From NCBI GenBank assembly GCA_020723165.1, contig DYJK01000030.1, positions 1-33,652 on the forward strand: a stretch of DNA of 33,652 nt, written 5' to 3'. The notes under the pieces were generated by a model that saw only the letters and a program-made list of their open reading frames with translations, searched no databases and was not told where the DNA came from. The position numbers were made by a program, and so were the translations under genes. How positions within the stretch are numbered: the stretch's first letter is position 1; every line of letters starts with the position of its first letter. This DNA comes from Melioribacter roseus. GTDB taxonomy: Bacteria > Bacteroidota > Ignavibacteria > Ignavibacteriales > Melioribacteraceae. Below, piece after piece: positions 1 through 33,652 of the stretch.

Positions 1-279
1 ATAAGTTTTATCTATAATGTAGGTGATAATTATACTGAAAATTTTCATCATCAAGTTTCTTATTTGAAAAAGAAATTACCCGGTGGTTTTGCTGCTGGTC
101 CGGCAACTAAAGAATTTCTCAAAGGGTATCCAATTCAATATGAAAGCGCGGATAAATACAGTCGCTTCCAGACAGATGATGATTATTATCGTGATGATAG
201 GATGGATTATATAACAAATGAACCTACAATAACAGCAAATGCGACTGCAATCTTCGTTTTTGGATGTTTATCAAACTAA
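1..279 (+). CDS. Glycoside hydrolase family 9 (endoglucanase), C-terminal fragment
   Basis: The reading frame is open from base 1, so this is the last 92 residues of a gene that begins outside the window. Its end fits the second GH9 signature exactly: aromatic-x-D-x4-aromatic-x3-E-x-[STA]-x3-N-[STA] is read here as YRDDRMDYITNEPTITANA, which contains the family's general acid Glu. Further upstream, GDNYTENFHHQ resembles the first GH9 signature (G-x-N-x4-P-H-x-R), but Phe replaces Pro and Gln replaces Arg. GH9 enzymes mostly cleave beta-1,4-glucans such as cellulose. The protein ends right after the catalytic domain, with no C-terminal carbohydrate-binding or sorting domain. Signal peptide and other domains cannot be seen. 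It lies 130-145 bp upstream of the exopolysaccharide cluster on the same strand, but a shared transcript is not demonstrated. Confidence 0.85.
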   Translation: MSFIYNVGDNYTENFHHQVSYLKKKLPGGFAAGPATKEFLKGYPIQYESADKYSRFQTDDDYYRDDRMDYITNEPTITANATAIFVFGCLSN

Positions 280-424
280 TGTACTTTGTGTACTATTTTG
301 ATTCATAATACCATTATAGGATAAATTTTATTATAGATATTATGTTTTTTAATCATTTTCTAATTTTCTTATGGCATTAATTTGGATTTTAATAAGCTGA
401 TAAAAGTAAATGATAGGAACTAAC

Positions 425-1687
425 ATGGTTAGCTCTATACGAAGAATTCCATCAGGATTTTCTTTCATAGATAAAAATTGGGGCGGCGTTTATAGAGGCG
501 GAAGCTATTTATTAGTAGGTCCCCGAAAATCCGGAAGAACATTGGTTGGATTACAATTTGCCTTAGAAGCTGCTAAATCGTCCGAAGTTTGTCTCTTCTT
601 TACGATTATGCGTCCGAAAGATTTAATGATTCAAGCAGCATCTTTGAATTTTGATATCCAATCTTACATGAATCAGAATTTGATAATTGTTGTTAGGGTG
701 GCACCTCCAAATGATATTTATGATATGTATAATCCGGACGATTATTTAGTTGAATACTTCAACGATATAATTACGGTTGTTGATCAATATCATCCAACCC
801 GGATAATTTTTGATGAACTTACACCGTTCGTTGGTTTTAAAAATTTAGATCATTTAAGAGATACATTTCTACATACACTTGAAACAATTGAAGAAAGAGA
901 TATAACAAGTTTATTTGTAATCAGTGAACCGGCAACTCAAAAAGCTCAAAATGTAGTTGATGGATTAGGACAATTTGTTACCGGAATAATTGATCTAAAA
1001 AAAGAAGGCGGTGCCGCAGATAGATTTCACGGAGGCACAGTTACTATATCACCTAATGTTGGCCACACAGAAGGACAATTCACGGCTGATTATAGAATTG
1101 AGCCGTATAAGGGTGTAACAACAGAATTTTCTAAAGAACCTTATTATACCGCAACAGAAGAAACTCAGCCAACGTTGCCTAAACCAAGAACAATTAATAG
1201 ACCTACGAGAATAGATATTCCTTCCGAACCTTATGCGTTTTCAAATATTTATAATTACAACGACTTTTTACTGATATTAAATAATCAAATTGCGTTATAT
1301 AAAAGCACTGGGCAGACCTTTAATTTAATTTCATTCAAATTAGACCCGGCAGCGCAAGTAAAAGGATTGCTATCAATCAATCAATTACAAAATGCTATAA
1401 GACAAAGTACCACAAAAAAAGATAAAATTTGTATTGTAGAAAATAAAGTAATTGTGTTACTTGTAAGAGGAAGTTTAAAAGGTGTTGTAGATTTAATGTC
1501 TAATGTTCAAAACAATATGCCAAGTCAGGATCCGAATTATGTTAATGCTATTCTTGAATATATTTCGATTTATAATATGGAAGTTGATGAAAGAGCAGAA
1601 AATGCAGAGTCTATGATGGAATATGTTTTGAGTGCTGAGACTTCTGTTACTAATGCATATCAGCCGTTAAATAAATTTATAGGGTGA
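425..1687 (+). CDS. KaiC/RecA-like degenerate P-loop protein with GGDEF-like C-terminal domain
   Basis: About 420 residues. The N-terminal ~240 residues resemble the KaiC/RecA fold: a GGSYLLVGPRKSGRT stretch sits where Walker A belongs, but the invariant Lys is Arg (Arg38 from this start), and the tandem Glu seen in KaiC is replaced by TIMRPKD. A Walker-B-like RIIFDEL (Asp130) remains. Nucleotide hydrolysis is therefore doubtful. Residues ~270-415 have the spacing and hydrophobic pattern of a GGDEF fold, with CIVENKVIVLL in the place of the GGDEF hairpin; signature and inhibitory-site residues are absent. That assignment is inference. The layout recalls BcsE of cellulose secretion, which combines a degenerate NTPase with a degenerate GGDEF module. 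The ATG at 425 has AGGA six bases upstream and is preferred over ATG 410. The stop overlaps the next start (TGATG), so it is translationally coupled to the TPR-barrel gene. A regulatory or scaffold role in polymer secretion is inferred. Confidence 0.7.
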   Translation: MVSSIRRIPSGFSFIDKNWGGVYRGGSYLLVGPRKSGRTLVGLQFALEAAKSSEVCLFFTIMRPKDLMIQAASLNFDIQSYMNQNLIIVVRVAPPNDIYDMYNPDDYLVEYFNDIITVVDQYHPTRIIFDELTPFVGFKNLDHLRDTFLHTLETIEERDITSLFVISEPATQKAQNVVDGLGQFVTGIIDLKKEGGAADRFHGGTVTISPNVGHTEGQFTADYRIEPYKGVTTEFSKEPYYTATEETQPTLPKPRTINRPTRIDIPSEPYAFSNIYNYNDFLLILNNQIALYKSTGQTFNLISFKLDPAAQVKGLLSINQLQNAIRQSTTKKDKICIVENKVIVLLVRGSLKGVVDLMSNVQNNMPSQDPNYVNAILEYISIYNMEVDERAENAESMMEYVLSAETSVTNAYQPLNKFIG

Positions 1688-4600
1688 TGAAGGGCAGTGC
1701 AAAAATATTTTTTGCAATATGTTTAATTTTTACCACGATTATTTTTCCCCAAGATAGATCGGAAGGATTAAAACGCCAAGCCCAGTTGCTGATGAATGAA
1801 GGGCGTTATAAAGAAGCTATCGATCAATTCAACAAGTACGTTGCTGCTAATCCTCAAAAAGCCGATGGCTACCATCAACGCGGTTTATGCTACGAGAAAA
1901 CTACAGAATATCAATATTCGGTTCTTGATCTACGAAGAGCCAGAAGATTAGACCCGGGTAATCCAGAAATTCAAAGAGATTTAAATCGTGTAATTTCAAT
2001 TTGGCATCGACAATTATATCAAAAAATAGAGGGACATAAACGAGATATTGCAATTGATCCAAACTATGCTTTTAGCTATCTCGAAATTGGAAAAAGTTAT
2101 CGATGGCTTGAAGAATGGAATAACGCAGAAATTTGGTACGATGAATATTTAAAACGCGATGACAATGCCTCACCGGACGAAATTATTCGCTACACGGAAA
2201 TTCTTGCTAAAACCGGTTCGATCACCAAAGGTGAAAAAATATTAAAAATATTTGTTGATCGTTATCCTGAAGATTGGAGATTGTGGAGCAGATACGGTTA
2301 TTTCACTTTATGGCTCGGTAAATTCAAAATTGCCGAGGATGCATTTGTAAAATCATTAGGTTTTAAACCGTTCTTCAAAGAAGCTGAAGACGGGCTTGAT
2401 CTGGTAAGAAATCAAGCATACCTTGTTCAATATCAGCCGCGATCTTATGAACGTGTTTATCCTATCGATAGATATTATGCTGTACTAAACAAAGACCCGG
2501 AAAATGATCAAGTAAGATTTGATTTGATTAATGAATTGATGACTGCTAATCGTTATGAGGAAGCATATCAACAATTGCAGCTTTTGCAAGGTAAATATGT
2601 TAACGATGAGAGATTTCAATCGTTGTTGAAAACAATCAGTGACTACCGCGACAGCACATACAGTAATGTAATATCCCAATACACTGAAATATTGAAAAAT
2701 GATCCTTCCAACAAAGAAGCAGTTTTAAAATTATCAGAAGCTTATGCTAATCTCTTTTATTATGATAGTGCGATTGAAGTATTAAGAGAGTATTTAGAGT
2801 TAATACCTGATGATGAACAGCTTGATGTGAGATTTATGTATGCAAAATACAGCGCATGGAATTATGAGTGGGAAAATTCGATTGCTCAACTGAATAAATT
2901 ACTTGAACTAGATCCGAATAATTTGGATTATCAATTGTTAAGAGGGCAGATTGCCGTATGGACTGTACTTGATTTTGACATCGGAGAAAAATATTTATTA
3001 AATGTGATTGCTTATCGCCCAAATGAACTTAGCGCTTATATATCTTTAACATCGCTCTATTCATGGAAAAAAGATTTTCCAAATGCGAAAAAATACCTTG
3101 ATGAGGCTAAAAGAATTGCGCCGAATAACCCTGAAGTAGAAAGTGCACAAAGCAACTACGAACTTCATCTTTCAGCATATGAAGAACTAAAAGTTTTTGA
3201 AATTAAAGCAGAAGCCGGGAAACTTGTTCTTGATGGCGATTGTGAAGGAGCCCGTCATAAATATGAAGAATATTTTACTAAGCGCACTGCACCATCAAGA
3301 GATGAACTTATTGAATATGCTGACATTGTTACATGTGCCGGCGATTATTCGAAAGCAATTGAAATATATGATCAATTATTAAATGAAGAATTCGACTACC
3401 GCCTGGCATTACAGAGGGCTAAAAACTATTATTTTAATAAGGATAGTCTTTCTGCCGTTAATGAATTAGAAAGTTTGAATAGGTTAAGACCGGATGATAA
3501 TGAAACTAAAATGTTTTTAGCAGATGCTTATGCCGTAACGCTGCAAACATCGAAAGCCGACTCAATCTACCAGGAATTACTTTCAGTAACGACAGATTCG
3601 ACAGAAAGAAAGACACTTCATCAAAGGATGGCTATTTTAGGTGAGTATTATATTCGTAACAAAGAATTGAATAAAGCAGATGAAATTTACAATAACTTAT
3701 TGGCAACGGTATATGATCCGGAGATAGTTCAAGATGTAAACCGACGAAGGTTGTATCTTGGAGATGCTTATGCATTAAATGACGAATGGGGAAAAGCCGA
3801 AGATATATATGATGAACTATTGGATACTGCTTCGGACACTGCCGAAATAAGAATGTTAAAACAGAGAATCGAATGGATTCCACCATCGGGATTCAGAAAA
3901 GGGATTACAAGTTTTGGAAATCTGCTCTATTATTTTGTTCCTACAAATATTGGCTTATCACCTTTTTCAAATTACTATGTTGATAATCAAGATTTCCGAT
4001 TAACAACATATGGATTAAGAGTAGATGGAGGTTTTATAGGTTTTCTCGGATTGGGAGCTCTGTGGAGCAGAACAAATATTGATGTTGGATCTTTCGATAG
4101 AAATTTTACTACGTTCAAAGGGGTTGCAACATTATTCTTTTCGAGAATTGTCTCTCTTAGTGCAAGTTACGGCAATCTTAATATTCCAGGTGAACCTAAC
4201 AAGTCTGTTGGAGATTTAGCTATAAGAATCGAGGAACCAAATCGTTTTTCATTAGTAGGATATTATGAAAATAATGATGCAAGGTTATTGTTATATTCGC
4301 CAAATATGTTATTCACAAGACTTAAATCACAGCTGTATCGTTTCTCAGGGTATTATCAGCACCGGGATGTGATGAGGATTTCAGCAACATATTCTTATTA
4401 CGATATATCAGATAATAATGAAGGTAACGACATTCAGTTTAGATTAGGTAGAAAATTTTTTGACAACGGAATGTTTGGATATGAGTATTTCTTTTCCGAT
4501 TATGCATTTATTTCGCAATACTATTATTCGCCGCAAAATTTTTCTTCACATAGTATATGGGGTGAATATATTTATAATCCGGATGAATCATTAAAAACAC

Positions 4601-4791
4601 GATTTGGAGGTAAAATTGGCTATGTTCCCGATGTAGATTTTATTCTAAGTGAATTTTTTAGTGAAGTTAGCTATTACCCATTTAAGCTACTGAATATTAC
4701 AGCAAGATTAGGACTATCAAATAGTTTTCGATATGATTCAAGTTATAAATCTCTTAATGTTTCAGTATCAGCATATTTGTCGGTCTTTTAA
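1687..4791 (+). CDS. TPR-repeat outer-membrane beta-barrel protein, exopolysaccharide export (PgaA/BcsC-like)
   Basis: 1034 residues. It has an N-terminal signal peptide (KIFFAICLIFTTIIFPQ). Next comes a long TPR superhelix, residues ~25-725, with many recognisable 34-residue units such as GRYKEAIDQFNKYVAANP and YDSAIEVLREYLELIPDD. The last ~300 residues (from ~730) form a probable outer-membrane beta barrel: alternating aromatic and polar strands and a terminal Phe, the usual barrel-assembly signal. This order, periplasmic TPR followed by a C-terminal barrel, is that of PgaA and BcsC, which lead beta-linked polysaccharides through the periplasm and out of the cell. ATG 1687 overlaps the previous stop; GTG 1684 is the only nearby alternative. 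With the GT2 synthase downstream, the inferred job is polymer export. Which polymer is exported cannot be read from the sequence. A YaiO-like barrel without an export role is the main alternative. Confidence 0.78.
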   Translation: MKGSAKIFFAICLIFTTIIFPQDRSEGLKRQAQLLMNEGRYKEAIDQFNKYVAANPQKADGYHQRGLCYEKTTEYQYSVLDLRRARRLDPGNPEIQRDLNRVISIWHRQLYQKIEGHKRDIAIDPNYAFSYLEIGKSYRWLEEWNNAEIWYDEYLKRDDNASPDEIIRYTEILAKTGSITKGEKILKIFVDRYPEDWRLWSRYGYFTLWLGKFKIAEDAFVKSLGFKPFFKEAEDGLDLVRNQAYLVQYQPRSYERVYPIDRYYAVLNKDPENDQVRFDLINELMTANRYEEAYQQLQLLQGKYVNDERFQSLLKTISDYRDSTYSNVISQYTEILKNDPSNKEAVLKLSEAYANLFYYDSAIEVLREYLELIPDDEQLDVRFMYAKYSAWNYEWENSIAQLNKLLELDPNNLDYQLLRGQIAVWTVLDFDIGEKYLLNVIAYRPNELSAYISLTSLYSWKKDFPNAKKYLDEAKRIAPNNPEVESAQSNYELHLSAYEELKVFEIKAEAGKLVLDGDCEGARHKYEEYFTKRTAPSRDELIEYADIVTCAGDYSKAIEIYDQLLNEEFDYRLALQRAKNYYFNKDSLSAVNELESLNRLRPDDNETKMFLADAYAVTLQTSKADSIYQELLSVTTDSTERKTLHQRMAILGEYYIRNKELNKADEIYNNLLATVYDPEIVQDVNRRRLYLGDAYALNDEWGKAEDIYDELLDTASDTAEIRMLKQRIEWIPPSGFRKGITSFGNLLYYFVPTNIGLSPFSNYYVDNQDFRLTTYGLRVDGGFIGFLGLGALWSRTNIDVGSFDRNFTTFKGVATLFFSRIVSLSASYGNLNIPGEPNKSVGDLAIRIEEPNRFSLVGYYENNDARLLLYSPNMLFTRLKSQLYRFSGYYQHRDVMRISATYSYYDISDNNEGNDIQFRLGRKFFDNGMFGYEYFFSDYAFISQYYYSPQNFSSHSIWGEYIYNPDESLKTRFGGKIGYVPDVDFILSEFFSEVSYYPFKLLNITARLGLSNSFRYDSSYKSLNVSVSAYLSVF

Positions 4792-4868
4792 AATTAATAT
4801 AGATACAATTATTGTAGTTTAATTTATACTAAACCTAATTTCAATTCGATTATTCAAAACAAACAATT

Positions 4869-6167
4869 ATGAAAAAACTAACACTTATCTTACTATCACT
4901 TTTTTTATTATTCTCAGGACAATTATTTCCGGCAGATAGAATTTGTGATGTCGAAGAATTTTTATTGATAGATAATCCGGAAGTATTCTTATCGTTAACT
5001 TACATTTCAAGTTCGGCCTTTATTGACAATTCGTTTGTAGCCACTCAGAAACAACTTGGTAAATTTGTACCAATTACCGGTAATGTAAACCAGCTTAAAG
5101 TTTTTTTCGATGCACTAAAGAACGTCGATAATAAAGTTATCAGGATAGCTCACTACGGTGATTCGTTAATTCAAGGTGATGTTATTTCTGAATATTTAAG
5201 AGATAGATTTCAAAAAAAATTTTCAGGTAAAGGTGCCGGGTACCTTGCAATTATTTCTAATGACATTAAAATTAGAAATTCAACTAAGCACACATACTCT
5301 GATGATTGGAATTATGTTGCAATCACTACCCGCAATCCAGATAGATTACCTTTCGGAATTGGAGGGTCGGTTGCTGTTCCCAAACATGGAAGCTGGGTTA
5401 AGTATCAAGCAACTCAATATTTAAGTTCTACCAACTCGTTCGACTTGATTAAAATATATTACAGTCATGCTGATGAAAATAGTACTATCGAATATACTGT
5501 CAATGAAAAAGCTTATAAAAAAATAAATTTAAAACGGGGTGAGAATGTTCAAGAATTAATACTCGAGTTGGGAAAGAATTCCACTTCTATTGAAATAAAA
5601 TTTATATCGGGTAAAATTCCATACTTATATTCTGTCAGTTTAGAATCAGGTGATGGTGTTTATCTTGATAATTTTGCTATGCCCGGGAATACCGGTTCAT
5701 CATTATTAGATATTCCCAAAAGTGTAATATCTGATTTTAATAAATACAACGAATACAGACTTGTAATTTTAAACTACGGGGCTAATGTTTCGTCACCAAA
5801 CAAAGGTATATATACACTTTACGAAAATAAGATGGTGACACTTATTGAAGAATTTAAGAAATTATTCCCCAAAGCTGGATTTTTATTGGTTAGTGTTGGT
5901 GATAAAACTGCCAAAAAGGGTAATAGTTTTGTTACAAATCCAGATGTTCCACTTTTGCTTGAATCCCAAAAACGGATTGTAGCGAAAACTAACATTGCTT
6001 TCTGGAATCTATGGGAAGCGATGGGTGGCATCAATTCAATGATTGAGTGGGTTAATGCAAAACCACCTATGGCACTTAAAGATTTTGCTCATTTCACTCC
6101 TAATGGCGGTGCAAGAGTCGCAGAGTTACTATTTGATGCTATTATTGATTCGTACAATAAGTTCTAA
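4869..6167 (+). CDS. Secreted SGNH/GDSL-family hydrolase
   Basis: 432 residues with a signal peptide (LTLILLSLFLLFSGQLFPA). The SGNH blocks are visible: HYGDSLIQGD with nucleophile Ser99, the block III Gly-x-Asn at G304-A-N306, and the block V Asp-x-x-His at D405-F-A-H408. The opening HYGDSLIQGDVISEYLRDRF resembles peptidoglycan or polysaccharide O-acetylesterases of the Ape1 type, which begin with a similar GDS-x-x-x-x-D stretch. Between the blocks lies a ~130-residue insert (about 155-290) that looks like a beta-sandwich module, as in two-domain SGNH acetylesterases. It lies 77 bp after the export-barrel gene, with no clear ribosome binding site. By position it probably trims or adds acyl groups on the polymer in the periplasm; peptidoglycan is an alternative substrate. 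The family is well supported, the substrate is not. Confidence 0.75.
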   Translation: MKKLTLILLSLFLLFSGQLFPADRICDVEEFLLIDNPEVFLSLTYISSSAFIDNSFVATQKQLGKFVPITGNVNQLKVFFDALKNVDNKVIRIAHYGDSLIQGDVISEYLRDRFQKKFSGKGAGYLAIISNDIKIRNSTKHTYSDDWNYVAITTRNPDRLPFGIGGSVAVPKHGSWVKYQATQYLSSTNSFDLIKIYYSHADENSTIEYTVNEKAYKKINLKRGENVQELILELGKNSTSIEIKFISGKIPYLYSVSLESGDGVYLDNFAMPGNTGSSLLDIPKSVISDFNKYNEYRLVILNYGANVSSPNKGIYTLYENKMVTLIEEFKKLFPKAGFLLVSVGDKTAKKGNSFVTNPDVPLLLESQKRIVAKTNIAFWNLWEAMGGINSMIEWVNAKPPMALKDFAHFTPNGGARVAELLFDAIIDSYNKF

Positions 6168-6377
6168 TTTCACTTGATATAATTAAAGCGATTAGGTGTA
6201 TTTCTTAGACCTTTTATTGAAGACTTCCTAATAACTTATTTACTTGCAATAGTTTAAATAAAAAATTATATTGTTACTAAGAATGTCTGAAACTGAGCCA
6301 TCTTCAATAAAATGTTTGTCGTTGGTACAAAAGAATATTTGGAATCTGGCGATTTCGTTTATTTTCAAATACTTTTA

Positions 6378-6392
6378 TGGCACCTATTTTGT
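6378..6392 (+). promoter_or_regulatory. Sigma-54-like -24/-12 promoter before the GT2 synthase
   Basis: TGGCACCTATTTTGT matches the sigma-54 consensus TGGCAC-N5-TTGC except for the last base (T for C), with the correct spacing between the -24 GG and the -12 G. Transcription would begin near 6403, about 23 bases before the GT2 start codon. It sits in a 258-bp gap, the largest inside the cluster, so the synthase and later genes may have their own start point. An activator binding site was not recognised. The match could be chance in AT-rich DNA. Confidence 0.45.
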
Positions 6393-6425
6393 CTATTATT
6401 AATGACTAAACTTGCTTGTGATTAA

Positions 6426-7853
6426 ATGTCTGACAAACAAAGATTTCAAATAGCGCTTGATAACCGGGAAATTAAACCTCCGCAAAGAAATGTTTCAAAA
6501 GAAAATCTACGCACAATTTTCATTTCAGGTTTAATCTCAATTCTACTGATAATCAGTATTATAATTTTTATGCCTTTGACTGTGTTAACGTGGAGTGGTC
6601 TGTTTGTTTATTCTTCTATCGTCTCACTTGTAATTTTCTTATTTATACTTTTGATACGATATTTTGCAATATTGTTCTTAGCATATTTTTATATGACAAG
6701 ATATTCTGTGCATTCTAAACCCGGTTATTTTCCCTTTGTTTCGATCATAGTCCCGGTATTTAATGAAGCCGTTATATTAAGAAATTCAATCGAATCCTTG
6801 CTTGATATTGACTACCCCAATTATGAAATAATTATTGTTAATGATGGATCGACGGATGATACTGCCGCCGTGGGTGAAACATTAGTGGGTTACCATCAAG
6901 GTAGAACCGGTATGATAAAAGTTTCGTTGATTAATAAACCTAATGGTGGCAAATCGAAAGCGCTGAATGCCGGTATTCAATATTCAGAAGCGCAGTTCGT
7001 TTTATGTATGGATGGTGATTCGCAGTTAACTTCAAATACATTGAAGATGGCTATGAGACACTTTGACGATCCGGCTGTTGGTGCTGTTGCCGGCAACGTT
7101 AAAGTGCAGAATCGTAAAAAGATGTTGACCGATCTTCAGGCACTTGAATATTTGGAAGGACTTAATCTTGCGCGTAGTGCACAAGGTTTTATTCAGATGG
7201 TTAATATAATTCCAGGTCCTATCGGGGTTTTTAGAAAAATTACTTTACGGGATGCCGGTTTTTATTCGAGCGATACTTTTGCGGAAGACGCAGATGTCAC
7301 ATTAAAAATTTTAGCTAAAGGATGGAAAATAATTTACGAACCGAATGCTATTGCATATACTGAAGCGCCATCAAGTATCTACCAACTACTAAAACAAAGA
7401 TATCGTTGGACAAGAGGTATACTGCAAGCTATTAGAAAACATAAAAGATATCTTTACAATCCAACAGTTAATTTTAATAATAGTTTTATAATGTGGTCGA
7501 TGTTCTATGAGGCTTTAATATGGCCGGCTATGAATATTTTTGTTAATGTTTATTTTATTATTGTAGCGCTTTTATATGGTATTCATATAACGCTATTTTT
7601 GTGGTGGGTGGGGATTGCTGTCTTAGATCTAATGTCAGCTGTTTTTTGTATAGCCGCTGAAAAAGAAGAATTTAGATTGGTTCCATATGCAATTGTCTAC
7701 CGTTTATTTTTTATTTTATTAATTGATGTAACCAAAGCAGCTGCTACAGTAGAAGAATTTTTAGGTGTAAAGATGACTTGGGGGAAACTAGAGCGTACCG
7801 GAGCTGGAAATGTTCCCTCAAAGAAACCGATACCAAGTGTTGCCGGTAAATAA
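6426..7853 (+). CDS. Processive GT2 glycosyltransferase, PgaC/IcaA-like polysaccharide synthase
   Basis: 475 residues. Two membrane segments (about 29-54 and 57-90) precede a cytoplasmic family 2 catalytic domain, and at least three more follow (about 355-410 and 420-445). All processive-synthase motifs are present: Asp140 in IIIVNDGSTDD, the Asp-x-Asp at D196-G-D198, the base in EDAD (Asp288), and QRYRW (Q324, R327, W328). Such enzymes join nucleotide sugars into a beta-linked chain and push it through the inner membrane. The layout is closest to the poly-N-acetylglucosamine synthases PgaC/IcaA, but hyaluronan- or cellulose-type products cannot be excluded. There is no PilZ domain, so control by cyclic di-GMP would have to come through a partner. 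The small membrane protein follows after only 24 bp, and a sigma-54-like promoter lies just upstream. Confidence 0.9.
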   Translation: MSDKQRFQIALDNREIKPPQRNVSKENLRTIFISGLISILLIISIIIFMPLTVLTWSGLFVYSSIVSLVIFLFILLIRYFAILFLAYFYMTRYSVHSKPGYFPFVSIIVPVFNEAVILRNSIESLLDIDYPNYEIIIVNDGSTDDTAAVGETLVGYHQGRTGMIKVSLINKPNGGKSKALNAGIQYSEAQFVLCMDGDSQLTSNTLKMAMRHFDDPAVGAVAGNVKVQNRKKMLTDLQALEYLEGLNLARSAQGFIQMVNIIPGPIGVFRKITLRDAGFYSSDTFAEDADVTLKILAKGWKIIYEPNAIAYTEAPSSIYQLLKQRYRWTRGILQAIRKHKRYLYNPTVNFNNSFIMWSMFYEALIWPAMNIFVNVYFIIVALLYGIHITLFLWWVGIAVLDLMSAVFCIAAEKEEFRLVPYAIVYRLFFILLIDVTKAAATVEEFLGVKMTWGKLERTGAGNVPSKKPIPSVAGK

Positions 7854-7877
7854 TTAGAATTTTTCATTGAGGTTAAA

Positions 7878-8360
7878 ATGGAATTAATTCCAATACTTTC
7901 TTTAATAATTCTTGTCGCAACAATTTCAACATTCATTTTGGCGGTTGGGGCTTACATACTTTATAAGGTTAGAGAACGTAAAGGTGTTGGTGCACAAGCA
8001 CCACAGCCAGCTGCTATTCCGGCAGAATATGTTACACCGGCACCTCTTGTTGAACAGAGACCGGCTCAACCGGAAAGAAGAACTTTTGAAGTTGTAGCAC
8101 ATCAGCAAGAATATGATTATCAGCGCCAGCCTTCGTATCCACCCCAACAAGAGAATAGGGGACCTGAACTGAGGCCTACTTTTGTTGGCTCTGGACCTGG
8201 ATATTCTGAAAAATATCAAAAACTTACTCCAACCGGTGAAAGATCAACTGAAGGAGATAAGTATGCTTCAAAGCGGAAATTTATGAGATATACAAACGAA
8301 GGTTACGTTGAAACTTCGAAGCAAGAAAAGAAACAAGAGGATAACCTAAGGTGGCGGTAA
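7878..8360 (+). CDS. Small single-pass membrane protein with Pro/Gln-rich tail
   Basis: 160 residues of unknown function. An N-terminal membrane helix (about 4-30, IPILSLIILVATISTFILAV) is followed by the basic stretch KVRERK, which suggests the tail is cytoplasmic. The rest is low in hydrophobic residues and rich in Pro, Gln, Glu and Arg, so it is probably disordered. A GAGG-type ribosome binding site precedes the ATG. The gene sits between the GT2 synthase and the pseudo-deacetylase gene and overlaps the latter by 10 bases. By position it could be a small synthase partner similar in role to PgaD, which is also a short membrane protein next to PgaC, although I see no clear sequence match to PgaD. 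No homologue is recognised. Confidence 0.7.
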   Translation: MELIPILSLIILVATISTFILAVGAYILYKVRERKGVGAQAPQPAAIPAEYVTPAPLVEQRPAQPERRTFEVVAHQQEYDYQRQPSYPPQQENRGPELRPTFVGSGPGYSEKYQKLTPTGERSTEGDKYASKRKFMRYTNEGYVETSKQEKKQEDNLRWR

Positions 8361-10252
8361 AAAGTGTTCGCGGCTTAAGAGTTAATTATCTAATAATATT
8401 TCTCAGCGGCCTTGTACTTCTTATTACTGGTATTCTTGTCTTTTTGCTCATAGTTAGAAATATATATGGCAGCTATGAGATTAAAGAAATATTGCCCACA
8501 AAAAACAATCTTAAATCATTATCCTCTGAGGATAGATCCGGGAAAGTTGCAATACTCTATTCCCAGTATACAGAAAATATGTTACCTTCCGGCAGTACAT
8601 GGTTAAAGGATAACATTGATTATTGGAAGAAGTTTACAAAAAATGCCCGGATGAATTATGATATCATTTCGGACCAAACAATTGAACTTGCAAAACATCT
8701 TGAATACAAATTAATCGTCCTTCCAGGTTCTAAATCCCTAAGTGATAAACAAATTATTCAGTTAAAGAGATATCTTGAAAAAGGAGGAAGTTTATTTGTT
8801 ACCGGCGGACCAGCGACTTTTTCTGACGAAGGAAAGTGGCGTGGGTGGGAATTCTTTACCGAAGTTTTTGGAATGAAATTCAATAGGGAAATTAAACCGG
8901 AGGAAACATATAAGGTTCATACACTACGAGGTAATTTACCTTTAACTGCCGGTGTACCAACCGGTTATACATTGAAAATAGCAACTTGGGATCGCCCAAT
9001 TTATGCTGAAGTTCTTGAACCAAGGACTACACAAGTAAGTTTTTGGTATGATTTCAGGAAAGAAGCCGGCTTGGTTCGTGAAGAAATAGAAAAAAGTGCT
9101 GGTATAGCTTTTGGCTCATATGGTAAAGGACGTTTTGTTTGGTACGGATTTGAATTGAGTTCAGTTCTTGGTGTTCAGAAAGATTATATATACTTCGAAA
9201 AACTTTTTAATAATTCACTAAATTGGTTGACATACCAGCCGACAGCTTTTGTGAAAGATTGGCCTTCGCCTTATGATGGAGCTTTGGTTTTTATTCCTAC
9301 ATTAACTGAAAATATTGGAAATATTACAACATTAAATAGTTTAATAAATTTCAAACAGTTCCCGGCAACATTTTTTATTAATCCTGAAAAGGGCTTGAAA
9401 AATTTAGGTCTCTTAAAATCATTAGGCAGCAAGGGAGATGTAGGGGCAATAATTGACATCGGTTTTATTGAATTTCCCGAAGATACTCTTAACAAACTAT
9501 TCTCTAAAGAGACACAGTTTTCAAATATTGGTTTTGCGACAGACACTCTTTCAAAAATATTGGGTAAAAAAGTTGATGCTATTATGCCGCAATATGGTTA
9601 CTATGATGATAATACATTGCAAGCAATGGCATCTAAAAATATTAGTTTCCTTGTTACAGATTCTTTAACAGATCGATCTGTACCGGAAATCAGGTTCAGA
9701 AATGATAAACCAATTATGGTTATTACAAAGACTGCACGCGATGATTATGAAATCGTGAAAAATTACGGGTTGGTCAATACCGATTTTCAACGTTATACTT
9801 ACGAGGAGGATATCGATAGAATTTTATTTGAAGGTGGATTATATGTTTTTAAAGTACATACTAATTATCAACTTCAACCTCAGTATGCTTCAGTCATTAG
9901 GGATGTTTTACGTTACGCAAAAAATAAAAATATGTGGATTACTTCACTTAATGGGTTAAAGGCATGGTGGTCTAGAAGGCAAGGTGTTGAAGTTAGGTAC
10001 GAAGAAAGAAGCAAAAGAAGAATTGCAGTAGAATTTACTAATCCTAGCGATAACCCGACCACTGATATTGTTGTGCAAGTTAACCTGAACAAAAAAGTAA
10101 AGAATGTAATCGTTTCATCAGATATAATTAATACCGATATACCAAGATATGAATTAAGGAATGACAACCAAACGATCTATTTTTATTTAGAGAGAATGGG
10201 ACCTCATGAGACACGATCTTTGTTGGTAGACTTTGATAACATTGAAGCGTAA
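8351..10252 (+). CDS. Membrane-anchored protein with amidotransferase-like and degenerate NodB polysaccharide-deacetylase-like domains
   Basis: 633 residues. An N-terminal membrane helix (about 12-35) anchors a large extracytoplasmic part. Residues ~70-300 look like the class I amidotransferase/ThuA-like fold (KLIVLPGSKSLSDKQ, then EKGGSLFVTGGP). Residues ~305-540 follow the NodB deacetylase order: PSPYDGALVFIPTLTEN stands where the catalytic TFDDG region belongs, and IMPQYGYYDDNTL (Met412 to Gly416 core) replaces the usual RPPYG loop. The Asp-Asp pair, the His-x-x-x-His metal site and the Arg are missing, so deacetylation is unlikely. A beta-sandwich tail of ~90 residues ends the protein. 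The GTG start overlaps the preceding gene by 10 bases; GAGG lies 10 bases upstream. Active deacetylases such as PgaB modify the polymer in related systems, so a polymer-binding role is inferred. Domain limits are approximate. Confidence 0.65.
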   Translation: MAVKSVRGLRVNYLIIFLSGLVLLITGILVFLLIVRNIYGSYEIKEILPTKNNLKSLSSEDRSGKVAILYSQYTENMLPSGSTWLKDNIDYWKKFTKNARMNYDIISDQTIELAKHLEYKLIVLPGSKSLSDKQIIQLKRYLEKGGSLFVTGGPATFSDEGKWRGWEFFTEVFGMKFNREIKPEETYKVHTLRGNLPLTAGVPTGYTLKIATWDRPIYAEVLEPRTTQVSFWYDFRKEAGLVREEIEKSAGIAFGSYGKGRFVWYGFELSSVLGVQKDYIYFEKLFNNSLNWLTYQPTAFVKDWPSPYDGALVFIPTLTENIGNITTLNSLINFKQFPATFFINPEKGLKNLGLLKSLGSKGDVGAIIDIGFIEFPEDTLNKLFSKETQFSNIGFATDTLSKILGKKVDAIMPQYGYYDDNTLQAMASKNISFLVTDSLTDRSVPEIRFRNDKPIMVITKTARDDYEIVKNYGLVNTDFQRYTYEEDIDRILFEGGLYVFKVHTNYQLQPQYASVIRDVLRYAKNKNMWITSLNGLKAWWSRRQGVEVRYEERSKRRIAVEFTNPSDNPTTDIVVQVNLNKKVKNVIVSSDIINTDIPRYELRNDNQTIYFYLERMGPHETRSLLVDFDNIEA

Positions 10253-10330
10253 TTATCCGTCAGCTTTTAGTTTTGTCGGATTAATAGTAACCCAGCCGAT
10301 TTGTATCCTAATTTTAATATTTATAGATAT

Positions 10331-10365
10331 GATAAAACATCTACAATTTCTTAAATTGTTTTATC
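10331..10365. repeat. Inverted repeat upstream of the FN3 lipoprotein gene
   Basis: GATAAAA (10331-10337) and CAATTT (10344-10349) pair with AAATTG (10353-10358) and TTTTATC (10359-10365), giving a 13-bp stem with a three-base loop and a six-base bulge on the left arm. It is followed by A residues, not T residues, so it is not a standard + strand terminator. It lies 25 bases before a GTG start in the 137-bp gap and could be an mRNA hairpin, a protein-binding site, or AT-rich coincidence. Confidence 0.35.
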
Positions 10366-10389
10366 AAAAAAGTTAAATTGTGATAATCT

Positions 10390-11643
10390 GTGAATCAAAA
10401 GAAAAATATTACCAATCTAAAACTGTTATTCGCAGTTTTGCTAACTGCCGCAGCAATTACCGGGTGTGTAGAAAACTTAACAGATACGACACAGAATGCA
10501 ACCCCTACAATTGAAATTTTCTCGCCAGCGACTAACGACAGCGTACAAATTGGTGAGAATACGATAAACTATTATGCAGCAGATGGAACCGGTGGAAGTG
10601 GATTATCATTCTATGAGGTTTATCTTAATGATGGATTTATACAAAGGTTCGAACAAAACTCTGACGGAACTAATCCCGAAATATATTTGACTGTTGATTC
10701 AACACTAATAGGTTCTAGAATTTCTTACTTTGTTAAAGTGTATAATGAGAATGGACGATCAAAAGAAAGCACCAAGCAAACAAATATTTATGTAAAAGAT
10801 AAACCTCCGGCAGCCCCCTCAGATTTATTCTTAACAAGAATTAATGATTTTTCAGTTAATATGTTGTGGAGTGATAATTCGAGCAACGAATCAGAATTTG
10901 AGTTGTGGCGAAAAGACGGGGGATCAGGCATATACCGTAAGATTAAAACATTGCCTCCAAATACAATTAGTACTGATGATAATGGTCTATCTCCATTTGT
11001 AGATTATTTTTATAAGGTAAGAGCTCATAATAGTTCAGGTTATTCTGATTTCTGTGATGAAGCAAGCACATCGAGTATTCCGGGTGGTCCTTGGAATTTG
11101 GAAGCTGAAGCTATCGGCGCCAGTGTAGTACGCCTTAAATGGACAGATTTTGCTGTCAACGAATCCGGGTTTATCATTGAACGAACGAATTCATTTACAA
11201 ACAGTTTTGAACGTGTTGCTATAGTCAATCGAAATATTACAGAATACGAAGACAATACTGTGCAAGCAAGTACGGGCTATAGATATCGTCTTGCTTATTA
11301 TACTACAACTTCTATAAGCGGCTATTCGAATGAGGTTTCTATATCAACATTTTACATAGATGTTAATGGCCCGACTAATTTAACTGCCGAATATTATTCA
11401 CCGAACAATGTTGTAATATTGAATTGGGAGGATAATACAAATCTTGAGAAAGGTGTTATTGTCGAACGTAAAGTCGATTCCGGAGAATTTGTTGAGTATG
11501 GAAAATTTGATCAAGACGATATTACAGCAGCAAATGATGCCGGTGTTGAAAGCGGTAGGACTTATTATTATAGGGTCAGACAAATTTTAGGTACCAAAAC
11601 TTATACACCATATTCAAATACGGTTAATATTACAATTCCGTGA
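10390..11643 (+). CDS. Lipoprotein with one Ig-like and three fibronectin type III domains
   Basis: 417 residues. A signal peptide ends in the lipobox AITGC (Cys26), so it is probably an outer-membrane or periplasmic lipoprotein. Residues ~38-135 resemble a bacterial Ig-like fold (a TPTIEIFSPATNDSV opening). Three FN3 repeats follow at about 138-230, 233-322 and 328-417; each begins with Pro-x-x-Leu and carries the W-x-D-x-S/T-x-x-E strand (LWSDNSSNESEFEL, KWTDFAVNESGFII, NWEDNTNLEKGVIV). There is no catalytic domain. The start is GTG without a clear ribosome binding site. The stop lies eight bases before the hybrid-kinase start, so the two are probably co-transcribed. Binding to the polymer or to cell-surface partners is inferred from the domains and from the cluster. 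Confidence 0.75.
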   Translation: MNQKKNITNLKLLFAVLLTAAAITGCVENLTDTTQNATPTIEIFSPATNDSVQIGENTINYYAADGTGGSGLSFYEVYLNDGFIQRFEQNSDGTNPEIYLTVDSTLIGSRISYFVKVYNENGRSKESTKQTNIYVKDKPPAAPSDLFLTRINDFSVNMLWSDNSSNESEFELWRKDGGSGIYRKIKTLPPNTISTDDNGLSPFVDYFYKVRAHNSSGYSDFCDEASTSSIPGGPWNLEAEAIGASVVRLKWTDFAVNESGFIIERTNSFTNSFERVAIVNRNITEYEDNTVQASTGYRYRLAYYTTTSISGYSNEVSISTFYIDVNGPTNLTAEYYSPNNVVILNWEDNTNLEKGVIVERKVDSGEFVEYGKFDQDDITAANDAGVESGRTYYYRVRQILGTKTYTPYSNTVNITIP

Positions 11644-11651
11644 TTAATTAA

Positions 11652-14600
11652 ATGGCTACTGAAACAAAAAATACTGATTCAAAAACTCATTCAAACTTAC
11701 CAAGTTTAATTATTGATAAATCCGGAAGGGTGATTGCGTCGAATGTAGAATTAAAGAATGTTCTTCCGGCTTTGCAGCCTAATATTAATTTCTTTGATAT
11801 TTTTAATGAGAAACAACTGCTGACTATACAAAGAATTTTTATTGATGCGAGAAAATTTGATGCTACTGCAAAAGATATTATAGAATTGGTTATAGATAAT
11901 AATGCTAAAAATTTTGAAATAATTTTTAATCCCCTTAAAAGTGAAAATAATGTTTATTACCTAATCACATTATCGGAGCTTCAAGAATCAAAATCTACCG
12001 CTGTTACCACAAAGTTTTCTATTTCGATTCCTGAATTAGAAAAAATAACATCTGATAAGAGAATATTATCGATAGTAAATAAAATAAAATTATCATATCC
12101 GTTCACTTTTATCGAGAAAGCCAAGATTCAAAAAGAAATAAATGAGTTAAACGAATTCTTCTGGCTAAAAAACATAGATGGTAAATTTATTTTAATAAAT
12201 GATGCATACTCTCAAACACTTGGGTTTTCCTCTTCACAAATTGAAAATAAAAACGAACAAGATTTTCTGCCTAAGTACTTAATAAACCTTTATAAAATAG
12301 TTGAACAATATATTGTGGAATCAACAAATGCTGTAGTATTGGAGGGTTCTGCAATACCGTCATTAAATGGCGTTAATAAGAATATTCACATTGTACAATT
12401 TCCTATCATAGATCTAGATAATAAAGTTGTAGCTATCATAGGATTCTCCCAAAAAACGGCTGTAAAACAAATCACCGAACAATCAATCTTGAACCCGGGA
12501 TACTTCAAAAATCTTTCTGAAGCAGTTTTACTACTAGACGCTGAGAACAAAATCGAAGCGTATAGCAATGAATTTGTAAAAATATTGCTGTTAAACGATC
12601 AAGTGGATTATAAGAAGAATGATTTACACAAGATATTCGATAAAGATTTTGTTCAATTACTGGAAACGTATTTAGCTGATAATAAAAACACTGAAAGTCT
12701 TGATACAACTTTTACGTTTGTTGAAAAAGGGAATTTGAAAACAGAAATAAAGGTCTATAAATTTTTTGACTTCGGTGGTATTTATAATGGGGCGCAAATC
12801 ATATTTATACAAAAGAATGAGTTGCAGTTGTTGACTGAAAGTAAGGCACAACTCTATGATTCAATTATTCAAAACAGTCCGGTTGCGATGTTTATTTATG
12901 ACTTAGAAAATTTGAAATTCCTTGAAGTAAACGATTCTGCCCTAAAGCTTTATGGATATAAGAGAAATGAATTTTTAAATATGGATCTTACTGATTTATA
13001 CGCTCCTGAAGATATTCAAACATTAATACAATCGGGCGATAATAAAACTTTAAATTCGGGTTTATGGCGTCATAAAAAAAGTGATGGTACTTCAGTACTT
13101 GTAGAACTAAGTAGGAATTCAATCGAGTACAAAGGTAAAAAGGCACATCTCAATTTAGTACGTAATGTTACTGATGAAATAAATGAAAAGAAGCGCGTTC
13201 AATTATTACAATCCGTTTTTGAAAATACAAGTGACTTAATAATTTTGGCGGATAAAGACGGTTTTATTAAAGAGATAAACGAACATGTAACAAAAAAATT
13301 TGGTTACTCAAAGAAAGAGTTGGAGTCTAGACCGTTTATAAGTCTTGTCTCCGATGATGATAGAGCTAAGGTAAATAAAAATATTTTTCATTCGGGTTTA
13401 CTAAAAACCTCGTCAATCGAAGTAGATATTAAAAGACCGTCTGGTAATATGTTGAAAAGTTTGATTGTTGCTACGCCTATCAAAGATTATAATGGGGATG
13501 TTGAAGAATACACTCTGGTTATTAAACCAAACGAAGAAAAATCCGGTACAAAAGATTTGAAACATACCCAGGATGAAACCTTAGACAAAATTGATGCATC
13601 ATTCCTATCGAATATGTTCCATGAAATACTAACGCCTATCAACGTGATATTGGGTTTCACTCAAGAATTATGGGAAAGTCTCGGTACTCCTTCCGATGAA
13701 CAAAAAGAAGCTGTAGATATTATTAAGGAAAATCAGAAACTACTTATGCAGATTATGGACAATGCCGTTGAGTACTCTGCACTGCAGCAGAAAATAATAA
13801 AATTTAGACCGGAAGAATTTAGATTTATTGAAGTACTGGATGAGCTAAAGGAGAATACAAAGAAGTTTTCCGAATCGAAAAAGTTAGAAATTGTGTACGG
13901 CAAAATATCATCGTCATTAACTGCTGAGACCGATCGCCAGAAGTTAGTTTCATTAATAAGTGAGTTTTTGAAATTTGCAATTCAAATCACGAAGGAAAAT
14001 ACTCTCTTTTTATCTGCCAAAAATTATGATGACAATAATTTTGTTGTAACCGTTAAAGATACGAGATCGATAATTACCCCGTTTTTATATAAAGGATTGA
14101 ACGATGTTTTATCAGATGAAGAAACTGCGAGCAGAAAAAATTTCGGATTCTCAAGATTCTCGATGAGATTAGTTAATAAATTAATCCAGTTATTATCGGT
14201 TAGAAAAGAAGCTGTTATGAAAGATAATGATGTTATTGAATTCGGCTTGGTTATACCGATAAAGTTTGTACCCGTTGAAAAAGTATCGATAGAAGTTGAA
14301 TCACCTAAGCAAATTAAAGAATCAAGAGTTGTACAAAAACCTTATATCAAAGAACAACCAATATCAACTGTTCCGTCACAGCCAAAAGAATTAGACTTAT
14401 CTCAGCTATCGTGCTTATATTTAGAGGATCAGGTTGATTCACAAATTCTATTTAAAAACCAATTGAAGGAATTGAAAAGTATAGAATTTGCACCAAGCTT
14501 TGAAGTTGCTCTGCCTTTATTAAAAACGAAAAAATTTGATTTTATTATTATGGATATTAATTTACAAGGTGAGTATAACGGTTTGGATGCTTTGCGTATT

Positions 14601-14765
14601 TTACAAAAGATGCCGGGTTACAAAGATTTTCCTATAATTGCATCGACAGCATATATGCAGCCGGGTGCAAGAGATAATTTTATAGCCGCCGGGTTTACAG
14701 ATTTTATTCCTAAGCCGCTTTTACGGGATAAAGTTATTGAAACCTTAAAAAGAATTATGAAATAA
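11652..14765 (+). CDS. Soluble multi-PAS hybrid histidine kinase with degenerate ATPase domain and C-terminal receiver
   Basis: 1037 residues with no membrane segment or signal peptide. Four or five PAS domains are visible, at about 15-115 (weak), 165-275, 285-395, 401-515 and 522-630. A HisKA-like helix pair follows with the phospho-acceptor His657 in MFHEILTPIN. The ATPase domain is worn: the N-box Asn is absent (EFLKFAIQIT, about 770-780), the G1 Asp-x-Gly-x-Gly reads DTRSIIT (Asp803), and only traces of G2 remain (NFGFSRFSMRL). The C-terminal receiver (about 915-1037) is complete: acidic pair Glu925-Asp926, phospho-acceptor Asp968, Thr999 and Lys1021. ATP binding is therefore doubtful, while receiver phosphorylation remains possible. 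As the last gene of the run it probably senses a cytoplasmic signal and controls polymer production or secretion; the partner is unknown. Confidence 0.82.
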   Translation: MATETKNTDSKTHSNLPSLIIDKSGRVIASNVELKNVLPALQPNINFFDIFNEKQLLTIQRIFIDARKFDATAKDIIELVIDNNAKNFEIIFNPLKSENNVYYLITLSELQESKSTAVTTKFSISIPELEKITSDKRILSIVNKIKLSYPFTFIEKAKIQKEINELNEFFWLKNIDGKFILINDAYSQTLGFSSSQIENKNEQDFLPKYLINLYKIVEQYIVESTNAVVLEGSAIPSLNGVNKNIHIVQFPIIDLDNKVVAIIGFSQKTAVKQITEQSILNPGYFKNLSEAVLLLDAENKIEAYSNEFVKILLLNDQVDYKKNDLHKIFDKDFVQLLETYLADNKNTESLDTTFTFVEKGNLKTEIKVYKFFDFGGIYNGAQIIFIQKNELQLLTESKAQLYDSIIQNSPVAMFIYDLENLKFLEVNDSALKLYGYKRNEFLNMDLTDLYAPEDIQTLIQSGDNKTLNSGLWRHKKSDGTSVLVELSRNSIEYKGKKAHLNLVRNVTDEINEKKRVQLLQSVFENTSDLIILADKDGFIKEINEHVTKKFGYSKKELESRPFISLVSDDDRAKVNKNIFHSGLLKTSSIEVDIKRPSGNMLKSLIVATPIKDYNGDVEEYTLVIKPNEEKSGTKDLKHTQDETLDKIDASFLSNMFHEILTPINVILGFTQELWESLGTPSDEQKEAVDIIKENQKLLMQIMDNAVEYSALQQKIIKFRPEEFRFIEVLDELKENTKKFSESKKLEIVYGKISSSLTAETDRQKLVSLISEFLKFAIQITKENTLFLSAKNYDDNNFVVTVKDTRSIITPFLYKGLNDVLSDEETASRKNFGFSRFSMRLVNKLIQLLSVRKEAVMKDNDVIEFGLVIPIKFVPVEKVSIEVESPKQIKESRVVQKPYIKEQPISTVPSQPKELDLSQLSCLYLEDQVDSQILFKNQLKELKSIEFAPSFEVALPLLKTKKFDFIIMDINLQGEYNGLDALRILQKMPGYKDFPIIASTAYMQPGARDNFIAAGFTDFIPKPLLRDKVIETLKRIMK

Positions 14766-14815
14766 AATTTTTGTATCGTTTTTAATTTTCTCTGTCAAAT
14801 ATTTAATTGCTCTCT

Positions 14816-14843
14816 TTGATTTTATTTTCAATTTCTATACATT
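14816..14843 (+). promoter_or_regulatory. Possible promoter of tRNA-Phe
   Basis: TTGATT (14816-14821) and TACATT (14838-14843) are separated by 16 bases and resemble -35 and -10 boxes, placing a start near 14850, about 30 bases before the tRNA. Both boxes are imperfect and the region is AT-rich, so support is weak. Confidence 0.25.
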
Positions 14844-14879
14844 TGTCCCACAAATTTTCTACCTGATAGTAGAGCAAAA

Positions 14880-14952
14880 GGGCAGATAGCTCAGTCGGTA
14901 GAGCAAAGGACTGAAAATCCTTGTGTCGGCGGTTCGATTCCGTCTCTGCCCA
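14880..14952 (+). tRNA. tRNA-Phe (anticodon GAA)
   Basis: A full 73-base cloverleaf. The acceptor stem GGGCAGA pairs with TCTGCCC, the D stem is GCTC/GAGC, and the anticodon stem AAGGA/TCCTT holds the loop CTGAAAA, giving anticodon GAA for phenylalanine. The T arm is GGCGG-TTCGATT-CCGTC, with one G-T pair. The discriminator base is A and the 3' CCA is not encoded, so it must be added by CCA transferase. A terminator hairpin starts three bases downstream, so this is a single-tRNA transcript. Confidence 0.97.
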
Positions 14953-14954
14953 CG

Positions 14955-14982
14955 AAAGTGCGAAATATTATTTCGCACTTTT
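14955..14982 (+). terminator. Rho-independent terminator after tRNA-Phe
   Basis: AAAGTGCGAAAT (14955-14966) pairs perfectly with ATTTCGCACTTT (14970-14981) around a three-base loop, then TCATTTT follows. It ends the tRNA transcript. The near-perfect symmetry may also let it act on the opposite strand, downstream of the - strand lipoprotein gene. From here to 15103 I see no other element. Confidence 0.85.
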
Positions 14983-15103
14983 CATTTTAAACTAACCACA
15001 CTCTTTTGATAGGACTTGTAAAAGCTAAATACTCCTTTTCCGGTAAATCAAAATTCAACTTCTGTTTGTAGTAGAAACGTAACTGATCGAAGTATTAATT
15101 TTA

Positions 15104-16351
15104 TTAATCAACACCCCAACTCTTAAGCAACTTATACAAACATAACTGATTATTATCCATGCTATATAAAATCAAGTGATTTGATGTTAAGCTGAATGCA
15201 CCACGATTCAAATTATTAGAATTTGAAAACCGATTAATTAATCTCCCATTTTTTAAGTCCCATATTTCAAATGAATCCACATCAAAAGTTACTACCAACA
15301 TATCTTTTTCTGATAATAAAACTTGTCCTATGTTCGCTTTAAATTTAGTAATTAATTTATGTGTTTCTAAATCGTATATGTTTACGAAGTCATTGACAGC
15401 TACAAACAAATTATTATTTAAGAAAAAGAATTGTATAAGATCGGTTGGCAAATAGGGAAGATATGGTTGCAAGTTATTTGTCAGTAGGTTTATCGAATAT
15501 AATTTACCATTATCATTAAAAACTAAGTCATTACCATCTGGTGAAAAAACAAAACTTGTTATAATCTTATCACTTTCATAAACAATTGATGGTTGCTTTG
15601 ATTGGATATCCCATGATATTATATCCGAACCATGTGAGAAATACAAATTTGATGAATATAATACATTACTTGTGGGATGAAATTTTAAATAATGACTTGG
15701 AGGTATCAATCCTCGTACATTTAAGGCGCCTATATGCTCTAAAGTATTATAATTCCAGAGATCAATAATTTTATCACGTGCTGATGCTATTATTTCCCCT
15801 TGTCTATCAATAGTAAATCCGTAGCCATAGCCAAAATTGCTAACTAAAATTTGTAGGTCATTTGTATTTCTTATTTCAAGTGATATTGGTGTTTTAGTAT
15901 AATTTATTGAAAAGAATGTATCATTGAATGGATGAAACTTTACATCTGTGGTTGAAATATTTTCTGTCTTAATAAGTTCTGCATTAATAACTTTATACTG
16001 TATTTTAATTGTATTAGAAAATCTACTGTCTCTTGGATAACTGTTAGCTTTAATTTTATACCAATAGGATTCAGTGGTATCGACTTGATTATCTGTAAAA
16101 TAATTAAGTTTCCAGTCAACCTCGGCGATTTTATTAAACGTATTACCGGTTGTTGATCGGTATATCGAATATTTTACTACTTCTTTTGAATTCTCTACCC
16201 AGTTAATTTTTATTGATGAGTTTGATAAAGCAGTGACAGATTTAATTATAGGAGGATCGATTTTATAATATTCTATATTTTGTAATTCATTGTCATTTAC
16301 ACAACTGGATATCACACAAACTAAAAGTATATATATCAAAATTGATTTCAT
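15104..16351 (-). CDS. Lipoprotein with FN3 domain and WD40-like beta-propeller
   Basis: 415 residues. A signal peptide with lipobox VISSC (Cys17) makes this a lipoprotein. Residues ~33-120 form one FN3 domain (KINWVENSKEVVKYSIYRS). The rest is a probable beta-propeller of WD40/YVTN type with repeats such as VKFHPFNDTFFSI, FVFSPDGNDLVF and FEIWDLKNGRLI, where the S/H-P-x-x-N/D turn and W/Y-D ends recur. It lacks catalytic motifs; such propellers usually bind proteins or glycans. It lies 153 bp downstream of the aldose epimerase gene on the same strand and may end the xylose transcript or have its own promoter: a short hairpin, AGGAATTTATTTCCT, lies in the gap. Function unknown; the link to xylose is only positional. 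Confidence 0.7.
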   Translation of the reverse strand: MKSILIYILLVCVISSCVNDNELQNIEYYKIDPPIIKSVTALSNSSIKINWVENSKEVVKYSIYRSTTGNTFNKIAEVDWKLNYFTDNQVDTTESYWYKIKANSYPRDSRFSNTIKIQYKVINAELIKTENISTTDVKFHPFNDTFFSINYTKTPISLEIRNTNDLQILVSNFGYGYGFTIDRQGEIIASARDKIIDLWNYNTLEHIGALNVRGLIPPSHYLKFHPTSNVLYSSNLYFSHGSDIISWDIQSKQPSIVYESDKIITSFVFSPDGNDLVFNDNGKLYSINLLTNNLQPYLPYLPTDLIQFFFLNNNLFVAVNDFVNIYDLETHKLITKFKANIGQVLLSEKDMLVVTFDVDSFEIWDLKNGRLINRFSNSNNLNRGAFSLTSNHLILYSMDNNQLCLYKLLKSWGVD

Positions 16352-16504
16352 AAAATCTATTAATTATTTTCAAAAAAAATGTAGGACTTTAATTATTTCT
16401 TCTCAATGCAATTATTTTATCTCTTATGAATAGGAAATAAATTCCTTTCTCTACTTTATGTCATTGAAACGTTACATTAAATTAATATTTAGACTAGTCT
16501 CTTA

Positions 16505-17656
16505 TTATTTAACCGAGAATTTATAAATAGCAGTATGTGTGTAAATTTCTCCGGCATTTAATCGAACAGTAGGGAATTGAGGATTATTTGGCGAATCAGG
16601 AAAATGCTGTGTCTCTAAACATAAGCCCGTTCTATACTGATATTTAATTCCACTTTTCCCGGTTATAGAACCATCTAAAAAATTTCCACTATAGAATTGT
16701 AGCCCAGGTTGATCTGTGAAAATTTCCATCAGTCTTCCACTTGAGGGATCATATAAACTCGCACATTTAAAAATCTTTTCCTGATGCTTATTCAATACCC
16801 AATTGTGATCATAACCTTTGCCAAATTTTAACTGTTCATTATTCATTTCGATATCTTTCCCAATTTTCTTTGGTGTGCGAAAATCGAAAGGCGTGTTTGC
16901 TACATCCATAAAATCTCCCAAAGGAATTAGTTTATCGTCAACCGGTGTAAATTGGTTGGCATCTATCATCAATTCGTGATCAAGGATTGTCTTTGTTAGG
17001 TCGCCGGTAAGATTGAAATAAGAATGATTAGTAGGATTGAGGATTGTATTTTTATCAGTTGTAGCGGAATAATCAATAACTAATTCATTATCGTTCGTTA
17101 AAATATAAGTGATATTTATTTCGACATTACCGGGATATCCTTCTTCGCCATCAGCACTAAAATGTTTTAATGTGATTTTCTCACCGTTTTTAGTTGTGTC
17201 ATATTCGGTTACAGTCCAGAGTTTCTTATTTATACCGTGCTTACCGCCATGCAGATGATTTTCGCCGTCATTAATAGTTAGTTGATATTCTTTCCCATCG
17301 AGTTTAAAAAATCCTTTTTTAATTCTGTTGCCGTATCTGCCTACTGCTGCACCAAAATATGATTTACATTTTTCATAATCTTGTACAGAATCATAACCAA
17401 GTACTACATCCTTATAAACGCCGTCTTTATCGGGGACAATTATTTTAACAATAACAGCACCATAATTTGAAATATCAACTTTGGCACCATTCTTATTTTT
17501 TAAAGTATAAACGAATACTTCACTTCCGTCTGATAATTTCCCGAAAGATTTTTTCTGCACCATTGCAGTGTTTTCAATTTGGGATTTACATGATAAGTTT
17601 AATATTAATGTTAAAACTAGAAGTGATAATAATTGAATAGTATTTTTCATCTTCAT
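16505..17656 (-). CDS. galM: Aldose 1-epimerase (mutarotase), exported lipoprotein form
   Basis: 383 residues. It interconverts alpha and beta anomers of aldoses. Family motifs are clear: NRIKKGFFKLDGKEYQL, ENHLHGG (about 132-138), the catalytic His211 in NPTNHSYFNL, and the catalytic Glu348 in GLCLETQHFPDSPN. Unlike the cytoplasmic GalM of enterobacteria, the N terminus has a signal peptide ending in LNLSC (Cys23), so the enzyme is probably anchored in the cell envelope and works on sugars before or during uptake. The ATG at 17656 is preferred to the GTG three bases upstream. It lies 76 bp downstream of xylA on the same strand, so xylose is the likely main substrate, although the family is broad. 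Two stop codons in a row end the gene. Confidence 0.9.
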   Translation of the reverse strand: MKMKNTIQLLSLLVLTLILNLSCKSQIENTAMVQKKSFGKLSDGSEVFVYTLKNKNGAKVDISNYGAVIVKIIVPDKDGVYKDVVLGYDSVQDYEKCKSYFGAAVGRYGNRIKKGFFKLDGKEYQLTINDGENHLHGGKHGINKKLWTVTEYDTTKNGEKITLKHFSADGEEGYPGNVEINITYILTNDNELVIDYSATTDKNTILNPTNHSYFNLTGDLTKTILDHELMIDANQFTPVDDKLIPLGDFMDVANTPFDFRTPKKIGKDIEMNNEQLKFGKGYDHNWVLNKHQEKIFKCASLYDPSSGRLMEIFTDQPGLQFYSGNFLDGSITGKSGIKYQYRTGLCLETQHFPDSPNNPQFPTVRLNAGEIYTHTAIYKFSVK

Positions 17657-17732
17657 CACTCGCTAATTATTGTTCATACTGAAAATATTTGATTGATGAT
17701 TGAGAATCCATTAATAATAATAAATTTTAAAA

Positions 17733-19061
17733 CTATATATAAAGATTAATAATCTGTTCATACAATTCTTGTTTGCCGCTTATATGTTTTGGCTCACCAA
17801 ATTTAATGGCAAGATCACGCAAATCTTCTAAAGTTAGTTCACCTTTTTCAAACTTAGCACCATTGTCTGCATCAAATGATTTGTAACGATTAAATCTCAT
17901 CTCTTTATAATTGGATTGAGGGAGAATTTTTTCTGCTGTTAAAAGCGCACGTGCAAATAAATCCATACCGGAAATATGAGCTATGAATAGATCTTCAGCG
18001 TCAGTTGAATTTCTTCTAACTTTCGCATCGAAGTTTACGCCGCCTTTTCCAAATCCACCAGCTTCCGCAATTATTAACATAGTTTCAACCATCTCGTAAA
18101 TATTAATAGGGAATTGATCGGTATCCCATCCGTTCTGGTAATCTCCACGATTAGCATCAATGCTTCCAAATAAACCGGTATCAACTGCACATTGTATCTC
18201 ATGTTGAAAAGTGTGCCCGGCTAATGTTGCGTGGTTAACTTCAATGTTGAGTTTGAAATCTTTATCCAAACCATAGTAACGTAAAAAACCGATAACAGTT
18301 TCTGTATCGTAATCGTACTGATGTTTTGTTGGTTCCATCGGTTTTGGTTCTATTAGGAATGTCCCTCTGAATCCATTTTTACGCGCATAGTCGCGTGCAA
18401 GACATAAAAATTTACCGAGATGATCTTTTTCGCGTTTCATATTTGTATTTAATAATGAAGAGTAACCCTCGCGACCTCCCCAAAAAACATAATTATCTCC
18501 TCCGAGTTCAATTGTTGCATCCAACGCTCTTTTTACTTGGGTTGCGGCATAGGTTAGAACGGTAAAGTCTGGATTTGTCGCTGCACCGTTCATATAACGT
18601 TTGTGAGAAAATAAATTTGCTGTTCCCCAAAGTAATTTTACACCGGTTTCTTTTTGTTTTTCTTTGGCATAATCTACCATAGTTTGAATTCTTTTGTCAG
18701 TCTCAGTAATAGTTTCTCCTTCATTCACTATATCTAAATCATGGAAACAATAAAAAGGGATTCCCATTTTGGTTATGAATTCAAATGCTGCGTCCATTTT
18801 TGCTTTGGCTTTAGCAATCACATCTACATTGTCATTCCAAGCAAGATACCTGGTACCGCTGCCAAATTGATCACCGCCATCATTACAGAATGAATGCCAG
18901 TATGCAGCTGCAAAGCGAAAGTAGTCTTTCATTTTTTTCCCGAAAACAATTTTATTTTCATCGTACCATTTGAAAGCAAGCGGATTGTGAGAATCGCGTC
19001 CTTCATATTTTATTTTGCCTATTCCTTTGAAGTATTCTTGATTACCGATATAATATTCCAT
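17733..19061 (-). CDS. xylA: Xylose isomerase
   Basis: 442 residues, the usual length of the class II enzyme. It converts D-xylose to D-xylulose in the cytoplasm using two divalent metal ions. The catalytic His107 and Asp110 are in FYCFHDLD; the metal-binding [14 protein letters not shown], the [15 protein letters not shown] stretch and FWGGREGY are all intact. The ATG has AAGGTGAAG just upstream, a good ribosome binding site. xylB lies 87 bp upstream and the epimerase gene downstream, so this is a xylose-use operon. No operator-like palindrome is seen in the xylB-xylA gap, so control probably acts at the promoter before xylB. Confidence 0.98.
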
Positions 19062-19148
19062 TCTTCACCTTTATATTTATTTAGTTAACAATTAATTCTC
19101 ATCTGCCATAATGATATTCTTTAACGTTCAATGTAAGTTATAATTAGA

Positions 19149-20633
19149 TTATTCTAAGAACATTTTCAATTTATTCTTCCAAACATTATAAACCTCAGAA
19201 GTTCTTTCGATTTCATTTTTGCTTGGTTCAATAATTTCAATTTTATTCAATGTCCTAAATGCTTCTTCAAATGATTTATAATATCCGGCGCCAACTGTGG
19301 CTCCGCGTGCGGCACCGTGAGCGCCATCGGTATCGTATAGTTCAATAGAGGCATTCGTTATATTTGATAATGTTTGTCTGAATATAGGACTTAAAAACAT
19401 ATTGGATTTCCCGGCGCGTATAACCCCGACATCCAAACCCATCTCATTCATAATCTCAATCCCGTATTTGAATGCAAAAGCAATTCCTTCCTGGGCTGCT
19501 CTGATTAAATGGGAATGTGAATGCCAATTAAAATCAATTCCTAGAATATGACTACCGATATTTTTGTTATTTAAAATGCGTTCAGCACCATTCCCAAATG
19601 GTAATATGGTAATACCATCTGAACCAATCGGTATTTCTGCACCTTTTTCGTTGATTTCTTCATAAGACAAATTACTACCAATAATTTTACGCAGCCACGA
19701 ATTTTGAATACCGGTTCCATTTATGCAAAGTAAAACTCCAAGACGTAGATTCTCTTTAGTGTGATTAACATGTGCAAATTGATTCACGCGCGAAAATTTG
19801 TCGAAGTTTTTCTTACCAGTAACTCCGTATACAACACCTGATGTACCGGCTGTAGCTGCAACTTCACCGTCATTCAAAACATTTAATGAGAAAGCATTAT
19901 TCGGTTGATCACCGGCTCGATAGGCAACAACTGCCTCTCTATTTATTCCAAGTTCTTCGGCAACAGATTTTAATATTTTAGACTGTACAGAGAAAGTAGG
20001 TTTTATTTCGGGAATAAGTTCTTGATCTATTCCGAGATGATTAAGTACCTCTGAGGAAATTTTATGGCGTTCGAAATCCCAAAAGATACCTTCGGATAAC
20101 CCGGAAATTGTTGTATTAATTTTCCCGGTGAGTTTCATTGCTATAAAATCACCGGGTAACATTATCTTATAGATTTTGTTGTAGCTCTCCATTTCGTTTT
20201 CTATGATCCATTTAAGTTTGGATGCTGTAAAATTTCCCGGAGAGTTTAGTAAATGATTAAGACAAAAATCTTTCCCAATTTTTTCAAATGCGGAATTTCC
20301 TATATCGACAGCACGACTATCGCACCAAATTATAGAAGGACGAATTACTTCGTGATTCTTATCAACAATTACTAATCCGTGCATTTGGTAGGAGATACCG
20401 ATAGATTTTATTTGATGACCATCAATATTATTTTTTGTGATTAAATGGCGTGTTAAATGTTTTGTGTATGTCCACCATGTTTCAGGATCTTGCTCTGCAA
20501 AACCCGGTTTAATGGAATTGATTTTCATCTCTTCGTAGGGATAAAATCCGCTTGCAATTACTTTACCTTTTTCAACGTCTAAAATAGCAGCTTTGATGGA
20601 TGAACTGCCTATATCATATCCGATGGAAAGCAT
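19149..20633 (-). CDS. xylB: Xylulokinase
   Basis: 494 residues of the FGGY kinase family. It phosphorylates D-xylulose to D-xylulose 5-phosphate, which enters the pentose phosphate pathway. Seen in the sequence: GYDIGSSSIKAAI with the ATP-contacting Asp7, GFAEQDPETWW, the sugar-binding ISYQMHGLV, the catalytic Asp242 in YRAGDQPNNAF, AGTSGVVYGV, and the C-terminal DTDGAHGAARGA. CGGAGA eight bases before the ATG is a good ribosome binding site. It is the first gene of the xylB-xylA-galM run and faces a divergent Nudix regulator. The palindrome at 20677-20693 lies 44 bp from its start codon, where a bound repressor could block transcription. Confidence 0.95.
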   Translation of the reverse strand: MLSIGYDIGSSSIKAAILDVEKGKVIASGFYPYEEMKINSIKPGFAEQDPETWWTYTKHLTRHLITKNNIDGHQIKSIGISYQMHGLVIVDKNHEVIRPSIIWCDSRAVDIGNSAFEKIGKDFCLNHLLNSPGNFTASKLKWIIENEMESYNKIYKIMLPGDFIAMKLTGKINTTISGLSEGIFWDFERHKISSEVLNHLGIDQELIPEIKPTFSVQSKILKSVAEELGINREAVVAYRAGDQPNNAFSLNVLNDGEVAATAGTSGVVYGVTGKKNFDKFSRVNQFAHVNHTKENLRLGVLLCINGTGIQNSWLRKIIGSNLSYEEINEKGAEIPIGSDGITILPFGNGAERILNNKNIGSHILGIDFNWHSHSHLIRAAQEGIAFAFKYGIEIMNEMGLDVGVIRAGKSNMFLSPIFRQTLSNITNASIELYDTDGAHGAARGATVGAGYYKSFEEAFRTLNKIEIIEPSKNEIERTSEVYNVWKNKLKMFLE

Positions 20634-20676
20634 TAATTATTCTCCGTGTTGGTCAAATACTTTTATAAATAATTAC

Positions 20677-20693
20677 GGTGTATAAAATACACC
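20677..20693. promoter_or_regulatory. Perfect 17-bp palindrome, likely operator of the xylose regulator
   Basis: GGTGTATAAAATACACC has two 7-bp arms that are exact reverse complements around AAA. It lies in the 159-bp gap between the divergent xylB and regulator genes, 44 bp from the xylB start. Nudix-type sugar regulators bind palindromes of about this size next to their targets, so this is the best candidate operator. No second copy was found near xylA, galM or the downstream lipoprotein gene. Confidence 0.7.
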
Positions 20694-20737
20694 TATGAGC
20701 AAATATCCTACATTTATAATAAGTATTTTTATAATGT

Positions 20738-20765
20738 TTGACAAGCACGTTTAAGTTCATAATAT
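20738..20765 (+). promoter_or_regulatory. Promoter of the Nudix regulator gene
   Basis: TTGACA (20738-20743, exact -35 consensus) and TAATAT (20760-20765) are 16 bases apart. Transcription would begin about 20773, some 20 bases before the ATG. The operator-like palindrome lies 44 bp upstream of the -35 box, so the regulator might control its own gene only indirectly or by looping. Confidence 0.6.
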
Positions 20766-20792
20766 TGCGCTTACAGATTTCTTAAGGAATTT

Positions 20793-21479
20793 ATGTCGCA
20801 TATATTGAAAGATGTAATTCGAAACTTATCTGTCGACTGTGTCATATTCGGTTTCGAAAACCATTCACTTGAGGTATTATTAATAAAAAGAGCGCGCAAA
20901 CCTTCTATTGGTAGGTGGGCACTGCCAGGTGGTTTTATTAAGAAGGAGGAACTGGTCGATGATGCTGCTAATCGAATACTGCAAGAGACAACCGGCATTA
21001 AAAATATTTATATGGAAGAAGTAGCAATTTTTGATAAAGTTGATCGGTATCCCAAATGGCGTGTCTTTACTTTAGGTTATTTTGCCTTGATAAGCCCTGA
21101 AAAGTATTTGATTACAACCGGAATAGATACTAAGGAAGTGAAATGGTTCAAAATTAGCGACCTCCCTAAACTTCCATTTGATCACCAGGATATTTTTAAT
21201 ACTTCGCTTGAAAAATTAAGAACAAGGGTAAGGTATCGGCCGATAGGATTTGAACTGTTGCCTAAGAAATTTACTCTGCCACAATTACAAAAACTTTACG
21301 AAGTTGTATTAGGTAAGAAATTAGATAAAAGAAATTTTCGTAAAAAAATATCAGGTATGAATCTTATAATTAATACGAATGAAATTGATATTAAAAATAA
21401 GCGCAAAGCAACATTATATATGTTTGATAAGAAAAATTACAATAAGCTTAAACGGGAAGGTTTTATTTTTGAATTGTAG
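20793..21479 (+). CDS. Nudix-domain transcriptional regulator with winged helix (NrtR/AraR type), probable xylose regulator
   Basis: 228 residues. The N-terminal ~140 residues are a Nudix fold; a C-terminal winged helix follows (about 145-228, with FTLPQLQKLYEVVLGKKLDKRNF and RKKIS). The Nudix box starts at Gly47 and reads GFIKKEELVDDAANRILQET: in G-x5-E-x7-R-E-U-x-E-E-x-G-U the first Glu of the RE pair is Ile and the last Glu of the EE pair is Thr. Hydrolysis is thus unlikely and the domain probably works as a ligand sensor, as in NrtR and the arabinose regulator AraR of Bacteroides. It is divergent from xylB-xylA-galM and a palindrome lies between them, so it most likely represses or activates xylose use in response to a pentose. 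Ligand and direction of control are inferred. Confidence 0.88.
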   Translation: MSHILKDVIRNLSVDCVIFGFENHSLEVLLIKRARKPSIGRWALPGGFIKKEELVDDAANRILQETTGIKNIYMEEVAIFDKVDRYPKWRVFTLGYFALISPEKYLITTGIDTKEVKWFKISDLPKLPFDHQDIFNTSLEKLRTRVRYRPIGFELLPKKFTLPQLQKLYEVVLGKKLDKRNFRKKISGMNLIINTNEIDIKNKRKATLYMFDKKNYNKLKREGFIFEL

Positions 21480-21703
21480 TGTAAACTGAAAAACCACTAA
21501 GCAAAACATTGTAGCCGTGTGAATTACCGTTGCGAGCGATAACTCATTTAATCGATGCAGTATTATATAAAGCAAAATTAAGGTACCTATTTGATTGTTA
21601 ATAAAGCAATTAACCTTGGTAATAATTCTTGATTCGTGTAAAATCTTTAGTTGAATACCTTAATACCACTCTTTATATTTCCTTACCAAATTAAAGGATG
21701 ATC

Positions 21704-22600
21704 ATGCCAAATAGTGTTATCACCCATACAGATTATAAGAATTTAGCACTTTTCAAACGTGGTAAAGTTCGTGATGTTTATGATTTAGGTAACCATTATT
21801 TAATCGTTTCTACTGATAGACTCTCAGCATTTGATGTAATAATGAACGAGGGTATTCCATATAAAGGGGCAATATTAAATACAATTTCGAGGTTTTGGTT
21901 TGATTACACAAAAGATATAATTGAGAATCATGTTGTTAGTACGGATGTAAATGATTATCCTTCAGAGTGTCAACCATACAAAGATGATCTTAGAAATAGA
22001 TCAATGCTTGTAAAAAAGGCAGAATTGATTCCACTTGAGTGTATCGTTCGTGGTTACATAACCGGTTCCGGTTGGAATGATTATAAAAAAAACGGGAGTA
22101 TATGTGGAATTAAATTGCCGGTAGGTTTGGTTGAGTCTCAAAAACTACCTGAACCGATTTTCACACCATCTACTAAAGCAGAAATTGGATTACATGACGA
22201 AAACATAAGCGAAATTGAAGCAATAAATATCGTAGGTAAAGAAACATTCAACATTCTCAAAGAAGCAACGATCAAAATCTATAAAAATGCGGCTGAATAT
22301 GCTTTAAGTAAAGGTATTATTATTGCCGATACTAAAATGGAATTTGGTTACTATAATGGGAAAATTATTTTGATAGATGAATTATTAACTCCGGATTCAT
22401 CAAGATTTTGGCCGTTAGATCAATACAAAGAAGGGAAATCACAAAATAGTTTTGATAAACAATATGTGAGAGATTATTTACTGTCGATTAATTTCAATAA
22501 AAAACCCCCGGCACCGGCTTTACCACAAAATGTAATAGACAATACAAGCGATAAATATCAAGAAGCTTTATTTAAGCTAACCGGTGAAAAGATAAAATGA
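21704..22600 (+). CDS. purC: Phosphoribosylaminoimidazole-succinocarboxamide synthase (SAICAR synthetase)
   Basis: 298 residues. It joins CAIR and aspartate using ATP in purine synthesis. Motifs: the [28 protein letters not shown] opening (split here: [19 protein letters not shown]), the [16 protein letters not shown] region and [14 protein letters not shown]. The length fits the longer, yeast-like PurC form, not the ~237-residue short form. ATG 21704 is chosen because AAAGG lies six to seven bases upstream; the ATG at 21698 is too close to that site. A 218-bp gap separates it from the Nudix regulator; I see no purine riboswitch core in it. The stop overlaps the next start (ATGA), making it the head of a long run of genes. 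Confidence 0.96.
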
Positions 22601-22887
22601 TGACCCCAGTGAATATCAAAGCAGCAGATAAAATGTTAACAATTAAGTGGGATGATGAGCGGATAACTAACATCAAACTTGCTAACTTAAGGATTAATTG
22701 TCCGTGCGCTATTTGTTCTGTTGATAGAGAGTCACATGGGTCAAAATACATTCCAATTTATTCTGATGAACAATTAACAATAAGTAACATTGAGGTAATT
22801 GGTAATTATGCTATTGGCATCAGTTGGAAAGATAACCACAATACCGGAATTTACGATTATAATCATTTAATAAAACTTTCATCTTAA
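22597..22887 (+). CDS. DUF971 family small protein
   Basis: 96 residues covering the whole DUF971 domain, which is also found as the N-terminal domain of gamma-butyrobetaine hydroxylase. The CPCAIC cysteine cluster (about 37-42) fits the metal-binding site of the family, and the pattern I-x-W-x-D-E, R-x-x-C-x-C-A-x-C, then G-x-Y-A-I-x-I-x-W is typical. Free-standing copies are widespread and often lie near genes for cofactors or iron-sulfur carriers, but the function is not established. It overlaps purC by four bases and lies 17 bp from pgsA, so it is co-transcribed with them. A second ATG at 22600 is equally possible as the start. Confidence 0.85.
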
Positions 22888-22904
22888 AATTACAATTCTA
22901 AATA

Positions 22905-23510
22905 ATGATACTTCCAAATCAATTAACAGTTCTTCGGATTATCCTTACCCCGATATTTTTATTTTTATTCTTACAAGATGAACCGTTGATGATTCAAATA
23001 TCATTTATTGTTTTTTTACTTGCGGCAATTACCGATTGGTATGATGGATGGCTGGCACGCAAATTCAATTATATAACGGAATGGGGGAAATTTCTTGATC
23101 CATTAGCCGACAAGGTGTTAACATCTACAGCTTTTGTAGCGTTAGTAATAACCGGTATTCTTGAATTATGGATGGTTCTCCTCATTATATTGAGGGACAT
23201 TATTGTAACCGGATTAAGAATGTATGCTGATAATAAAAAAGTTACATTTAGTACAAGTTATACAGCAAAAGTTAAAACATTTTCACAGATGTTTTTTCTG
23301 TACTATCTATTACTATTCTATACTATTAATACAATTGAACCATTGAATATAGAGTATAAATATTTATTGAATTCTTTACTGAATCCAGCACTTATTTATT
23401 ATGTTATGCTTGCAATTACATTATTTACTGTTTATACCGGAATAACTTATGTCATATCCAATAGGAAATTAATTAAACTGTTATTTGTTAATGAAACTAA
23501 ACCTAATTGA
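22905..23510 (+). CDS. pgsA: CDP-diacylglycerol-glycerol-3-phosphate 3-phosphatidyltransferase
   Basis: 201 residues with four to five membrane helices. It makes phosphatidylglycerophosphate, the committed step to phosphatidylglycerol. The CDP-alcohol phosphatidyltransferase motif is complete: D44-x2-D47-G48-x2-A51-R52, then G61, D65 and D69. The N-terminal LPNQLTVLRIILTPIFLF is typical of PgsA and distinguishes it from phosphatidylserine synthase. The next gene, pgpA, overlaps it by 20 bases and encodes the phosphatase that removes the phosphate from its product, which fixes the assignment. Confidence 0.95.
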   Translation: MILPNQLTVLRIILTPIFLFLFLQDEPLMIQISFIVFLLAAITDWYDGWLARKFNYITEWGKFLDPLADKVLTSTAFVALVITGILELWMVLLIILRDIIVTGLRMYADNKKVTFSTSYTAKVKTFSQMFFLYYLLLFYTINTIEPLNIEYKYLLNSLLNPALIYYVMLAITLFTVYTGITYVISNRKLIKLLFVNETKPN

Positions 23511-23952
23511 AAGAATAATCGGTTCTGGATTCTTTACCGGCTATGCCCCTATTGCATCAGGGACGGTAGCAAGTATTGTAGCCCTCTTGTTTTTTGTAAT
23601 CCCGGGTTTTGAAAATCCAGCTTTATTGATTTTAGTTATTTCTGTTTCTATAATAATCGGGAAAAACATTGCTGATAAATTTGAAACAATTTATGGTAAA
23701 GACCCGGCACAATTTACATTGGATGAATTTATTGGTATGTGGATATCATTATTATTTGTTCCTAAAAAGATTTGGTTTTTGATCCCGGCATTTGTTATTT
23801 GGAGAGCAATGGATATATTCAAACCGTTCCCGGTAAGAAAACTGGAATCCCTCAAAGGGGGTTGGGGAGTTATTATGGATGATGTAGGTGCCGGCATTTA
23901 TACATTTATGATAATGCAAATAATTATTCATTTAATAAATCGCTTAGCATAA
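23491..23952 (+). CDS. pgpA: Phosphatidylglycerophosphatase A
   Basis: 153 residues. It dephosphorylates phosphatidylglycerophosphate to phosphatidylglycerol at the inner membrane. Family features: the N-terminal GSGFFTGYAPIASGTVAS, the middle FTLDEFIGMWISLLF, and RAMDIFKPFPVRKLE followed by GWGVIMDDVGAGIYTF, whose acidic residues bind Mg. Several membrane segments are present. ATG 23491 is the start chosen; a TTG six bases earlier is less likely. It overlaps pgsA, the preceding enzyme of the pathway, and lies three bases before cinA. Confidence 0.94.
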   Translation: MKLNLIERIIGSGFFTGYAPIASGTVASIVALLFFVIPGFENPALLILVISVSIIIGKNIADKFETIYGKDPAQFTLDEFIGMWISLLFVPKKIWFLIPAFVIWRAMDIFKPFPVRKLESLKGGWGVIMDDVGAGIYTFMIMQIIIHLINRLA

Positions 23953-23955
23953 TTT

Positions 23956-25212
23956 ATGAAAGCACATATCATTACTATCGGCGATGAAATTTTAATCGGC
24001 CAGACAATTAACACTAATGCCGCATACATTGGAGATAGGTTAACCCAACACCAGGTAAAAGTTCTTTTCTCAAGTGTTGTACCGGATGATGAAAAGTTGG
24101 TTCTGGGCGAGTTCAAAAAAGCATATTCACATGTGGATTTGGTTATTGTAACCGGTGGATTGGGACCAACACATGACGACATTACACGAAAATGCATTGT
24201 GGAATTCTTTGAAACGGAATTAGTTCTTAATGAAGAAATACTAAATGATATAAAAAAATTTTTTGAAGTACGTGGACGTTCTCTTACAAAGACTAACGAG
24301 GAACAAGCATTAATCCCTCAAATTGCCCTCCCGATTAGAAATATGAGGGGAACTGCCCCTGGTTTTTGGATCGAAAAAAAGAATAAAATATTTATTGCTA
24401 TGCCCGGTGTTCCGCATGAAATGAAGGGTATGATGGAAGAAACTATTCTTCCCAAATTGGATGAAAAACTTGCCGATAGAAAAAGCTTTTTGCTTATGAG
24501 TAATTTACTAACAACCGGCATACCGGAATCAATGTTGTTTGATAAACTTGGTGATATCAATGAATTATTGAACGGAGCAAAATTAGCCTTTCTTCCAAGT
24601 CAGTTTGGCGTTAGACTGAGAATAACAGTTGAAGATAATAATGTTGACTCAGCTAAAAGTCACCTTGATGAAATTGAACAAAAGATTAGATCCGTAGCCG
24701 GGAAATTTATTTATGGAAAAGATGAAGATTTATTAGAAAATGTAATCGCTAAATTATTAACTGATAGGAATTTAAAGATTTCACTTGCCGAATCATGTAC
24801 AGGCGGATTAATATCGAACCGGCTGACGAATGTTAGCGGCAGCAGCAAATTTTTTGATCGTGGAATAATTGCATATACTAATGCTGCTAAAGTGGAATTG
24901 CTCAAAGTTGATGAAGATACAATCCTCAAAAATGGGGCTGTAAGTTTAGAAGTTGCTAGACAGATGGCTGAGGGAGCAAAAGCTGTAAGCGGATCTGACA
25001 TTGGTCTTGCTGTAACCGGTATTATGGGCCCAACCGGGGCTACTCCAGCTAAACCGGTTGGACTAGTTTATGTCGGCATTTGTGATGAAAAAATTTGCAC
25101 TGCTAAAGAGTTTCGGTTTGGTGACGACCGGCTGCTGAACAAAGACCGTACTTCGCAAGCTGCGTTAGAAATGCTAAGACGTAATTTACTCGGAATTTCT
25201 TACGATGATTAG
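23956..25212 (+). CDS. cinA: CinA: MoaB-like N-terminal domain plus C-terminal nicotinamide-nucleotide amidase
   Basis: 418 residues, the full two-domain length. The N-terminal part (about 1-170) is the MoaB/MogA-like COG1058 domain (AHIITIGDEILIGQTINTN, VTGGLGPTHDD), linked in the family to pyrophosphatase activity. The C-terminal part (about 255-418) is the PncC-like amidase that turns NMN into nicotinic acid mononucleotide, with LAESCTGGLISNRLT, GSSKFFDRGIIAYTN and VTGIMGPTGATPAKPVGL. It recycles NMN made by DNA ligase and other reactions. In some bacteria cinA is co-transcribed with recA; here only thpR lies between them. Its stop overlaps the thpR start by eight bases. Confidence 0.95.
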   Translation: MKAHIITIGDEILIGQTINTNAAYIGDRLTQHQVKVLFSSVVPDDEKLVLGEFKKAYSHVDLVIVTGGLGPTHDDITRKCIVEFFETELVLNEEILNDIKKFFEVRGRSLTKTNEEQALIPQIALPIRNMRGTAPGFWIEKKNKIFIAMPGVPHEMKGMMEETILPKLDEKLADRKSFLLMSNLLTTGIPESMLFDKLGDINELLNGAKLAFLPSQFGVRLRITVEDNNVDSAKSHLDEIEQKIRSVAGKFIYGKDEDLLENVIAKLLTDRNLKISLAESCTGGLISNRLTNVSGSSKFFDRGIIAYTNAAKVELLKVDEDTILKNGAVSLEVARQMAEGAKAVSGSDIGLAVTGIMGPTGATPAKPVGLVYVGICDEKICTAKEFRFGDDRLLNKDRTSQAALEMLRRNLLGISYDD

Positions 25213-25759
25213 AGCGTTCATTGCGTTAGAACTACCTGATGAAGCTCTATTTGAAATTACTACTATTAGAGATAATATATTCCGGGAAATGAATGACCTT
25301 AAGTGGGAAAGAAAAGATAAGCTTCACATAACATTAAAATTTCTAGGCGATTCCGAAAAAAATATTCTAGACAAACTAACTTTAGATTTAGAAAAACTGA
25401 TTGATCAGCAAAATAAATTTCAATTAACTTTTGATAAGTTTGGTATATTTAAGAGTAATAATATTCCAAGAATATTATGGATTGGAGCCAGATCTGATCC
25501 ACGACTATCTGAATTTGTAAAATCGATAGATGAAATTTGTGAGAAATATTCGTACCAAAAAGAAACCAGGGCATTCAAAACTCATATCACTTTATTAAGA
25601 ATTAAAGATTATTCTTATAATGAAAAGATAATTGAATGTGCTAAACAAAAATTTAATGAAATAACAACAATTGCTGATAAGATTACTCTTTTTCAAAGTC
25701 AATTGTTAAAACATGGTTCGGTATATTTGCCGATAAAAAGTTTTATAATAAAAAATTAA
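25205..25759 (+). CDS. thpR: RNA 2',3'-cyclic phosphodiesterase (LigT-like)
   Basis: 184 residues of the 2H phosphoesterase family. It opens 2',3'-cyclic phosphates of RNA to 2'-phosphates. Both catalytic His-x-Thr motifs are present: H41-I-T43 in LHITLKFLG and H127-I-T129 in THITLLR. The N-terminal [12 protein letters not shown] is typical of ThpR. It overlaps cinA and ends ten bases before recA, so it is translated from the same message. Its biological role in a cinA-recA operon is not understood. Confidence 0.92.
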
Positions 25760-25769
25760 CGGAGGAAAA

Positions 25770-26822
25770 ATGACTATTGATAATAAAGATGCAAGATTAA
25801 AAATTATCGAGGATACTATTAGTAATCTTGAAAAGCAGTATGGCAAAGGAACAATTATGAAATTGGGTGACGGTGTAGTTGCCGAAGTCGAATCAATTTC
25901 AACCGGTTCATTATCACTCGATTATGCACTTGGTATTGGCGGTGTTCCAAGAGGAAGAATTATTGAAATCTATGGTCCGGAATCTTCCGGGAAAACTACA
26001 TTATGTTTGCATATCATCGCAGAAGCCCAGAAGAAAGGCGGTTTGGCTGCATTCATAGATGCTGAGCATGCACTTGATGTGAATTATGCTAAGCGACTGC
26101 ATGTAGATGCAACCAATCTATTGGTCTCACAACCCGATTTTGGCGAACAAGCACTTGAAATTGTTGATACCTTGATCAGAAGTAATGCATTAGATATCAT
26201 TGTTATCGATTCAGTTGCTGCATTAGTACCGCGTTCCGAAATTGAAGGTGATATGGGCGATCCTCAGATGGCTATGCAAGCTCGATTAATGTCTCAGGCG
26301 TTGCGTAAAATTACCGGTGCAATTAGCAAATCAAAAACTTGTGTGATTTTTACTAACCAGCTTAGAAGTAAAATTGGTGTTATGTTTGGCAATCCTGAAA
26401 CTACTACCGGCGGTAATGCTCTAAAATTTTATGCCTCGGTACGGTTAGATATAAGACGTATTGCTGCAATCAAGGATGGAAATAATGTTATTGGTAACAG
26501 AACAAAAGTAAAGATTGTTAAAAGCAAAGTTGCACCCCCGTTCAAAGAAGTTGAATTTGATATTCTGTATAATGAAGGAATTAGCAAAGCCGGGGATATA
26601 ATCGACCTGGCAACAGACAAAAATATTCTTAAGAAAAGCGGTGCCTGGTTTACTTATAGAGACGATCGGTTCCAGGGAAGAGAGCAGCTCAAACAAAAAA
26701 TGATCGAAGACCCCGAGTTGTTTGCTACACTCGAAAAAGATGTTAAGACTACCTTAGGAATGTTAAAGGAAGAGACTAAACCGGTAAAAGAAGAAGCCGA
26801 AACAAAACCTAAGAAAAAATAA
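25770..26822 (+). CDS. recA: Recombinase RecA
   Basis: 350 residues. It forms ATP-dependent filaments on single-stranded DNA for strand exchange and triggers LexA self-cleavage in species that have LexA. Walker A is GPESSGKT at residues 69-76; the Walker-B-like [12 protein letters not shown], the DNA-binding loops [19 protein letters not shown] (L1) and [20 protein letters not shown] (L2) are intact. The C-terminal tail is rich in Lys and Glu. GGAGG six bases before the ATG is the strongest ribosome binding site in the run, in keeping with high expression. No LexA-type operator was recognised just upstream, where the gap is only ten bases; transcription probably comes from further upstream or from inside thpR. 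recX follows after two bases. Confidence 0.99.
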
Positions 26823-26824
26823 AA

Positions 26825-27457
26825 ATGGTTATCACTTCGCTTAAAAAAATTAGAGGCGATGTTGAATTAATTTTGGATGATGGCTCTAAAATTCGGCTTG
26901 ATTACCGTATTGTATACGATAACGGGTTGCGAAAATTTGATGATTTAAGCGATGATATGTTGAAAACTCTCCAGTACAATAGTAAAGTACTGCAAATAAA
27001 AGATTCGGCTTTTCGTTTTTTAGCTAGACGTCTCCATTCTTCCCGTGAGTTAATGACCAAACTTATTAAAAAAGGTTTTGATAAGTCATTGGTTGATGAT
27101 ACAATTCGCTCTTTAATCAAACAGAAATATCTTGATGATGATCAATTTGCCAAATTGTTAGTGGAGGAGAGATCTGTTAAGAAAAGATTTGGTGTTAATA
27201 AAATCAAATCGGAATTAATGAAAAAAGGTATTGATAGAAAAATAATTGATAGTATGGTTAATCAACAAGATACTGATTTGGCTGAAAGTAACGCTTTTTA
27301 TTTAGCGCAGAAAAAATTAAAGCTATTAACCGAAAAAATTGATGATAAAAGAAAAATTAAAGAGAAGCTCTATTCATACTTAGCCGGGAAAGGATATGAA
27401 TCCGATACGATAATGAAGGTAATAAATGGTCTTAATTTAGATAACTTAGATTCATAA
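26825..27457 (+). CDS. recX: Regulatory protein RecX
   Basis: 210 residues. It modulates RecA filaments, usually as an inhibitor. The three-helix repeats are visible: FRFLARRLHSSRELMTKL with LIKKGF, then LIKQKYLDDDQFAKLLVEER, RFGVNKIKSELMKKGID, and a C-terminal repeat with KIKEKLYSYLAGKGYESDTI. An N-terminal extension of ~55 residues precedes the core (length is variable in the family). It follows recA by two bases, its usual place. Confidence 0.93.
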   Translation: MVITSLKKIRGDVELILDDGSKIRLDYRIVYDNGLRKFDDLSDDMLKTLQYNSKVLQIKDSAFRFLARRLHSSRELMTKLIKKGFDKSLVDDTIRSLIKQKYLDDDQFAKLLVEERSVKKRFGVNKIKSELMKKGIDRKIIDSMVNQQDTDLAESNAFYLAQKKLKLLTEKIDDKRKIKEKLYSYLAGKGYESDTIMKVINGLNLDNLDS

Positions 27458-27513
27458 GTTTGTTGGGCAAATCCTTTTTATTATTTTAGCAACCAAATTT
27501 TCAAAAGATTCCA

Positions 27514-28683
27514 ATGCATAAATTCATGGGTGTAGATTATTTCAATATCGAAGACCTTCTTTCAGAAGATGAAATAATGGTGCGCAATTCTGTCCGTGAA
27601 TTTGTTGAACAAGAGATAATCCCGATAATAGAAAAACATTACCGGGAAGGAACTTTCTTGGTTCATCTAATCCCTAAGCTTGGAGAATTAGGACTCTTTG
27701 GAATAACATTACCGCAGAAGTACGGCTGTGCGGAAATGAATAATGTAGCTTATGGACTTGTTATGCAAGAATTGGAAAGAGGCGATAGCGGTGTAAGAAG
27801 TTTTGTATCGGTACAATCGTCTCTTGTTATGTACCCAATTTTTACATTTGGCAGCGAACAGCAAAAAAATTATTGGCTTCCTAAACTTGCTTCAGGCGAA
27901 AAAATAGGATGTTTTGGATTAACTGAACCGGATTACGGTTCTAATCCAGCCGGTATGGTTACGCGTGCCGAAAAAGTTAAAAACGGGTATAAACTAAACG
28001 GTGCCAAAATGTGGATTACAAACGGCACATTAGCCGATGTTGCTGTTGTTTGGGCTAAGCTTGATGGCGTAATCAGGGGATTTCTTGTTGAAAAAGGTAC
28101 AAAAGGTTTTTCTGCACCTGAAATGAAAGGTAAACATTCACTTCGTGCTTCGGTTACTTCAGAATTGATTTTTGAAGATGTAATTATCCCCGAAGAGAAT
28201 ATTTTGCCGGACAGCAGCGGATTAAAATCACCATTGATGTGTTTGAACCAGGCACGTTACAGTATTGCTTGGGGAGTTGTTGGCTCTATGATGACATGTT
28301 ATGACACTGCACTGAGCTATGCTAAATCTAGGATACAATTCAACAAACCGATTGCGGCATATCAATTAACCCAACAAAAATTAGTTAATATGCTAACAGA
28401 GATTACAAAAGCCCAGCTCCTTAATTTGCAGCTTGGAAGATTGAAAGATAAAGGGGAAGTAAAACACACACAGATATCTATGGCTAAAAGAAATAACTGC
28501 GAAGCAGCTCTCGATATAGCCAGAACAGCTCGCGAAATTTTAGGTGCTAACGGTATACTTGATGAATACCCGGTTATGCGTCATGCTGCAAATCTTGAGT
28601 CTGTGAAAACTTACGAAGGAACTCACGAGATGCATACATTAATAATTGGCGAGGATATTACGGGCTTAGCTGCCTTTGAATAA
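27514..28683 (+). CDS. Acyl-CoA dehydrogenase, glutaryl-CoA dehydrogenase-like
   Basis: 389 residues with the full acyl-CoA dehydrogenase fold and FAD site (FGLTEPDYGSNPAGM; KMWITNG). The catalytic base Glu368 lies in TYEGTHEMH, the position used by glutaryl-CoA dehydrogenase (GcdH). Other GcdH-like traits are the RSFVSVQSSLVM stretch with the Arg that contacts the substrate carboxylate, SLRASVTSELIFEDV, and RYSIAWGVVGSMM. The family oxidises and decarboxylates glutaryl-CoA to crotonyl-CoA in lysine and aromatic breakdown; some members only dehydrogenate. No partner genes (electron-transfer flavoprotein, CoA transferase) lie nearby, so the exact substrate is unproven. ATG 27514 and ATG 27526 are both possible starts. 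A terminator follows directly. Confidence 0.85.
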   Translation: MHKFMGVDYFNIEDLLSEDEIMVRNSVREFVEQEIIPIIEKHYREGTFLVHLIPKLGELGLFGITLPQKYGCAEMNNVAYGLVMQELERGDSGVRSFVSVQSSLVMYPIFTFGSEQQKNYWLPKLASGEKIGCFGLTEPDYGSNPAGMVTRAEKVKNGYKLNGAKMWITNGTLADVAVVWAKLDGVIRGFLVEKGTKGFSAPEMKGKHSLRASVTSELIFEDVIIPEENILPDSSGLKSPLMCLNQARYSIAWGVVGSMMTCYDTALSYAKSRIQFNKPIAAYQLTQQKLVNMLTEITKAQLLNLQLGRLKDKGEVKHTQISMAKRNNCEAALDIARTAREILGANGILDEYPVMRHAANLESVKTYEGTHEMHTLIIGEDITGLAAFE

Positions 28684-28690
28684 AAACTTG

Positions 28691-28714
28691 AGACCACCTT
28701 GTGTGGTCTTTTTT
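28691..28714 (+). terminator. Rho-independent terminator between the acyl-CoA dehydrogenase gene and guaB
   Basis: AGACCAC (28691-28697) pairs with GTGGTCT (28703-28709) around CTTGT, followed by a run of T. It ends the upstream transcript eight bases after the dehydrogenase stop. guaB begins 21 bases downstream, so its own promoter would have to lie within or before the hairpin, or guaB depends on read-through. Confidence 0.88.
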
Positions 28715-28734
28715 GTAATAACATAGAGGTCAAT

Positions 28735-30213
28735 ATGAAAAATTTTAAGATCGATTTTGAAGGTTTAACATTTGATGATATTCTTCTTTTGCCGGCTCGT
28801 TCAAAAGTTTTACCGCGAGAGGTTGAAATATCTTCGAATCTTACCCGTGATATAAAACTTAACATACCGTTTCTTTCTGCGGCTATGGATACGGTAACCG
28901 AATCGCAAATGGCTATTGCAATGGCTGCTCAGGGCGGAATCGGGATGATTCATAAAAATATGTCTATCGAAAAACAAGCTGATGAGGTTGATAAAGTAAA
29001 GAGATCCGAAAGCGGTATGATTGTCAAACCGATAACACTAACACCCGATAGAACTAGTTACGAAGCTGAAGAAATTATGTCCAAGTATCATATATCTGGT
29101 ATTCCTATTGTTGATGAAAATGGCAAATTGATTGGCATCCTAACCAATCGTGATTTAAGATTTGAACCGAACAGAAATTTGTTGATCGGTCAATTGATGA
29201 CTAAAGAAAATTTAATTACAGCGCCGATTGGGACAGACTTAGATGTTGCTGAAAGAATTCTTCATAAACATAGGATTGAAAAATTACCGGTTGTTGACAA
29301 ACGAGGAATTTTAAAAGGTCTGATCACTTATAAAGATATAATGAAGAAAAAGAAATTTCCTTTTGCATGTAAAGACGAACTGGGAAGATTGAGAGTAGGA
29401 GCTGCCGTCGGTGTTACAAAAGATACACTGGAAAGGGTAGAAGCATTAATTTCTTCACATGTAGATCTTATAACTGTCGATACTGCCCACGGACATTCCG
29501 AAGGTGTTTTGAAAACTATTAAAAAAATAAAAAGAACTTTTAAGGATGTTCAATTAGTAGCCGGCAATATTGTTACAAAAGAAGCAGCACTTGAGTTAGT
29601 TGAGTGTGGCGTTGATGCCGTTAAAGTTGGTATTGGTGCTGGTTCAATTTGTACTACGCGTGTAATTGCCGGGGTTGGTGTTCCTCAGGTAAGTTCAATC
29701 ATTAATGTTGCCCAGGCACTAAAGAGTAAAAAGATTCCGGTAATTGCCGATGGCGGAATCAAACAGACCGGTGATGTTGCAAAAGCTATTGCCGCCGGTG
29801 CTGATACTGTTATGATGGGTGGTATGTTTGCCGGTTGTGATGAATCACCCGGTGAAAAAGTTCTCTTCGAAGGAAGAAGCTTTAAAGTTTACCGCGGAAT
29901 GGGTTCACTTAGTGCGATGAAACACGGCAGCAGCGATCGATATTTCCAGGATATGGAAGATGATATCAAAAAATTAGTACCGGAAGGCGTTGAAGGAAGA
30001 GTTCCATACAAAGGTCCGCTATCGGATACAATTTACCAATTCATCGGTGGTTTAAGAGCGGCAATGGGTTATTGCGGTGTTAAGAATATTAGTGAGTTGA
30101 AAACAAAAACAAAATTTGTAAAAATTTCTTCTGCCGGTCTGCGTGAAAGTCATCCGCACGATGTTTTGATAACTGAAGAAGCACCTAATTACCAGATGGG
30201 GCAGAAGCAATAA
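28735..30213 (+). CDS. guaB: Inosine-5'-monophosphate dehydrogenase
   Basis: 492 residues. It oxidises IMP to XMP with NAD, the first step to GMP. A TIM barrel ([30 protein letters not shown]) is split by a tandem CBS pair at about 95-205 ([37 protein letters not shown]). The catalytic loop [10 protein letters not shown] holds Cys306, and GMGSLSAM and the mobile flap RVPYKGPL are present. ATG 28735 is preceded by GAGGT, six bases away. A frame extension upstream to 28699 runs into the terminator and is not used. The gene lies between the terminator and a glycosyltransferase gene. Confidence 0.98.
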
Positions 30214-30288
30214 AGTTTTATATAGAAGTTTTATTGATTTATTTAATTGTAAATCCAAATTAGTCAATAATAAATTGAAGTAATCCAA

Positions 30289-31566
30289 ATGTTCAAAGTT
30301 CTTGTTCTTGCTTACTATTATCCCCCTATGGGTTTGAGTGGTGTACAGCGGACTCTCAAATTCACCAAGTATATGCCAAAATATAATTGGCAGCCGACAG
30401 TAATTACTGCCGGAAACATTGCATATTTTGCACACGATCTCGGTATGTTGAAAGAAGCCGAAGATGCCGGTGTTAATATTATTCGCACCGAAGCATATGA
30501 TCTTAATTCTATGATTGGCAAGAAGTACGGCACCGTTAATATGCCGAAAGAATTTATCAGAAAATTGTATTCAAAGTTCACAAAAACCTTTTTTATACCT
30601 GATAACAAAAAGGCGTGGGCAAAACGAGCTTATCACACAGCCAGGGAGTTGCTGAAAAAAGAGAAGTATGATATTCTATATGTTACAATTCCTCCATATT
30701 CGAGTTTTCATTATGCTGCTCTTTTAAAAAAGGAATTTGATATTCCGCTATTTGTGGATTATCGTGATCTCTGGTTTGGCAATCACTTTGCATTTTATCC
30801 GACACCATATCATAAGCAGAAGCATAAAAAACTTGAATACGCTTCGCTTAAAGAATCTAATAAAATTGTTGTGATTAACAGAAGAATAAAAGAAAAATTG
30901 TTAACTACTTATCCTTTCTTGTCATTCGATGAAATTATTATTATTCCACATGGTTATGATCCGCAAGATTTTGAAATTGAAGAATACCCGTCAACATCAT
31001 CTAAATTAAAGCTGACTTACTCCGGTATCTTCTATGAAAATATAACACCCGAATTTTTGTTGAAAGCATTTAAACAATTATCAGTAGAACGGCCGGATAT
31101 AGCTGCAACTTATGAATTGGAATTTATCGGGTTACTGCGAGACGAAAATAAAAAATTAATCAAGGAACTTGGTCTAAACGAATTTGTTCATGAATACGGT
31201 TACTTAGAACATAGTTTTGCTGTTAAGAGATTAAAATCGAGTGATGTTCTATGGATGATGATTGGTAACACAAATAATGCAGACACAATTTCTACAAGCA
31301 AATTATTTGAGTATTTTGGTTCGAGAAAACCTGTTCTTGGCTGTGTACCTGATGGTGCGGCGAAAAACTCACTTAAGGAATATAACGCCTCATTTATCAC
31401 GTCTCCGGATAATTTAGATGAGATTAAAAATGTATTAATAGAAATTCATTCGGCGTTTGTTAATAAAAAATTACCGATACCAAATGAAGAATTTATTAAG
31501 AGACATGACCGAATTGCTTTAACCGAACAATTAATAACACAATTTCAATTTTATTTAAGAGATTAA
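30289..31566 (+). CDS. GT4-like glycosyltransferase
   Basis: 425 residues of GT-B type. The N-terminal half starts with VLVLAYYYPPMGLSGVQRT, the common GT4 opening with a Gly-rich acceptor-side loop. The C-terminal half holds the donor site (KLTYSGIFYENITPEFLLKA; STSKLFEYFGSRKPVLG with the Glu that contacts the nucleotide sugar; IIIPHGYDPQDF at the domain junction). There is no membrane segment, so it works on the cytoplasmic face. Donor and acceptor are unknown; it could serve lipopolysaccharide, capsule or another glycan. It lies 75 bp after guaB and its stop touches the purD start region (one base apart), so it is co-transcribed with purD. This is an odd pairing for a glycosyltransferase. 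Confidence 0.85.
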   Translation: MFKVLVLAYYYPPMGLSGVQRTLKFTKYMPKYNWQPTVITAGNIAYFAHDLGMLKEAEDAGVNIIRTEAYDLNSMIGKKYGTVNMPKEFIRKLYSKFTKTFFIPDNKKAWAKRAYHTARELLKKEKYDILYVTIPPYSSFHYAALLKKEFDIPLFVDYRDLWFGNHFAFYPTPYHKQKHKKLEYASLKESNKIVVINRRIKEKLLTTYPFLSFDEIIIIPHGYDPQDFEIEEYPSTSSKLKLTYSGIFYENITPEFLLKAFKQLSVERPDIAATYELEFIGLLRDENKKLIKELGLNEFVHEYGYLEHSFAVKRLKSSDVLWMMIGNTNNADTISTSKLFEYFGSRKPVLGCVPDGAAKNSLKEYNASFITSPDNLDEIKNVLIEIHSAFVNKKLPIPNEEFIKRHDRIALTEQLITQFQFYLRD

Positions 31567-31567
31567 A

Positions 31568-32854
31568 ATGAATGTTTTACTAATAGGTTCCGGCGGTAGG
31601 GAACATGCACTGGCACTTAAAATTTCACAAAGTAAATCTTTAACAAAATTGTTTATCTATCCCGGTAATCCGGGGACTAAACAACTTGGGCAAAATATAG
31701 AGCTGGTTAAGAATGATGAAAATAGTTTGATTAACTTCTGCCGTGAAAATAAAATTAAACTTGTGGTAGTTGGACCCGAAAAACCGCTGATTGATGGACT
31801 GGCTGATAAATTAATATTGAACGGGATTAAAGTATTTGGTCCTACAAAGGCAGCAGCACGACTCGAGGGCGAAAAATCTTTTGCAAAAAATTTGATGCAA
31901 GAATACGGCATCCCGACTGCCGATTATGAAGTCTTTACCAAAGATGAATATTTTGATGCTCTCGAATATTTGAAAACATCAAAACTTCCGGTTGTGATTA
32001 AAGCTGATGGAATTGCCGCCGGCAAAGGTGTAGTTGTAGCATCTAATTTTGAAGAAGCCAAAGATGCTTTAGAAGATTGTTTTGTTCGTTCTACATTTGG
32101 CGCATCCGGCAATAAAGTTGTGATAGAAGAATTTATGACCGGACAAGAAGCATCAATCTTTGCAATTACTGATGGCAATGAATTTATTTTATTACCGGCA
32201 GCGCAAGACCATAAAAGAATCGGCGAAGATGACACGGGTAAGAATACCGGCGGTATGGGTGCCTATGCACCTACTCCATTTGTTACAAATATTATTTTGG
32301 ACCAGGTTGCGCTTCGCATTGTAGAACCGACACTTAAAGCAATGCGCGATAAATTTTCTATGTACTCGGGATGTTTGTATGTGGGATTGATGTTAACCGA
32401 AGATGGACCAAAAGTTGTAGAGTACAATTGCCGTTTTGGTGATCCGGAAACGCAAGTTGTTTTACCTTTACTTGAAGGAGATTTTCTTGAATTGCTTAAT
32501 TCTGTTGCATCCGGTAAACTTAAGAAACGTTCGGTTAAGTATAATGGCGGATCATCCGTTTGTGTTGTTGCCGCATCAAAAGGATATCCCGATGCTTATG
32601 AAAAGGGAAAAGTGATTTTTGGCTTGAATGAAATTACCAGTGATGAAATGATCGTTTATCATGCCGGAACAATTGAAAATGAAGACAAGATTGTTACAAA
32701 CGGCGGACGGGTACTCGGTGTTACGTCCATCATCAAAGAAAATAATTTAATCAAAGCAAAAGAAACTGCTTACAAAGCCCTTACAAAACTTCACTTTGAG
32801 GGGATCTATTACCGAAAAGATATTTCGGATAAAGCAACAAAAAATTTAGATTGA
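31568..32854 (+). CDS. purD: Phosphoribosylamine-glycine ligase (GAR synthetase)
   Basis: 428 residues. It joins phosphoribosylamine and glycine with ATP, the second step of purine synthesis. Typical features: VLLIGSGGREHALALKI at the N terminus, the ATP-grasp loop VVIKADGIAAGKGVVVA, KNTGGMGAYAP, and the metal-binding EYNCRFGDPETQ. The start codon lies one base after the stop of the glycosyltransferase gene. purC lies 9 kb upstream and guaB 1.4 kb upstream on the same strand, so purine genes are scattered here and are not one operon. After the stop, 119 bp without a clear terminator separate it from the convergent HIT gene. Confidence 0.98.
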   Translation: MNVLLIGSGGREHALALKISQSKSLTKLFIYPGNPGTKQLGQNIELVKNDENSLINFCRENKIKLVVVGPEKPLIDGLADKLILNGIKVFGPTKAAARLEGEKSFAKNLMQEYGIPTADYEVFTKDEYFDALEYLKTSKLPVVIKADGIAAGKGVVVASNFEEAKDALEDCFVRSTFGASGNKVVIEEFMTGQEASIFAITDGNEFILLPAAQDHKRIGEDDTGKNTGGMGAYAPTPFVTNIILDQVALRIVEPTLKAMRDKFSMYSGCLYVGLMLTEDGPKVVEYNCRFGDPETQVVLPLLEGDFLELLNSVASGKLKKRSVKYNGGSSVCVVAASKGYPDAYEKGKVIFGLNEITSDEMIVYHAGTIENEDKIVTNGGRVLGVTSIIKENNLIKAKETAYKALTKLHFEGIYYRKDISDKATKNLD

Positions 32855-32973
32855 TTAATGACCGGTTGGGAAAGAACATTTCAAGTGGTGCTAATTCCAA
32901 ACCTTGTATGTCAGCAGTTTTTTAATTATCAATCCACCAAACTAATGGCGGACAAGTTCTAAATTCGTCTTTT

Positions 32974-33357
32974 TCAACCCGGTGGCCAATTCATTTTTCT
33001 TCCGCCAAGAAGATGCATGTGAAGATGAGGAACCTCTTGTCCAGAATCCGGACCGGAATTTAAGACCAATCTAAATCCGCTATCAAAAACGCCAAGCTGT
33101 TTTGCGATTGAATTAGCAGCTTCATATAGATCGCCTAACAATTGTGCGTGCCTTTTCGGATCAATAGTTCTTGCTGATTCAATATCAGTTACTTTAGGAA
33201 TTATTAAAACATGCACCGGTGCCTGAGGATGAATATCCTTAAAAGCTAAAACATTATCACTTTCAAAAACTATTTCAGCCGGAATTTCTTTGCGGATAAT
33301 TTTGGAAAAAATTGTCCCGCCATTTTCGGGATCCCGCTTTGCTGTGATTTCTCCCAT
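32974..33357 (-). CDS. HIT-family (HINT-like) nucleotide-binding protein
   Basis: 127 residues. The histidine triad is H111-L-H113-M-H115 in PHLHMHLLGGRKMNWPPG, with the second His as the expected nucleophile. TIFSKIIRKEIPAEIVFESDN and VHVLIIPK are typical of the HINT/PKCI group, which hydrolyses adenosine phosphoramidates and acyl- or aminoacyl-adenylates. The physiological substrate in bacteria is not settled. The start codon lies two bases after the stop of the upstream sigma-54-type regulator gene, so both are on one transcript. Confidence 0.93.
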   Translation of the reverse strand: MGEITAKRDPENGGTIFSKIIRKEIPAEIVFESDNVLAFKDIHPQAPVHVLIIPKVTDIESARTIDPKRHAQLLGDLYEAANSIAKQLGVFDSGFRLVLNSGPDSGQEVPHLHMHLLGGRKMNWPPG

Positions 33358-33359
33358 TG

Positions 33360-33652
33360 TTAACCCTTTTCTATTTCATATTTCTTTAATTTGTTGTAAA
33401 GATGACTTCGTTGAATGCCGAGTATTTCGGCAGTTTTACTGATATTCCAGCTATTTGCATGAAGCTGTTTTAAGATGAACGCTTTCTCGGCTTTCTCTTT
33501 GAATTCCTGGAAAGTGTTTGAGACATTCAAAATTTCATCTACGTTACTTGATGAAGCGGTTATAAAGCTATTAACATCACGATCCGTAATATTTGATGAC
33601 GGAACCATTATCACAACACGTTCTACAAAGTTCCGCAGTTCGCGGATATTTC
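33360..33652 (-). CDS. Sigma-54-dependent (NtrC-family) regulator, C-terminal fragment
   Basis: The frame is open to the window edge, so only the last 97 residues are seen. It begins in NIRELRNFVERVVIMV, the conserved end of the sigma-54 AAA+ domain (usual form GNVRELxNxVER). It ends in a Fis-type helix-turn-helix, EKAFILKQLHANSWNISKTAEILGIQ then RSHLYNKLKKYEI. Such proteins remodel sigma-54 polymerase at -24/-12 promoters. Whether the missing N terminus is a receiver, GAF or other sensor is unknown. Its presence shows the organism has sigma-54, which supports the -24/-12-like site before the GT2 gene, though no direct link between the two is shown. Confidence 0.93.
   Translation of the reverse strand, partial: NIRELRNFVERVVIMVPSSNITDRDVNSFITASSSNVDEILNVSNTFQEFKEKAEKAFILKQLHANSWNISKTAEILGIQRSHLYNKLKKYEIEKG

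What the first reader, a model, noticed from the sequence alone, without database searches (positions are those of the whole stretch)
425..1687. BcsE-like architecture: broken KaiC/RecA domain joined to a GGDEF-like domain without its signature
Walker A has Arg for Lys, the KaiC tandem Glu is missing, and the C-terminal ~145 residues follow the GGDEF fold pattern with CIVENKVIVLL at the signature hairpin. Enterobacterial BcsE, a cyclic di-GMP receptor in cellulose secretion, also combines degenerate NTPase and GGDEF modules. A parallel or distant homologue here would supply the missing nucleotide control of a PilZ-less synthase.
Basis: partly seen in the sequence, partly recalled or inferred. 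Interest (0 to 1): 0.72.

Follow-up and report, generated by a model that had tools for sequence, protein, structure and literature searches.

The report
Dead-enzyme scaffold for polysaccharide export
A protein fused from two enzyme domains that have both lost their active sites is almost always found beside one sugar-polymer export machine in two bacterial classes, resembles a known E. coli cellulose regulator without being related to it, and occurs in bacteria that appear to lack the signalling molecule that E. coli regulator senses.

Summary
ORF 425-1687 (420 aa, Melioribacteraceae) is a KaiC-fold domain (Z 27.6) joined by a flexible linker to a GGDEF-fold domain (top PDB matches are GGDEF domains, PelD included, Z about 12). 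Both are catalytically dead: Walker A Lys is Arg (65/74 close relatives, 29/30 sister-class relatives), the catalytic Glu pair is gone, GG[DE]EF is replaced. The protein heads a conserved cluster: scaffold, TPR outer-membrane protein, PilZ-less GT2 synthase, single-pass membrane protein with a conserved cytosolic tail, periplasmic GATase/NodB-like protein. The order is kept in a sister class; the single-pass protein co-occurs with the scaffold (36/39 versus 1/257 genomes).

The BcsE parallel is apt in architecture and context, even to a BcsF-like partner, but sequence homology is undetectable (hhalign probability 0.5%) and there is no REC domain. The proposed cyclic di-GMP control is not supported: the I-site Arg is missing (0/74), 25/25 genomes lack PilZ, 24/25 lack EAL, and the only GGDEF protein in each of 13 Ignavibacteriales genomes is itself degenerate. 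Best reading: a pseudo-enzyme scaffold, docked by the single-pass protein, that assembles or gates the synthase without c-di-GMP. No function was measured.

The parts
425..1687 (+). Pseudo-KaiC / pseudo-GGDEF protein (420 aa). Residues 1-235 KaiC fold (nt 425-1129), 239-272 disordered linker, 276-404 GGDEF-like fold (nt 1250-1636)
518..541 (+). Walker A remnant GPRKSGRT (residues 32-39; Lys replaced by Arg38)
599..622 (+). FTIMRPKD (residues 59-66): conserved segment replacing the KaiC catalytic Glu pair (FEE)
1412..1423 (+). TKKD (residues 330-333): I-site position of GGDEF domains, Arg absent
   Evidence: alignment
1424..1462 (+). KICIVENKVIVLL (residues 334-346): hairpin holding the lost GG[DE]EF signature
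1684..4791 (+). TPR outer-membrane protein (PgaA/BcsC-like role); its start overlaps the preceding stop (GTGATG)
4869..6167 (+). GDSL/SGNH-like protein, present in part of the family's clusters
6426..7853 (+). GT2 processive synthase (PgaC-like, QRYRW motif), no PilZ domain
7878..8360 (+). Single-pass membrane protein with conserved TM segment and tail motif FMRYTNEGYV ... LRWR; candidate anchor (BcsF-like role)
8351..10252 (+). Membrane-anchored periplasmic protein with weak GATase-like and NodB-like stretches
10390..11643 (+). fn3-domain protein, conserved downstream neighbour in Ignavibacteriales
11652..14765 (+). PAS hybrid histidine kinase with receiver domain, frequent downstream neighbour

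Best explanation
The protein is a cytosolic pseudo-enzyme scaffold for a synthase-dependent exopolysaccharide secretion machine. The KaiC-fold domain has lost its ATPase residues; the GGDEF-fold domain has lost its diguanylate cyclase residues and the c-di-GMP I-site. Shown here: the two folds, loss of the catalytic residues, deep conservation, fixed gene order with TPR porin, GT2 synthase and single-pass protein, and co-occurrence with the latter. Inferred: the conserved cytosolic tail of the single-pass protein docks the scaffold at the synthase, much as BcsF docks BcsE in E. coli, and the scaffold holds or switches the GT2 synthase into its active assembly without c-di-GMP. The kept P-loop shape with Arg leaves room for passive nucleotide binding. 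BcsE and this protein would be two independent inventions of the same design.
For: Folds. Catalytic loss against intact KaiC paralogs of the same order; Arg38 in 65/74 and 29/30. Gene order kept in nearly all loci long enough to show it and in the sister class (L075-L077, L082, L083). Single-pass protein in 36/39 genomes with the scaffold and 1/257 without; five Ignavibacteriales genomes without the scaffold also lack it. Tail motif F..YT.EG(Y/F)V plus a Trp at or next to the C-terminus conserved across classes. BcsE/BcsF precedent: PMC11470070 and PMC7439463. No recognisable c-di-GMP system.
Against: No interaction or phenotype data exist, and docking by the tail is an analogy. Co-occurrence within one operon and one phylogeny is not independent evidence of contact. 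The tail motif is absent in the G179 lineage and in G003, although each keeps a single-pass protein. Nine close relatives have a Walker A Lys, so nucleotide binding could be the real function in some.
Confidence: 0.55

Rival explanations
1. ATP-sensing switch like archaeal ArlH/FlaH: the KaiC-fold domain binds ATP without hydrolysing it, and the ATP-bound form stimulates the machine, so polymer export follows energy status.
For: FlaH with ATP is a close fold match (4yds, Z 24.2). ArlH binds ATP, does not hydrolyse it and controls a membrane motor (PMC8978795). P-loop glycines and Thr39 are kept in Ignavibacteriales, and 9/74 have Lys.
Against: Arg for Lys in 65/74 and 29/30; in most sister-class members the following Thr/Ser is also lost (GRG, GRD). 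The trans-acting KxRG is lost.
Confidence: 0.22
2. c-di-GMP receptor of the synthase: the GGDEF-like domain binds c-di-GMP and activates the PilZ-less GT2, as in BcsE or PelD.
For: GGDEF fold with PelD among the matches; RxxD kept in 21/28 sister-class proteins.
Against: I-site Arg in 0/74 close relatives. PilZ in 0/25 genomes, EAL in 1/25. GGDEF in 1/12 sister-class genomes; the only GGDEF protein in each of 13 Ignavibacteriales lacks the signature.
Confidence: 0.07
3. The GGDEF-like domain senses another nucleotide, such as c-di-AMP or (p)ppGpp, and relays it to the synthase.
For: Deep conservation of the domain, and of RxxD in sister-class lineages with almost no recognisable diguanylate cyclase.
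Against: No nucleotide pocket identified; the most conserved part is the first helix (DFLLILNNQIALYKSTGQ), which looks more like a protein contact.
Confidence: 0.1
4. Ordinary KaiC-family ATPase or kinase with an accessory C-domain, active despite the Arg.
For: Strong KaiC similarity; Lys in nine relatives.
Against: Catalytic Glu pair absent in the whole alignment and the trans Lys/Arg lost, while intact KaiC paralogs exist in genomes of the same order.
Confidence: 0.05

Closest known systems
BcsE (with BcsF), E. coli type II cellulose secretion
   Same: Degenerate RecA/KaiC-like NTPase domain plus degenerate GGDEF domain; cytosolic; encoded with a GT2 synthase, a TPR outer-membrane protein and a small single-pass membrane protein with a cytosolic tail (PMC7439463, PMC11470070)
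   Different: No detectable sequence homology; no REC domain; no I-site RxxD; synthase has no PilZ; hosts show no recognisable c-di-GMP signalling; encoded at the head of the synthase cluster
PelD (Pel polysaccharide)
   Same: Degenerate GGDEF domain in a synthase-dependent polysaccharide system; fold match Z 11.7
   Different: PelD has four predicted TM helices, a GAF domain and the c-di-GMP RxxD site (PMC8461298); this protein has no TM segment, a KaiC domain instead, and no RxxD in the window lineage
ArlH/FlaH and cyanobacterial KaiC
   Same: KaiC fold (Z 24-28); ArlH is a non-hydrolysing regulator of a membrane machine (PMC8978795)
   Different: Here a single KaiC domain fused to GGDEF*, Walker A Arg, no Glu pair
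PgaCD (PNAG synthase)
   Same: PgaC-like GT2 (198.7 bits, below the 422.3 cut-off) encoded with a small membrane protein
   Different: PgaC activity depends on c-di-GMP bound together with PgaD (PMC8461298); no KaiC/GGDEF scaffold is part of the described Pga system

Membership tests
BcsE (PF10995) | Sequence match to the family profile | tested here: not met
   No PF10995 match in the window protein or genome; hhalign probability 0.5% to E. coli BcsE
BcsE (PF10995) | Degenerate RecA/KaiC-like N-terminal NTPase fold | tested here: met
   KaiC Z 27.6, degenerate motifs
BcsE (PF10995) | Degenerate REC domain between NTPase and GGDEF | tested here: not met
   The model shows KaiC strands to residue 232, a disordered linker 239-272, then the GGDEF-like domain
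BcsE (PF10995) | Degenerate GGDEF domain | tested here: met
BcsE (PF10995) | RxxD I-site binding c-di-GMP | tested here: not met
   Arg at the -3 position in 0/74 close relatives; kept in 21/28 sister-class relatives
BcsE (PF10995) | Membrane docking by a single-pass BcsF tail | not testable with these tools
   A single-pass protein with conserved tail is encoded in the cluster; binding could not be tested
KaiC family (PF06745) | Profile and fold match | tested here: met
   75.1 bits over cut-off 26.6; Z 27.6
KaiC family (PF06745) | Catalytic Walker A Lys and tandem Glu | tested here: not met
   Arg38 and no Glu pair
Diguanylate cyclase GGDEF | GGDEF fold | tested here: met
Diguanylate cyclase GGDEF | GG[DE]EF signature and first metal-binding Asp | tested here: not met
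   ENKVI at the hairpin; FKLD with Lys at the first Asp position
PelD | TM helices plus GAF plus RxxD | tested here: not met
   No TM segment in the window protein; no RxxD

The most novel reading that the evidence does not exclude
A regulatory module convergent with BcsE-BcsF (pseudo-KaiC/pseudo-GGDEF scaffold docked by a single-pass tail) controls a previously undescribed exopolysaccharide synthase system in two bacterial classes without c-di-GMP, so that a degenerate GGDEF domain serves as a pure scaffold or senses a different signal.
Probability: 0.45. Interest if true: 0.75.

Novelty: new variant of a known kind. Interest (0 to 1): 0.62.

Why it matters
Degenerate GGDEF domains in polysaccharide systems such as PelD and BcsE are c-di-GMP receptors. 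Here is a widespread case in organisms that appear to have no c-di-GMP, next to a dead KaiC domain whose Arg substitution is conserved across two classes. It makes a direct test possible: can a pseudo-NTPase/pseudo-GGDEF scaffold assemble a synthase without any cyclic dinucleotide? The repeated appearance of the same design would suggest a general solution for docking cytosolic regulators on GT2 synthases. It also marks a conserved export cluster for which no description was found in the open-access library searched.

Tried and rejected
Homology to BcsE: rejected on PF10995, BLASTP and hhalign. BcsE was also not among the listed fold matches, which by itself proves nothing. Viral relatives: none found. 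c-di-GMP control: weakened by the genome surveys. Chance resemblance of the C-domain to GGDEF: rejected by folding it alone. Pfam on the window's C-domain alone gives no GGDEF hit, so the sequence signal comes only from sister-class relatives. Promoter and terminator scans were at the shuffled background and were not used. Literature searches for KaiC with exopolysaccharide in Ignavibacteria or Rhodothermus found nothing describing the cluster; only open-access papers were searched. Interaction of scaffold and tail could not be modelled, because only single chains can be folded here.

Full report
What is there. ORF 425-1687 encodes 420 residues. The window lies in a genome of 3.8 Mb whose nearest named relatives are Melioribacter and other Ignavibacteriales. 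The start at 425 aligns with the family and follows AGGAA; the stop at 1685-1687 overlaps the next start (GTGATG), so the gene sits at the head of an operon-like run. Upstream, bases 1-279 are the end of a GH9 glycoside hydrolase.

The N-terminal domain. Pfam KaiC/ATPase scores 75 bits. The AlphaFold2 model built on 74 sequences (mean pLDDT 83) matches KaiC at Z 27.6 and FlaH at Z 24.2. The chemistry is gone. Walker A reads GPRKSGRT, with Arg in 65 of 74 close relatives and Lys in nine. In 30 relatives from another class of the phylum, Arg is kept in 29, while the next Thr/Ser is mostly replaced by Gly or Asp. Aligned with true KaiC paralogs found in genomes of the same order, which keep GKT, FEE and KxRG, this family has no Glu pair and has PNxG in place of KxRG. 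An Arg this conserved over such distance, together with the kept RP(K/R)D and WGG motifs, argues for selected retention of a pseudo-ATPase rather than decay; that step is inference.

The C-terminal domain. Folded alone it gives pLDDT 88 and pTM 0.82. The Foldseek hits at E<=0.001 are GGDEF-containing chains, PelD among them, and VIA-align gives Z 12.3 to a diguanylate cyclase and 11.7 to PelD. Counting from Asp333, the signature reads E-N-K-V-I, and the first Asp of the DxD in strand 1 is Lys (FKLD). Sister-class members still give weak GGDEF_2 (E 0.0007) and PelD_GGDEF (E 0.003) matches. So this is a degenerate GGDEF domain, most likely by descent. None of 74 close relatives has the I-site Arg, but RxxD stands in 21 of 28 sister-class proteins (the 21/28 was counted by eye from the printed sequences).

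The company it keeps. In nearly every locus with enough flank the order is scaffold, TPR outer-membrane protein, (GDSL protein), GT2, single-pass protein, GATase/NodB-like protein, then fn3 protein and histidine kinase. The core order is the same in the sister class, where GT2 keeps 52-55% identity. The GT2 has the processive QRYRW motif and no PilZ. The single-pass protein has one nearly invariant TM segment, a basic stretch after it that puts the tail in the cytosol (positive-inside rule), a Pro/Gln-rich spacer, and a conserved end F..YT.EG(Y/F)V with a Trp at or next to the C-terminus. Across 296 genomes of the phylum it was found in 36 of 39 with the scaffold and 1 of 257 without (the one is a weak match); Fisher p about 1e-41, inflated by shared ancestry and operon linkage (the 39 are the strong matches, E below 1e-25). 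G222, one of the three misses, does encode a small membrane protein with the same tail motif directly after the scaffold (L080: scaffold ends 10292, next starts 10325). Five relatives without the scaffold also lack the single-pass protein.

The signalling background. PilZ was found in 0 of 25 genomes and EAL in 1. In 12 sister-class genomes GGDEF occurs once, in the same GGDEF-EAL protein. Each of 13 Ignavibacteriales genomes has exactly one GGDEF-family protein, GAF-GAF-GGDEF where its domains were checked, and in all 13 the signature is degenerate (for example RLSEKIFAVYF). Unless an unrecognised cyclase exists, there is no c-di-GMP for the protein to sense.

How it most likely works. In E. 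coli the single-pass BcsF adds a strand from its cytosolic tail to the degenerate NTPase domain of BcsE and holds the regulatory complex around the synthase (PMC11470070); the BcsE N-domain was itself modelled on KaiC and judged unable to bind or hydrolyse ATP (PMC7439463). The window system has the same set of roles: dead NTPase, dead GGDEF, single-pass protein with a conserved cytosolic tail, GT2, TPR porin. By analogy the tail docks the scaffold at the synthase, and the scaffold assembles or gates the machine. Shown: folds, dead sites, gene order, co-occurrence. Inferred: docking, effect on the synthase, absence of c-di-GMP in the cell. The main rival is passive ATP sensing as in ArlH (PMC8978795).

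Same as known or not. It works like BcsE, as far as anatomy can say, but is not a member: no PF10995 match, hhalign probability 0.5%, no REC domain, no I-site. It is best called a new, probably convergent variant of the degenerate NTPase/GGDEF regulator. No description of the cluster was found in the open-access library searched.

Noticed in passing
window 1-279: C-terminal end of a GH9 glycoside hydrolase (Pfam 42 bits) directly upstream; could act on a beta-glucan, but its linkage to the cluster elsewhere was not checked.
   Followed up: partly
L032 1583-3481 (genome contig C116) and L165-L176: Each of 13 Ignavibacteriales genomes keeps exactly one GGDEF-family protein (GAF-GAF-GGDEF in the window genome), with a degenerate signature: a second conserved dead GGDEF in organisms without recognisable c-di-GMP enzymes.
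   Followed up: partly
L145, L148, L149, L152, L153; also G041: Tandem copies of the scaffold gene; in L145 the extra copies lack the GGDEF domain and one has Walker A GKT, suggesting possible hetero-oligomers.
   Followed up: no
L038 (G003) 4737-9364: Divergent cluster: scaffold with Walker A GSKNSAKS, a TPR protein, a GT2-like protein that seems to have lost its catalytic motifs, and a single-pass protein without the tail motif. Possibly a second, non-catalytic version.
   Followed up: partly
sister-class loci L181-L210: RxxD at the I-site position is kept in 21/28 proteins although 11/12 sister-class genomes tested have no GGDEF match; ligand, if any, unknown.
   Followed up: partly
window 8351-10252: Membrane-anchored protein with weak GATase-like and NodB-like stretches, conserved in the cluster in both classes; role unknown, maybe polymer modification or periplasmic bridging.
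   Followed up: no
window 16505-21479: NUDIX domain fused to an AraR/NrtR-type winged helix (20793-21479), divergent from FGGY kinase, isomerase-like and aldose epimerase genes on the minus strand: looks like an ordinary sugar-use operon with its regulator.
   Followed up: no

Follow-up and report, generated by a model that had tools for sequence, protein, structure and literature searches.

Protein A, a 633-residue product encoded at 8351..10252 in a 33,652-nucleotide stretch of Melioribacter roseus DNA (the window), is composed of a transmembrane (TM) helix, a GATase-like α/β/α domain, a NodB barrel that lacks the metal site, and a β-rich C terminus. We favor, with moderate confidence, its assignment as a membrane-tethered and catalytically dead subunit that handles the polymer at the exit of an exopolysaccharide synthase, which probably holds and guides the sugar chain rather than trimming it. 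Here, we computed the fold of the protein, the family-wide loss of motifs, the retention of D437 and H503, the conserved operon, the co-occurrence with the synthase, and the porin fold of a neighboring protein. The genes of the operon and the domains and motifs of protein A all lie on the + strand.

The protein A gene starts with GTG, overlaps the preceding ORF of a small TM protein (7878..8360) by 10 bases, and is present as a single copy in its own genome, with one match found there. Of 39 relatives, 33 carry the gene, as do 135 of the 164 genomes available for the order. The 38 orthologues share 41–82% identity with the window protein, which rules out a chance or mis-framed ORF; a decaying pseudogene is likewise ruled out by reading frames that are open in nearly all genomes and by many invariant columns. 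A few matches count one in-frame stop, with an open frame still of about 580–640 aa. Besides protein A, PF01522 is found in one other gene of the same genome, on a different contig, encoding a single-domain protein whose motifs, judged by eye, are kept.

The AlphaFold2 model, built from the window protein and 38 orthologues (pLDDT 85, pTM 0.85), agrees with the domain layout of the initial annotation, which had described a NodB-like domain fused to an amidotransferase-like domain and a membrane anchor. The N-terminal TM helix spans residues 13–39 (8387..8467), with the highest 19-residue hydropathy value (2.96) at residues 14–16, and the basic residues preceding it suggest an N-in/C-out orientation. 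The GATase1/GH42-like α/β/α domain, comprising residues 58–297 (8522..9241), matches 3rht (Z 19.0, 2.9 Å over 201) and GH42-type proteins (Z about 20–21) in a structure search with the model. Cys is absent from the entire window protein, the GATase-like domain included, and there is thus no lipobox. Residues 298–545 (9242..9985) form the NodB (β/α) barrel, for which the NodB protein 3rxz is the best among the matches listed (Z 25.0, 2.5 Å over 238), PuuE 3cl6 also ranking high (Z 22.8, 3.6 Å over 241). PF01522 matches the window protein weakly, below its cut-off (E 0.0081), but reaches E ≤ 0.01 in 32 of the 39 aligned orthologues, with a best value of 5.7e-10. The C-terminal β-rich domain, residues 546–633 (9986..10249; start approximate), contains seven strands in the model.

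A full-length Foldseek search returned human NDST1 as the best match (9f6z, E 5.9e-12, 574 columns) and PelA as the second distinct protein (9cgy, E 1.3e-10), with low TM-scores (0.29–0.33 of the query) and large rmsd, such that domain placement may differ. Structures of BA3943, titled as a CE4 pseudoenzyme, are among the Foldseek matches; Agd3 (6NWZ) is absent among the 50 structural matches listed. A single-protein sequence search yielded no significant solved relatives, and a profile search yielded PdaA-type NodB proteins and GH42 proteins (E 0.0006–0.003).

Motif columns in protein A were called by alignment to a tandem paralogue, B, with intact motifs, and their positions therefore rest on sequence alignment rather than on model coordinates. 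Motif-complete B proteins align strongly to the family profile (conditional E-values of 3.8e-120 and 1.3e-114), which fixes most motif columns in protein A, MT2 less surely. The former MT1 (residues 315–319, 9293..9307) reads IPTLT, with both the base and the metal Asp missing. The region of the former MT2 (residues 361–372, 9431..9466), with the sequence GDVGAIIDIGF, contains no His; its placement is ambiguous by several residues, and no His pair is available either way. The former MT3 (residues 411–416, 9581..9598) reads IMPQYG, having kept the Pro and lost the Arg. The replacement of the TFDDG motif, the His pair, and the RPPYG Arg, as initially annotated, is thus confirmed.

This loss is general, as the homologue alignment proposed with the initial annotation now reveals. 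Among 90 aligned rows, not all of them independent because the window appears two times and some genes are represented by overlapping copies, none carries HxxH/HxxxH or the MT3 Arg, and one carries an Asp at 315–318. Dereplication of the orthologues at 90% identity corrects this redundancy and leaves 77 representatives, with HxxH/HxxxH in 0/77, the MT3 Arg in 0/77, and an isolated Asp (316–318) in 1/77. The only protein A representative with an MT1 Asp (VADVS), L135:1321-3213, also lacks the His pair.

The broader claim that the catalytic residues are gone holds for MT1, MT2, and MT3 only, since the MT4 Asp D437 (9659..9661) is kept in 77/77 representatives and the MT5 His H503 (9857..9859) in 76/77. 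R463-D464-D465 (9737..9745) is invariant in 77/77, as are E486, D487, and Q507 individually. The sole representative without H503, a single case, is the protein A of genome G028, which adjoins an active-like B. Measured against a CE4/NodB deacetylase, protein A thus possesses the fold, the MT4 Asp, and the MT5 His and lacks the MT1 Asp pair, the MT2 His pair, and the MT3 Arg. Judged from these sequence motifs, the barrel would be unable to bind the catalytic metal, and protein A is accordingly predicted not to be a metal-dependent deacetylase. The near-invariance of D437, R463, D464, D465, E486, D487, H503, and Q507 exceeds the needs of a passive scaffold and counts against the reading we favor.

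Conservation is unevenly distributed along the protein. Columns at least 97% identical number 55/240 in the GATase-like domain, 8/133 in the metal half of the NodB barrel, 22/115 in its C-half, and 5/88 in the β-rich domain, making the GATase-like domain the most conserved part of protein A and the former metal half of the barrel a weakly conserved one. A distant Bacteroidota clade of protein A, represented by 7 proteins analyzed of 13 strong distant matches, extends this pattern: the 95%-conserved columns persist there in 33/65 positions of the GATase-like domain, 4/10 of the metal half, 9/27 of the C-half, and 3/5 of the β-rich domain. Metal ligands are absent in all seven. The distant proteins carry an Arg at the MT3 column in 5/7 and the MT5 His (H503) in 0/7, the reverse of the Ignavibacteriales proteins, in which the MT5 His is kept and the MT3 Arg is gone; D464 is lost in 7/7. 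In a midpoint-rooted tree of 49 rows, made up of one in four full-length A proteins and four selected ones, a single branch (100/98) separates A and distant A from the B proteins; several branches of this tree are long, and some rows are biased in composition. The simplest account would be an early loss of the metal site in A, after which the leftover residues decayed differently and the GATase-like domain stayed constrained.

The initial annotation had placed protein A beside exopolysaccharide synthesis, and its gene indeed lies in a conserved operon with a GT2 synthase. The operon is headed by a KaiC-like ATPase (410..1687), the first gene of the conserved cluster, which is conserved alongside it, distant loci included. 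It is followed by a TPR protein (1684..4791) with a C-terminal 16-stranded barrel (3889–4791; model pLDDT 91.6), for which the polysaccharide outer-membrane porin 4y25, which we take to be PgaA, is the best PDB match (TM 0.72/0.74); BcsC and PelB entries are also among the barrel matches, amid general porins. An SGNH/GDSL-type protein (4869..6167), detected in some loci but not in many others, may add an acyl group to the polymer or remove one. The GT2 glycosyltransferase (6426..7853) is closest to the PgaC/IcaA model and then to NodC, scoring 198.7 bits against a PgaC/IcaA cut-off of 422.3 and also falling below the NodC cut-off; hyaluronan synthases are among its solved relatives.

Between GT2 and protein A lies the small single-TM protein, which has a low-complexity tail. 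Its first 30–36 residues, the TM segment, are about 67–77% identical even in distant Bacteroidota loci, far better conserved than protein A (about 25–28% in the same loci), which suggests that this helix has a fixed contact, perhaps with the synthase. Downstream of protein A are an FN3-domain protein (10390..11643), which carries a lipobox-like TGC close to the N terminus and is conserved across loci, and a PAS/histidine kinase/receiver hybrid regulator (11652..14765), found in most loci. A tRNA-Phe (gaa) is located just downstream of the operon (14880–14953). Further on, 15104–21479 encodes an aldose epimerase, a xylose isomerase-like protein, an FGGY kinase, and a NUDIX/AraR-type regulator, and is probably a pentose utilization cluster.

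Protein A and the synthase co-occur closely. Of 40 loci, 39 have GT2 upstream of A and the remaining one begins inside A; the distant A loci have GT2 upstream in 7/7. Across the 164 genomes of the order, a GT2 orthologue is found in 129 and A in 135, and all 129 GT2 genomes have A; the 6 A-only genomes are all <90% complete. Among 109 good genomes, 96 have both GT2 and A and 13 have neither. A literature search, mostly of records without full texts, returned no description of an exopolysaccharide operon with a KaiC-like ATPase or of a synthase operon encoding a three-domain NodB pseudoenzyme. The available part of the genome paper on Melioribacter roseus refers to GT2 enzymes in general terms only, and PMC7112194 contains none of the five lineage names looked for.

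The nearest architectural counterpart is PelADA (CE26-CBM114) of Bacillus cereus, which, in the available text, is composed of a TM helix, an α/β/α domain, a distorted (β/α)7 barrel, and a C-terminal β-sandwich (PMC13254593). It is encoded in a pel operon and is a Zn-binding, active enzyme with D262/D263, HxxxH, and H488; its TM helix is modeled in contact with the exporter PelG, and its N-terminal domain is a carbohydrate-binding module (PMC13254593). Likened by that partial description, protein A has the same order of parts, a similar length (633 aa versus 610 aa for PelADA), and exopolysaccharide synthesis genes nearby. In protein A, model and fold match support the TM helix and the two domains that follow it, and the last domain is seen as seven strands only. 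Unlike PelADA, protein A lacks the metal triad and the base, and its operon contains a PgaC/NodC-like GT2 and a TPR porin rather than pel genes.

A similar arrangement is described for Aspergillus Agd3 (CE18-CBM87), in which a GATase1-like domain without the Cys-His-Glu triad precedes a NodB barrel and a C-terminal β-sandwich (PMC7229062, available text). Protein A likewise has a GATase1-like domain without a catalytic Cys upstream of NodB. Agd3 is secreted, carries its catalytic motifs, and has a GATase-like domain demonstrated to be a carbohydrate-binding module (PMC7229062, same text), whereas protein A is membrane-tethered and lacks the MT1–MT3 residues, and its GATase-like domain is only a putative binding module by comparison with that account. 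Human NDST1, the best full-length fold match, shares the N-terminal and NodB domains with protein A: its available description gives a Rossmann-like domain without catalytic function that precedes a NodB-type deacetylase, with a His-His-Asp triad and a sulfotransferase domain (PMC10864358), the latter two features being NDST1's own. In PelA, too, a mixed α/β domain accompanies the deacetylase, according to the part of PMC12022489 available.

By analogy, protein A looks like a PelADA-type protein that has kept its tether and a putative binding domain and given up the chemistry. As the counterpart of the GATase-like domain is a carbohydrate-binding module in both Agd3 and PelADA, this domain is a putative polymer binder, and polymer binding by protein A is plausible. 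Protein A would be anchored in the inner membrane next to the GT2 synthase, its soluble domains extending into the periplasm; the emerging polymer would be bound mainly via conserved aromatic and basic residues of the GATase-like domain and then handed to the TPR/16-stranded porin.

PgaB is an outer-membrane lipoprotein. Protein A is instead anchored by an N-terminal TM helix, with no Cys and no metal site. In the sources as available, PgaB/IcaB are NodB2 proteins with an N-terminal MT5 (PMC10967932), and PgaB acts together with PgaA at the outer membrane (PMC9384988); in protein A, by contrast, the MT5 His, at residue 503, follows MT4 (NodB1 order). Motif order, anchor type, and the missing lipobox rule out a PgaB-like reading, and the initial proposal that the protein sits where PgaB-type deacetylases act gives way to the PelADA/Agd3 domain order. 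At the level of the operon, the PgaC-like GT2 and the TPR protein with a 16-stranded porin resemble PgaABCD (PNAG), whereas the operon contains no PgaB and its GT2 falls short of the PgaC cut-off.

PuuE allantoinase is a purine-pathway enzyme without a polysaccharide context. Its available description, with the MT1–MT3 residues missing, the MT4 Asp and MT5 His kept, and no metal (PMC10967932), corresponds to the pattern seen in protein A. Because of this shared pattern, the rival we take most seriously, although we consider it unlikely, is that the Ignavibacteriales barrel has become a metal-independent enzyme as in PuuE: a deacetylase that lost its metal would have been reused as a different enzyme at the synthase exit, with a new polysaccharide-processing site built from D437, R463, D464/D465, E486/D487, and H503 and acting on the polymer or a substituent. 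The near-invariance of these residues and of Q507 and the structural match to 3cl6 argue for it. The distant A proteins, however, lose H503 and D464 in 7/7 and yet keep the GT2 neighbor, and the active-like paralogue shares D437, D464, D465, D487, H503, and Q507 with protein A, which may make them remnants. CE4 pseudoenzymes offer further precedents for a NodB fold that has lost its motif residues, namely BA3943, Ba0150, and Encephalitozoon EcCDA, the last lacking the MT1 Asp, the MT2 His pair, and the MT3 Arg (PMC10967932, available text); for these, unlike protein A, the accounts available report neither a three-domain, TM-anchored architecture nor a synthase operon.

It is improbable, in our assessment, that protein A instead serves as a regulatory partner of another enzyme, such as paralogue B or the SGNH protein. 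Pseudoenzymes often play such roles, and tandem B genes with the architecture of A adjoin it on the 3' side in several Ignavibacteriaceae and in 6/7 distant loci. In one genus, motif-complete B lies next to a dead A in two genomes (G028 and G476; L107:8090-9904, L113:1498-3228), keeping D-x-E, H-x3-H, R-P-P, and L-x-H. Against this, 15 of 17 B proteins analyzed lack HxxH/HxxxH and RPP/RAP, no B gene was found in the window genome (protein A itself being the only match), and many loci show no SGNH gene. A still metal-dependent deacetylase with a relocated site formed by D464/D465/E486/D487/H503 is the least credible of the alternatives, and we consider it very improbable. These residues are all but invariant across the order, and the base-activating Arg of PelADA and Agd3 is also found later in the sequence, according to the available text of PMC13254593; nevertheless, neither an MT1 Asp nor any His pair is present in the 77 representatives, apart from the one isolated Asp, and the distant clade lacks the proposed residues in part. 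Moreover, D464, D465, and D487 coexist with a complete canonical site in the active-like paralogue and hence do not replace it.

In Pel systems, the polymer escapes detection altogether when deacetylase activity is missing, according to the available portions of PMC13254593 and PMC10269871. In protein A, a membrane-tethered architecture is kept without the metal site across the order and further out in the phylum, and the protein comes and goes with its synthase. The binding or guiding role of such proteins is thereby separated from the catalytic one and made directly testable, and protein A also points to a conserved operon for exopolysaccharide that includes a KaiC-like ATPase.
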